A stretch of DNA of 64,000 nucleotides from Medicago truncatula. Its lineage: Eukaryota > Streptophyta > Magnoliopsida > Fabales > Fabaceae. Under the pieces are notes generated by a model. It searched no databases. It was given only the letters and a program-made list of their open reading frames with translations, and was not told the DNA's origin. How positions within the stretch are numbered: the stretch's first letter is position 1; each line of letters begins with the position of its first letter. Below, in pieces: positions 1 through 64,000 of the stretch. The stretch is from the NCBI RefSeq assembly GCF_003473485.1, contig NC_053043.1:18168001-18232000 (forward strand), given 5' to 3'. The position numbers and the translations under genes are program-made.

Positions 1-1840
1 TCTTTATACTTTTTCAATAACCATGTGATGTCCCAAACAAGTCTTTCCTCCCGTAAACTCCTAGCCTCTTTTCAATAATCCATCTGAATCTTCATACATT
101 TCAACTTCAGCGTTTCTCATGAAATTCCATATAAAAAATATGCCTTAAAATGCTTTCATACTCATCGTTCTTTAACTATAAACGTTGCCAACATCCCAAA
201 TCCTTTATTTCCTAATGTATTATTATCACACCTTGGCTATACTTCATTAATCATTTTAACATGAACGAAAACCTCATAACTTTACCTAGAACTCTTTCGT
301 CCTACCTTTCTCAAACTTATAAGTACAACTTCAACATCCTCATAGATTTCTTGCAATCATTCCCTACTAGACTTAAGTTCTTCCACACAAAACTACTTCT
401 TTTTCAGTCAACTACACAAATAAACTTACACTCTTAATAATGATAAAATAATGCCATTAAGTCCACAGTTCAATACCACAATGGCAAGTTCCAAATCATG
501 CGCGTAACAACTCCTTCACAAATTCTCAATCTCGCAAGCCGTGTCTTCCCTCTAATACTCATAACACATCCTAAACCTTGGCGGAATCCATCACCTTATT
601 TCTTTAAAATTACTTTTGATTCCAATATTACCTCAATTCCTAGACTGCCTTTAGTCTTCCGTCCATGCCGAACACTAAACTGTCTAGTAACTACTTCGTA
701 GGCACTACCCACTTTGCAGATTCCTTAACTTCATACTTTTTGACTCCCTGGTCAAATCCAAAACCTTAAACGATTGACAATTATCTTGGGTTATTTCTTA
801 AACTTACAAGATCCAAACTTCTCATTTCTTCAACGATTATTGTCGTAGCGGAATAATCTTATAATTTTTTGATTTCACTTGAGTCGTCAAGACTTATCCA
901 AAGATCATGGAATCCTTTTTGTCCAAAATAATTCATCTCATATGCACAACTTCCGGTTACCATTGTAGATACACTTCTTCACTCATCGATAAGCTCCCAA
1001 CTTACTCTCACGGTCTATATCCAAATTAGTTTCCTTAGATTCCCAAATGTCTGGTACCCACTTTCTCCCATTACATCTCAAAATATTATCCAGTCCGATC
1101 TTGAATTTCCTCACCTTCTAGTGAACTATTAGGTTGCTCTCAAAACATACTTAATTCCAAAACATGACTTCACGACTTCAAACTAAAGTATTGCTGAAAC
1201 AACATAATTTCGTTATCTCATAAACAATTGAAACTCTTAAACAAAATCACAACACTTAACTTGTTCAAGAACAACACACACAACCATGAAACAATCTGAT
1301 AAGTGAAACACATTTTTCACGCTTAGTTGTGGAATAAATCCTATTCAAGTTCCCTTAACATTCAATTAACTTCCACATAATCAAAGATGAATCACTATAT
1401 TTTAAGTCCAAGGTATCTCTTGGTTCACCACCCTAAATTTAGCCGATAAAATCTCTAACTTAAGATCAAACTACCTTTGGGTTATCAATCAAACCATCAC
1501 TCTAACTCCACCCAAGCGTTCCGAATGTTCAGACTCTCCTAGTGCCTAACAATCTTAATCGTCTACATACTTTGCACAACAACAAATTTCAACTATTTTC
1601 TTATTTAATACTTCCAATCATAACCCAATAATAGTAGGTAACGGATGACATGTCATCTTACGTTATTCTTAGCATGTTTTTCAGTTTATTTTAGTAGGAA
1701 ATAGCAGCAAAATGGAGGAGTATTAGAACGATTGCCTATGATTTCGGGACTATAGTAATGTTTTTTTTTATATATGAGTCTGTAATTCTAATTTTCCCGA
1801 AACATAACAATTTCAGGGATTTTTTGAAGTAATTCACGAA
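1..1840. other. No recognisable gene or element
   Basis: This is AT-rich sequence with a pyrimidine bias on the + strand. The only open frames are shorter than 70 codons and resemble nothing I know. I see no terminal repeats, target duplications or coding homology. It may be a strongly decayed retroelement. Confidence 0.5.
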
Positions 1841-2009
1841 GAAATCATGCAAATCGGAAAATCAAGAACATCCGAACAAATTGTGAAGATTCAAGAACCA
1901 AAGAATGAAGATTCAAGAGGCCTCAGAAGACTTACAAATGGGAGGAATTTTGTTCCCAAGTCCTTAGGCAATTTATTTGAAGACGAAGACTTAAAACGAC
2001 ATAAAATCG

Positions 2010-3420
2010 GAGAGTTTGGGCCTAGGAAAGGCAAGACCATGCGCCTAGCACATGGTGTAGGCTACCATGCGCCTAGGGCATGACTTTTTTCCATACACCC
2101 ATGCGCTAGGCGCATTGGTAATGTGCCTTAAGCGCTTGAAAACTCGGGGCACAATTGTCTTTTCCTGTTAGGGTTTTTGGGTAAAGCCCACACTATTAGC
2201 CCAAATCCAGGTAGAAACTCTCACTATAAATACCAGTCTTTCTCATTCAGAATTTGTCGTTCAAAACTGGACCAGTTCAAGAGGAAGACTACTTTGGAGC
2301 TTCGGGGGGAGTTTCTATCTTCTCCTTGATTTTCTAGGGTATGTTTTATTCTTTAGCAATTTATTTTTAGTTACCATGTGTAACTTAAATATTTTTATGT
2401 TAGAGTTCTAAGATGAACCTCTCTATATTTTTGTTGGATATTTATTTATTATAATTTTTCGTTTATTTAATTTATTTATTCATTTGTTCGTTATTGAGTT
2501 TTATTAGATTATAAATTTATTTATGTGAGAGGTGCAACGCTAGATTAGGTACTTAAGTTGTGACAGGATCTAATATTGTTTTCACTAACTCGATGCTTAT
2601 ATCTTGATATTTATATCCTTTTACCGTTAACTATCTGTCTAGGAAGTAAGTAATTATTAATTAGCCAAAGAAACCACTGGAATTGTCAACCCTAGACTTA
2701 GGTATCCAATGGATGATACCCATTGGGTCGTGTGGTGCATTACCGAAGCTAGGAATTAACTGGTTAGTAATTAGGGAAACAAGTGCCTAGCTGTCCGATT
2801 TAAAGCTATAGTTTAGTAAAACCATTCTCTTGAAACCCTTAGTAAGGTAGACATATATTAGAGATGTCTGTTTGTAAAACTGTTAAGTAAGCGTAGAAAG
2901 AGTGTGCTATGAGTGTCCTAAGATTCATAGATGGGCAGACCTAAGGGAACATTGGCCTTCATTGCCTTGAGAAACACTGGAAAACCAATTTAAGTTTATG
3001 TTTCAATTACCTTTGAATTAGCAAGACCCCGCATGTAAGGATCACTGTGCGATTAGCAGGTGCTGTTAGGCATCAGATGGATATACCAAAGTAGGTAAAT
3101 AAATTTGTAATAAAACTTAATAGCGAACAAAAAATAAATTAAATATAAACGACATTAAATTTAATAAATAACCAACAAAAATAAATAGAGGTTCATCTTA
3201 GAACTCTAACCCAAAAAGAATTAGTTACACATGACAACTAAAATAATTTACTAAAGATAAAAACATACCCTAGAAAATCAAGAAGTTTGGGCTAAAAGCG
3301 CATGCTTTACTCACAAAAAAGTAGGAAAAGATGCTTTCGCCCTGCACATTTTTGATGCACGGGGCGCACAACACTTGCCCTAGGCGTATTTGAGAGTTGA
3401 AGCTTAACCTTGACGAGCTA
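2010..3420. repeat. Inverted pair of LTR-like repeats
   Basis: Two related stretches face each other. About 2330-2530 matches the reverse complement of about 3090-3290 (shared words include TTTTCTAGGGTATG and TTAGAGTTCTAAGATGAACC). Both flanks also carry GCGCCTAGG-type words (2038-2120 and 3345-3395). The left copy has a TATA-like CTATAAATA near 2223 followed by a CT-rich stretch, as in an LTR promoter. Between the arms (2530-3090) is unique non-coding DNA. No TSD was found, so the pair is best read as old LTR remnants in opposite orientation. The family (Athila-like?) is a guess. Confidence 0.5.
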
Positions 3421-3499
3421 AGATGAGAATGTAGGTTTCTGTTTTTGGCCATTAAAGATAATCTAATGACTAATGAATCAATACAGATGAATGGATACA

Positions 3500-3867
3500 T
3501 GGTGGTTTTGCGGAAGGGATAGTAAACCAGGTCTAAGGGTTGTGTTTGGAGTTTACAATGAGTCTCTGATCAAGAACGTTAAGGAGTCTCTGCACGTAAA
3601 TATTAATTCCTCAAATCAACTAACAATATAATCGATGATAAAACTCTCGTCAAGATATTCAACGCCGTCGATGCAATCTCATGGCTGAAATTAAAATCAG
3701 ATGCTAAAATATTAAAATAATACTAAATACCTAGGATTAAAAAAGAGAATATATATTTGTAAATATTAAGATTTAAGACACGAAAGAGGGTCCAAACGTG
3801 AGCGTGACTGTCAAATCTACATGTTTTCTTTCTCTCTCTTCTCTCTTTCTCTCTCTTTCTCTCTCTA
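3500..3867 (+). promoter_or_regulatory. Probable promoter of the ELF4-like gene
   Basis: This lies upstream of the inferred 5' exon. It ends in a 43-base CT-only tract (about 3825-3867), typical of a plant pyrimidine-patch core promoter or 5'UTR start. AGATATT at 3653-3659 is a partial match to the reverse of the evening element AAAATATCT, which would fit a clock gene, but a 7-base match is weak. No clear TATA box was placed. Confidence 0.4.
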
Positions 3868-5469
3868 AGCAGCGAAGAATTCATTCATTCAATTCACATT
3901 TCACAGCACACAGGTCTTCTTCTTCTTCGGAGATTCATCATCACTCTTCCGCTCAATCTTTCAATCTCAAATTATAATGTTCCCGATTCATAAGGTACCA
4001 TGTTTTTTCTTTATACATAAAATTCTATTATCAATAAACCTTTCATTAATTTGTTTTACGTCGCTTAAACCAGAATTTTGATTTTATTTTTCATTAATCT
4101 TGTTATATTTTTTTTTTGTTCATACATTGATTATTTTAGCTCCATGTTTTTTTTTTCTCTCTTTCGTTCTTTTGTTTCTTTCTAGTTGAATAAAATATTC
4201 TCAGAAGATCTCTACAGTTAAATTGTTTTGAGATTCGTAATAACTCGAAATAATCAATTTATCAAATTCTCATGAGTTTATAATGCTGTTGCAAGATTTT
4301 CAATTTCAACTTTTTATTAATTTTTTTATTTGTTGTTGATTATTTATTATTTTAATTCTGAGCAATGCCAATTTTACGAATGTATGGATTTTGGGTTTTT
4401 AATTTGTTTTTGTGTTGATTTTTGCTTTTGGGTGATTTTTATTTTTTGTGGAAAAGGTTAATGATTGATTTTTAATTTTTGAGGGAATTTGAGTTTCTGA
4501 GATTCTTCTATGGAACTCTGTGCTTTTAGGGTAGCTATTTTTCTGAGTACAATAAAAAAAGGTACCCTTTTATGGAAACGGGATCTGCTTTTTCCCAATT
4601 CATAAATAAATTATTAATTATCACTATCCATAATAATAGTGCCAATAATAGTTCTATAGTGTACTTGTATTAGTAATTAGTAGTAATAATAATAATTATA
4701 ATAATGCAATAATAATTAATTTTTATAAGAGTCTGATACCTCTGGAAAAGTAACTAATGGTGGTCATGATTTCTACAACAGACCTTGTCTCATCTGCCTA
4801 AATGCCTTAAACAATTCCAAAACTGCTCACGTTTTGTCTCTCTGTTATGTTTAAGTGCAGGCCTGTACAGATATAGGAGTATATCATTATGGATAAAATT
4901 ATTTTTAATCAACAATAGACAGTTCACTACGGTAACACTGACACTTCTGATAGAAGACGTGTTTAGTGTTTTTCATGTGTTGTGTTAGACATTTTTTTTT
5001 AAAATTAATATGAGAATCGAAGTGTCAATATCGTTTCTGTTTAAGCTTTGTAGCATTGACACTTTTGATTGAAGTCATGTCAGATGTCTGATACGTGTTG
5101 TGTTTGACATGACACAGGCACATGTAAATATATTCAATAAATTCATATATTTTTTCAAAATTAATACCACTATCGATGTGTTAACTGTAAACTACAGCTG
5201 CAACCACGTTTCTTATGGAAATCGTATGTTGTGTCTAACATGACACTGACACATGTATTTGCATTTAATTAATTAATTTTCAAAAAATTAATACTAGTAT
5301 CGATGTATCAATATGTGTCTGATGTTTGTGTTTGTGTAAATGCTATATAGGTTGTAACACTAACAATATATATTACTTAAATCATTTTCATATTTTGTTG
5401 TATGTTATGATGCAGGGTTGGTTCTGACTTGAATTGCCTTTTGAGTTCTGACTCCAAAAAATTACAAAA
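3868..5469 (+). other. 5'UTR exon, 5'UTR intron and a short uORF of the ELF4-like gene
   Basis: A plausible 5'UTR exon ends at 3994 (..CATAAG|GTACCATG). A 3' splice site TGATGCAG| ends at 5415, giving an intron of about 1.42 kb (3995-5415) that is T-rich and free of genes. The coding ATG at 5470 lies 54 bases into the next exon. If spliced this way, an upstream ATG at 3977 opens a 9-codon uORF (MFPIHKGWF) that crosses the junction and stops in exon 2, before the main ATG. The splice sites are inferred from consensus only. Confidence 0.5.
4925..5345. repeat. Diverged ACACTGACAC-type repeats in the 5'UTR intron
   Basis: Three or four diverged copies of a phrase built from ACACTGACAC, CATGTGTTGTGT and ATGACAC(T/A)G(A/G)CACATGT lie in the intron, separated by stretches such as CAAAATTAATAC and TATCGATGT. 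They resemble the GTGTCGGTGTCG-type repeat at 6662-6835 and are probably remnants of the same repetitive family. Confidence 0.4.
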
Positions 5470-5814
5470 ATGGAGGATGATACATTCTCTGGTATTGGAA
5501 ATGGTACACAAATTGATACTAAGATATTAGGAACTTTTCAGAAGAGCTTTGTACAAGTGCAGAACATTTTGGATCAGAACAGGTTACTAATCAATGAGAT
5601 AAACCAAAATCATGAATCCAAAATTCCTGATAATCTCAGCAGAAATGTTGGACTAATTAAAGAGCTCAACAACAATATTAGAAGAGTGGTTGATTTATAT
5701 GCTGATCTTTCAAGTTCTTTTACTAAATCCATGGATGTTACTTCAGAAGGAGATTCAAGTGGTGCTGTGAAATCAGATGGAAAAGGTGGACACAAAAGAC
5801 ACAGGCCTACATAG
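5470..5814 (+). CDS. EFL: ELF4-like protein (EARLY FLOWERING 4 family)
   Basis: The 114-residue protein has the single conserved ELF4 domain (formerly DUF1313) at about residues 17-90. Recognisable family blocks are FQKSFVQVQNILDQNR, NENHES-like INEINQNHESK, DNLSRNVGLIKELN and NIRRVVDLYADLSSSF. Such domains form a helical dimer; in ELF4 itself it binds ELF3 in the nuclear evening complex (ELF3-ELF4-LUX) that represses clock genes at dusk. The N terminus (MEDDTFSGIGNGTQ) and the basic C terminus (KGGHKRHRP) look more like the ELF4-LIKE 3/4 subgroup than ELF4 proper. The coding part is one uninterrupted exon, as usual for the family. The length is normal (about 105-125 residues). Nearby, a 5'UTR intron and a poly(A) signal at 6041 complete the gene. 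It appears intact; the role in this species is inferred from the family. Confidence 0.93.
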   Translation: MEDDTFSGIGNGTQIDTKILGTFQKSFVQVQNILDQNRLLINEINQNHESKIPDNLSRNVGLIKELNNNIRRVVDLYADLSSSFTKSMDVTSEGDSSGAVKSDGKGGHKRHRPT

Positions 5815-6040
5815 AAAGAGGGTTTGTTTTTCTTAATTCTTTTGCTTTGTGGAGAAGCTTAACTTCACAATCTTGTTGAGGTGTAGAACATGTTTAGGCT
5901 CTTTAGTTGAAAACTGAAACTCTCTTCTTGTATTACAGGACTTTCTTAAGCTTATCACTTACTATGTTTTAAATATATAAAATTTATATGTTGATTATCC
6001 ATCCCTATTCCTCTCATTGTAACCTTGTAATTTTGGATCT

Positions 6041-6046
6041 AATAAA
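6041..6046 (+). terminator. Poly(A) signal of the ELF4-like gene
   Basis: An exact AATAAA lies about 230 bases after the stop codon, in a T-rich 3' region, and suits a normal plant 3'UTR length. Cleavage would be around 6060-6075. Confidence 0.5.
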
Positions 6047-6661
6047 AAATTAATCATGTTTCAGGTACTATTGATTCACCCTTCTGTTATTCAATATGGA
6101 AAATAAATAATAGTTTGTTTATTTTTTACTTTTTAATTTCTTTATAATTTGTGTGGCTTTCTCTCTTTGAACATGTGATGAAATACAATTTACAGATGAG
6201 AATTATTTTCTCTATCTGCTGTTTTAGCAATGATGAGTTAGATTGCATGAGTTAAGTCTTTCAACTTGCTTTAACTTTTCTCCTTGTAAAAAGGAGCTAA
6301 AGGTTCTTCACTAAACTTTGTCTATAATTCTTTTAGATGGGAACTCATCATGATACCTTTCTTTATTCTCTTTACAAGTTCAACTCAAAATGTTGGTCCC
6401 CTAGCTCTTACTTTAGATGATATATCTGAAATTGAGAATGGATTGCAGATACTCTTTTAGGTCCATTCCTATGTAACCTGAGCTTTTTACCAAATGCAAA
6501 ATACTTGGTTTTAATTGCTTGTGTTTCCTTGTGGGTGGAAACTAAGAACAATACATTTTTTTTAAGGAAAATCTTAGTAATTAATTTGTTAGGGAGGAGA
6601 AAATGTTAGTAGCAGATATCGAATCCTAAGTTCGCGCATATAAATTACTCGGTGTCGCAAC

Positions 6662-6835
6662 CTATGAAGCATCAACATAGACACGGGCACAACACAGACA
6701 CCGACACCGACATGTCGACACCGATAATAATTTGAAAAAAATGGCATAATTCAATCTAATCATAGATATCGTGTTAGTGTCGGACACACGATACACACAT
6801 AATCTGAGAGTTATCCGTGCTTTATAGGTTGCAAC
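6662..6835. repeat. ACACCGACACCGACA-type dispersed repeat (MITE-like)
   Basis: One end reads ACACGGGCACAACACAGACACCGACACCGACATGTC. The other contains GTGTTAGTGTCGGACACACG, giving an imperfect inverted relation (GTGTCGG / CCGACAC). No clear TSD was found. The phrase resembles the repeats in the 5'UTR intron upstream. Confidence 0.4.
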
Positions 6836-7967
6836 CCATACCACTGGACTATTCCTTTGGGGGTGGGGGTGGGGATTCAGAAGTATACATGTATGGAAGA
6901 TGCCCTGAAACAGGGGGAAGAAATCAGCTTTAGGTAAATATTTTTTGTTTCTGATCACACACAACCACAAAAACAGAATCTTAGATAAGAGACCATGAGC
7001 TGTTGACTATTATTTTAATTTTTCTTCTTTTTTACTCAATGAATGATATTGGGTGGTAAAGTTAAGTATATTTTGTTATCTTATAGTTATAATACAGTAG
7101 TATACAGTATAGTCTCTAGAGGTAGATGTATGTAAACAGTGACACCCCAACAATATGACAAGGGACCCAAAGATTCTCTTTTGGAAGTTAACTTCTCCAT
7201 GTTTATCTCTTCTTTCTTAGGTTCTTCCTCTTGATCTACTTTTCAATTTTCCCCTCCTTTTTATTCTCTTTATGCAATAAATGTCCTCAATGACAAACCT
7301 TATTATAGTTGAAAATTCTCTGGCTTGGATTTCTCTTTCTCTCTCTCTCTCACTCTCACTGATTGAGCAGATTCTTTGATGGTGGACCCAGTTTGTGGCA
7401 GCCTAATTTCCTGATCTTAGGAGAGAGGCCCACATGAGTGATTGCTGAAAATGGCTTGTTTCTGGTTTAGATTTTGCACATTGAAGGAAAGGACATTTTC
7501 CTCATCTACAAAATTGATTCCTTTATCCATATTACATACTAATCAAAAAATCACAATCAATTTACTTTGAGGTACCTTACTTTGATTGTTTATTATTGGT
7601 TTCAACTATTGAAATATATGCTTGGATTTTGACACTCTTAGAATGTTTAGTTATTGACTTCTTCAATTGATTTTAGCCTTGAATCAATTATACATAATCA
7701 ATTCATTCAAATTCAATTTATGCCGTTGCAAAACCACCGAGCTTTCTAAAGCATCCCTGGTGGCGCAATTAAGGTCAAGTTGTTTAACTAAAATTTTGGT
7801 CGGGTCTTTCATGCCACAACAACATTTAGTAATTTAGATTTAGGATAGGAATAGGATATTCTTATGATATTTTTATTCAATAACACAATTATATAGAAAC
7901 TTAAAAATACATTAATAATACATTTGGCTTTCACATGTGTATATGCTCCAACGATAAAGTCAATAAA
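6836..7967. other. Non-coding, no feature recognised
   Basis: No gene is apparent. A short CT microsatellite (about 7331-7350) and a T-rich stretch around 7200-7270 look promoter-like, but no coding sequence follows. Confidence 0.4.
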
Positions 7968-8303
7968 GGTACGTTTGATCGGTTAAAAAATAAGTGATTG
8001 GAGAAGATAACTTCAGTTGTACTCTGTTTGATTTTAAAATTGTTGATGGGACTAGAAAGTTGAGAGGTAAGAAACTAGACAAAAGCTGAACTTTTTGTCT
8101 ATCATTAAACCACAACACAACTTTTTGTCTCAAGTACAAGTTATGTAAAATAGCAAAATAACGTTTTGTCCATCAAACATTGTACAAAACAAAATGTTGT
8201 TCAATACCTTGAAAGTTTGTCGTATATTGTTATATCTTATGTTGTTCTGTTTTGTCTTGTGTTGATTTGTCAAATACTTATCTTTTAACAAATCAAACGC
8301 ACC
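7968..8303. mobile_element. hAT-type MITE, probable
   Basis: The left end GGTACGTTTGATCGGTTAAAA pairs imperfectly with the right end, whose reverse complement begins GGTGCGTTTGATTTGTTAAAA. The interior contains repeats of ACTTTTTGTCT and is non-coding. The GGGTGCGTTTGAT-type terminus is typical of plant hAT MITEs. A clean 8 bp target duplication is not visible, so the exact ends are uncertain. Confidence 0.55.
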
Positions 8304-9866
8304 CTAATACTTTCTTAAAGGTAAACAATTCAATAAGACACTTTCGTTGAAGATGATCTTAATTTATCTCTAAATACAGGTTGAATTTGACCAGCGTGAT
8401 TTTACTGAAGCAAAGTTATACTTTGAAGTTTCAACAAAATCACAGCACCACCACAGAAACATTGTCAAAGTCTGCCGTGATTCCAAACATGAGAACAACA
8501 TTTATGCATTCCTTCACGTTTCTTGTGCTCACTTAGAAATCGAATATTAAGTACCACTTTCATTTTACACAATGAAATATAAGTGCGAAACTTTCCTATT
8601 CAAGACAATTTATTTACTTTTAGGCCAATGCAAATTAGGTCTGGCTCAAAATCTTAACCGTTAAAGTAAAACAACCTGTGACAGAAATTATGAGGGTTAG
8701 AGTCACACTTTCTTATAAAGGTTAAAAAAGGATTTTGGAATTATTGACTTAATTAGTTCATTATTGACTAATCACTTGTCACACTCTTGTTTACCACTGC
8801 ACAAAAATGACATGTTGATAAAACATTATCAATTACTCATTTCATAACCAAATAAATAATATCAACTTGGGTGTGACATAATTTAGTTAAACCTTATCAG
8901 CCGCTAAAAGATAAAGCATAATGCAATAGATTAACCAATATATTTGTAGAGAGAGAGAATGGTGGGGGAACAGTGTTCCATACAGATATCATATGCATGC
9001 AATGTTTGAGGTAATCATCAAGGTTTGGAAAATCTTATATAAAAAATGTATTTGGTCCCTACCCAAGCCAAGACAAATTAAACATTGTCTAGCACATAAC
9101 ATGTGCAGTGGGAATCTACTTTTCTCTTTGTTCCTTGCATTTCCAGCAAATAGGTTGGAAAGGAGGCCAACTCTAGTTTGCTCTTAGAAAGCAATTTTTT
9201 TTTTTATAATAATGTAACTTGTTGATATGACTCTATTACTGTAACTTGATTATAATAATCCCCCCATGCCGGAAATATATTTGATTATGGCTAAATGACG
9301 ATACTTATAATAATTTGATGATAATTTTAATAAGTTATCATCTTTTTTTCTTCTTTATTTTTGTATAAAACCAAACTCCTTTTACAAAATTAGTGTTATC
9401 TCAAGTTAGATTTGACGTCTATTGCGATCCTATCCGAATTGAAAGATTAGTTGTTACATATCCACAATGAGGATAATCACTCCAGATCTAATTAGCATTG
9501 TCCAAAAATTTAGCAACTGCGGTTACTTAAACATATCGTCATGGATCGATCTCTGACTCATAAATTAGTCTTAGTAGTTGAAGGATATACCATGATAAAA
9601 AAATTAAAAATAAACTAAGTACATTTTGTTGACCTTCTTGAAAGACACATGGTCATTAAAATTGCAAAATTAAGATCATTATTAGTTAACTTAGGGAGTT
9701 GACATTGCTACTGATTGGTTAATGGTGTCTACATCAGATTTCCAAATTACGTTTTAGAGATATATAAATCAGATTCTCTAGTACAAAGATGGTGTCTAAT
9801 TAGCGAAGCTTCACTTGTCAATGTACAATGAAATTATGAAAGTGAACAGTTATAGTTATTTTTATT
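8304..9866. other. Non-coding, no feature recognised
   Basis: This is AT-rich DNA without a credible ORF. The stretch 9420-9600 has a phrase (CATGGATCGATCTCTGACTC) seen in decayed legume repeats, but it cannot be assigned. Confidence 0.4.
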
Positions 9867-9875
9867 TATTTTTAA

Positions 9876-10056
9876 GGCTTTAATGTGTGTTTAGTCCCTG
9901 CACTTTCGCTCAGTTTTGGCATTGGTCCCTGCGCTTTTTTTTGTTTGACATTGGTCCCTGCACTTTCTAAAACTTTTGGCTTTAGTCCTTCCGTTAACTT
10001 TCCGTTAAAAAAAAAAACCAAAACTAACGGTGTGCCACGTGGCACACTAAAAAACA
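9876..10056 (+). repeat. Left terminal inverted repeat of the MULE
   Basis: It matches the right TIR with only a handful of differences. It contains three diverged copies of the phrase (T)TGGTCCCTGC(A/G)CTTT and ends at a palindromic GCCACGTGGC, a G-box core. Compared with the right TIR it lacks about 25 bases between two copies of this palindrome, consistent with slippage or recombination. Confidence 0.9.
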
Positions 10057-10679
10057 AAAAAAAAAATCAATTTTTAATTATTATTTTATTCATTATTTTT
10101 TTACTTAAAAATATCATTAGTCCCTGCACTTTCAGCATTTTTTGATATTAGTCCCTGCACTTTGGTATTAGTCCTTGAACTTTTTTTTTTTTTTTGAAAT
10201 ACTTTCAATGAAATTATTATGTTTTAATTATTGTTTTGTTCATTATTTTTATTAAGAATAATCATAAAAAAATAAAATCAAAAAATCTTTGTTAAAAAAA
10301 ATTAAGTAATAATTGTATAACATTGCAAATGGAAATTGTATCGTATTAACACCGTAACAATAGATAAAAATCAACAAAGAAGATGGAAATTAAATTGCAC
10401 TTTGGCAATATAGGCCTATAATTCTCAAAATGCACCAAAAAGATAGTAATTTGGCATCACAGGCCTCTCTATCTCAAAATAAACCAAAATGCACCACATA
10501 GATAGTAAGTTGGCAACATAAGCCTCTAATTCTCAAAATGCACAAAAAATATAGTGAGTTAAACATAGGTCTCAAATTCACAAAATACATCAATAGGTTC
10601 TAAAACCTCCGATAATCTTCATTTGAATTTTCATTGGGATCTCCATCTTCATCTTCAATTATCTTTGAGAGGTTTATCT

Positions 10680-13600
10680 TCATCTTACAGTTTTTGAGTT
10701 CACCCTTGATGGCCCGGTTGGTTTTCGCTTCTTTCCCTACACATGAGTTGAAAAACTTATTGGTTTAGCATAGATTCAAGACTAATGGTTTGGTAATTTG
10801 CCTTTGAACATAAGCGGCAACATACCTTTTGTGGTGCAGTGCAACTTAATGGTTTGGCAATTTGCCTTTGAATTTTCAAAGATGGTGTGGGTTGGCTTGC
10901 ATGAACCGTTTTAATGCCAAGTGCACGTTCTGCTTCCTCGACAGCTGCTACAATTTCATCATCGTCGCCGTCATTTAACTGACTGTCAATTGGTGCATTA
11001 AGTTCAACAGCACCACTTTGATTACAATCAACAGCACGTACATTAGAATTGATATTAGAGGCAGATTTCTTTGTTTTATTGCCTTTACTCTGTCAAGTTA
11101 ACACAAGTGCAACAGAAGAAAAAAATGGAATGCATAAGGCACTTAATAAGGCAAACAAGTACAAAATAACACCAACATCTGCTACATTTACCTTTTTAAT
11201 GGGTGCAGCAGTAACATGTGAAACTTAGGCACCAGATGCAATCAAAACAGGCACAATAGTAACATGTGGAACTTGGGCACTGGATGCAGTCACAACAGGT
11301 GCATTTGAAGCAGTAGTGACAGGTGTATTAGAAGGTGTTTCTGCATTTGAAGCAGCAGTTGCAGGTGCATTGGAGGTAGTCGCTGCATGAGCATTTTTTT
11401 TGGGTTTTCTCTGTCAAAATAAACATGATTAGGCTTATAGAGAGTTAAGTACAAAAAAAATTATACAAAATATTTAAGTGATTATATACCTTTCTTTGCT
11501 GTGCAGATGGGTTTACTTCTGTTCTTTTGCAACCCCTAGCATTATGACCGGGCTGGCCACAATTTGTGCACCTATTAAGACCCCTAGTATTAGGTTTTCC
11601 GGTCTTTGGGTTTTCATCAGCTTCCCTTCTCCTCAGCTTTTTTGGTCTACCAGGACCTCTCTTGTATTGTGGGGGGAGCATGTCTTCAACTTCAACAGTA
11701 GGCCACATATCTTGACCATTAATAGGACTAACACTAAAACTATAACAAAGTTCATATGCTTCCCTTGAATAATATTGATCAACAAAGTCCTCAGGATTTT
11801 GATTTATAAAACCCATAGCTGCTACAACATGTCTACAAGGTATGCCTACTAACTCCCAAAAGTTGCATGTGCAAGTCATTTTATCTAAGTTAACAATAAA
11901 ACCACTGCTTTTAAGATGATGAGTAACTTGAAAAGATGTTGGTGTAGACCAGTGTGGTGACCATCCTCCACTAAGTTCAATCTCCTTATTTAATCTCTTC
12001 ATAGGTGTAGGCATTATCCTACCTTCGTACCTACCTAGTTTATACTGTAAAGTTGCCATCCTATTCATCAAATAAAGCCTAATCCATTCACACATAGTTA
12101 AAACTGGCTTGGCCCTAGCACCCAAGATAGTACTATTGAATGCCTCTGAAATATTATTCATTAATACATCACACTTAGGATAAAAAGACAAAGCATGCTT
12201 ACACCACAACTTTGTGGGAAAACCCATCAGCCACTCCCATGCCTTCGGATTGACCGCTTTCAACTATGACATCTTCTTCTCCCAAGCTTGCAAGTAGGTT
12301 GCCTTAGCTGCCCCCATCATGAGATCTCTTATTAGAGTGCCTCCACCAAACCTTTTCTTAAAGTTGGCATACAGATGCCTCAAACATAACCTATGTTCTA
12401 ATCTTAGAGGCATCTCTTCAAAAATAGAAATCAACCCCTACAATAAAAACACAAGCATATATAAGCATAAAAAATGAACTTTTGAGTTTTCTGCTTCAAA
12501 TAGGAATCAGAATAATAAACACAACATAATTACAAACAACAACATAATTACCTTTTGTTGGTCAGATATGAAAACCCATATTTTATCCTGTCCAATATTC
12601 TCTAATAACAATGTTAGAAACCATCTCCATGATTCTTTGGTTTCAGTCTCGACCACTCCAAATGCTAAAGGAAAATATTGATCATTTGGGCCTCTTCCAA
12701 CTGCAATAAGAAGTTGTCCTCCATATCTAGTCTTTAGATGACAACCATCAACACCGATAAAAGGTCTACATGCTGTCAAAAATCCTTTTTTGCAACCATC
12801 AAATGAAAAATAAAAGCTTCCAAACCTAGGCTGTAAAGTTGGATGTGGTCTCTCCATGTTGATCTCGCACGAGTTACCGGCACATACTCTCTTAAGCTCC
12901 GCAGAATACCTCCACAATAGACTATATTGTCGTGCAGCATTACCTTCTACAATTTCCTTAGCCATCTGTTTTGCTTTCCAAGCTCTCCAAAAGGTGATAT
13001 TCACAGAGTAATTTTTCCCCACAAAATCCACAATGTCATTTATCGTCACATGGTCACCCGTAAACATGTTGTTAGCTACTGACTTTGACACCCACTTGGC
13101 AGTAGCACTTGTATTTTTTGTTTGCCAGGAACATTTGTGGTCTCCTTTGCATGTTTTCATCATGAACGTGTGCTTGCCTCCCACTTTACTTACAAGAGCC
13201 TCAAAACCACACTTCATCTTGCACTCCACTCTAACCCTTTCCAAGTCATTTTTCTTGAACCTTATCTCCTTCCCATTTAGAACATTCCACTCTATAATAG
13301 CATCCTTGAACTCATTCAATGATTTAAATTGCAACCCAACATTGAACTTGTATTTCTTGGTCAACTCCTCCATCCTAAAAATGTCATCTTTAAGTCCCTT
13401 CTCATTGTCAAAGTCATCAGGATCACTGCTTCCAAGTTCTTCACTGAGATACTCGTGTTCAATTTCAAACTTGTCATTTAGTGATTCATCAGGTACATCA
13501 CATATTGCAGGTGCACTACTTGAACTACCTCCCCCCACTTTTTCATTTGAATGAGTTTTCAAATTGTAAGTATTTTCATCAATCATCATTCTTGAAGGTT

Positions 13601-14141
13601 GAAACTCTGGATCATCACCATCGCTTAAACCAAATCCATCGTCCATTCCTAAAGCTCTCTCATCTTCACTATCATCCAAATGAATTCCTTTGGCTTCATC
13701 TTCACTGCTATAAGAATCATTTTCAGAATCACCTCCATAATCACCTTCAATTTCTTCAAATCCACCAGCATCAACATTTTCCACAACATCATTTAACGCT
13801 TGTAATTCAAGACATACAGGAGCATCCACAGAAAACATATTATCAACACCATGTTCAAGATATATATGAGCATCAACTTTGTTACTTAACGCATAATCAA
13901 CAATATCCATAGCATCAGCATCCAATCTCAACTTCTTGTAAGCAATTTCCTCCTCTACTTTCCACCACATTCTGAAACTATTCTTAGCATATTTTTTATC
14001 TGTCATTATACCCTCTACTTCAAAATAACTCAATTTATCCTTGTCTAGACCCTCAACAACAGTTACATCACCACCCCTATAATACACAATCAAATCTCTT
14101 ACAAACTGACCCCCATGATGGAAAACAACATTGAAACTCAT
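10680..14141 (-). pseudogene. MuDR-type transposase gene, five exons, two stop codons
   Basis: A consistent gene model is exons 14141-12552, 12437-11490, 11410-11192, 11089-10826 and 10736-10680. All introns are GT..AG and phase 0. The start is ATG 14141 (MSFNVVFHHGG), because upstream frames are unrelated. Domains in order are an N-terminal MuDR/PB1-like segment, a long acidic stretch, a MuDR DNA-binding-like domain (about residues 275-365, conserved Cys/His), and the MULE DDE core beginning at FIGVDGCHLK. A DQQK|G motif spans intron 1. A SWIM zinc finger (CTCNFWELVGIPCRH) and a CCHC knuckle (CTNCGQPGHNARGC) follow, with a Pro/Thr/Ala-rich tail and a basic end. In-frame TAG at 12266-12264 and TAA at 11227-11225 (a C-to-T change in a repeated GCC CAA GTT unit) break it, so function is unlikely without readthrough. 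Confidence 0.88.
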
Positions 14142-14719
14142 TTCTGCATATATAGATAAACAACTGCATGAAGTTTGAACCAAACATACAAAAAAGTAGC
14201 AAAAACGATAAAAAAAAAAAACCACTTGTAGAAAAAAAACACAATAAAGCACATGTCCACACAAAAGGAGAGAGTAGAAACAATAAAATATTGACCCTAC
14301 ACATTGTAATCCAGATACCCACATACAACACAAAGAGAATATATACATATGATCCCCCACATGCCATTAAAGAAATGGAAAGTTACAGAAAAGAACATAA
14401 ATTGACTTAGTTAACATATAATAATAGATTGTATAAAAAAAACATATAATAAGAAAAGAAAGAATCAACACACGTTGCTTTTAAAATAAATCAACAACTT
14501 TTCAGTTTCACTTTTACAAGAAGGCCATGCAAGCGCACTACAACGAAACACAAACAACAGGTGCGGCAAGCAAGAAAAACAGACCAAAAGAGCACTACAA
14601 ACAAAATAGTATTATCCATAATAATAGAAACAAACAAAATTCATAACAGAAACAAACAAACAAACTTCATAAACAAGAAGAATCAGAAGAGTAAAACGAA
14701 CCGTCAATTGAAAACGCAA

Positions 14720-14870
14720 ACTCGAAGGTGGTGGTCGGAATCAGAAGAGGATGGTGGTCGGAATCGTGATGGTCGGAATCGTGAAGGTGGTGGTCGTAAT
14801 CGTGAGCAAAATCGAAGAGAAAGAAGAGGATGGTGGTCGGAATCAGAACAGGATGATGGTCGGAATTAAA
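14720..14870. repeat. Short tandem GGTGGTCGGAATC repeats inside the MULE
   Basis: About seven imperfect copies of (GAT)GGT(GGT)CGGAATC lie between the transposase start and the right TIR. On the transposase strand this is the 5' leader. The frame open across it (14561-14869) is just the repeat and is not considered a gene. Confidence 0.6.
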
Positions 14871-15012
14871 ATCAATCAGGGTTAGGGTTGAAGTTGAAAC
14901 CCTAAACCCATTACTTCCCTCTTTCTCTTCTCTTTCCCGTGTTTTCTTCTTCTTTCTTTTCTAATCTTCTTATTTTAATTAATTATTTTAAATTTATTTC
15001 AATTATAAAATT

Positions 15013-15216
15013 TTGTTTTTAGTGTGCCACGTGGCATGTCATGATTGGGCCACGTGGCACACCGTTAGTTTTGGTTTTTTTTTTTAACGGAAAGTTAACG
15101 GAAGGACTAAAGCCAAAAGTTTTAGAAAGTGCAGGGACCAATGCCAAACAAAAAAAAGCGCAGGGACCAATGCCAAAACTGGGCGAAAGTGCAGGGACTA
15201 AACACACATTTAAGCC
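15013..15216 (-). repeat. Right terminal inverted repeat of the MULE
   Basis: This is the reverse complement of the left TIR plus a second CCACGTGG palindrome (copies near 15027 and 15050). It lies upstream of the minus-strand transposase and therefore probably also holds its promoter. Confidence 0.9.
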
Positions 15217-15369
15217 TATTTTTAAATAGCTTGGTGGTTAGGTGTGAAAAAGTGGATAATCTCAGATTTGGATTCATGTTTGTGCATATCAATGTTCTTA
15301 TAGCCACTAGTGATATCTACTTTTTTTTCCAAATTAACCACCACCGTTGAAAAGTGATCTATCTCGTGA

Positions 15370-15745
15370 CGATGGATGAGAGACAACGGTGGCGGAAAAT
15401 GCTCCGGTAGGGTGACGATGATTCTTCGCGGTGGAACGCTAAAGCCAGTAATGGAATTGAGAAAGAGTATGTAGAAAAAGTATTGTGAAAAATGAATTGT
15501 ACCTTGAGGGTGAAGTAAAGATATAGGCGCACGTTGAGAATAACCGTCTACGAGTTTTGTGGCGTGTGATTAGGGACATGTGTAGGGTGGTCCTCGCGTG
15601 GGGGCGTGTTTAGATGTGGTGTGGTGCACTAAAGTTGGCATATTCCTTCAGGCGCGGGGCCTTAAGGCGGTGCAAGTTTAGGCCACGTGTGTGGGACTGA
15701 TCCTTTGACCGGTCCAGAACAGTTGCCCCGTAAGACATTGGTGCC
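15370..15745. repeat. Diverged LTR-like repeat, copy 1
   Basis: This stretch matches 16860-17296 in the same orientation. Shared words include GTAATGGAA(T/C)TGAGAAAGAGT, TATAGGCGCACGTTG, CGTGTGATTAGGGAC, CTTAAGGCGGTGCAAGT and ACCGGTC(C/T)AGAACAGTT. The wording CTCCGGTG..GACGCTCAAGTTAGTAA resembles LTR sequence common in legumes, read in reverse. No boundaries or TSD were found. Confidence 0.5.
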
Positions 15746-16859
15746 CTTATGGTGCAATGGCTTATAGTTGTAGAGAGGGCGTTCGTTCGGGCGCCTGCAA
15801 ACGTTGGCGCCTCTGAAGTTTTTGCTTGTAAAAAGATTATTTTGTTGCTTTGTTATGAGAAAGGTGGCGTCCGTGTCGAGTTAGTGGGGGTAGTTGCCAT
15901 TTAATGCTTCAAACTGAAACATTTAGATGTAATGGTCGTTCAGCTAGCTTTCCACTTGTAACTGTAAGCTTCGTGAGTTGCACGCGGTCCGGGAAAGGTG
16001 CTTCACGCGCGCGTCGTTTTGACTGCGTTTCATTTTTTCCAATGCTGCTTTTAGCCGTTAGATCGTGACTCCCAAGCTCCCCTTTATCTGGTCCATTGAT
16101 TCGAATAGTTCATAGGCTATTTAAACAGGGAACATCTCCCTTTTTCTCATCGTGCCTATTATTCTTCCTCGATGTGCTTTTGGGGGACGTTTCCCTTCTC
16201 CCTCATAGTTTCCTTTTCTCTTTACTTTTCTAGGCTGAGTGAGAAAGATGATTGTTTCCTCTGTGGGTTCTGGAAGTTTGATGGATTCCTTGTTAATTGG
16301 TCTTTCGTCTCTGTATGGTGATTGGTTCCATGCATTTGTTATGGCGACATGCATCAGGAGGGAGAAAACTACGTTGGTCGAAAAGTTCGCCAAAACCGAG
16401 TAAGAACGGGTGATTTTAGGGGATTCAAAATATATAATCTAAAAATCGAAAAAAAAAAATGGTTTAGATTATAAAATATGAACGAGAGTATTTTTGTCAA
16501 ACACAAAAAAGTACTTAATGATAGAAATGAAATTATGATGACTGAATGGTGTCAGCAACATAGGTCACACATGAGAATGAGACAAAAAACGTGTTTTTTT
16601 TTTTTTTTTTTTTTTTTATTTTTTATCTAGGAATACATATTCATGCAAAATGAAAATTATAATATTTTCTTAGATGTGTAATTCCCAAGTGATTTTGGTG
16701 TGATAAAATTCCTCTCTAAATGCATCTTTCCAACGGCTGATTTGCTTAAGGAAAATTCCCATTCACTTATGTACCTCTCATTCTTGTTTTCTAATTTTTT
16801 TTTTTAAGTACACACTTTTCAGAAACTGAATTGTAAAACCTTGCTTTTGTTATTGATCT
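15746..16859. other. Non-coding between the two diverged repeats
   Basis: It holds moderately GC-rich, non-coding sequence (15750-16400) and a 24-base T tract near 16599. No gene was recognised. The frame at 16121-16393 has no recognisable product. Confidence 0.4.
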
Positions 16860-17296
16860 GTCTGGCGAGAACGGTCGAGTGGCAACGACAACAGTGAATT
16901 CTCCGGTGTGATGGTAACCACTTTCGGTGCGGCGGCGTTGAGTCTTCACGGTGGGATGAAAGGTGCCTGTAGGCACGTTAGTACTCTGACGCTCAAGTTA
17001 GTAATGGAACTGAGAAAGAGTGTGTAAGAAGTGTTGTCAAAAGTGATGTATACCTAGAAGGTGAAGCAAGTTCACCCTTATATAGGCGCACGTTGGCCAC
17101 TACTGTCTCCACGTAATGCGACGTGTGATTAGGGACGGTGCAGGACACATGTAGGGTGATCCTTGCGCGACGGCGAGCTTCTGTGCAGCACGGTGCACGC
17201 AATCTAGCGTGCTCCTTTAGGTGCGGAGTCTTAAGGCGGTGCAAGTCCGACCACATGTCGATGTGCGGTTTGGTCCTCTAACCGGTCTAGAACAGT
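16860..17296. repeat. Diverged LTR-like repeat, copy 2
   Basis: Second copy of the repeat at 15370-15745, at roughly 75-80% identity by eye. It ends at GAACAGTT, where it meets the LTR fragment that follows. Confidence 0.5.
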
Positions 17297-17520
17297 TATA
17301 AAATAGAGGTGAAGGAGAGAGAGAAAGAAAATTGAGAGTTTCAATTGTCTCTTGTGTATATCATTTCATTACGAATGAGCCTTATTTATAGGGAAATACA
17401 AGAATGTTAGAATACAATAATAATGGTAAATGGACCAAATAGTTATACATCTATGCCTTATGGACATCCACAATAATATTCATAACACTCCTCATTGGAT
17501 GTCTATCGAGGATATGTCTT
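17297..17520 (-). mobile_element. 3' LTR fragment with polypurine tract of an LTR retroelement
   Basis: On the minus strand an LTR starts TGTTATGAATATTATTG at 17487 and runs to about 17297, where it is cut by a junction with the adjacent repeat. It contains a TATA-like CCCTATAAATAAGG (about 17380-17394) and a CT-rich end. Immediately upstream on that strand is CCAATGAGGAG (17488-17498), a polypurine tract, within about 33 bases of internal sequence. This is the layout of the 3' end of a short copia-like or TRIM element. The matching 5' LTR is not visible. Confidence 0.6.
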
Positions 17521-17521
17521 A

Positions 17522-18277
17522 TTTCAACGGCTCTCCACGAAGAAGATTGTTGCTGAAGCAAGCAAGAACCCTAGGAACTCTCTCACTTGGACCATCAACA
17601 CTAGGAACGAGATCCATTCTTGGTCCAATCCAATTAAAAGGTCTCACAATTGTAAACTCCAACCCATTTTCATCACCTTCACCATAAATCAACCTCTCAA
17701 TCAATTGCTTTGCACATGCATATGACCATCATTGATTTTCGATCGAACCAAAAATGCACGAAGATTCATCTTCTTTGAGCATATAGTAAGCAGGATCATG
17801 ACGAAGAGGACTATCTTTAGGGAGAAAACTACCAATAGTTTTCCCATGAACCTCACATGTAGAAAAATGAACGAGTCTCTTGTTATTTTCGGAACAATGC
17901 TTCACCACTGGAATTGCAACAATGAAGTTGTTGTAAATTGTGTGAAGAGGACTTGTGTTGTAATCAATAGGAGTGTAGATTGCAACAAGGTTTATGACCA
18001 AATATGTGGTTTTGATTAGACTTTCGAGTATGGGATCGTTTTTTATATTCAAACGGTGAAACTCAAAATGGTTGTTCCATGGAAGAGTTTCAAGCTCCAA
18101 GAGATGTTTGAGTTTGTTGTTGTAAACATCTAGTGCTAGAACTTTGTGAGGGGTTTGGAGCATGAGCTTCTCACAGAGGTGAGAACCAATGAAACCTCCG
18201 GTGTCGATAATGCAGATTGTTATCGGCTTAATTGGGTTGCCATCGAGATCAAGTCTTATTGAAGAAGGAGAAGACAT
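17522..18277 (-). pseudogene. AXS: UDP-apiose/UDP-xylose synthase (AXS) pseudogene, 3'-truncated
   Basis: The translation follows AXS, a cytosolic short-chain dehydrogenase-type enzyme that converts UDP-glucuronate to UDP-apiose and UDP-xylose for cell-wall polymers. It runs from the N terminus (DLDGNPIKPITICII) to NNLLRGEPLK, about 250 of roughly 390 residues, without an intron. CGA to TGA at 17731-17729 gives a stop where WSYACAKQLIERL would continue in frame. The Rossmann glycine motif is altered (IDTGGFIGSH, with Asp for the first Gly). The copy ends abruptly at 17522 against retroelement 3' sequence. Lack of introns suggests a retrocopy or capture by the adjacent LTR element. It is non-functional as an enzyme. 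Confidence 0.85.
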
Positions 18278-18559
18278 GTTGACTAGTTTCTTACTTAGGT
18301 CAAATATTACACCTTAATATGGTGGTGTCTAAAACCCTAACAATATGGTGGTGTCAAAGTTGTCTATCAGAAACCCAATATTTATAGTTAGAGATTTACT
18401 TTTCCCACCCTGCTGCCTTCTCGCGCGCCTTGCAAAATTTCCAAAAATACCCCTGGTTCGGATTATATAATCCGGACAAGATTGTTAGTGACCGGAAAAC
18501 GAAATTCGGACCATATTGTTATGTGCTTTTTTGTGCCTTTCTTTGATGTCAGGGGTCTC

Positions 18560-18626
18560 TGTTGACCTTTATATGAACCCCACACAAGCTGCAATGCAAT
18601 TGCAGGGTTCATATGAACGGTCAACA
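18560..18626. repeat. 67-base hairpin in the non-autonomous MULE
   Basis: Arms 18560-18580 (TGTTGACCTTTATATGAACCC) and 18605-18626 pair with few mismatches. An inner stem CTGCAAT/ATTGCAG closes the loop. The right arm recurs in a variant form near 19243-19265. Confidence 0.7.
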
Positions 18627-19269
18627 ATGACCATGACACCACCGACACCCCTAAAAAACTAAAAACATTTGAAGAAAATGGAAGAAAAAAGATGAAGTGA
18701 AGAATGAAGGTATTTGTTGAAGATAAAAGCCTATTTATAGCCTAAAATAAGTCCTAGGTCATTAGTACAATCAATGAAAACGTGTTAGTGGTTGTAACCG
18801 TCCCAACCTACATTAATGGATCCACACAAAAGAATCCAATGTTGAAGCTTTCCGGATTATACAGTCCAGAACTTCCTTAACCCTACAAGAAGTACCAACT
18901 TTTCCCTCGTTCACCAGTATCATATTAATCCGGAAAATATATTCCGGAAAACAAAGGTACACTCCGGATTATATTTTCCGGACTGCATTAGTGTCATGGC
19001 CGGTGGTTTGCACCACATGTTTTTGTCGGTGGTCAAGTCAAGAAAACGTGTTTTACCACATTTTTTGACTACATTTATGACCTCCCAACCGTTTTTTGAC
19101 CCACCCTCCCTATAAATAGCCTTCCAAACCCCACCATTTCTCACAACATCCTCTTCCACCCTCTCCTCCTCTTCTTCCTTCTACAACCATGGTTTTCCAT
19201 CTTTGACCTTTCATAGATAAGGGTCTCGTTGAAAACTTTCAAGGTTTGTATGAACGGTCAATGAGGATG

Positions 19270-19296
19270 GAACCGCACTGCAAAGAAGTGCGGTTC
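19270..19296. repeat. 10 bp perfect stem-loop in the non-autonomous MULE
   Basis: GAACCGCACT and AGTGCGGTTC pair perfectly around a 7-base loop. It is preceded by GTATGAACGGTCAATGA, a variant of the arm of the 18560 hairpin. Confidence 0.7.
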
Positions 19297-19620
19297 ATTT
19301 GGGGGGTCATATGGGTCAGTGTGGTTCTTAGCTTGGTTTGTCTGGGCGTAAGTTTGAGCACCCCCTACCTCCCTCAGGGGCGTTGTTTTCTTCTTCCCGC
19401 CCTCCTCTTCCCTCCTCCCCTGGTTGCCCTCCAACAGGGAAGCTATTGGTATGTCCTATCACATACCAGTGGTTAGGCTCTTGGGAGATTAGAATTAGGC
19501 TCTTAGGAGATTAGAAATAGAATTAGGTTCTTATGTAATAAGCTTAAAAAGCTTCAACATTATTGTAATGTATTGTTCATATATTAATAAAATGTGTTGT
19601 TTTTATCTTTTTGTCTTTTT

Positions 19621-19750
19621 TTTGGTCAAGTAGCCTAGTGGCCAGAGTTCACACAATTAAATTGTGGAGCAGTGGAGTGTCTGGGGTTCGAACCCCAGCC
19701 CCTGCATATAATATGCAATATCCCTACCAACTGAGCTAAGCTCACGGGGA
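19621..19750 (-). mobile_element. tRNA-derived SINE with 17 bp target duplication
   Basis: On the minus strand the element starts TCCCCGTGAGC at 19750. It has an A box (TAGCTCAGTTGG) and a B box (GGTTCGAACCC), then ends in a short A tail (T run on the + strand, about 19616-19623). Direct repeats TATCTTTTTGTCTTTTT at 19604-19620 and 19751-19767 flank it. This is the signature of target-primed retrotransposition of a pol III transcript. It is nested in the MULE and so is younger than it. Confidence 0.85.
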
Positions 19751-20151
19751 TATCTTTTTGTCTTTTTATTTCTGGTTTATATGTTTATTTGTATTTATTT
19801 TACGAATTTCAAAGCTTAAAATTGAAAAAGTTCTGGAAAAAGCCCTTTCCAAATTTTAATATCCGGATTAATCTGCAAAATTCTAACAATCTTTTTCGGA
19901 AAACATAATCCAGACCAGGGGTACAATTGAAAAAAAAAAATAGGGCGTGCGAGGAAATGCAAAATGTAGGAAAAGTAAATCTCTTATAGTTATTAGAGTT
20001 ACTAGAGCTGGGTTTATGGATCAAGCCCACAAACCGATATGTTTAGCCCGCAGGCTTAAAATAACAATAATATGTAAGATATTATTTGTAGAGGAGGTGG
20101 TTCTGACATACAAATTTTTACTTCTCCACACTTATCAGTATGTGAATCTAG

Positions 20152-20154
<3 letters not shown>

Positions 20155-20212
<58 letters not shown>
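20155..20212. repeat. (AT)29 microsatellite
   Basis: An uninterrupted AT dinucleotide tract of 58 bases. Frames reading IYIYIY across it are artefacts. Confidence 0.97.
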
Positions 20213-20215
<3 letters not shown>

Positions 20216-20328
20216 CATGTAACATGTTGTTCGATTTGTCTCAATAAATATTTTTAAATTATCAAATGTTTATGTTTGCTATGCTTTGCATTCTTTCAAT
20301 GCTTATCTAAACGTGAATTTGAAATACA

Positions 20329-20850
20329 CTAGACCATTGACCCGTGCGTTAACGCACATGTCATTTAAAAATGATAATATTCACTGAAAAAATAAGACAC
20401 TTTAGTTCACGTGAATCTAAAAATTGTCGTGAATCAAAGCATAATGTCAATATCAAAGACTTTGTTATTGTTCCATAATTCTAGTACGTAGTTCCTGTTA
20501 CTTTAAAATAACATATAATTTTGAAAGGGAAATTGAAGTTCGTTGACATGCAAATAGTTTCAATAAGTAAGAAAATGAACAGTACACAAAAAAGTCCTAC
20601 ACATTACGGAAAACTTCTCTGTAGACCACATTTGATGCAACATCGATATCATCGCCGTCGTCGTCATTAATCAATATTTTTAAACCACCTCTCGAAGTAA
20701 CCCGTGATATTGCGACGTACAACTGTCCATGTGAAAAAACAGGAGACTGTAGATAAACACCAACATGTTTCAACGACTGACCCTGACTCTTGTTAATAGT
20801 CATTGCAAATGAGACGACAGATAACGGAAATTGCCTTCATGTCAAGCAAA
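20329..20850 (-). mobile_element. Helitron 3' end with PIF1-like helicase fragment
   Basis: The minus strand ends in CTAG (20332-20329), followed by T. It is preceded 11 bases upstream by the palindrome GTGCGTTAACGCAC, the usual Helitron 3' hairpin. About 260 bases inside it is a fragment of the Helitron-encoded helicase (20597-20842). The 5' (TC) end was not found, so total length is unknown. Confidence 0.7.
20597..20842 (-). pseudogene. C-terminal fragment of Helitron PIF1-like helicase
   Basis: The translation [20 protein letters not shown], then [19 protein letters not shown], covers helicase motifs V-VI and the C terminus. Homology starts abruptly near 20842 after an in-frame stop, where the tandem 375 bp repeats take over. 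The replication initiator (Rep) domain and the rest of the helicase are absent, so this is a dead fragment. Confidence 0.8.
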
Positions 20851-21852
20851 ACCTCATAATTTGCTAACCCGTGCTACCACACGGGTCAATGATGAGCACA
20901 ATGTATTAGTAATTTAGGAGTTCAACATCACATAAAAACCGTAAATTAAAATAACATGAAATATATAGCTATATTATGTAGGTAAGGTATGATTTACAAT
21001 TAATGTTTTGCAATGATCATGCTTATAGTTAATGGTAAGTTAAACATATTTTGAAGACACAGTCATATGCTTAGATAGATCCTTATTCAGCCAATAGAAT
21101 ATCATGTGAAAAAACAGGAGACGGTAGATAAACACCAACATGTTTCAACGACTGACCCTGACTCTTGTTAATAGTCGTTGCAAATGAGACGACAGATAAC
21201 GGAAATTGCCTTCATGTCAAGCAAAACCTCATAATTTGCTAACCCGTGCTACCACACGGGTCAATGATGAGCACAATATATTAGTAATTTAGGAGTTCAA
21301 CATCACATAAAAACCGTAAATTAAAATAACATGAAATATATAGCTATATTATGTAGGTAAGGTATGATTTACAATTAATGTTTTGCAATGATCATGCTTA
21401 TAGTTAATGGTAAGTTAAGCATATTTTGAAGACACAGTCATATGCTTAGATAGATCCTTATTCAGCCAATAGAATATCATGTGAAAAAACAGGAGACGGT
21501 AGATAAACACCATCATGTTTCAACGACTGACCCTGACTCTTGTTAATAGTCATTGCAAATGAGACGACAGATAACGGAAATTGCCTTCATGTCAAGCAAA
21601 ACCTCATAATTTGCTAACCCGTGCTACCACACGGGTCAATGATGAGCACAATATATTAGTAATTTAGGAGTTCAACATCACATAAAAACCGTAAATTAAA
21701 ATAACATGAAATACATAGCTATATTATGTAGGTAAGGTATGATTTACAGTTAATGTTTTGCAATGATCATGCTTATAGTTAATGGTAAGTTAAGCATATT
21801 TTGAAGACACAATCATATGGTTAGATAGATCCTTATTTAGCCAATAGAATAT
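20728..21852. repeat. Three tandem 375 bp copies including helicase sequence
   Basis: Copies start at 20728, 21103 and 21478 (each CATGTGAAAAAACAGGAGAC) with an exact 375 bp period and only a few differences. Each holds a piece of the helicase coding strand (reverse) and the hairpin CCCGTGCTACCACACGGG followed by TCAATGATGAG, which resembles a Helitron 3' terminus. High identity indicates a recent amplification. Confidence 0.92.
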
Positions 21853-23379
21853 CACATGAAGCATTGGGCCAATCCTTATTAAAACAATGATATGAATCAT
21901 GGTTTACAACTTAATTTGTAGTTTGCATAGCTCAGAGGATATCTAAGACACAGTCACATCAGTATAATCAACCACCACCGTATAAATTATCACCGCGAGG
22001 GCCTTCTTGCAACAACCACCACCGCATAAACCTCCTTCTAGAATATAACAAACAAAAAAAAGAGATGATAATAAATTAGATAGCAATGCAATTCAAAAAG
22101 TCATCGGATTACAAATAACCAAAAATCAAACTTAACAGATGCTCTTACTCTTATTCCAACCCCGAGTTTGAAAATTCCTGAACTGCAAAATCAACAAACC
22201 AAACCCCACACCAATCATATAACAATTACTTTGATTTTGTAAGAAGCCTAAAAAGCTATTGCAAGCTATTTTGTACAATAGAGGAATTGAATGGAAAGAA
22301 AGATGTGTGGTTAACCTTAGTCACAGAAAAGAGGAGGAGCAGCTAAAAATCCATTTGATTTTTCTTCTCAATGTTAACACAATAACAATGCTTCTATATA
22401 AACACAAAAATTAAATTAGAATGAAACAATTAAATCATTGTGGAGCCCTGTTTTTTACATACTTAATGAATTAATTAATTAAATCAATTCCATTGTAAGA
22501 TAAGCTAATAATTTTCGCATGGAGAGAGAAAACGCACTTGCAATTTTGAAGTGAGATGAAGAAGTCATGACCAAGTGTAACAACGAAGCCTATCTGCAAC
22601 TTTCTGGATAGAACCAACCCTTCCAGCTTCTTGGTGATAAATCCAACGACATAGTAGGAACCATCAGAGAAAGTGAGGCAATTTTATAAATAAAAAAAAA
22701 AAAAAAAAACTTCTATACAAACTCAAAAAAAGGGAAGAAAAAATAATAATTAGAATGAAACAATTACATAATGAAAGTGAAATAAACAAACATACCTGCA
22801 TATCCCCAAATCCACATTTCCATCAACAAAATCTACAATTTGTAAAATAAAGCTACAAATCAAAACATGGTGGAGAAAGAAAAAACATTGAAAATCATTG
22901 CATATATCATCATCTTACACAAATGATATTAGCAGATTCAGAAATTCTATGGGAGTTTAGACCAGTCAACCTCCAAGGATGCGAGTAACAAAATCTATTA
23001 GCAGAAGCAGCAGGAAATAATGATTTGTTTTGTTAAAAAAAAAAATAGGAGTGATTTGTTTTGTTCAAAAGAATAGGAGGGATTTGTTTCGTTCAAAAGA
23101 ATTGGGAATTTCTGCAATAAAATAGGAACAATTTGTTAATAGGAGTGATTTGTTTTTCTTTTTTTTAAGTTTATATGTTTAGTAGGAAACAATTTTTTTT
23201 TAAAAAAAAAAGGAGATTTCTGCAATTTGATATTTTAAACATGGGTAATACAGTAAAAGCAAGCACTGAATTTAAGTTAAATTAGGGCAACAATTAGCAT
23301 TCGGGTTAACTTTAATAAATAAAAGATAAAAGATAATATATTAGGGTAAATGAGTTGAGGAAGTGAGGAAAAAATTATG
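21853..23379. other. Non-coding, possibly Helitron body
   Basis: No gene is recognised. Several A-rich tracts and a local repeat of TAGGAGTGATTTGTTTTGTTCAAAAG (23029-23160) are present. This could be the captured or decayed interior of the Helitron whose 3' end is at 20329. Confidence 0.35.
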
Positions 23380-24005
23380 GCAACAGAAAATATGGAAATC
23401 AATTAGATAGGTTTTAGGAGGATGGAAATTAGGAAATCATGGTTAGGGTTTGGAGGAGGGGAATTAGAAAATATGGTTAGGTTTTGAAGGAGGGGAATTA
23501 GGTTTTAGGAGGAGGGAAATTAGGAAATCATGGTTAGGGTTTGGAGGAGGGGAATTAGGAAATATGGTTAGGTTTTGAAGGAGGGAAAAGTGGCTATAAT
23601 TTTTTAGGTTAAATATTAGGTGGAATTAGGGCAACAATGTTAGGTTTATAAATAAAAAGAAAAGATGGTTAGGTTTTGAAGGAGGGAAAAGTTGCTAAAA
23701 TATTAGGTTAAAATTAGGGCAACAAAGCTTTGTTTAGGAACGTTTAAGAGAAAGGTATGGTTTTAAAAAGAGATTTCGGTTTAGGAGAAAGGATTAAAAT
23801 ATATTGGTGAGGGTTTGGAGGAGGGGAGTTAGGAAATATGGTTTATGGAAATCAATTAGATAGGTTTTAGGAGGAGTGGAGTTAGGAAATCATGGTTAGG
23901 GTTTGGAGGAGGGAAATTAGGAAATATGGTTAGGTTTTGATGGAGGGAAAAGTTGCTAAAATATTAGGTTAAAATTAGGGCAACAAAGCTTTGTTTAGGA
24001 ATAAG
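23380..24005 (+). repeat. Purine-rich complex tandem repeat
   Basis: Phrases such as GGTTAGGTTTTGAAGGAGGG, TAGGTTTTAGGAGGAGGG and GGAAATCATGGTTAGGG recur many times. A larger unit (TTGCTAAAATATTAGG .. AACAAAGCTTTG) repeats about 260 bases apart. The + strand is strongly purine-biased. No protein-coding sense. Confidence 0.75.
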
Positions 24006-24051
24006 AAGAGAAGATATGCACGGTATGTTTTTTATAAAGCAATTATTAAAT

Positions 24052-24080
24052 TTCATTATTATTATTATTATTATTATTAA
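24052..24080. repeat. (ATT)n microsatellite
   Basis: About nine ATT units. Confidence 0.9.
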
Positions 24081-24119
24081 TATTTGTGTTAATTAATATA
24101 AACATTAGAACATCGATTG

Positions 24120-24175
24120 ATTCATGTAGCCGATCTCATTTAGTGGGATAATGTTTGGTTGTCGTTGTTGTATTA
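24120..24175 (+). mobile_element. 3' end remnant of an RTE-type LINE or related SINE
   Basis: The phrase CATGTAGCCGATCTCATTTAGTGGGATAATG followed by a TTG-rich tail matches the known 3' terminus of plant RTE LINEs and their SINEs (..CCACTTAGTGGGATAAGGC(TTG)n). Only the end remains. Confidence 0.6.
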
Positions 24176-24182
24176 TTACTTA

Positions 24183-24479
24183 GAGCACCTCCAGCGGTTG
24201 ACACAAAGTAACCGTGCGCCTGCTGGAGTGTCAAACAGTGCATCATTTTGTCAAATATAAAAGTAAATATATATAAAAATAGTTAAATAAATATGTTTGT
24301 TTGCAATAAACCAAAATATATAAAAAATATTAATAGATGAGGTAAACTTGTGGAACCCAAAATGAGTATTTTAGAATTACACCATTGAAGTAAAATATAA
24401 ATGAGTTGCATCATTTATGATGTGGCTCTAATGGGACCCATAAAATATTTTTGATGAAGTTCACCATTGGAGATGCTCT
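24183..24479. mobile_element. Tourist-type (PIF/Harbinger) MITE, 297 bp
   Basis: TIRs GAGCACCTCCAGCGG and, inverted, GAGCATCTCCAATGG are flanked by TTA duplications (24180-24182 and 24480-24482). The non-coding, AT-rich interior is typical of this very common dicot MITE. Confidence 0.8.
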
Positions 24480-24739
24480 TATGTGTTTAAAGTTTAAATG
24501 TCTCTTCTCATATTTAGTTTCTTAGATTATAAGTCTTTTAAGAATGTGTTTCAAAATTCTTAATGAAATACGTGCATTGGTTGATGATAAGTTTTTACAA
24601 ATTCCTTTATGTCCATTGGTAGATTTATGGAGAATGAAATATGAGTATAAGAAATTCTCGTTTCCCTTGCTTCACAGTCAGGTGCCCTGCTTGCAGGAAT
24701 TTTAAGGTATATTATATGCTAAAAAGTACAATTTTTTGT

Positions 24740-25530
24740 GCCTTATTCAGCAAACATTTTAACTCACCATCACTATCCCACTGATGGAGTCGCACTTGAG
24801 GATTTAATAGTCGCAACGAATGCAGTTTTGTGGTGTCTGTCGGAGCAGCTTTGGCAATTGCTGTCGCTAGCTGTAGCTGCGCCTTTGGAGCACTTGCATG
24901 CTACTGGCGTTCACGACAAAAGAGTCGGAAGTATTTCCATCACCTACACTCTTTTAAAGAACATATGATTATTAGTCGGGTAATGAACTCATTTCAAAAA
25001 GGTATAGTAGAAGATCGCTTGACGATTAACAAACACTGCAAAATATATATTGAGAACCAAAGCTAAAGCGAATTTTAAAGTGAGGCCTTTACAAAAATAT
25101 AAGAGGTCTCGCTGTGTGAAATGAAATATATGCGCAAGAATCCTATACAACATCGGTGATCTTCTATCCAAGTTGGATGTAGGGATATTCTCTAAAAACA
25201 CGGCACAAGTTGCATTAATCTCACCATTAAACACTTTTTCAGATTATGTCTAGAGTAATGCAAATGGAACAATTGTAGAAACCTGACATCCTAACTCTGT
25301 TGATACTTCCCTAAAAAACAAAACTTGGGAGACTAGGTCAAAATCCAAGAATAACAATCAACTGAATGTATAAGAAGGCGAAACCATGCCATTACGATAA
25401 AAATCCTCAGAAAGCCACCATTAAAGCACACGGCCAAGTAACTTTTATTATTTTTTTTCTTTGCCCATCATATCTTCGTTCAAAAAGTAATTTGATCCTT
25501 TGTCGAGCTTTCAAAAATTTGTTAGTATGT
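24740..25530. repeat. Duplicated block, copy 1 (overlaps the truncated MADS gene)
   Basis: It matches 26560-27670 in order and orientation. The shared parts are a decayed + strand coding-like piece (GAGGATTTAATAGTCGCAACGAATGCAG..GCATGCTACTGGCGTTC), then GTGAGACCTTTACAAAAA-type sequence. After these come AATCAACTGAATSTATAAGAAGGCGAAACCAT and CCTCAGAAAGCCACCAT, then the MADS 3' end (GTTCAAAAAGTAATTTGATCC). The coding-like piece reads ATNAVL.. and GALACYWRSRQKS in shifting frames. I do not recognise it. Confidence 0.7.
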
Positions 25531-25934
25531 ATTAACTTAGCCCCCATTTCCTTGCGCAAATTGCTCAGCTCATCACCAATTTTCTTCTCGGCATGCATCA
25601 TGTTATTGATTTGAGTCAACTGAGCATTGAGTTCGCGCACGTTGGCATTGCGGTTAGCCTCAATGAATTGCATAGTGCCATTGTTTTGGGGTGGGACGAG
25701 GGAAAGATAACAGTATATGACCGTATCAAGATTGGGGTGACCAAAGGAAAATAGCTTTCCACTAGGTGAGAATACAACAAGAGCAGCATCTGCACCACAA
25801 AGGGTGCAAATCTCACCGGCTTTCTTGAAGAGCCCGCTACGGCACTTTGAGAAAGTAACTTGCAAGTTGCTCTCGTCACTCATCTTTTTCATCTCGATCT
25901 TTTGGCGACCCCGGCCTTTCTTTCCGCTCGACAT
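25407..25934 (-). CDS. Type I (M-alpha) MADS-box protein, AGL62-like, C-terminally altered
   Basis: The 175-residue protein has an N-terminal MADS domain (about residues 5-65: GRGRQKIEMKKMSDESNLQV, SGLFKKAGEICTLCGADAAL, then FSFGHPNLDTVI). This is the type I M-alpha pattern of AGL62-like factors, DNA-binding nuclear regulators mostly active in endosperm and gametophyte. One residue in the basic helix is Cys instead of Arg (TFSKCRSGLF). After about residue 125 it departs from its paralogue at 29452 and lacks the WWACP motif and the following helix. It ends in FERRYDGQRKKIIKVTWPC.., which is also found in the duplicated block at 27570-27670. The ATG matches the paralogue. A TATAAAA at 26047-26041 (- strand) lies about 110 bp upstream. 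It may be expressed as a short protein or be a decaying copy. Confidence 0.8.
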   Translation of the reverse strand: MSSGKKGRGRQKIEMKKMSDESNLQVTFSKCRSGLFKKAGEICTLCGADAALVVFSPSGKLFSFGHPNLDTVIYCYLSLVPPQNNGTMQFIEANRNANVRELNAQLTQINNMMHAEKKIGDELSNLRKEMGAKLIHTNKFLKARQRIKLLFERRYDGQRKKIIKVTWPCALMVAF

Positions 25935-26040
25935 GGCTAAAGCACAAACAAAGAGAACAAAAAAGCAAAGGGTGGGTGGGTGTATGTGTTTTTTATTTAG
26001 AGTAAGAAATGGCCCATTGAAGTTGGGTGTGAAGGGGTCA

Positions 26041-26047
26041 TTTTATA
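26041..26047 (-). promoter_or_regulatory. TATA box of the truncated MADS gene
   Basis: TATAAAA on the minus strand, 107 bases upstream of the ATG. It is conserved in position and context (GTCATTTTATA on the + strand) with the paralogue at 30266-30272. Confidence 0.65.
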
Positions 26048-26387
26048 TCCAAACAAGAGCACAGTTAGGAACTTTCAGATTTGCTGAAAAGAGGTGCCAC
26101 AACCATGGCTTATGGGTTCTTCTACGTTTGTTCTCTTTGAGGATTGAGGATGGAGAGAGTCAGTTTACATTTAATGCAATATTTGATTTTGTCCACAACT
26201 TCTTTTTCTGCGAGGAATGCCAACGACGTTTTTACAAGATGTGTTCGAGGTGATAAACGAATTGAGAATTTGCTAATGTGAAATGTCAATATCATTTAAG
26301 GTTTCCTTTTCGCCCTTCTAATGCCGAGTTCATATAATTTTTAGTGTTTTTAGTCCTTTCGACAAAACTCGTGACTTTACTCTCGGG

Positions 26388-27670
26388 TTGTGGAGTTCCC
26401 ATAACAAGGTAAACAAAAGGCTGAGCAAAGAAGAAGCTTCTCTAGGTACCGGCGATACCAGATTCCCAAAGCAGCTTTGCTCTTCCTGTTACCTTGGACA
26501 TGACCAGAGGAGTAACAAAATTGAATGGTCTACAAGGTTCAGAAGAATAATTACACGAAAACACTCGTTTCTTTCTACAAGGAGAGGGGTACTATTGGTA
26601 ATGAGGGAACTAAAGGCGCAGCCTTTGAAGATTTAATGGTTGCGACAAATGCAGCTGTGGTGCCCGTTGGTGCTGCTAGTTGTGCCTTCAGAGTATTCGC
26701 ATGCTACTGGCGTTCGCAGCAAAATAATCGGAAGTAAAGGGAGGGAGATTAGTTCAACTTCTTATTTCTTTCTCATTTTTAAATTTTAATTGATGTTTTC
26801 ATTTTGTTTCAGGCCAAGGAGAACGTGGAATTAGGAATAGCAGATACATACACAGATAATATGCATTTTTGTAGTGAGACCTTTACAAAAAATATAAGAA
26901 GTCTTACTGTGTAAAATCAAATATATGCGCAAGAATCCTATATGTAACATTGGTGATCTTGTATCCAAACATAGCCAAAGACGTAAAAGTTGGAAGTAGG
27001 AATAGATCTCTAAAAACCCAGCACAAGTTGCATGCATCCCACCATTGAATACTTTTAGATGAAGGCTAGTGCAGTGCAAATGTAATAGTTGCAAAAACGT
27101 GACATCCTAACTATGTTGACACATCAGACTCCGTATAAATCATTTGCAGCACCACATGAAAATTTACTATTATAAAAAAATAAACTAGATCATAATCCAA
27201 GAACAACAATCAACTGAATCTATAAGAAGGCGAAACCATCCGATTGCCTGCAATAAAAATCCTCAGAAAGCCACCATGAAACACAGCCTATTTGAAATAG
27301 TGTTTGTTTTCGGTTTTTGAAATATACAAGTCCTCTTCTCGCAATAGTTATCATTTTACATATTTTAGTTTTAGTCCCCAAAACTAAAAAAATTCAAAAC
27401 AGTTTCCAAAACTGTAATTTTAAAAAATAGTTTAGCAAAAAAAAATTTAATTTTCAAATTTTTAAAAACTAAAAAAGAGTTTTTTAGGAAGTTTTTCAAA
27501 CAGACATCCATAAATGAAAAACAAATGCTCATTTTCTCTAGTATGAGTCGTGAGAAAATGAACATAAGCACACGACCAAGTAGCTTTTTAGTTCTTTCTT
27601 TGCCCATCATGTCTTTGTTCAAAAAGTGATTTGATCCTTTGTTGAGCTTTCAAAAATTCGTATGTGTGTA
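26388..27670. repeat. Duplicated block, copy 2
   Basis: Counterpart of 24740-25530, with an unmatched insertion at about 27300-27560. The + strand part 26525-26737 reads GTKGAAFEDLMVATNAAVV, then CAFRVFACYWRSQQNNRK and a stop. It is more open than copy 1 but too short and unlike any family I know. The end (27570-27670) matches the 3' end of the MADS gene at 25407, so the duplication included that gene's tail. No complete gene remains. Confidence 0.65.
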
Positions 27671-29270
27671 TTTAAGGGTGAGGGTAAGCTAGCCCAACAT
27701 AAACATATAATCTAGCCAATAAAATTTAAATTATTTATTTAGTATATGTAAAGAATTAATCTATTTTTTTTTTAAGAAAAATATTCTATTTATTTAAATC
27801 GTCGGACTTAGCCAATAAATATTTTCTCTAAGCTTAATTATGACAAAAGTAGGTCAAGAAAAATGGATTTATTTAGTTCAAATTTTAAATCAAATACATC
27901 AATTTTTTTTAGATTTATTTTTACTTATAACGAGTGTTCTATATCAGAGAGTAGGTCAGAGAGTAGCATATTATATGAGTGTTCTATATCACCAACTATT
28001 AATGTAATAGGTGGATTTGATTGTTGGCATGAAGTCAGAAAGTAAATTTAATGGATAGAGTTCCAACAGTAAACCATTCATTATGTTCGATTTTAAATTA
28101 CTGATATATGCAGATATAAAATTATAAATAGAGAAAGACGAACATTATAAAGTAAATTTTATGTTCGATTTTGTTCAATGGATATAGTTCCAGGAAAAAT
28201 AAAATTTAAATTAAAACATAAATTAAAATTTTGTTTCATTTTTTCTGCAAAATAAAATTTACTTTATAGTGTTCATTTTGTTTCGAAAAATAAAATTTAT
28301 GTTCGATTTTGTTCAATGAATAGAGTTCCAACAGTAAACCATTCATTGTTTCGGCTTTATTTATAAAATTAACGGAAAGACGAACACCTTACGGCTATAT
28401 GCAGATATATAAATTTTAGAATATACCACAATCAAGTATTTTTGGCATTCCCTCAAAAAAAAAAAATATTTTTGGCAAATTCCCTCAAAAAAAGTATTTT
28501 TGGCAAATAAGATCAAACTAATTTCCTTTATAGTGTTCAATATTTGTTCCATTTGTAGTGAGATTATTCCTATTGCAATGATATTTAATTAATTTTCTAA
28601 TTAATAATTTTAAAAATACTGTAAAAATGATAAAATAGTTTAAATAAAAGGTAGAATTTGAAGAAAAAAGTTTTACCAAAACAATATATTTCCTTTAGAT
28701 GTAATGCAATATATACAATACCATTAAACTAACTTATTAAAACTTGTGAAATTAATCAATATTACTTGTAAATAAGGCCGAAGGGATTAGTGAGTAAGTA
28801 TCTAATTAATTACTTTGCACCGATGTCGATATTTTCAACACACATTTGATCTATCACTTGAAATTGGATCAGTTGCTTGCCACATGACTGCAGTCCATGC
28901 GAATTTCATAAAAAAAAAAAAAAAAAAAAAAAAACAATGTATAAGTAGAAAAAAGAAAAACCAGACATCCTTGAAAAAAAAAAAAAAAAAAACAGACATG
29001 TTATGGTATTCAATATTTAGATTCTTGTGAATTTTTATTGAACTCTAAATTGCAATTTTAACAAAATCACAATGGCGTACTACAATTCTACCAAATTTGA
29101 TGTCAATTCAAACATACATATAGTTATCTTTTATTAATAGAAAAGGAGATGAAATCGTCATTACGTATACAAAGTATCAAATTAGCATAAAAAGTTACTA
29201 GTTTACTAGACAAAACAAGTATAAAAGAAGATTCAACAAAGAAAAGTGCTTTATTATAGATCAACGGTGC
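27671..29270. other. Non-coding AT-rich DNA with a local duplication
   Basis: A phrase of about 45 bases (GAGTTCCAACAGTAAACCATTCATT with flanks) occurs at about 28049-28095 and 28312-28357, with further GAAAGACGAACA and ATGCAGATATA words around both. Long A tracts occur at 28911-28934 and 28975-28991. No gene was seen. Confidence 0.5.
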
Positions 29271-29451
29271 CTATATTTTAGACAACAAACTTATAATTAC
29301 TCTTTCCTCTGCCATATAGTTCAAAATGATAACAGAGATATGATTAGACTCGTAAACAAAAGTTTGACTTTCAAAAGAGGGCATAGATGAGAAATTGAGT
29401 TGGTTATTGATTTTCAAACAACACAAGTGACAAAGGAATGACTCTAGAACT

Positions 29452-30162
29452 TCAATAGAATCTGGGGGGTCCATATCCTCCTTCTCTCATATTGTTGAAG
29501 CCAAACAAATGAGATTGCAATATAGGGTAATGAAAAAATTGTGGTGGAAACATTTCAGTTTGTTGAGGATTTGGCTGATAATGGAGAGGGATGTTAGAGG
29601 ATAAATCATTACCAGCAAAAAATGAAAAAGTTTGAGAAGAAGTACCCTGAATTGCACTCCTATGAACATATTGAGCAACAAGTTTCTTAAGCTCCACTAA
29701 AATCTTCTTGAATAATTCAAGTTGAGCCCTATTCATCCCACCAATTGGACAAGCCCACCAAAATTGAGCCTTGAACGCCTTGCACAAAAGGCTCAACTCA
29801 TCATCACTCTTTTTCTCCTCGTCCAGTGTGTTATTGATTTGAATCAACTCAGCATTAAGCTCACACACTTTGGCACTATGGTGAGCCTCAATGAATTCCA
29901 TGGTGCTGTTGTTTTGTGGTGGGACCCCAGAGAGATAGCGATCTATAACCGTATCAACATTTGGATGACCGAAAGAAAATACTTTTTCACTAGGTGAGAA
30001 TACAACGAGAGCAACATCTACACCACAAAGGGTGCAAAGCTCATTGACTTTCTTAAAGAGTCCCCTACGACGCTTTGACAAAGTCACTTGAAGGTTACTC
30101 TTGTTGCTCATCTTTTTCATCTCGATCTTTTGGCAACCACGACCTTTCCTTCCACTCAACAT
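29452..30162 (-). CDS. Type I (M-alpha) MADS-box transcription factor, AGL62-like
   Basis: An intact single-exon gene of 236 residues, the usual size for the family. The MADS domain covers residues 5-65 (KIEMKKMSNKSNLQVTLSKR, LFKKVNELCTLCGVDVALVV, FSFGHPNVDTVIDRYL). It is followed by a predicted helical region with the AGL62-group motif AQFWWACPIGGMNRAQLELF (about residues 130-150), LKKLVAQ, and a Gln/Pro/Phe-rich C-terminal tail (NPQQTEMFPPQFFHYP). AGL62-like proteins bind CArG-like DNA as heterodimers with other type I MADS proteins and act in endosperm development. That role here is inferred. Oddities are Cys in GRGCQKIE and Leu for Phe in VTLSKRRRG. The start ATG and a TATAAAA about 104 bp upstream are shared with the paralogue at 25407-25934. 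Confidence 0.9.
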   Translation of the reverse strand: MLSGRKGRGCQKIEMKKMSNKSNLQVTLSKRRRGLFKKVNELCTLCGVDVALVVFSPSEKVFSFGHPNVDTVIDRYLSGVPPQNNSTMEFIEAHHSAKVCELNAELIQINNTLDEEKKSDDELSLLCKAFKAQFWWACPIGGMNRAQLELFKKILVELKKLVAQYVHRSAIQGTSSQTFSFFAGNDLSSNIPLHYQPNPQQTEMFPPQFFHYPILQSHLFGFNNMREGGYGPPRFY

Positions 30163-30265
30163 GGTTGAAGTACAAAAAGATAAAAGAAAAACGAAATGGG
30201 TAGGTGGATGTGTTTGTTATTTTAGACTGAGAAATGATATATTAAAATCGGATGCGAAAGAGTCA

Positions 30266-30272
30266 TTTTATA
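30266..30272 (-). promoter_or_regulatory. TATA box of the full-length MADS gene
   Basis: TATAAAA on the minus strand, 104 bases upstream of the ATG, at the same place as in the paralogue while much of the surrounding sequence differs. Confidence 0.7.
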
Positions 30273-30299
30273 GCCACTTTTTGCGTGTGTGGATATTCC

Positions 30300-30880
30300 A
30301 ACTCCCGTATTGTGATTTGACTTAAAAAAACCAATATGTTATGCCTTTTTGTTACATTGAAATTTTACTGGATTGAGAGATTCTCGTCAAATCTCTTTTT
30401 GTGTGGCTAATATGACATGATATTCAATGCAAAAAAAATGCACTCTTTTGTCATTTAACTTGTATACAACTTAGGTTGTATGTACTTGAATATTTTCAGA
30501 ATTTGCAATAATTACGTTCATATTATTGTTTTTATTAAAGAAAAACAAGAGAGTCTGATGCATTCTTCGAAATCTATCATAATTTCCTATACTTATTGTT
30601 AAAAAAGATATGAAGGGTCATGCTAACTTGTACCAGGCACATGTTAAGCAACCCAAAAATAGAAATTTTTCTTCAATTATGGCATTCAATTAATCAAAAA
30701 TAAAATATTAAATTCAAATGTATTAATTACAATGAAATATTTTTACTTTTGACGCATTAACTTGTGTATCTTATGGACACAAGTTATCATTTCCCAAAAC
30801 GAAATACAAATCATTTAATTTTTAAAATCAAAGCAGCAACCAATGGTAACATAGGATTCATTTTTTATTTTCTTCTTTTT
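30300..30880. other. Non-coding, no feature recognised
   Basis: AT-rich sequence with no ORF of note and no repeat structure that I could define. Confidence 0.4.
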
Positions 30881-31253
30881 TGCTTTAATGCACTTTTGAT
30901 CCTCATATTAAAAAAATAAAAATAAATTTTGGTCCCTCATTTTAAAAACTAAAATTTTGGTTATCTACTTTAACTTTTTCTGGAATTTTCACCCTATTAT
31001 ATTTTAGAGTTATTTTTGTTGGATTGACATATTCATTATGGATTGGACTACAATACTTCCACTTGAAATGGATTGGACTACAACACTTCAATGTCATTAG
31101 CGAATAAGTTACATCAACGAAGATGACCCCAATATAACATGAGTGAAAATTTTAGAGAATGTCAAATTGGAGGAACATAAATCCAGTTTTAAAATTTATG
31201 GACCAAAATTTCATTTTTTTTTAAATAGATAGACAAAAAACACATTTAAGCTA
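30881..31253. mobile_element. MULE-type MITE, diverged
   Basis: The left end GCTTTAATGCACTTTTGATCC.. and the inverse of the right end (GCTTAAATGTGTTTTTTGTC..) pair imperfectly. An inner stretch AAATTTTGGTCC is common to both arms. No convincing TSD was seen. Confidence 0.45.
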
Positions 31254-31485
31254 TTTTTTATTAAAAAAATGGTAAATTAGTATTGATATTGCAAGACAAA
31301 AGGTCAAAAAGCAACACAAAAATGTCACAATTAGGTTATTCCACAATTTTGTTTTTATTGTGTTAAACATTTCACTAGCTACATAATATCTTAATTTAAA
31401 ACATAAGGTATGTATTATTTGTGTCATTTCTTATCTAATTTTCAAAATGCAATAGATAGTAAAATCTACTACTATGTAACCTATT

Positions 31486-32055
31486 GTAGTCGGTAATGTT
31501 GTTTCTACAACTCAGTTTGCTTTTATTAAGAGTAAACAAATTTTTGATGGAATTTTGATAGCAAATGACATTGTTGATGATGCCAAGAAAGATCTTCTCC
31601 TTTTTAAAGTAGACTTTGAGAAGGCGTATGATTATGTGGATTGGGGTTACCTTGATGAGGTGATGTCTAAAATGAATTTTCCGGTGTTATGGCGCTCTTG
31701 GATTATGGAGTGTGTCACGACAACAACAACTTCGGTGTTGGTTAATGGGAGCCCGACAAATGAGTTTTTTTTTTAGAGAAGTCTTCGTCAAGGGGATCCT
31801 CTCTCTCCTTTCCTGTTTCTCTTGGCGGCGGAGGGTCTTAATGTTATGATGTCGGCTTTGGTTCCAATCGACTTTTCACTCCTTATGGTATTGGGCCGCA
31901 AAATTCAGTGTATGTTTCTCATCTTCAGTTTGCGGACGACACCTTGCTGGTCAGGGTAAAGAGTTGGGCTAACGTTCGAGCACTGAAGGCAGTGTTAATT
32001 TTATTTGAATCTATCTCAGGACTGAAAGTCAATTTTAACAAAAGCCAGCATGAAT
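31486..32055 (+). pseudogene. LINE (non-LTR) reverse transcriptase fragment
   Basis: The translation gives FAFIKSKQIFDGILIANDIV, LLFKVDFEKAYDYVDWGYL, LRQGDPLSPFLFLLAAEGLN and HLQFADDTLL, the order of L1-type RT motifs. It includes the catalytic Asp in VDFEKAYD and the F/Y-ADD box. A TAG stop (31774-31776) and a frameshift near 31870 break it. It ends at NFNKSQ, where MITE-like sequence begins. Both ends are missing, so this is a decayed insertion. Confidence 0.85.
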
Positions 32056-32064
32056 TAAAAAAGA

Positions 32065-32265
32065 AAAAAAAAATTACACGTGGCACCTCACTTAAGTGAT
32101 GTGGGTGTCACGTCAGCGAAGACCAAGTCAAAATTGACATTCGGGTCAAAACTGCCAAAGATTCAATACATAGGGGCTGTTTTATATTTTAATTAATTAG
32201 GAGGCCAAAACCGCAACTTTTGAAAAGATAGGGACCAAAAGTGCAATTAAACCATTTTAAAAAGT
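32065..32265. mobile_element. Half of a MULE-type MITE
   Basis: ACACGTGGCACCTCACTTA.., AAAACTGCCAAAGATTCAA, AGGGGCTGTTTTATAT and GGGACCAAAAGTGCAATTAAA match in order the right half of the complete MITE at 42189-42482. The left half is missing, apparently replaced by the LINE fragment. Confidence 0.6.
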
Positions 32266-32890
32266 ATATATTTAAAAAAAGATATTTCAGCGTTTATTGG
32301 CGTAAAAAAATATTTTCCAAATATTTAGTATTGCTGCTGTTATTTTTCACCTAATTTCTAAATCCTTAGAAGTGTAAATGGTTAATTTTTTAAAATTCGC
32401 TAGATAATAAAATGTATTATGTAACAGTAATATGGACAGGAGGAGTGTTAATAACACTTTTGTTGTCACTCTCATTTCAACAATCTCTTCATAAAAGCTA
32501 TGCCTAAACAATGGAGCAAACATTAAGATTAAAAGAAAACCCAAAAATGAATCTATCTTATGGGTTACAAACAACTCCACCATTTAAGTCGCACGACCAC
32601 TACTTATTGCACCATCACTATTAATCTTGACCCATCCATCACCAGGCTGAGTTCTTAGAGGATCAAAACTATTGTGAGACTATAATCTTTGAGACTTCAA
32701 AGCATACTGAATACCTTGCAATTGAGATTGAGAACCAGAAACCACTTCTTTGCACTGAAAATGAATTTGAAATGTTGTTAAATACTTTTTCTTTTTCTAG
32801 CTCTCCATAATCCTTCCGTAACTAAAATTATGTTTTATTGTTCGGCCCGAGTTCAAAAAATTGACAAATCTAACATGTACTAGTCAAATT
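32266..32890. other. Non-coding, no feature recognised
   Basis: No credible gene. The minus frame at 32347-32583 has no recognisable product. Confidence 0.4.
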
Positions 32891-33150
32891 AATAATACTT
32901 GCATGCTAGTTGTGTTGCAGTAAAACAGTTGGAGGTATTTCCATAACCTACACTCTTTAAGGAACATATGCTTCTTAGGATTTAGGAGGGCTATGAATTC
33001 TTACAAAATTTAACTAATAATTAGGTTTTACAAAATAAAAAGGGTACAGTTATAAGAAGAAGGATAGAGATTAGTTCAATTTCTTATTTATTTTTCATTT
33101 AAAATTTTAATTTTTCCTTAAATAATGTTTGTTTTATGCCAATGAGAACA
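32891..33150. repeat. Third, partial copy of the MADS-linked duplicated block
   Basis: TGCATGCTAG.., AGTTGGAGGTATTTCCATAACC, ACACTCTTTAAGGAACATATG and, later, AGATTAGTTCAATTTCTTATT match parts of 24900-25000 and 26745-26820. It is strongly decayed. Confidence 0.55.
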
Positions 33151-33707
33151 TCCAGAGGTGAAGCTATCTATAACAATCCGTGGCGAAAATACCGCAGTAG
33201 AAACTTAGGCAAAAACTCCAACTTTTCTTTAAACTTTCTTTCTCCTTCGTTCATCGAGCAGGAGTGATTTTATGTCATTGTTTTTACCAAAAATCACTCC
33301 TCTACATCTTTTTTCCTCTTTTCTTTCAATATAAATAAGTAGTTTTCACATATATCAAGTTTTTCCTTTTGTGTTTTGTGATTTCCGTCTAATTGTGGCG
33401 TTATGTTGTTAGTCGTCTTGTGCGACGTTTGATTTCCCGTCTTGTCACGGTAATCATTTAGTTCCTATTGAAAGATCGACATCACTCAATTACAAATTCA
33501 ATCAACGATTTGAGCATCAATGTTGCAGATCCGGAAGCATGGGTATTTCGGTGACTTAGATTTTATCATATTATTTATAGGCATTTTGTCGTTGCTTGCT
33601 ATTAGCTTGGGTGCTGTGAGTTTGTTCGTTGATTCATCCTTTACGTTTTAAGCGATGTTTGTATCTGATGTACTATATCAATTTGAATGAATGAATATCG
33701 TTTTATT

Positions 33708-33751
<44 letters not shown>
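33151..33751 (+). mobile_element. Retroposed sequence with a 39-base poly(A) tail
   Basis: The stretch ends GAATGAATGAATATCGTTTTATTTTTGT followed by 39 A's (33713-33751). Wording such as TTTTAAGCGATGTTTGTATCTGATGTA resembles 3' ends of legume LINEs. No coding part or TSD was located, so it could equally be a processed transcript. Confidence 0.5.
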
Positions 33752-33753
<2 letters not shown>

Positions 33754-33942
33754 GTGGCGGAGCCGCAACATCTTTAGGGGATTCATTTACACCAATAATA
33801 GTATTTTTATTCTATTTAATTTGAATCCCGTTGTATTTTATGTTTGCACTTACTATTCTCTATCAACTCACACCGCATAGTAAATGACAATGTCCATCCA
33901 AAGCTACACGTAGAGAATAGACAAGGGTATGTTGTAATTAAG

Positions 33943-34800
33943 AGTAATTCTTCCATGGTCATGTAACCAACAATGCATATATGGTCGTAACCAACCAAAA
34001 TTTGACAACTCGTTAATATTGAGAGAGAGAGAGAGAGAGAGACGAGAGAGAGAGAATTTTGCAGAAAAATAAAGAGAACCCTGATAAAAAAACGAAGAGA
34101 GAGGGAACAACAACTGCGATCCCACCGAGGGAGAGAAAGGTGAGACAACGACATCAATGAGGATTCACGAGGAGAAGAAGGCAAAGACAATAATATTGGT
34201 TATGGTCACGGTGATGATAGTGAAAATGAGGGTTGACGACGATCATGACCACAGTGGCGACGGCCACTGTCGTGGATGGTTTATTTTAAAATAAAGTTTA
34301 TGATTTTTGTGTTGTTTTTCTTTTATCCATGTTATTGTTTAGTTGATTTTGTTTTGAAATGAGAAGGGTAAATGGAGAGAGATAGGAAGAGATGAAAGGA
34401 AATGGGTGGAAGCTGAAAGGAGATGACAATGATGGAATAAGAGAGAAGGCAAAGTTGTCTCTACCAATCCACCGACAGAGTCTCCTCCTTTGATGACCTC
34501 CATTTCCGGCGACTCACCACGTTGATATCATTCCACGCAGTGAATACAAGTTCAAACTTCATCTCTGGGATGGCCCCTCCCCATCACCTTGTTGTCGTGA
34601 TCGGCCACAGGTGGCTGGGGCATCGTTAACCCTTCCTCTTCTTTGGTGGTATCATAGTTGTCGATAACATTCTCTCTCTGCCTTTTTTTGCTAGATTTGC
34701 AAACAAGTTTCTCTCCCTATGTTAATTAGTTGTGAGGTTTTAATTGGTTGTGATCAAATGTGAATTGTATTGTTGGTCACATGACCATGGAAGAATTACT
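33943..34800. mobile_element. Element with ~70 bp terminal inverted repeats, unclassified
   Basis: AGTAATTCTTCCATGGTCATGTAACCAACAAT at the left is mirrored at the right end (34730-34800). The interior has a GA microsatellite (34020-34055) and GACGAC-rich DNA, but no transposase. No TSD is visible, so the family is unknown. Confidence 0.55.
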
Positions 34801-34821
34801 TGGTATTCAAAGATCAATGAT

Positions 34822-34996
34822 ATTTGTACATCCATTTAATGACAACTTTAGTTACAACCTTGTTTTTCTCTCTTTTTATTGATCAGAAACATTGGAGAGA
34901 GAAAAAAGGAAGAGAGATGATAATAAATGTGAGTATCATGAAAGTGAAAATTGTCAAAATGTTATCATTAAATGGATGCACAAATATCATTTCTCA
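34822..34996. mobile_element. Small MITE, ~175 bp
   Basis: The arm AATGATATTTGTACATCCATTTAATGACAAC and its near-inverse at 34960-34996 form about 33 bp TIRs around an A/G-rich middle. The TSD is unclear. Confidence 0.6.
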
Positions 34997-35066
34997 AATT
35001 TAAAATGATTGAAAAAGTGATCTTGGAAATCAAAGCAAGTTTTTGAAGCTAGTTAAAACGAGTTAA

Positions 35067-35245
35067 GATCCTCTCCATTTATCATCCTCTCCATTTCTAC
35101 CAACTAGATAGATAAAGACACATAAAAAAGTAAAATGTAATTAATGATAGTGGGACTCACGTAATGCTAGGACCTATTACCTATTTTATGTCTCTATCTC
35201 TCTCTAAATTGCTTTTTCCATTTATTTTTATAAATGGAGAGGATC
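35067..35245. mobile_element. Small MITE, 179 bp
   Basis: Perfect 16 bp TIRs GATCCTCTCCATTTAT / ATAAATGGAGAGGATC. The flanks share GTTA only, so the superfamily is not determined. Confidence 0.65.
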
Positions 35246-36230
35246 GTTACCTAGTTAAAACACTACTTTGCCACTGAACTAAGTGGTAACGAGTGATGTA
35301 TATTTTAACATATATAGATAAATATTCATCAGTGAACTGAAAAAATGTAGTCAAAATTTATAAATAATATTTATCTTAAAAAATCGTGAAATATATGAAA
35401 TGTTATACACCTATTTAAAAAAATAGATGTTCCGTAAATATAACTCAATTATATTGATAGTTGCAGAGATGTTGATAAAAAATGGTTTGTGTTCAAACTT
35501 AGGATTCTCCACACTTGATATGTGCAAGTCTAATCACTAGTTATTTAATTTAATAAAAAACGACAAAATTATAAATTTATACTTTAAATAAATAATAAAA
35601 TAAGAATAAAAATAAAAATTACTACATTAAAATTCAGTATTTCTTATATATAATTTATATATTACAGTAGTTATTAATCAAGTTAAAAAGAGACACTTGT
35701 GGATGTATTTACAATTTTAATATATCAAGAGATCAATATGAGAACGAAGTACTCCTATATATTTAGATATTAAATGGTCGCTTGCTCCTCTAAAAAACAA
35801 TTGACAGAAGAAAAACATGTCAAAAAGATAGTAGTAAGTTTTTCTAGAGGGAAAAAATATATAAGGGTCTTGTTAACGAGTGTTCCTAGAGTACTCTTTA
35901 AACATTTTAAAAGAAGAAATTATTCCATAAAAAAATTAAATATTTTAATTTTCAATGCATTGAATACATCAATTTTCAAAGAAAAATTACGTCTTAAAGG
36001 TCTTAATTTTAGGGGTCATTAATACTTTAGTTTTTCTAGGTGGTTATGAAATTTTAGGGGTCATTAATTATTTATCTTAAGTCTATAGTGGATGTTAGTT
36101 TTCAATGGATACACTCATCATAAATCAAAATGCCTCGGTCTCTATGACCTCACTTGTGCCAAACGTGCACATAAAATATCTAATGTGGACCACCGACCAA
36201 CCACTATGAAAAGTGAAATGAATGAAACAA
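35246..36230. other. Non-coding, upstream of the Dabb gene
   Basis: AT-rich sequence. A direct repeat ATTTTAGGGGTCATTAAT occurs at about 36007 and 36052. No gene was seen. Confidence 0.4.
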
Positions 36231-36237
36231 TATAAAA
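36231..36237 (+). promoter_or_regulatory. TATA box of the Dabb (UP3-like) gene
   Basis: TATAAAA lies 115 bases upstream of the ATG and is followed by a CT-rich leader, a normal plant arrangement. Confidence 0.65.
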
Positions 36238-36345
36238 GTGAAACACATTATCATCAACTAGATTTGATATCCCAGCTTAACAACCCTATATTTCTCATCC
36301 TTCTCATTTTGTTTTCTTCAATTTTTCTCCTTTTCTTCTAACATC

Positions 36346-37143
36346 ATGCTACTAAGTCTAAGAACTTGTTCACCACTTTCCCTCACATTCTCACCATTCA
36401 AACAAGCAAAAAAACTCTCCACATCATTCAAACCCTACCATCAATCTCCACCGTCCAGATCCCAATCTTCAATCAAGATGTCCTCTACTTCCCAAGGTGT
36501 AGAGCATATTGTACTTTTCAAAGTCAAAGAAAACACAGAATCATCAAAAGTTAACACCATGATCAATGAGCTTCAAAATTTAGTTACAATTGAACAAGTT
36601 CGCCACCTCACCTTTGGTCCAATTCTAAACAATAATGAACACACCACATCAACTATACCTTTTTCAGATCTTCGTTACACTCATTTGTTGCATAGTCGTT
36701 ATGACTCAAAGGAGGATCTTCAAATATACAACGCTCACCCTACCCACCTCAACGGCGTAAGAAACTTCGCACTCCCTATTCTCGACGACCTCTTAGTCAT
36801 CGATTGGATTGCGGGGGAAGTTGCTCTTCCCCCGCATCCTTCACCGGGGACTGCTTTTCGTGTGAGTTTCTTGAAACTCAAGGACGAAAAGAACGGTGAA
36901 GTTAAGGAGGAGGTTTTTCGGGCTATCCAAGGTATCAAGGAGAGTGTTGGAGGAGTAAGTTATGTCTCTTACGGCGAAAATATATCGCCGGAGAGGGCGA
37001 AGGGCTTCACCATTGCTTCCCTAGTCGTTTTTCCGGGACGGGAGGAGTTGGACCGTGTGGACCCCAGTGAGGGTTTGATTAAGGTTAAGGAGCATTTGGA
37101 AAGTGTGCTTGTGGTTGATCATGTGGTTCCATTATGGAAGTAG
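36346..37143 (+). CDS. UP3: Stress-response A/B-barrel (Dabb) domain protein, UP3-like
   Basis: An intact single-exon gene of 265 residues with two Dabb domains. The first is at about residues 52-155 (VEHIVLFKVKENTESSK, then HPTHLNGVRNFALPILDDLL) and the second at about 167-264 (FRVSFLKLKDEKNGEVKEEV, VVDHVVPLWK). Plant two-domain Dabb proteins are dimeric, stress-associated and of unclear biochemistry. The first 44 residues have no acidic residue and many Ser, Thr, Lys and Arg, like a chloroplast transit peptide. A second ATG at 36478 (residue 45, MSSTSQGVEHIV) would give a protein without it, so two products are possible. The C terminus (LWK) is not a classic peroxisomal signal. A TATA box lies upstream and AATAAA downstream (37287). 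The closest named relative I recognise is Arabidopsis UP3; orthology is inferred. Confidence 0.9.
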   Translation: MLLSLRTCSPLSLTFSPFKQAKKLSTSFKPYHQSPPSRSQSSIKMSSTSQGVEHIVLFKVKENTESSKVNTMINELQNLVTIEQVRHLTFGPILNNNEHTTSTIPFSDLRYTHLLHSRYDSKEDLQIYNAHPTHLNGVRNFALPILDDLLVIDWIAGEVALPPHPSPGTAFRVSFLKLKDEKNGEVKEEVFRAIQGIKESVGGVSYVSYGENISPERAKGFTIASLVVFPGREELDRVDPSEGLIKVKEHLESVLVVDHVVPLWK

Positions 37144-37286
37144 TACGTGCTTTAGTTTTTAAGGTGTGTTTGATAGTGATATGTTAATTATTGGACATTG
37201 GTTTTTTGTTTTGATGTGATTGCAAGGAAAAGTCCAGTGAAACTAGTGTGCTTCGTTGTAATTGTTATGTCATTGTCGCCCAATTC

Positions 37287-37292
37287 AATAAA
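37287..37292 (+). terminator. Poly(A) signal of the Dabb gene
   Basis: AATAAA in CAATTCAATAAAACAATGG, about 145 bases after the stop codon. Confidence 0.55.
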
Positions 37293-37729
37293 ACAATGGA
37301 CAATAGAACATGCATGTGTTTGGTTTTTAGGAGATGAATTGAATTTGTAAAATATTTATGTTATAAGTGAGTTAAAGGTTAAACAAGAATTTTGAGTATA
37401 AAATCAAATTTGGAGAAAAAGCTATAAACATTTCTACTCTCCCAAAATTATATCCAAACATTCATTGAAAATATATGTGGCGTTTGACTTAAAGCTAATT
37501 TAATTAAGCAAAAGTTTAATCACATAATTAATGAATCAAATTTGAGTTAATAGGATAGGATGTGTTTATTAGAAATACCATTTGTGCTCATTAAGTCTCT
37601 AGAAAAGCAACAATTAATATAAGTGAAAAGAAACGATAAATCGCAAAAAATGGAACATGATATTTGGTTATGAGGTGTTATATATATATACAGTGAATAT
37701 TCTACAAAGAGTGGGTACACTTGGCTCCT

Positions 37730-37761
37730 CTTCCCTCTCCCTCTCCCTCTCCCTCTCCCTC
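37730..37761. repeat. (TCCCTC)n microsatellite
   Basis: About five CCCTCT units at the start of the LINE remnant. Confidence 0.9.
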
Positions 37762-37764
37762 ACG

Positions 37765-38727
37765 CCGATGACAGTATTCATGTTACTCCACCATAGCCGA
37801 ATAGCTAGCTCGGCCACCTGTACCCGTTGTGGAGACCACGAAGAAACCTTCACTGTGTTTGTGATTGCAGACATTTTAAAATCATTTGGCTCAAAGTTGG
37901 ATTTTCTAGACATGAATTTTTCTCTTATACCTGCGTCTCTGATTGGATCTGTAATGGTATTAATACTTCTCACTCTGCCTTGTTCCTAACTACTCTTTGG
38001 TGGACTTGGAGGAATTGAAACCTGATGTGCCTCAACAATGAAACATGGTCCCTAATCCGCATTGTCACCAGCATTTATAACTCAGCCGGCACCATCACTT
38101 GGCCTTCAAAAATAATGAAACAACAACCTCTGTTGATTGCTACGTCAAATGGAATTGCGACAACCACATGGGCACCGTTCTAAATGTAGACGGAAGTTGC
38201 AATGGGACTCCTATCCGTACTGGTTTTGGCGGCATTTTCCGCAACAATTGGGGTCTTTCCCTCTCTACATTCTCGTGTATGATCTCCCATTTTGAAGACA
38301 TTTTTTTGGCGGAGCTGACAACAAATTACCACTGCTTGTGCATGGCCATTGATATGGGTAGAGATAATTTGGCTTGTTACTTGGACTCCCTCCTTTCCAT
38401 TAATCTCATAAAGGGGGACACTCCGCACTATCATATTTATGTTGTCCTTATTCAAAACATAGAGGACATATTGACTTCCAATAACTTTTTAGCGCATCAT
38501 ACTCCCAGGGGAAGGTAATCAGAGTGATGATTTCAGGGCAAAGTTAGGGTCCGCTTCTGATGCTGACTTTGTCATCCACTCTGCACCTCCAGAAGACCCC
38601 ATTCTCCTGCTTCAGAGTGACACCTCAGGAGTTTTCTTCCCTCCGACCTAGTTTTCTCTCTTTTCTTTTTTCGTGCTCTTTTCTTGTCTTTGATTAGCTT
38701 TTGTAACAAATAAAATAAAATAAATAG
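37765..38727 (+). pseudogene. 5'-truncated LINE: zinc-binding and RNase H end with 3' tail
   Basis: After a zf-RVT-like piece (SATCTRCGDHEETF, then HCVCDCRHFKIIW in another frame) comes an RNase H-like domain (38099-38518). That domain shows LNVDGSCNGTPIRTGFGGIF, AELTTNYHCLCMAIDMG and CYLDSLLSINLIKGDTPHY, retaining the Asp, Glu and Asp expected at the active site. At least two frameshifts or stops separate the parts. The 3' end TTTTGTAACAAATAAAATAAAATAAA is a LINE-like tail. The element is dead, truncated before the RT domain, and of the same broad type as the RT fragment at 31486. Confidence 0.8.
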
Positions 38728-38847
38728 TGAGTAAAAATTTACAATCTTACAACTGTTATATAAATTATATGGTTGATATTACAACAATACCTCTAAACCG
38801 TACCTTACCCACCCCCCTTGACACTGCCTTTGAGTCATACTTAACAA

Positions 38848-39837
38848 CTAGACCATCGACCCATGCTCCGCACGGGTCTTACCAGCTTACACATGCGCGT
38901 TTAAAGTTACGATTATTAGTCCCTTCCTATATTAATAAGTCAATTGGTTATAACTGAATCAATGTAAGTAATATTTTATAAAATTTCAATTACGATAAAT
39001 ATTAGTCGCATAATGGTGACTTCAGTAATATAATTTATTGCTACCATTGGAATGCAATAAATCAAAATATTGTACAAAAATAATTGATTTTTAGCACAAC
39101 TTATCTTACATTACGACATACTTTTGGATATACTACATTTGAAGTCACATTGGCATCTTGAACTTTTTCATCCGTTGTAAGCATTTTCAATCCATCTCTG
39201 GAGGTAACTCTTGATATTGCAACATATAATTGACCATGTGAAAACACATGACTTGGAAAATATATCTCAACTTTCTTCAAAGACTGTCCTTGACTTTTGT
39301 TAATAGTCATTGCGAAAGAAACAACTATCGAAAACTGTCTCCGTTGAAATTTAAAAGGTATCATGACATCAGAAGGAGTAAGAGATAATCTTGGTATAAA
39401 AAATTTCTTGCATATATTGCTTCGAAATATGACATTTCCTTCAAGCACAAATTTACCCATTCTAGTAATGATTAGTCTTGTGCCATTGCATAATCCTGAT
39501 CTTTGATCTATATTCCTTAACAACATCACTGGAACACCAACCTTTAACCTGAGTTTGTGATTTGGAAGACCAGATGTATTAATTGTGTTGAGAAATTCAA
39601 GAGTGTGGTGTGGGCAAAATCAATTGCATCGCCATTCGGATTTGTAGATAACGGCGAATCATAACTCAGATACATTTTTGCTTCACCTGGAATCAAATCC
39701 AACATATAATCGTTTATTTGTTTGACAATTGAATTCTTTGAGGTTAATATGGCCTTGTCTTGAAAATAAGTTATATCGGTCATGCTATCTAATATATTTG
39801 GATAGGTGATCTCGACAATAGCCGCAATAGAATTCAA
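38848..39837 (-). mobile_element. Second Helitron 3' end with helicase remnant
   Basis: The minus strand terminates in CTAG (38851-38848) followed by T, with a hairpin CCCGTGCGGAGCATGGG just upstream, similar to the end at 20329. It carries the helicase pseudogene 39101-39837. No 5' end was found. Confidence 0.65.
39101..39837 (-). pseudogene. Helitron PIF1-like helicase, C-terminal part with one frameshift
   Basis: The upper part (39837-39590) reads AIVEITYPNILD, LTSKNSIVKQIND and PGEAKMYLSYDS. A one-base frameshift near 39590 leads to [34 protein letters not shown] and [18 protein letters not shown], which hold the conserved C-terminal helicase motifs. The N-terminal helicase motifs and Rep domain are missing. 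It is about 70% similar by eye to the fragment at 20597. Confidence 0.85.
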
Positions 39838-40112
39838 TTATAACTTATAGTATTATTATTGCTTTCCATTAGTGATATCGGCAAAAGGAGTGTGCGAACT
39901 TATACTACGGCTTTTTTGCCTCATATGAATACAACGATTCTCTTTAGAGGATTCTTATGAAACTTGTTGCCCATTTCGTGCTCAGTTTGGTTTTTTTCCT
40001 TCTATGCTTTAGATAACAAAGTCAATGGTTCATTTTTTGGATTGTCGGTTAATTGTCCATCAGTTAGGGCACAATTATAGATGTAAAAGCAATGCATGCT
40101 TGTTGATATATA

Positions 40113-40405
40113 CTCCCTCCGTTCCTAATTATAAGATCCTTTTGAGAATTTTTTTTGTCGCTTTTTATAAGACTCCTTTGTTATTTTCAACTACATTAAT
40201 TATTTCTTTACATACGCCCCTATTTATTATACATCTTTTTCTTCAATCAACAATAAATAACATGTTGAAAACATAAACTAACATTCTTTCTTAAAGGATA
40301 AAATTGTAAAAACAATAGTGATTACAAACAACTTTAATATAAATATCCACTATCTTAATTCCCGTGATTTTGACAAAAGGGTCTTATATATAGGGACGGA
40401 GGGAG
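40113..40405. mobile_element. Stowaway MITE, 293 bp
   Basis: TIRs CTCCCTCCGTTCC and its inverse GGGACGGAGGGAG are flanked by TA on both sides (40111-40112 and 40406-40407). These are the hallmarks of a Tc1/Mariner-derived Stowaway MITE. Confidence 0.92.
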
Positions 40406-40469
40406 TATATGCTTTGTGTATCTTAATACAATAACGACTCTTTGTTTTATGCACACATTTATTATAACA

Positions 40470-40681
40470 ATTAGTCCTTCAGTCCCTATATCTAAACTCC
40501 TATTTGATTTTATTTTTGTCCCTAAATGTAAATCTTCTTTCAAATTACTAGATGCATTTACTATTTTTTTTCTAAACATACCCCTAATTAATACTATTAA
40601 CTTATCTTGAAATATGAAAAGTCAAATTTCTTAAGAAATGTGAAAAATGCAATGAATGCCTACATTAAAGGACGGAGGGAG
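40470..40681. mobile_element. Degenerate second Stowaway MITE
   Basis: The right end AAAGGACGGAGGGAG is followed by TA. The left end (TAGTCCTTCAGTCCCTATATC) is eroded. The interior resembles the preceding MITE in layout but not in detail. Confidence 0.6.
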
Positions 40682-40741
40682 TACATACCTACTTGAAACT
40701 CTTAGTATTATGTCCATCTAATCTATCTATATTAATAATAA

Positions 40742-41131
40742 GGTCAAATACCTTCATGGGTCATTTAAGTTTCACGTTTGTTTCAGATAGATCCTTTAAA
40801 TTTCTAAGGTTTCAGATAGATCCTTTCAGTTTCAAGTTTGTTTCGGATAGGTTCTTTAAGTTTTTAAGGTTTCAGATAGGTCCTTTAAGTTTCGAGTTTG
40901 CTTCAGATAGGTCATTTCTATCAAATCAACTCTGGCTTAACGGAGGTTGATAAAAAGTACCTATCTGAAACAAACTTGAAACTTAAATGACATATCTGAA
41001 ACCTGAGAAATTTAAAGGACCTATCCGAAACAAACTTTAAATTTAAATGACTTATCTGAAACCTTAAAAACTTAAATGATCTATCTAAAACAAACATGAA
41101 ACTTAAAGGATCTGATGAGGTATTTGACCTC
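40742..41131. mobile_element. Foldback MITE with internal repeats, 390 bp
   Basis: The two halves are near-complete inverted copies around a centre at about 40935. Each contains four units of (T)AGATAGG/ATCCTTTAA(A/G)TTT(C/T). The terminal GGTCAAATACCT/AGGTATTTGACC lies between two copies of TAATAATAA (40733-40741 and 41132-41140), a 9 bp TSD compatible with a MULE-type MITE. The low-complexity target weakens this. Confidence 0.7.
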
Positions 41132-41219
41132 TAATAATAATAACAACTTACATGACATTTTTTTGAGATACGTTATCTGCACCATTTAAGATGGAGAGCA
41201 TCAATGTGCATTGAATCTA

Positions 41220-42780
41220 CTTACTATATTATAAAGATAAGTTCCTAGGATTTTACCATTTTGCCCCTAGGAGGGGCATTTTAGTAATTTCCTATTGATG
41301 GGGTGTGGTTAGTGCCACCTCATCATTTTTAGGGTGAATTTTCCATTTTGCCCTTCATCATTTTTTTTTAATTATTTTATAATTTTTATATTTTTAATAA
41401 CTTTTATAATTTTTATTTTTTTTAACTATTTTTCAATTTTTTCACCCAAATTCAGTTGCTTCTAAATTGCCGTTGTGGGAGATTAAGGTATCGCTTGACC
41501 CGGCTTTTTTCCAACTTCTCTACATTTTTAAGGAGAAGTTAGGTCAAACACACTATCAATTATTTTAATTTCAATATTGTTTAATCATCACAACCTCACA
41601 AATATTTTTATTCACAATGTCATTTAATGATACCAAATACTTTTATTTCCTTTCTTCAACCTCGCAAATATTTACACACACATTAACGTTTAGAGTAATA
41701 TTTTATGTCCGCCTGTCTGTGTGTTTGTTACGCTGATGCATATAATTTTTTTAGTGTTGCTTGGTTGAGTGCTACCTCACCGATTTTTTTAACTATTTTC
41801 CAATTTTTTTTTATTTTTAGCTATTTTCTAATTTTTTTTTCTCCCAAATTCAGTTGCTTCTACATTGTCGTTGTGGGAGATTAAGATACCGTTTGACCCG
41901 GTTTTTTTTTCTTCAACTTCTCTACATTTTTAAGAATAAGTTAGGTCAAGTACAATATCAATTAAGTACTTACTAAAAAAGGTACTTTTTTTAATGCATA
42001 AAATTGAATGGAATGAGCTTTGGCAAAAAGTTGTTGAATGCTACTTCAAAAAACTACTTCTCGACAATTTATTTCACAAGCATCTCTCTTCAATTCACGT
42101 TGGGAACCTTTTCTTTTATTTTCAAATATTATATTTCAATATGTTTTTTTCTTCCATTTTATTTTTTTTAGCCGTTCCATTTAATCTTGGCTTAATTGCA
42201 CTTTTGGACCCCTATCTTTCCAAAAGTTGCGGTTATGGCCCCCTAACTAATTTAAATACAAAACAGCCCCCTATATTTTGATTCTTTGGCAGTTTTGGAC
42301 CCCCAGTCCATTAGTGAGGTGCCACGTGTATTATTTAGGGGGCCACGTGGCACCTCACTAATGGACTGGGGGTCCAAAACTGCCAAAAAATCAAAACATA
42401 TGAGGTTGTTTTGTATTTAAATTAGTTAGGGGCCATAACCGTAACTTTTGGAAAGATAGGGGTCCAAAAGTGCAATTAAGCCTTTAATCTTTTAAAGGAG
42501 ATTCCATTTAATTTTATTACCTTTTTTTCAAAGAAATTTTATTATCTTTTTATCACTTATATATTTAATTTAAATATCGTTTAATCATAACAACCTCACA
42601 AATATTTTTATTTACGCTATCATTTAATGATACAGAATATTTTTATTTTCTTTCTTCAACCTCGCAAATATACAGACACACATATTAACGTTTAGAGTAA
42701 TTCTTTATGTGTGTCTGTTTTTTTGTTACGCTAATGCGTATAATTTTTATAAAATTTTGATTTTAATTAAAAGTAAAATT
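41220..42780. repeat. Direct repeats A and B around a MITE, unclassified
   Basis: Block A (CCCAAATTCAGTTGCTTCTA..GTTGTGGGAGATTAAG..CTTGACCCGG) occurs at about 41440-41600 and 41825-41965. Block B (AATGATAC..CTTTCTTCAACCTCGCAAATA..CATTAACGTTTAGAGTAA..TTGTTACGCT) occurs at about 41600-41760 and 42585-42760. This looks like a tandemly rearranged or nested non-coding element. No coding capacity was seen. Confidence 0.55.
42189..42482. mobile_element. MULE-type foldback MITE, 294 bp, exact TSD
   Basis: A nearly perfect palindrome starting GGCTTAATTGCACTTTTGGACC and ending with its inverse, centred on GCCACGTG..CACGTGGC words. It is flanked by the exact 9 bp repeat TTTAATCTT (42180-42188 and 42483-42491). 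The partial copy at 32065 belongs to the same family. Confidence 0.92.
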
Positions 42781-42847
42781 TTAGATGTCTTTTCTTCAAA
42801 AAAGGTATAGATGCCTAAAAAAATTATGCTTATCTTATATATATGTT

Positions 42848-45800
42848 TGTTATCGCGATTTTCGGGTGTCAAGTCATATATTAGGCTTGAACCTTTCAAT
42901 CTTTGATATTCTCTATTTTTTCTTGGGAAGGGCAAAATTGAGAAAAAACCCTTAGATTCTAAGTTCGGGGGTCGTTTTCACTACGGGAAGGTGTTAGGCA
43001 CCCGGAGCGATTATGGTATTCCATAAGAACCATTCTCCTAAGTTTATTTCTACGCTTTATTTTTATTGCCTACTTTATTGAAAAGAAGAGATTTTATTTG
43101 AGTGAAGAATGAGGGGAGAAGATGATTGAGGTTTTTATTTTACTTGGCTTGGAGGAGTTTTGACTCATTGCCTACGTACCCTTTTAAGGGATCAAAACCA
43201 ATCGTAGTTCATTCTCAAAAAAGGTTTTTGTTTTTGTTGGTTGATTTTAAGTTTGAAAAAGGAATTTTTGAAGAATAGAGATGAGAGGCCTCAAGGGCAT
43301 GAGATTTGGAAAAAGTGAGGTGGAAGTAGTTATTTTGCAAAATAAAGCCTAAGTATGGTTAAAATTCATTGGGATTTTTTCTTAAGAAAACAAAAGGGAA
43401 ATGAGGAGCTTTGACTCCTTTTTTTAAAAAAAAGTTTTCAAGTGAGGTTATTCATATTTTAGAAAAATGACTTTTTTGTCTAAGCGTCGTAAAACCTAAG
43501 CATACATCTAAGCGGTAATCATGCAACGTGTGTGCGTGTCGGTGCTTGTGTCGGTGTACATCCCTTATAATGTCCATAGTCCTTTACATTGTCCTAGATA
43601 CATGCTATGGTCTTTGTGAAGAATTTTAAAAGGAACTAATCTATCTAAGATTATTACAAACCCAATTGATATAGAAATGAATAGAAAAAATGATGCCAAA
43701 ACTATGGGATGAATGAAATGTGAGATGAGATGGTTAGTATCATAAAGCATAAAAATAGTAGAAAGGTAAACAAAATTGAATAGAATAGCAAGAGAGAAAA
43801 AAAAAAGTAATGAAATGAAATAAAGTGGTAAAAATACACCTAGAATTTAGGTATAACACTCATACATGCATATGACCTATAATTCCCTCATTATAGCCAT
43901 TTTTTGAAAGGTTTGAATTTAAGCTACAATGTGAGGATCATAAGAGTACACACAAACAAAGCATTATATCATATTCCTAGAGATATTTTCACACATTATT
44001 TCACATGCCAAAATATCATAATATGTAAAAAATGCATCAAGAACATATATGGAATTTAATGAGCAAGAATTAAAAGAACAAAGTAAAGAAAATAAATGCA
44101 AAAATAAGCAAATAAATTCTAATACTTAGAGGAAAAATTAAAATGATAGGGAAATATTTTTAGGAATTTTTTAGAAGCATAAAACACCAAGAAAGTGTAA
44201 AAAAAAAGTATTTAAAACACAATTAAAAAGCAATTAAAAAAAAGGCTCAGCAGGATTTAATCTGGACCGTTGGATGAATCCAGAGGTCCAGATCTAGCTC
44301 CCAAGATCACATCACAGCCACTGGATCAAAGATCCAAGGGTCCAGAAAAAGCACAAAAGATAGTGTAAAATTGCAGGAAGCGCAGTGACCGTTAGATCAA
44401 AGATCTAACGGTTCAAACAGAAGATATACCATATTTCACACAAAAAGTCATGCACAGGATTCAAAATCAAACACACAGCAGCCATCAGATCTTGGAACCA
44501 TTCAGATCTGATGGTTCACAGAGCGAGGGAACACAACAAGAGCACGCACGCGCGCGCGTGGGAACAGAGGAGTATATAAAAAGGAGTTTCAACAAAAAAA
44601 AACACAAAATCCTCAAAAAAACCTCTCTCTTCTTTGGATTCTAGAGAGAGAGAGTCTGACCTCTCTCTAGAATCCGGTCGTCTTCTCCGGTCATGCTCAG
44701 CTTCTCCGGCGCGGTGGCCGGCCACCGGAAAATTTTCCTTGCTCCGATTCAAAATTTTTTTACATTTTCAAACATCCTTTTTTCTCCTATGCATGAATCT
44801 GAGCTTAGTTTTTTGAAAAAGAATTTCAACCGGAGTAGATCTGAGTTTGAAGTTGCGGTTTTGAATGAAGTTTCTCTTTGTTCTTTGTGCTTTTTTGGTT
44901 ACGTGCTTCTAGAATCCTACAGATTTACACTTGATTCTCCTTTTTTATCTGTTCTTGCGAAAAAAAAAGGTGAAGTTTGAGTTTTACCTGTGGTTTTCTT
45001 GGTGATTCCGAACCGGATCTTCAAGGAAAGCTTGATTTTAATCTTGTTCCGTCGATTCTGGCTTGGTTTCTTGCTGTTCCGATCCTCTCTTCTTCTTCAC
45101 AGGTTCGATATGTTGATTTTCGTCCCTCCTCTTCGTCTCCGGGAAAGCCTCTGCGATCGTGCTTGAGTTCGCCGCTTTCAGTGGTGGACTCGCACTTGAA
45201 TTGCAGAGCAACGATTCAATGATGATGATTCCTTGACGAATCTCTGAGAATCAAAGCCATTTCAATGGATTCTAGCTCTGGAAATTTCTAGGGTTTTTTC
45301 TTTGTTCTTGAGACTTTTTCTGTTTTGATCTAACTGAATGGAGAGAGAAAGTTGAAATCTGTTTATGTGATGTGGCAGTGATTGTGTATCTGATCTGGAA
45401 ATTTCTGACACTGTGTTTATATTTATAGCTGACATGTGGAGCTGAGAACCAATGAAAAAATGACATCTGTTTTGGAACCTTTCTGCAAAAAAAGAAAAAA
45501 AAAGGACTAATCTGCAATTATGAAAAAGGACTTAAAAATGCAATTTTAAAAAGTATTGGACTAAAATGCAATAAAAATAAAATTGGACTAAAATTGGTAA
45601 TTTGAAAAAAACGTAAAGTGAAACCAAAAATAAAATCAACAAAAGGACTAAAACGAACCAATTACTGGCATGAGGTATTTTAAAATACCTCCCTGCCGAA
45701 ATTTTGACATGAAAAGACCAAAATGCCCCTAGGGACTAAACTGACCCAAACTGACTCAGACGCACTTTTTGAAATAATTTTTAAGCAAAGACTCAACAAA

Positions 45801-46104
45801 GATTTGTACAAACAAATTGAAAAGACTCAGAGACAAACACAGGGATTAAAATGGGTTCCACTGCAGGAAATGACCAAAATACCCTTTTGTATGATTTTTG
45901 AAATAAAATGCAAGAAAATGTAACGCGACGTTTCAGAGAGTTCTTAGATGACTTGTAATGCAAGAAAAGACAGACAGAGGCAGTAAAATATGTTTTTAAA
46001 AAGAGAGTAGAGATTCAGAGAAAAATAACAGAGAATTGACAAACATCAGTGTTAAAAGAGAAATCTTGAACGAGTATTTTTAGGTCCAAAATCAGGGTAT
46101 AACA
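42848..46104 (-). mobile_element. Solo LTR (C) of an Ogre-like retrotransposon, 3257 bp
   Basis: Read on the minus strand it starts TGTTATACCCTGATTTTGG (46104) and ends ..CGCGATAACA (42848), matching LTR A at 59618-62939 over its whole length. Exact 5 bp repeats ATGTT lie at 42843-42847 and 46105-46109. No primer-binding site or polypurine tract adjoins it, so it is a solo LTR left by LTR-LTR recombination. It sits 4 bp inside the end of LTR B. A TATA-like CTATAAATATAAAC on the minus strand (about 45420-45433) marks the LTR promoter. Confidence 0.88.
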
Positions 46105-47146
46105 ATGTTATCGCGATTTTCGGGTGTCAAGTCATTAATTATGCTTGAACCTTTCAATCTTTGATATTCTCTATTTTTTCTTGGGAAGGGCAAAATTGAG
46201 AAAAAACCCTTAGATTCTAAGTTCGGGGGTCGTTTTCACTACGGGAAGGTGTTAGGCACCCGCGGTGACTATAGTACTCTATAGGAGCCGTTTTCTTAGT
46301 TTATGTCTACGCTTTATTTTTAATGCTATTTGTGAAAAAGGAAATTTATTTATGTTAAGAATGGGGGGAAGAAAGTGTTTGAGGTTTTATTTTAGTGGAC
46401 TTGGAGAGGTTTTGACCTCATGCCTACATACCCATTTAAGGGATCAAACTCCATGTAGTTCTCTCTCAAAAAAAGCTTTTTGTGTGTTTGGTTGATTTTA
46501 ATTTTTGTTGGAAAATGGTTTTGAAGAAAAGAAAGAGGCCTTAAAGGCATAAGAGAAGAAAATGGTGAATGGTTGGTTCAATTGTTATTAAAAAAGTCTA
46601 AGTAGGGATTAGGATTCATTTGGATTTGTTTAAGAAAATAAAGGAAAAAAAATCAATGGAGTTTTGACTCCAAGGTTTGTTTGGAAAAATTTGAGTGATG
46701 GAATTGATTTATTATTTTTTGTGAAAATTGGCATTTGTCTAAAAATCGCGTTTCCTAAGCATACATCTAAACGGTAATCATGCAACGTGTGTGCGTGTCG
46801 GTGCTTGTGTCGGTGTACATCACTTATAGTGTCCATAGTCCTTTACATTGAGTCCTAAATACATGCTATAGTCTTGCAAGGAATTAAAAAAAAAGAACTA
46901 ATCTATCTAAAATTATTACAAACCCAATTGATATAGAAATGAATAGAAAAATGATGCCAAAACTATGGGATGAATGAAATGTGAGATGAAATGGTTAGTA
47001 TCATAAGACATAAAAATAGTAGAAAGGTAAACAAAATTGAATAGAATAGCAAGAGAGAGAAAAAAAGTAATGAAATGAAATAAAGTGGCAAAATATACCT
47101 AAAATTGGTTATGACACTTAGACATGCATAATGACCTATAATCCCC
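46105..47146 (-). mobile_element. Partial 3' LTR of Ogre-like element B
   Basis: The minus-strand LTR end ..CGCGATAACA is at 46106. The LTR continues to the right until CCCC at 47143-47146, where it switches to the + strand LTR A. The first ~530 bases are almost identical to 63467-64000 (one difference noticed) and differ from LTRs A and C near the GCGGTGACTATAGTACTC phrase. So 46106 and 63467 are the two LTRs of one element, B. Confidence 0.85.
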
Positions 47147-48220
47147 TTTAACATTGCTATAATGAGGGGATTATAGGTCATTATGCATGTCTAAGTGTCA
47201 TAACCAATTTTAGGTATATTTTGCCACTTTATTTCATTTCATTACTTTTTTTTCTCTCTTGCTATTCTATTCAATTTTGTTTACCTTTCTACTATTTTTA
47301 TGCCTTATGATACTAACCATTTCATCTCACATTTCATTCATCCCATTGTTTTGGCATCACTTTTCTATTCATTTCTATATCATTTGGGTTTGTAATAATT
47401 TTAGATAGATTAGTTCCTTTTTTAATTCCTTGCAAGACCATAGCATGTATTTAGGATTCAATGTAAAGGACTATGGACACTATAAGTGATGTACACCGAC
47501 ACAAGCACCGACACAAGCACCGACACGCACACACGTTGCATGATTACCGTTTAGATGTATGCTTAGGAAACGCGATTTTTTAGACAAATGCCAATTTTCA
47601 AGAAAAATAATAAACCAATTCCATCACTCAAATTTTTCCAAACAAACCTTGGAGTCAAAACTCCATTGATTTTTTTTTCTTTTATTTTCTTAAACAAATC
47701 CAAATGACTCCTAATTCCTACTTAGACTTTTTTTAATAACAATTGAACCAACCATTCACCATTTTTCTCTCTTATGCCTTTAAGGCCGCTTCCTCTTCTT
47801 CAAAACCATTTTCCAACAAAAACTAAAATCAACCAAACACACAAAAAACATTTTTTGAGAGAGAACTACATGGAGTTTGATCCCTTAAATGGGTATGTAG
47901 GCATGAGGTCAAAACCTCTCCAAGTCCACTAAAATAAAACCTCAAACACTTTCTCCCCCCCATTCTTCACTCAAATAAAACTTCTTCTTTAATAAGTAGG
48001 CAATAAAAATAAAGCGTAGAAATAAACTTAGGAGAACGGTTCTTATGGAATACCATAATCGTTCCGGGTGCCTAACACCTTCCCGTAGCGAAAGCGACCC
48101 CCGAACTTCGAATCTAAGGGTTTTTCTCAATTTTGCCCTTCCCAAGAAAAAATAGAGAATATCAAAGATTGAAAGGTTCAAGCCTAATTTATGACTTGAC
48201 ACCCGAAAATCGCGATAACA
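47143..48220 (+). mobile_element. Truncated 5' LTR of Ogre-like element A
   Basis: This is the last ~1.08 kb of LTR A, ending ..CGCGATAACA directly before the primer-binding site. It differs from the 3' LTR by roughly four substitutions, a 12 bp tandem-unit difference (ACCGACACAAGC) and one base in an A run, implying a recent insertion. The first ~2.2 kb of the LTR is missing because of the junction at 47143-47146. Confidence 0.9.
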
Positions 48221-48224
48221 GAAA

Positions 48225-48242
48225 TGGCGACTTCACTGGGGA
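48225..48242 (+). promoter_or_regulatory. Primer-binding site of element A
   Basis: TGGCGACTTCACTGGGGA lies 4 bases after the LTR end and starts with TGG, complementary to a tRNA CCA end. Ogre elements are reported to use tRNA-Arg, which fits. The same site occurs in reverse at 63445-63462 in element B. Confidence 0.8.
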
Positions 48243-48940
48243 CACTTTTAGCGGGTCACGCCTAGTTTTCCTTAGTTTATATTTACGCTTTGTTTTATTG
48301 CTTACATATTTGAATACTTGTTTATTTTCATTTGACGTGTGGGGTGAGAATATCAAAAAGTCCTATACCCGGGCTGAGTGAACTTATGAATAGGTAGAGA
48401 TATAATCGACAATTCGATCCGAGGGTTGCCTCGTGTATTGGGTTATGCGATCAATCTCACATAGCTGAGGCATTTTGGAAGTAATATTGTCGGCGTGTGT
48501 TGTCATGCTTAGGCACTTTGCTTTCAATTGTTCGACGATGCTATGGACGGTAGTTACCAAACCCATCCCTGGCCTTTTTTAGGACGTAGTGCGGTGGCTA
48601 AACCGAGTGTTGTCTCGAGTTTTAGTCGTCACGCGATACTACACTCAAGCTAGACCTTCTTGCGAATAAACATGGAACGGACGTTGTCCCGTGCTACCAT
48701 GATATACGTAAGAGAGGTTGCAGTTTGGGAACTTGATTAGAACCTTGGTTACTATTATCCTAAACTTTAGTTTACCGGGCACCGTGTCCGCCCGTGGCTC
48801 CTCAGCTTTAATCTCAACCCTCCATGTTTTCTCTGTAATTGAAAAAAACAATCATGCATACATGCATTCATGCATAAATTTTTTCTCATGCATTCATCGA
48901 AGGATTGGACAAATTAAAAAGCTTTGTAAACATTACAGGT
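48243..48940 (+). other. Leader of element A
   Basis: Non-coding sequence between the primer-binding site and ORF1. About 510 bases of it recur in reverse at 62940-63466 as the leader of element B. Confidence 0.75.
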
Positions 48941-50377
48941 ATGAAGAAGACTAAATCCTACAAGTTCAAGGAGGTTGATTTGGTTAGTTTGAGAGAGTTG
49001 GCACTCAAGGTGAAGAATCAAACAGGTTTCCGACTCCGATATGGTGGTTTGCTTACTATTCTCCGGACTAATGTTGAAGAGAAGCTCGTGCACACTCTAG
49101 TGCAATTCTATGACCCGAGTTTCCGTTGCTTCACTTTCCCGGATTTCCAGTTGGTCCCTACTCTTGAGGCTTATTCCCACTTATTGGATTCACCTATAGC
49201 CGAGAAGACGCCTTTCACCGGTCCCGGGGCTTCTCTTACTCCTCTGGTTATTGCTAAGGATCTCTATCTCAAGACTTCCGATGTCTCCAAGCATCTTACT
49301 ACTAAGTCTCACATCCAAGGGTTCACTTCCAAGTATCTACTTGAGCAAGCTAATCTCGAAACTACTTGTCAGGACGCACTCGAGGCTGTTCTTGCATTGC
49401 TTATCTATGGGCTCATTCTCTTCCCGAATCTCGACAACTTTGTGGACATGAATGCTATTGAGATCTTCCATTCTAGGAATCCGGTTCCTACCCTGCTAGC
49501 TGACATGTATCATGTTATCCATGACCGAACTCTCAAAGGTCGTGGGTATATCCTTTGCTGCGTGCCTCTCCTATATAGGTGGTTTATTTCTCACCTTCCG
49601 AGCTCCTTCCATGATAACTCGGAGGATTGGTCCTACTCACAGCGGATGATGGCTCTCTCTCCTAACGAGGTGGTCTGGATCACTCCCGCCGCTCAGGTTA
49701 AGGAAATTATCACTGGTTGTGGAGATTTTCTCAATGTACCTCTTCTTGGTACCCGTGGGGGAATCAACTACAATCCGGAGCTTGCTATGAGACAGTTTGG
49801 GTTCCCTATGAAGACAAAGCCCATCAATCTTGCCACATCTCCGGAGTTCTTCTATTATTCGAACGCCCCCACCGGACAAAGGGAGGCTTTCACAAGGGCT
49901 TGGTCTAAGGTCCGTAGGAAGAGTGTAAAGCATTTGGGTGTGAGATCTGGTATTGCTCATGAGGCCTATACTCAGTGGGTAATAAACCGAGCCGAAGAGA
50001 TTGGTATGCCATACCCTGCTATAAGACATGTGGCTGCATCTGCTCCATCTATACCTTTACCTCTACCTCCCACAACTCAGGAGATGTATCAGGAGCATCT
50101 GGCCATGGAAAGTCGTGAGAAACAAATGTGGAAAGCCCGATACAATGAGGCTGAGAATCTAATCATGACTTTGGATGGTAAGGATGAGCAGAAGACTCAT
50201 GAGAACCTGATGTTGAAGAAGGAATTGGTTAAGGTCCGAAGGGAACTTGAAGAAAAGGATGAGCTACTTATGCGGGACTCCAAGAGAGCCAGAGGACGAC
50301 GCAACTTCTATGCTAGATACTGCGGTTCGGATTCGGAGTCTGAGTCTGAGGATCATCCCACCACTTCCTATGCTTGA
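48941..50377 (+). CDS. Ogre ORF1 protein (DUF7745-like), function unknown
   Basis: ATG 48941 (MKKTKSYKFKEVDLVSL) opens a 478-codon frame. In-frame codons upstream of it have no ATG. The protein resembles the ORF1 found before gag in Ogre elements. Recognisable stretches are FRLRYGGLLTILRTNVEEKL, FYDPSFRCFTFPDFQLVPTL, FTSKYLLEQANLE, LIYGLILFPNLDNFVDMNAI and LLADMYHVIHDR, then CCVPLLYRWFISHLP. The last ~100 residues form a Glu/Lys-rich coiled coil, followed by an arginine patch (KRARGRRNFYARY) and an acidic SDSESESEDH tail. Its role in the element's life cycle is not known. The frame is fully open, with no damage seen. Confidence 0.85.
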   Translation: MKKTKSYKFKEVDLVSLRELALKVKNQTGFRLRYGGLLTILRTNVEEKLVHTLVQFYDPSFRCFTFPDFQLVPTLEAYSHLLDSPIAEKTPFTGPGASLTPLVIAKDLYLKTSDVSKHLTTKSHIQGFTSKYLLEQANLETTCQDALEAVLALLIYGLILFPNLDNFVDMNAIEIFHSRNPVPTLLADMYHVIHDRTLKGRGYILCCVPLLYRWFISHLPSSFHDNSEDWSYSQRMMALSPNEVVWITPAAQVKEIITGCGDFLNVPLLGTRGGINYNPELAMRQFGFPMKTKPINLATSPEFFYYSNAPTGQREAFTRAWSKVRRKSVKHLGVRSGIAHEAYTQWVINRAEEIGMPYPAIRHVAASAPSIPLPLPPTTQEMYQEHLAMESREKQMWKARYNEAENLIMTLDGKDEQKTHENLMLKKELVKVRRELEEKDELLMRDSKRARGRRNFYARYCGSDSESESEDHPTTSYA

Positions 50378-50636
50378 GAGTTTTATTTGTTTATATTTCA
50401 AAAGTCTTCCCTTGGCTTAGTATTTCAAAGGGATTCATCTTGTAAACACTTCGTTTTGCTTTGTTTGTTCAGATATTGTTTACAAAACTCCTAATTTGTC
50501 TAAAAATCCTTCGATGTCCAAAAACAACTTTTGCATTTGCATTTGTACATATCATGCATCATGTGCATCATTCATCAAGTCACAAAGGGTTTCCAAGTGC
50601 TCACTGCCTCCTGGTTCTTCTGCCACAGATTGAAAG
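50378..50636 (+). other. Spacer between ORF1 and gag
   Basis: Non-coding, T-rich spacer inside element A. Short frames here overlap the gag start in other phases and are not considered genes. Confidence 0.6.
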
Positions 50637-52103
50637 GTGGCTCGTGCTCGGAAAGTTTACGAACCAGACAGAATACACCGGACAAGACTCTACAGAAAGA
50701 AGAATTCGGCAGCCATGGAAGAGGAAAATGCTCAGCTCCGTACCGAATTAGCTTCTCTGAGGGAAGAATTGGCTAAGGCCAATGATACCATGACTGCTCT
50801 GCTAGCCGCCCAGGAACAATCAACCACAGCTATCCCTATAGCTACAAGTGTGATCTCAACTGCATCTACTGATGCCCGCTTCGTTATGCCAACTGGGTTC
50901 CCTTATGGACTTCCACCGTTTTTCACTCCTAGTACTGCAGCTGGCGTTTCTGGTACTGTCAATAATGGCCAGAGGGACGAACCCTGTCTCTGTCAATACC
51001 ACCTTGCCTCAGGCAACGGCCACTCTGGATCAATTGAGCTATCGGGGAACTCCCTTGGGAAGGAGCACCCTTCTGGTTAAAGCCTTCGACGGATCCCGTA
51101 AGAACATTCTTGGGGAGATAGATCTGGCAATAACTATCTGTCCCGAAACCTTTCTGATCACGTTCCAGGTCATGGACATCAATGCTGCTCAGCTACCTCC
51201 GTCGTACACGTATGCGCAATACTCTCAGCATCCCTTCTTTCCACCATTCTATCATCAGTATCGTTTGCCATCGGGTCAACCTCAGGTACCCGTTAATGCC
51301 GTCGTCCAACGAATGCAACAACAGCCTCCAGCTCAACAACGACAGCAGCAACAGGCTAGACCTACCTTTCCTCTGATACCAATGTTATATGCTGAATTAC
51401 TCCCGACTCTACTTCTCAAAGGGCGCTGCACAACCAGACAGGGCAAGCCTCCACCTGACCCGTCACCTCCCAAGTTCCGTTCGGACCTCAAGTGTGATTT
51501 CCATCAAGGCGCTCTGGGTCATGATGTCGAAGGATGCTACGCGTTGAGGTACATTGTAAAAAAACTCATAGACCAAGGAAAATTGACCTTTGAGAATAAC
51601 GTCCCGCATGTCCTCGACAATCCTCTTCCGAATCACGCTGCTGTAAACATGATTGAGGTATATGAGGAAGCTCCCAGACCGGACGTTCGTAACGTTGCAA
51701 CTCCTCTGGTGCCACTACACATCAAGTTATGCCAAGCCTCTCTATTTGACCATGATCATGCCAGTTGCCCAGAATGCTTCCATAATCCTTGGGGTTGCTA
51801 CATTGTTCAGAATGACATCCAGAGCCTGATGAACGACAATTATCTGACTGTGAATGACATCCAAGAAGGACAAGCTGCTGGCTGGGGCAAGTTAATACAA
51901 CTCCTTGAGAATAAGCACAAAGAGGGTCTCGGATATTCCCCAACTTCAGGAGTCTCCACAGGAACCTTCTACAGTGATGGGTTTGTCAATGCAATTACTG
52001 AAAAGGCGCCTGGATTTGATCCTAGGCCTATGTTTGTTATACCAGGAGGCATTGCGAGAAATTGGGATGCCATTATCATTCCTTCAATCATGCATGTTTC
52101 CGA
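50637..52103 (+). pseudogene. Rearranged gag/protease ORF of element A
   Basis: An N-terminal gag piece (50637-~50970: MARARKVYEPDRIHRTRLYR, then a Glu-rich coiled coil and FPYGLPPFFTPS) runs into a different frame that stays open to 52107. That frame reads first a protease-like piece (LLVKAFDGSRKNILGEIDLA..FQVMDIN). It then returns to gag (QLPPSYTYAQYSQHPFF, Gln-rich linker, knuckle CDFHQGALGHDVEGC, LCQASLFDHDHASCPECF) and ends with the post-protease segment (GWGKLIQLLENKHKEGLGYS). The retroviral-type gag core and most of the protease are missing and the order is scrambled. The product cannot be a normal Gag-Pro. The junctions look like template switches. Confidence 0.75.
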
Positions 52104-52395
52104 GTAATGTGTCTTGTTGCTTAAGTGTTTTGTTTTTCAAAAATAACAATCCTCTCGCTCTGCCCGAAGCGACAGTGATATTTTCTATAAGGGCATGTTT
52201 GTTTCGGCATCGCCGTTATTAATAAAAATTGTCGTTTCTTTCACGACTTTTTTTTTTTTTTTTTTTTTTTTTAGTGCTTTTTTCCTTGGAAATAATGGTA
52301 ATGCCAGAAAAAACCAAAAAATCTGTATTTTCTTATTAATTTAAAAAAATCTGCATAAAAACCTCTTTATAAAATCATCCAACCATTTTACGCAG
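52104..52395 (+). other. Ogre intron upstream of pol, 292 bp
   Basis: The donor GA|GTAATG at 52104 and acceptor TTTTACGCAG| at 52395, with a 23-T tract inside. Splicing turns ..SE + stop into ..SE-LSHNKPVEH and keeps the frame exactly (GA + A = GAA), removing the TAA at 52105. An intron at this position is a known Ogre trait. Confidence 0.8.
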
Positions 52396-53061
52396 ATTGA
52401 GCCATAATAAACCCGTTGAACACAGTAACCCTACGGTTCCTCCAAATTTTGAATTCCCTGTGCATGAAGCCGAAAATGAAGAGGATGATGATATACCATA
52501 TGAGATCACTCGACTGCTTGAACAAGAGGGAAGAGCCATTCAGCCTCACCAGGAAGAGATCGAGATCATCAACTTGGGTATACCGACTGCTATCTACTAT
52601 CTAAGCAAGAAGTTCACCGATTGTGAAACTCGGTATACAATGCTTGAGAAGACTTGTTGTGCTCTGGCCTGGGCCGCTAAACGCCTGCGTCATTATTTGG
52701 TGAATCATACAACTTGGTTGATATCCAGAATGGATCCGATAAAGTATATCTTTGAGAAAGCTGTTGTTACTAGGAAGATTGCACGCTGGCAGGTGCTCTT
52801 GTCTGAATATGATATTGTGTTCAAAACTCAAAAGGCAATTCTTGCCGATCATCCTGCCTACCAACCTCTTGATGATTACCAACCAATTGAGTTCGATTTC
52901 CCCAATGAAGAGATCATGTATTTGAAATCAAAAGACTGCGAAGAACCGTTGATTGGTGAAGGTCCAGATCCCAATAGCAAGTGGGGTTTAGTCTTTGATG
53001 GTGCTGCCAATGCTTATGGTAAAGGAATCGGGGCAGTCATTGTATCCCCGCAGGGGCATCA
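52396..53061 (+). pseudogene. Pol remnant: RT core deleted, RNase H and start of second RNase H
   Basis: After the intron come ~55 residues of pre-RT linker (PPNFEFPVHEAENEEDDDIP, IIN-LG). The sequence then jumps directly to AIYYLSKKFTDCETRYTMLE and LAWAAKRLRHYLVNH, the RNase H-like domain that normally follows RT. The whole RT domain with its YVDD-type motif is gone, yet the frame is kept. Next is the start of the archaeal-type RNase H typical of the Tat clade (KWGLVFDGAANAYGKGIGAV, first catalytic Asp present). It is cut at SPQGHH by the solo LTR inserted at 53062. Confidence 0.82.
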
Positions 53062-55244
53062 TGTAACGCCCACTTTCGTTTAATCGTTATTTAATCGAGT
53101 TTAGGCAATTATATTATAATTATATAATATATGCATGATTTTGATATGTTTTGATGATTTGTGGTGAATTTAGTGATTTGATTGATGACGTGATAAGTTA
53201 TGAGTTTTGGAGGATTTGATTATGATATGAGAATTATTTTATTGTTAAATAAAATAAAGATTTGAAAAATATTTAGTTGAGGGCTGTTTTGATATTTTAG
53301 ATAGTTTTGGGGGAGAAAGTGAAATAAGATAAGTTATTAAGGGGAGATATAAAAGAATAGACCTAGGTTTAGAAAAAACACTTTGTACGTGAAAACTTTT
53401 GGAAAAGGGAGAAAAAGCTTAGAGAGGAGCAAGAGACCAAAGAGGGCTGCGATTTTCTTCATAACCAGGTAAGGGTGGGACTAATAACTCAGTAACATTA
53501 GTGAATGTAATTCTGATGATTAGTTAGCAAGAATTAGGGTTAGATGGAGAAAACGAAAACTAGGTCAAATCCCTAAAAATTGAGAATAAACGGTGGAAAT
53601 TGGTTAGATTGATGTAGAAAGTATTCCTGGACCTTAGATAATGTTTAGGACAAACTTTGGAATCAGTATCAGACTTAGAACCATGTTAATCGATGAATTT
53701 TTGTGATTTTAGGAAGCCTGGCCGTAGCGACATTCATCGCTCGCCACAACGAGCTATGATCCTCGCCTCGCGAGTGATGAGCTGCATCGCTCGCCACGCG
53801 AGCCTTTCCCTTCGCCTCGCGAGTTGTTTGGTTCAACTCGCCATGGCGAGCAACCCTTCCTCGCCTCGCGAGCTTAGGCAGAGTGCATGTCATATTTTGT
53901 AGTTTCGACTTTTTAGTTGGACCTTGAGTGCCTTTAAGTGCCTAAACATACCTAGAGATGATTAGGAATGATTTTAGGACAGGATTGAACCCAAAACAAC
54001 ATTAGTTGGGAATTTGAGTGGTACTCGCCATGGCGAGTGAGAACTCTCGCCTCGCGAGCAAGTCCAGAACGTAGCTGTTGAGTGGTTGTGCGATCTGTGT
54101 CGCACCTTTTGATCAAGAGTGAACCCCTAATTGGTAATGAGACCTAATGATAACGTTTAATGCAATCGGTAAAGCTATTAAGTTATGTTGATATTATTTG
54201 AGCATGATTAAGGTATTATGCAATATGTAAGATATAATTGAAATGATTATGATTCTATTGAATTGCTGTTGATATATTGATATCTCCCTGTTGTTATGTG
54301 ACTTGACTATGCCGCTGCTGTTATTTAACTGAGTATGCAATGTTTATTTATGAATGCAAAGAAAATGATGACGTTTCGCTTCAAGTTATTGAATGCACAT
54401 GGTTACGATGATTACGATGTTTTGTTCATATGTGTCCATGCATAGCATATCATTGAGCTTAGTCCTCACCACGAATATTAGGAGCTTTGTCCTCCGCACG
54501 TTTTATAGGAGCTTTGTCCTCCGCACGATTAAAGTATATTTATACTTATGATGACGATTGGTACCACATGCATATACGGAGTCTAGGAGCATTGTCACAC
54601 TGTCATGTCTATTATGCTATGTTGATGATGATTGATTATGTGATTACGTGATAACGTTATATTGTTGAAGATGATTAATTATGTGATTACGTGATAGATG
54701 CTTATTAAAGATACAATGATGATTATGGTTTAAATTGATTATAATCAAGATTAATTAGGATGTTAATCCATGATTCTTTATTGCATTGATTAATGTTATT
54801 CTGTTATGAAATCTCACCCCTTCTGTTTGAATGTTACCTCGACCGTGGGTAACGTGCAGGTGATCGAGCTTAGTGTGCTGAGTCCGTCGTGAGTGGCCTT
54901 GCCTTCACTGTGTCGTCTAGGTCGCTCTGATACGTAACGGGATGGGGCTTTATGATTATGCATGCTTCATTCTCTTACGTGACTATCATGTTTATGTTTT
55001 ATGATGTTGAACATTTATTATGTTTTGTTAAGTTGATTTAACTCATTTGAGATAATTTGATGGGGCCTACGTGCCAAATTGATTTATGGATTATGAACTA
55101 AATTCCGTTGCAATGTTTACGACTTTTGGTTAAATTATTACTTAACTGTTTTGGATTACGTTTCATGTGATATCCCGTTGTATACGATGCTTACTCTGAT
55201 AAATGTTTTAAGAAATTTGTATATTGGGAAAACGGGGTGTTACA
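53062..55244. mobile_element. Solo LTR of another gypsy element, 2183 bp
   Basis: It begins TGTAACGCCC and ends GGGTGTTACA. The 5 bp repeat CATCA flanks it (53057-53061 and 55245-55249). Removing it and one CATCA rejoins the RNase H reading frame of element A (..QGHH|IPFTAR..). No coding sequence is inside. It contains a cluster of palindromic CTCGCC..CGCGAG words (53739-54060) and repeated GGAGCTTTGTCCTCCGCACG (54480-54535). The TGTAAC../..GTTACA ends fit chromovirus-type LTRs; the family is inferred. Confidence 0.88.
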
Positions 55245-55249
55245 CATCA

Positions 55250-56057
55250 CATTCCTTTTACCGCCCGGATTCTGTTCGAATGTACAAACAATATGGTTGA
55301 GTATGAAGCATGTATCTTTGGGATCGAGGAAGCAATTGACATGAGAATCAAACACCTCGACATCTATGGAGACTCTGCACTCATCATCAACCAGATAAAG
55401 GGTGAATGGGAGACCCACCATGCCAAGTTGATTACTTATCGTGATTATGCGAGGCGTTTGCTGACATATTTTACCAAGGTTGAGCTACACCATATCCCTC
55501 GTGATGAGAACCAAATGGCTGATGCTCTTGCTACTCTATCCTCCATGTTTCGAGTAAACCATTGGAATGATGTGCCAATAATCAAAGTGCAACGCCTTGA
55601 AAGACCTTCACATGTGTTCGCTATTGGGGATGTGATCGATCAGGCTGGTGAAAATATGGTTGACAATAAACCCTGGTATTACGACATCAAACAGTTTTTG
55701 CTAACCCGAGAGTATCCGCCGGGTGCTTCCAACAAAGACAAGAAGACCCTGAGAAGATTGGCCAGTAGATTCCTGTTAGATGGAGATATTCTGTACAAAA
55801 GAAACTATGACATGGTATTATTAAGATGTGTTGATGAACACGAAGCGGAGCAGTTAATGCATGATGTACATGACGGTACCTTCGGGACCCATGCTACAGG
55901 GCATACTATGTCAAGAAAGTTGCTACGAGCAGGTTACTACTGGATGACCATGGAGCATGATTGCTACCAGCACGCCAGAAAGTGCCACAAATGTCAAATC
56001 TATGCTGATAAGATTCATGTGCCTCCGCACGCTCTCAATGTTATTTCATCCCCATGA
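55250..56057 (+). pseudogene. Second RNase H (rest) and integrase zinc-binding domain of element A
   Basis: The translation continues the archaeal-type RNase H (NNMVEYEACIFGIEEAIDMR with the catalytic Glu, LDIYGDSALIINQIKGEWET with Asp, DENQMADALATLSSMF with Asp). It then gives the integrase HHCC zinc finger (HDVHDGTFGTHATGHTMSRK, ARKCHKCQIYAD). A TGA at 56055-56057 (SSP*PFSMWGID, Trp codon changed) interrupts the frame just before the integrase core, which continues in phase. Confidence 0.87.
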
Positions 56058-56921
56058 CCGTTCTCAATGTGGGGCATCGACATGATTGGAAGAATTGAAC
56101 CGAAGGCTTCAAATGGTCATCGTTTCATCTTAGTGGCAATTGACTACTTCACCAAGTGGGTTGAAGCAGCATCTTATACCAATGTGACCAAGCAAGTGGT
56201 AGCTAAGTTCATCAAGAACAACATCATCTGTCGATATGGTGTTCCCAGCAAGATCCTTACCGACAATGGTACCAACCTGAACAACAATGTGGTGCAAGCT
56301 CTTTGTGAAGAATTCAAAATTGAGCATCATAACTCTTCTCCCTATAGACCTCAGCTGAATGGTGCTGTTGAGGCCGCCAACAAGAATATCAAGAGGATTG
56401 TCCAGAAAATGGTAACCACTTACAGGGACTGGCATGAGATGTTACCCTATGCTCTGCATGGCTACCGTACTACAGTGCGCAGTTCAACCGGGGCAACCCC
56501 TTTCTCTCTTGTATATGGTATGGAAGCAGTTCTTCCTTTGGAAGTGGAGATCCCATCTCTCCGTGTGATCATGGAAGCAAAGTTATCCGAGGCTGAATGG
56601 TGCCAAAGCCGGTATGATCAGTTGAATTTGATTGAGGAAAAACGTATGGATGCCATGGCTCGTGGACAGTCATATCAAGCAAGAATGAAAACTGCCTTTG
56701 ACAAGAAAGTCCATCCTCGAGAATTCAAGGTAGGAGAACTTGTATTGAAAAGGAGGATAAGCCAGCAACCCGACCCAAGGGGCAAGTGGATGCCTAACTA
56801 TGAAGGTCCTTATGTTGTCAAGAAGGCCTTCTCCGGTGGTGCTTTAATTCTTACACACATGGATGGTGTAGAACTTCCAAATCCTGTGAATGCTGATATA
56901 GTCAAGAAATATTTTGCCTAG
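56058..56921 (+). CDS. Integrase core and C-terminal domain of element A
   Basis: The frame is in phase with the preceding pol segment after one stop codon. The DDE catalytic residues are in place: WGIDMIG, ILTDNGTN and, after PYRPQLNGAVEAANKN, the Glu. The C-terminal part holds the YGMEAVLPLEVEIPS block and the GPYVVKKAFSGGALIL region near the end. It ends at NADIVKKYFA with a normal stop. An integrase would insert the element's cDNA in the nucleus. As it lies behind a stop codon in this copy, it is not expected to be made as part of pol. Confidence 0.87.
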   Translation, partial: PFSMWGIDMIGRIEPKASNGHRFILVAIDYFTKWVEAASYTNVTKQVVAKFIKNNIICRYGVPSKILTDNGTNLNNNVVQALCEEFKIEHHNSSPYRPQLNGAVEAANKNIKRIVQKMVTTYRDWHEMLPYALHGYRTTVRSSTGATPFSLVYGMEAVLPLEVEIPSLRVIMEAKLSEAEWCQSRYDQLNLIEEKRMDAMARGQSYQARMKTAFDKKVHPREFKVGELVLKRRISQQPDPRGKWMPNYEGPYVVKKAFSGGALILTHMDGVELPNPVNADIVKKYFA

Positions 56922-56943
56922 AAATATGAAAAGAACAGCGTGG

Positions 56944-57130
56944 TAGGTCGAAAACCCGAAAGGGCGGCCTAGGCAAAAATGCGCTTCCCGGTGGATCGAA
57001 AACCCGAAAGGGCGGTCCAGGCAAAAATAAGGGACAAAAAAAATATATATGAAAAAGCTCGCTGAGATTGTACACAACTCAGGCAAGAATGAGCGTCTCG
57101 ATGAGCCGAAAACCCGGAAGGGCGGTTCAT
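56944..57130 (+). repeat. GNRA-capped stem-loops 1-3
   Basis: Stem-loops at 56944-56971 (TAGGTCG/CGGCCTA, loop GAAA), 56992-57019 (TGGATCG/CGGTCCA, GAAA) and 57101-57130 (ATGAGCCG/CGGTTCAT, GGAA). Each is outer stem, AAAA bulge, CCC-GNRA-GGG. Each is followed by GGCAAAAAT or GCAAAAAT. A degenerate relative (CTGAG..CTCAG, no GNRA) is at 57062-57082. Confidence 0.85.
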
Positions 57131-57675
57131 GCAAAAATGAGATTGAAACAAAAGGCAAGTAACTATATCTGGCCAACCACCATTCCCTTGGGGCATCTGC
57201 AGCTGTTAATGACCATCTTCATCAAAAGCTCTTATGCTTGCGAATTCAAAGTTTCTAGGAAATGTCATGATTGCTGTGTTCAATGTACCACCAACCAATA
57301 AAATTACCATTCTCCAAGCTTTGTAAATCCGTGGAGTCACGCCTTCGGCTGACCACCACTCTTATACATCAAATTGAGCCTGTGCTTTTGTTTAAAACTC
57401 TATTTTCTTTTTACTTTCAAAGTTATGTACAAAAACATTTTCCTTCTATTTTTAATAATGACAAATGCTTGAAACAAACATCTTAAAAATTGAAAAAGTT
57501 TTTTGAAAAAAGCAAACCTGAGCAACAGGGTACATTCAAACGAAACATGCATGAGCGAGTGTATGTTGGTGTCTATTTCAATATATGTTACAAGCAGATT
57601 CTTCTCCAGGATAGTCTGTGGTCAATGGCAAGAATGAAAAAACAGAATGAAAATGCATGAAAATGAATAGGCTCG

Positions 57676-57818
57676 CTAAGTTGAAAACCCGGAAGGGCGG
57701 CTTAGGCAAAAATGAGCTAACCGCTGGATTGACCACCCGAAAGGGTAGTTCAGGCAAAAATGGGGCATTGAAAAGAATTGATTTCCCCGGTGGATCGAAA
57801 ACCCGAAAGGGCGATCCA
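57676..57818 (+). repeat. GNRA-capped stem-loops 4-6
   Basis: Stem-loops at 57676-57705 (CTAAGTTG/CGGCTTAG, GGAA), 57724-57753 (CTGGATTG/TAGTTCAG, GAAA) and 57791-57818 (TGGATCG/CGATCCA, GAAA), with the same CCC-GNRA-GGG apex and the same GGCAA(A/G)AATG tail as the first three. Confidence 0.85.
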
Positions 57819-58390
57819 GGCAAGAATGGGATGCAAAAAAAATGAATGATGAAAATTGAGAAAATGACATGCAAAAAGCATTGACCACAGGTGCGACATC
57901 CACGGTACACCCAGCATTGAAATGCTCGGCAATGACAGCATTATCCCCAGTAGAGTCTTCCGAGATTCTATCCCCAGCAAGTTGCATAGCTACCTGCCCT
58001 CAGCCATGGTTCTGATACGTCTCCCAACGACGTTATCTCCAAAGAGGATTTCCAGGAATGTGTAACATAGCACGAGCCACTACGTGCCCAATACTCCAAT
58101 GTCTTGTTTGTCTCTGCGAAACTGTGTCTACAAACTGCCAACAGTCATGCATTACAAGCATTCATACATGCATAATCATGCATATTACGTGCCCATGCAT
58201 TTAATGAAACTGTTATATCATCCATGCATATCGCATTTCCAATGTCAACATCAGTCTCAATTCAATACTCATGTCAGGTTCTCTGTCAAAACCTTGTGAG
58301 CCAATAATATTGGTCAATTTCTACCTTTCAAATCAAATCGACATCAAGTCAATTTCAACCTATATTTTGTCAAAAAAAAAAAACCAATCC

Positions 58391-59345
58391 CCAGTGAATA
58401 TGTTTCCGTTTGGTCAAGTGGCTAGTTCAAGTCCAAGAACAGCTTGTACCTATCAATTTGCTTATGTTATCGGTCGAGTGCCCAGCTCAATCCAAGAGCA
58501 GCTTGTACCTATCAATATGTTTCCGTTTGGTCGAGTGGCTAGTTCAAGTCCGAGAACAGCTTGTACCTATCAATTTGCTTATGGTATCGGTCGAGTTACT
58601 AGTTCGAATCCAAGAACAGCTTGTACCTATCAGTTTGCTTATGTTATCGGTCGAGTGCCCAGCTCAATCCAAGAGCAGCTTGTACCTGTCAATATGTTTC
58701 TGTTTGGTCAAGTGGCTAGTTCAAGTCCAAGAACAGCTTGTACCTATCAGTTTGCTTATGTTATCGGTCGAGTTACCAGTTCAAATCCAAGAACAGCTCG
58801 TACCTGTCTATGTGTCTATGATTTTGGTCAAGTGCCCAACTCAATCCAAGAGCAGCTTGTACCTATCAATATGTTTCTGTTTGGTCAAGTGGCTAGTTCA
58901 AGTCCAAGAACAGCTTGTACCTATCAATTTGCTTATGTTATCGGTCGAGTTACCAGTTCGAATCCAAGAACAACTTGCACCCGTTTACTTTTCAATGTTA
59001 TCGGTCGAGTTACCAGTTCGAATCCAAGAACAACTCGTACCTGTCTATGTGTCTATGATTTTGGTCAAGTGGCCAGCTCAATCCAAGAGCAGCTTGCACC
59101 TGCCTATTTGTCATTGACTCCGGTGGAGTAACCAGTTCGCATCCAAGAACAAGCTCGCACCTGTCTATTTGCCTTGCTTTCAGTCGAGTGACCAGTTCGA
59201 ATCAAGAACAACTCGTACCTGTCTGCCTTTTCTATGTCCCCGGTCGAGTGACCAGTTCGAATCCAAGAACAACTCGCACCTGTTTGTCTGCTTTTATTCC
59301 CGGTCAAGTGCCCAGCTCAATCGAAGAGCAGCTTGTACCCGTCAA
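58391..59345 (+). repeat. Minisatellite of ~57-60 bp units, ~15 copies
   Basis: Units begin GGTC(A/G)AGTG.. at 58412, 58472, 58529, 58589, 58649, 58706, 58766 and so on, ending near 59340. Each contains CCAAGA(A/G)CAGCTTGTACCT or a variant. Unit lengths are multiples of three, so two frames stay open for 235-286 codons, but the product is just a repeat. Tandem repeats in this 3' position are a known source of satellite DNA in Ogre-type elements. Confidence 0.9.
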
Positions 59346-59604
59346 TTTGTTCCTAGTTTCCTATCTACCCTGTTATCTGTTATCGTGCCAATGTCTACCA
59401 ATCCCGCAATGGATACGACATCTTTTGTTAATTCCAGCTTTCGTTTGTCTCGCACTCATAATCCAAATGTTGCATGGCATTCATGATATTTGAAAATGTA
59501 CAAGCGTATTTTTACGTCCAAACACAGTGCAAATGTTAATATTTAAGTATCTTCGTCCCGTCAAGCCAAAGACTCCGTCTCTTGACCCTCCAGACAAAGA
59601 AACT

Positions 59605-59617
59605 TAAATAGGGGCAG
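59605..59617 (+). promoter_or_regulatory. Polypurine tract of element A
   Basis: AAATAGGGGCAGA abuts the 3' LTR start TGTTATACCC at 59618. It would prime plus-strand synthesis. Confidence 0.8.
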
Positions 59618-62600
59618 ATGTTATACCCTGATTTTGGACCTAAAAATACTCGTTCAAATTTCTTTTTTAACACTGATATTTGTCAATTCTCTGAATCTTT
59701 ATTCTCTTTTTAAAACATATTTTACTGCCTCTGTCCGTCTTTTCTTGCATTACAAGTCATTTAAGAACTCTCTGAAACGTCGCATTACTTTTCTCACATT
59801 TTATTTCAAAAATCATACAAAAGGGTATTTTGGTCATTTTCTGCAATGGAACCCATTTTAGTCCCTATGTTTGCCTCTGAGCCTTTTCAATTTGTCTGTA
59901 CAAATCATTGTTGAGTCTTTGTTTAAAAATCATTTCAAAATTGCATCTGAGTCAGTCTGAGTCAGTTTAGTCCCTAGGGGCATTTTGGTCTTTTCCTGTC
60001 AAAATTTCGGCAGAGAGGTATTTTAAAATACCTCATTTTTGTAGCTGGTTCATTTTAGTCCTTTTGTTAATTATATTTTTTTTTGGTTTCACTTTACGTT
60101 TTCTTCAAATTACCAATTTTAGTCCAATTTTATTTTTTTAATTGCATTTCAGTCCCAAACAGTTTATAAATTGCATTTTAGTCCAAAAATTCTTAAAATT
60201 ACTTTTTAGTCCTTTTTTTTTATATTGCAGTTTAGTCCTCAATTTCACTTTTTTGCAGAAAGGTCCAAGTCCAGATGGCAGCGCCTCATTGGTCCAAAAT
60301 TACACATGGCAGCCTATAAAAGGCGCATTCAATGCATAAGTCAGGAACCCATTCATTCCACGCCACTTCACCAAAAACAGAATCAATTTTTTCTCTCTCC
60401 ATTCAGTTAGATCAAAACAGAAAATCACAGAGAAATCACCAAGAACATTCATAGAACCCTAACTTTCCAAAACCGAAAATCAACACAGATTCAACCAAAT
60501 TCATCACGGTTCTCAGTGATTCGTCAAAGAATCATCATCATCGAACCAGATCCTCTGCAATTCAAGGTGCGAATTCGCCATTGGCAAACTCAAGCACCGA
60601 TCACAGAGAATCAGCGAAGAGGAAAAGGGAAAGAAAATTCGAACCAGTGAAGAAGAAGAAAGAATCAAACCGGCCAGAACCGATTAATTTTCGGATCCAC
60701 GCAGCAAAATCAACAAAGCAGAGCCAAGAATCAAGCTTTTTTTTTCTGAAGAATCTCGTATAATCTCCAAACAAAACTCAGGTAAAACTCAAATTTCATC
60801 TTTCTTTCTCAAAAATATCAACAAACACGAATCAGTTATAGATCTGCAAAGTTCCAAAGATTTCATTCAACAAAACACTAAAAAGAATCAAGAAAAATCT
60901 TTTTCAAAACCGTGAACAAAAGTGTAGATCTACAACGATTCAAACCTTGCATGAAGAAACTAGTACCGGATTCGTGTTTAGAACGAAAAAGGATTTCCAA
61001 AAGTGTAAAAAATTTTGAAAACGGAGAAAGTTGTTCAACTTCCGGCGGCGGCGCCGCCACCCTTGGGGCGGCCGACCACCACGCCGGAGGAACAAGTTTC
61101 ACCGGAGAAGATGAAGTTCATCTTCATTTTCCAGAATCCGGCGAGGGAGGAGAAGAGAGAAGTGAGAGCTTCTCTCACTAGGATGAGAGAAGAGAGAGAA
61201 AGGCAAGAGAAGAATGAAAAAACCGGTGCTCCTATGCTTATATAAGCCAGTGAACCGGACCGGTCCAAGACCGGTCCAATCCCCTTTGTTCCTGGCCGTT
61301 GGATCTAGGGTTTCCTTCCCTGGATCAATCCAACGCTCCTGGTGAATCCGGATCTTTTGGTTGGTTTGGGCTTTGCCTTTTTCGTTTTTTTTGCTATTTT
61401 CCTGCTATCTGCACCCTGCTTTTTTGCTAATTGAACCTCTGCATGCTCAATCTTTTCTCTAAAAATTCCTAAAAAATTGTTATATGTTTCTTAATACATT
61501 TTAACACTTTTGTGATATTTTCCAGTGGTTTAAAAAATGATAAAAATGTGTGTTTTTTTTTCTTGATTAATTTTGTGTTTGATCTAAGTTTGTGTATTTT
61601 TGTGGTATATTTTCTCATAAAATGTTGGCATGTAATGTGGATGATTGGTGTGTAATTTCATGATGAATATGTTGCTGATCATGTGTATGTCTTGCTGATT
61701 GTGGATGTAGATTTTCATGTCTTTCTTGTTTTGCAAGCAATGTGGGTTTTTTATCAAGAAATAAAGTGCAAAATATCTTTAAAAAATGTGTCATGATTCT
61801 TGGCTTGAATATGTCCTATTTGTTCCCACATTATAGCTCAAAATCAAACCCCTTTAACATTGCTATAATGAGGGGATTATAGGTCATTATGCATGTCTAA
61901 GTGTCATAATCAATTTTAGGTATATTTTGCCACTTTATTTCATTTCATTACTTTTTTTTCTCTCTTGCTATTCTATTCAATTTTGTTTACCTTTCTACTA
62001 TTTTTATGCCTTATGATACTAACCATTTCATCTCACATTTCATTCATCCCATAGTTTTGGCATCACTTTTCTATTCATTTCTATATCATTTGGGTTTGTA
62101 ATAATTTTAGATAGATTAGTTCCTTTTTTAATTCCTTGCAAGACCATAGCATGTATTTAGGATTCAATGTAAAGGACTATGGACACTATAAGTGATGTAC
62201 ACCGACACAAGCACCGACACAAGCACCGACACAAGCACCGACACGCACACACGTTGCATGATTACCGTTTAGATGTATGCTTAGGAAACGCGATTTTTTA
62301 GACAAATGCCAAATTTCAAGAAAAATAATAAACCAATTCCATCACTCAAATTTTTCCAAACAAACCTTGGAGTCAAAACTCCATTGATTTTTTTTTCTTT
62401 TATTTTCTTAAACAAATCCAAATGACTCCTAATTCCTACTTAGACTTTTTTTAATAACAATTGAACCAACCATTCACCATTTTTCTCTCTTATGCCTTTA
62501 AGGCCTCTTCCTCTTCTTCAAAACCATTTTCCAACAAAAACTAAAATCAACCAAACACACAAAAAAACATTTTTTGAGAGAGAACTACATGGAGTTTGAT

Positions 62601-62939
62601 CCCTTAAATGGGTATGTAGGCATGAGGTCAAAACCTCTCCAAGTCCACTAAAATAAAACCTCAAACACTTTCTCCCCCCCATTCTTCACTCAAATAAAAC
62701 TTCTTCTTTAATAAGTAGGCAATAAAAATAAAGCGTAGAAATAAACTTAGGAGAACGGTTCTTATGGAATACCATAATCGTTCCGGGTGCCTAACACCTT
62801 CCCGTAGCGAAAGCGACCCCCGAACTTCGAATCTAAGGGTTTTTCTCAATTTTGCCCTTCCCAAGAAAAAATAGAGAATATCAAAGATTGAAAGGTTCAA
62901 GCCTAATTTATGACTTGACACCCGAAAATCGCGATAACA
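59618..62939 (+). mobile_element. Full 3' LTR of element A, 3322 bp
   Basis: It starts TGTTATACCCTGATTTTGG and ends ..CGCGATAACA. TATAAAA at 60315 (AGCCTATAAAAGGCGC) followed by a CT-rich transcript start region suggests the promoter. It contains a tandem ACCGACACAAGC repeat near 62200-62240. Short frames inside (such as those reading MPFPRKNREYQ) recur wherever the LTR recurs and are not genes. No TSD can be checked because the left side is deleted. Confidence 0.9.
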
Positions 62940-63466
62940 CCAAGGTTCTAATCAAGTTCCCAAACTGCAACCTCTCTTTCGTATATCATGGTAGCACGGG
63001 ACAACGTCCGTTCCATGTTTATTCGCAAGAAGGTCTAGTTTGAGTGTAGTATCGCGTGACGACTAAAACTCGAGACAACACTCGGTTTAGCCACCGCACT
63101 ACGTCCTAAAAAGGCCAGGGATGGGTTTGGTAACCACGGTCCATAGCATCGTCGAACAATTGAAATCAAAGTGCCTAAGCATGACAACACACGCCGACAA
63201 TATTACTTCCAAAATGCCTCAGCTATGTGAGATTGATCGCATAACCCAATACACGAGGCAACCCTCGGATCGAATTGTCGATTATATCTCTACCTATTCA
63301 TAAGTTCACTCAGCCCGGGTATAGGACTTTTTGATATTCTCACCCCACTCGTCAAATGAAAATAAACTAGTATTCACATATGTAAGCAATAAAACAAAGT
63401 GTAAATATAAACTAAAGAAAACTAGGCGTGACCCGCTAAAAGTGTCCCCAGTGAAGTCGCCATTTC
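62940..63466 (-). mobile_element. Leader and primer-binding site of element B
   Basis: Reverse complement of the A leader (about 48221-48750), ending with the reversed primer-binding site at 63445-63462. It begins exactly at the end of LTR A, so A is inserted in B's leader. Confidence 0.85.
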
Positions 63467-64000
63467 TGTTATCGCAATTTTCGGGTGTCAAGTCATTAAT
63501 TATGCTTGAACCTTTCAATCTTTGATATTCTCTATTTTTTCTTGGGAAGGGCAAAATTGAGAAAAAACCCTTAGATTCTAAGTTCGGGGGTCGTTTTCAC
63601 TACGGGAAGGTGTTAGGCACCCGCGGTGACTATAGTACTCTATAGGAGCCGTTTTCTTAGTTTATGTCTACGCTTTATTTTTAATGCTATTTGTGAAAAA
63701 GGAAATTTATTTATGTTAAGAATGGGGGGAAGAAAGTGTTTGAGGTTTTATTTTAGTGGACTTGGAGAGGTTTTGACCTCATGCCTACATACCCATTTAA
63801 GGGATCAAACTCCATGTAGTTCTCTCTCAAAAAAAGCTTTTTGTGTGTTTGGTTGATTTTAATTTTTGTTGGAAAATGGTTTTGAAGAAAAGAAAGAGGC
63901 CTTAAAGGCATAAGAGAAGAAAATGGTGAATGGTTGGTTCAATTGTTATTAAAAAAGTCTAAGTAGGGATTAGGATTCATTTGGATTTGTTTAAGAAAAT
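63467..64000 (-). mobile_element. 5' LTR of element B, cut by the window edge
   Basis: The minus-strand LTR end is adjacent to B's primer-binding site. It is nearly identical to 46106-46639 and runs off the window. Confidence 0.88.

Follow-up and report, generated by a model that had tools for sequence, protein, structure and literature searches.

The window (the whole 64-kb stretch of Medicago truncatula DNA analyzed here) contains on its plus strand an LTR retrotransposon whose features are collected in Table 1. As is typical of Ogre elements, it has an extra ORF upstream of gag and an LTR of several kb, gag itself being assigned by position and without a Pfam match. An intron between gag-pro and RT-RH-INT is another feature of the Ogre lineage. 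The LTR is followed by TGGCGACTTCACTGGGGAC, a putative primer binding site that would match tRNA-Arg. A tRNA-Arg primer binding site (PMC2533021) and a second RNase H (aRH) between RH and integrase (PMC6317226) are given as lineage features in the accessible portions of these papers. The RVT_3 domain of the window element lies upstream of Integrase_H2C2 in the same ORF and could be either RH or aRH. The purine-rich AGGGGCAG that precedes the 3' LTR was taken by eye as the polypurine tract, and the untranslated stretch between the integrase stop and the 3' LTR amounts to 2.7 kb (56922-59618). Overall, the host element fits an Ogre-type Ty3/gypsy retrotransposon (Tat lineage). For the M. truncatula family Mtr57/Ogre1, the available part of PMC2533021 gives LTRs of 3529 bp and an element of 18.8 kb.

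At 46104-46106, on the minus strand, there is an LTR-LTR junction with one base between ...CGCGATAACA and TGTTATACCC..., such as a two-LTR circle or insertion into an LTR tip would produce. Two inverted LTR ends with arms 93% identical form a 2.1-kb palindrome (46106-48220) that truncates the 5' LTR of the plus-strand element. On the other side, the 3' LTR directly adjoins the internal 5' region and LTR of a minus-strand element (62940-64000), an arrangement that is nested or rearranged; positions 63467-64000 and 46106-46639 are 99.8% identical. Elsewhere in the window we noted a match to the MIR2587 precursor (18546-18639, minus strand, 102.5 bits), pieces of a MULE transposase with DBD_Tnp_Mut, MULE and SWIM domains (11445-14360, minus strand), an ORF with a stress-responsive A/B barrel (Dabb) domain (36346-37143, plus strand) and a direct repeat with 375-bp spacing and about 98% identity (20728-21860).

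Between the integrase stop and the 3' LTR lies an array of small hairpins. The original prediction had described six stem-loops of one design there, and the core pattern was indeed matched six times in the window, always on the plus strand, against 0.00 matches expected from 100 shuffles. Outside these six hairpins there were no CCC-GNRA-GGG sites on either strand of the whole 64 kb. The full unit, as seen across copies, consists of an outer stem (P1), an asymmetric loop with a constant GCAAAANT strand, a second stem of 7-8 bp (P2), a one-sided AAAA bulge and a 3-bp stem (P3) that mostly carries a GNRA loop at its tip. The prediction had thus recognized the six cores and missed P1, with which the units extend over 56937-57832, as well as a seventh unit (unit 7 in Table 1). 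The units form two clusters (56937-57143 and 57670-57832) separated by a gap of 526 nt, and the two clusters have in common a 105-nt stretch that is 81% identical.

Table 1. Features of the Ogre-type element and its hairpin array (positions in the window)
Feature	Position	Strand	Details
5' LTR, last 1.08 kb	47140..48220	+	truncated at inverted LTR piece
Extra ORF1 with DUF7745	48905..50377	+	E=1.1e-120; upstream of pol domains
RNase H-like (RVT_3), then integrase zinc-binding domain	55224..56057	+	Pfam domain match
Integrase core ORF (rve)	56067..56921	+	stop codon ends 15 nt before hairpin 1
Hairpin 1	56937..56985	+	P1 AGCGTG/TGCGCT; P2 TAGGTCG/CGGCCTA; AAAA bulge; CCC-GAAA-GGG; GCAAAAAT strand; 73.2 bits
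Hairpin 2	56986..57034	+	P1 TCCC/GGGA across GCAAAAATAA; P2 TGGATCG/CGGTCCA; GAAA
Unit 7	57057..57094	+	P1 GCTC/GAGC; P2 CTGAG/CTCAG; GCAAGAAT strand; non-GNRA tip TACA
Hairpin 3	57095..57143	+	P1 GTCTCG/TGAGAT; P2 ATGAGCCG/CGGTTCAT; GGAA
Hairpin 4	57670..57718	+	P1 GGCTCG/TGAGCT; P2 CTAAGTTG/CGGCTTAG; GGAA; first of second cluster
Hairpin 5	57720..57764	+	P1 CCG/TGG only; P2 CTGGATTG/TAGTTCAG; bulge ACCA; GAAA
Hairpin 6	57784..57832	+	P1 TCCC/GGGA; P2 TGGATCG/CGATCCA; GAAA; GCAAGAAT
177-bp tandem repeats	58352..59350	+	same 3' UTR, downstream of array
3' LTR	59619..62939	+	about 3.3 kb, TGTTATAC...CGCGATAACA; ends set by eye

The claim that the P2 arms differ among the six copies and all pair, several times by G-U, was confirmed: all 42 pairs are formed, the imperfect ones being 8 G.U and no A.C. 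When the 3' arms were reassigned among the copies, only 2 of the 720 arrangements paired equally well, because copies 2 and 6 have an identical 5' arm. The GNRA loop is closed by a helix in 6/6 hairpins. P1 encloses the constant GCAAAAAT strand with 6 bp in hairpins 1, 3 and 4, 4 bp in hairpins 2 and 6 and 3 bp in hairpin 5; at this last position most other copies of the window's own family (family A, see below) have CACCCCG (once CACCTCG) against TGGGGCA. A free search for P1 in the window alone was not decisive (282 of 5040 permutations were as good). Unit 7, which retains P1, P2 and the constant strand and is missing the GNRA tip, was found at E=0.0061 with a covariance model of the other six hairpins (filters off; unit 7 not in the model). 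Its tip is TACG, TTCG, TACA or TAAA across the copies examined. The P1 of unit 7 directly adjoins that of hairpin 3, so that the contiguous strands could allow end-to-end stacking.

When whole clusters were folded, P1 formed in units 2, 7, 3 and 4 and was absent in 1, 5 and 6. A fragment of hairpin 4 with P1 cut short gave another fold. The folding energy of single units was rejected as evidence, being not discriminating (z from -0.12 to -2.67); by cluster, z was -2.97 for the first and -1.88 for the second. Folding energy is weak evidence here, and the support for the hairpins is comparative.

We have searched the window's own 430-Mb genome with the unit pattern, allowing up to 3 mismatches, and obtained 5323 matches (2739 + 2584) and none in the reversed control. 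A search pattern whose 3' arm had a purine in its fourth position gave 2 matches only, and another, in which both bases of the middle P3 pair were replaced, gave 18 against 11 in the reversed control, none of them recognizable as a unit. Three element groups were sampled: the family of the window element (A), a family with an integrase 78-86% identical (B) and a pol-deleted group (C). Family A was represented by 20 loci from the head of the list of 5323 matches, corresponding to 15 distinct elements with an integrase 95-99% identical to that of the window and units at matching positions. Six units were present in 17 of the 20 loci, five in two and three in one. The coding ends have a median pairwise identity of 0.967, so these close copies are little informative on covariation. 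Conservation was 0.71-0.86 for the hairpins and 0.67-0.87 for coding sequence and spacers (rows with truncated copies included), i.e., among such similar elements conservation is no higher in the hairpins than around them.

More divergent elements were reached through DUF7745, for which the genome search gave 118 scored matches among 931 candidates. For 15 of the 118 we took 3-kb stretches located 5.5-9 kb downstream. Ten of them contained an integrase with 78-86% amino acid identity, and hairpins were present in exactly these ten (family B). Neither integrase nor hairpins were found in the other five stretches (L054, L063-L065 and L068); the idea that they lack hairpins because the stretches end early failed on recheck. 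L068 comes from a site where the DUF7745 ORF is repeated every 3.6 kb. A tandem repeat of this Ogre ORF was seen as three DUF7745 ORFs with a 3.64-kb period, each with one TAG, at G000 C3:17097130, 17100770 and 17104410 (L048, L040 and L041). In family B both stems differ from those of the window and are still paired, P1 being for example GCTC/GAGC, GTCTC/GAGAC, ATCCT/AGGAT or GTCCC/GGGGC and P2 TAAGTCG/CGGCTTA, TGGGCTG/CGGCTCA, TAGATTG/CGATCTA and others. The second cluster was present in L061, L062, L074 and L075; most of the remaining B stretches extend no more than about 700 nt past the first unit, and in L057 it was not found in the roughly 1.2 kb left after that unit. The original prediction held the loop to be always GAAA or GGAA. 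This is true of the six window copies and not of their relatives, where GAAAA (pentaloops that occur in family B), AAAA and AAAAGA were also found. The first units of L056, L061 and L062 have the non-GNRA loop AAAAGA in common, placed between CCC (TCC in L061) and GGG.

The position of the array with respect to pol is nearly fixed. In 30 of the 34 loci measured (29 elements) the P1 of the first unit starts 13-16 nt past the pol stop; in the other four (L056, L061, L062 and L074) the distance is 63-65 nt, and there visual inspection showed a first unit, off the core rule, at the expected position. In five group C loci (L069, L071-L073 and L079) no in-frame stop was found at the start of the array, which they nevertheless retain.

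Group C was identified among 12 loci drawn from the 177 matches of a GYRA-loop pattern, of which L074 and L075 belong to B, L077 to A and nine (L069-L073, L076 and L078-L080) to C. Over this region the nine align colinearly with L079, at a nucleotide identity of 73-96% (73% being L069), so they have one structure in common and appear to have multiplied with it. On the same strand, blastn gave no match between any of the nine and about 52.5-56.4 kb of the window element. Six match 52.1-52.5 kb, the stretch after the ORF at 50872-52107, all nine match from about 56.86-56.88 kb onward and four also match earlier integrase pieces. The peptide encoded at the start of L079 shows 47% identity across 78 residues to window positions 51364-51597, which are gag by position only. 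Among the five loci examined for it (L069, L071, L072, L079 and L080), all have an integrase remnant with stops. Compared with family B, the group C remnant shows 75-84% identity and 68-148 gap positions per 300 nt, and for cluster 1 the values are 85-93% identity and 18-60 gaps per 190 nt, most of these gaps falling in A-rich spacers. In 8 of the 9 first units CCT...AGG replaces CCC...GGG, a change on both sides of P3, and in L070 the arms TAATTCG/CGGGTTA result from changes on both sides that turn a G-C pair into U.G. Counterexamples in the first unit are an A.C in L079 and L069, where P3 was not kept. The second cluster is found in eight loci and was not found in the stretch of L078, where there was room for it. 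It may be that group C arose too recently for the array to have been lost.

Pairing was then counted over 117 unit records from all loci, picked by core and GCAAAA anchor rules and not by P1 or P2. Because the selection rule acts on the core, P3 and the loop are biased and P1 and P2 are not. Keeping the usual core and arm length and removing duplicates left 109 distinct units, or 96 distinct trimmed rows. P2 was paired in 650 of 672 cells (A 315/322, B 175/182 and C 160/168), and its cells included 113 G.U, 11 A.C and 11 other combinations over all groups. Such an excess of G.U over A.C identifies the plus-strand RNA as the folding strand. The inner five P1 pairs were formed in 212/230 cells in A, 128/130 in B and 114/120 in C; the fifth had 12 C.A cells, and the sixth was present in 42 of the 96 rows.

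Covariation was measured on several alignments. In a MAFFT alignment of 44 units chosen for diversity (A5), the score for P2 and P3 was 0.449 against 0.283 in shuffles (0/500 as high), and slid registers gave at most 0.175. P1 was left uncounted here because the tails vary in length. The number of pair types in A5 was not above the shuffles (500/500), and its P3 pair 24-30 was CG in 41 and UA in 3 rows. In a model-fitted alignment with all stems (A4; 50 matches, 37 distinct rows), which leans to structure, the score was 0.457 against 0.254 (0/500). Cells with changes on both sides numbered 56 in A5 and 86 in A4, values that none of 500 shuffles attained, and in three alignments the covariation score was above all 500 shuffles.

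Since shuffles ignore relatedness, we added a tree-aware null in which columns were re-evolved independently along a FastTree tree (400 runs; our own script, not R-scape). The observed paired fraction, 0.918, lay above every one of the 400 simulations, which averaged 0.742 and reached 0.860 at most. The top five of the 820 column pairs all belong to the helices (P1:2, P2:5, the eighth P2 pair, P2:4 and P1:1). The covariation implied by the original prediction was, in this way, significant for the paired fraction as a whole, and at E<0.05 for only two single pairs, P1:2 (E<=0.005) and P2:5 (E<=0.035); other helix pairs were no better than background. Selection on the folded RNA, as originally suggested, is supported by the 5323 genome matches, by stems that differ and pair, by the scores above both the shuffles and the tree-aware null and by the wobble bias on the element's own strand. 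Neither of the outcomes named beforehand as refuting the prediction, hairpins confined to a single copy or uncompensated one-arm changes, arose in the copies sampled.

Putting these observations together, the first cluster has three or four hairpins, starting as described just past the pol stop, and, in most of the loci that extend far enough, about three more follow 500-700 nt further on. The unpaired parts hardly vary, and the two sides of the stems change together in all three element groups, of which one has lost most of pol. Variable parts that pair, constant parts that do not, folding on the element's strand and an array that outlives the decayed coding sequence are together the signature of a cis-acting RNA domain. 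Judging from the sequences, the array is very probably such a domain in the 3' UTR of the Ogre genomic RNA. The constant unpaired parts would be its contact surface, the stems would serve to display them, and several units per RNA would make a multivalent binding platform. That the pol-deleted group keeps the array makes it most likely that the step served is one in which the RNA is recognized in cis by proteins supplied in trans, and retention together with two-sided changes in these copies argues for a cis-acting role in mobilization. Regarding the step itself, our leading guess, a tentative one, is recognition by Gag for packaging or dimerization; what puts it first is group C, together with the multivalence and the tetraloops. 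Nuclear export of incompletely spliced RNA may be considered a possible second choice because Ogre RNA is partly spliced, as reported in the accessible sections of PMC6317226 and PMC12786077. Protection of the long 3' UTR from decay would be a doubtful third, put forward because the array adjoins the stop codon.

Two of the alternatives that we have weighed, export and stability, are readings of the step served by the cis-acting domain. Hairpins that recruit a host export receptor for the unspliced, intron-containing Ogre RNA, in the manner of the CTE of simple retroviruses or the RTE of IAP, seem unlikely as the specific explanation: the monkey-virus CTE occupies the same place, downstream of the last ORF and ahead of the 3' LTR, but no Rfam family reached gathering scores in the array region, where permissive filters gave only sub-threshold matches (E up to 5). 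A structure past the stop that would shield a long-3'-UTR transcript from NMD or from 3' nucleases appears somewhat less likely again. The constant distance of 13-16 nt to the pol stop in 30/34 loci and the 2.7 kb of untranslated sequence before the 3' LTR speak for it; the second cluster, however, lies about 530 nt further on, and five group C loci keep the array without an in-frame stop found there.

It is improbable, in our opinion, that the hairpins are hitch-hiking repeats, i.e., young tandem duplicates in which paired stems come from a few founder sequences and not from selection. The 105-nt stretch common to both clusters and the lack of extra conservation in close copies would suit such an origin, as would the tandem repeats for which Ogre 3' UTRs are known (PMC7004042, in the text available), but two-sided stem changes occur between units and families at counts that no shuffle attained, the G.U excess is unexpected under strand-blind drift and the tree-aware null was exceeded. 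A role of the palindromes as DNA, in protein binding or recombination, could be imagined for inverted repeats in thousands of copies. We rejected it as highly improbable, since a plus-strand G.U is an A.C mismatch on the minus strand and a DNA role should not favor G.U, whereas G.U was far above A.C in P2 and the constant unpaired parts are found on one strand only. Hairpins in a plant transcript might also be small-RNA precursors, which is hardly credible for this array: a Dicer-like enzyme would need longer and less interrupted stems than these of 7+3 bp, broken by a bulge and an asymmetric loop, and Rfam gave no miRNA family match at the array. A coding origin was discarded too, as the continuation of the pol frame meets stops. 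Returning to the cis-acting domain, a more specific proposal, made from sequence comparison and with little confidence, is that plant retrotransposons have here a multivalent, repeat-based RNA domain without homology to the elements known for export or packaging. Its GNRA loops and C-G receptors in neighboring stems may join two genomic RNAs, so that one domain might couple export, dimerization and packaging and let pol-deleted Ogre derivatives be mobilized in trans.

There are known systems with partial similarity. The CTE of Mason-Pfizer monkey virus is a structured cis element acting on unspliced RNA. The packaging or dimerization signals of retroviruses and retrotransposons contain purine-rich tetraloops and lie mostly near the 5' end. 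The array resembles them in having several hairpins with such tetraloops in the genomic RNA and in being kept in pol-deleted copies, but it is 3' of pol. Lambda boxB is a hairpin with a GNRA-like pentaloop, and its likeness to the GAAAA pentaloops of family B is limited to the loop. The RTE of IAP and the MTE of musD are further structured elements acting in cis on unspliced retroelement RNA (described in the available part of PMC12786077). Unlike the CTE, RTE and MTE, with which it shares the nature of a structured cis element on retroelement RNA, the array consists of several small repeated units and has no fold or sequence match in Rfam. Hypervariable tandem repeats are described for the Tat/Ogre 3' UTR (Macas et al. 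2009, cited in PMC7004042, accessible text). They are located in the same region and lineage, and the window element has its own 177-bp repeat, but they vary in sequence and monomer length, whereas the hairpins are short, interspersed, covarying and common to families. Sireviruses have multiple PPTs, an inverted repeat at the PPT and CGG-CCG boxes (PMC2829016, in the portions available). Like the array, these motifs are conserved, repeated and non-coding, lie toward the 3' end of an LTR retrotransposon of plants and include one stem-loop; as far as that text goes, they differ in belonging to Ty1/copia, in boxes that are palindromes mainly in the LTR and in a stem-loop that includes the PPT.

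Scans of viral and prokaryote sequences gave no relatives; one match in a contig collection (L001) was bacterial, without the hairpin, and was discarded as chance. The motif letters were not found in openly licensed papers; a paper on enod40 (PMC10578108) was, in the part available, unrelated to the array. In agreement with the original prediction, which knew of no description for Ogre elements, our searches of the openly licensed literature, including the accessible text of PMC7004042, PMC6317226, PMC2533021, PMC2829016 and PMC12786077, turned up no account of the hairpins, and the terms 'hairpin' and 'secondary structure' are absent from the available text of the first three. The array is likely novel, though this is not proven. 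A short covarying motif in thousands of copies offers a concrete site to probe, to mutate and to use as bait, in a lineage that makes up 45% of the genome of Lathyrus sativus according to the accessible text of PMC7004042. The motif is also a marker for finding non-autonomous derivatives, and group C, an Ogre group with one common large pol deletion, merits description as a non-autonomous family.
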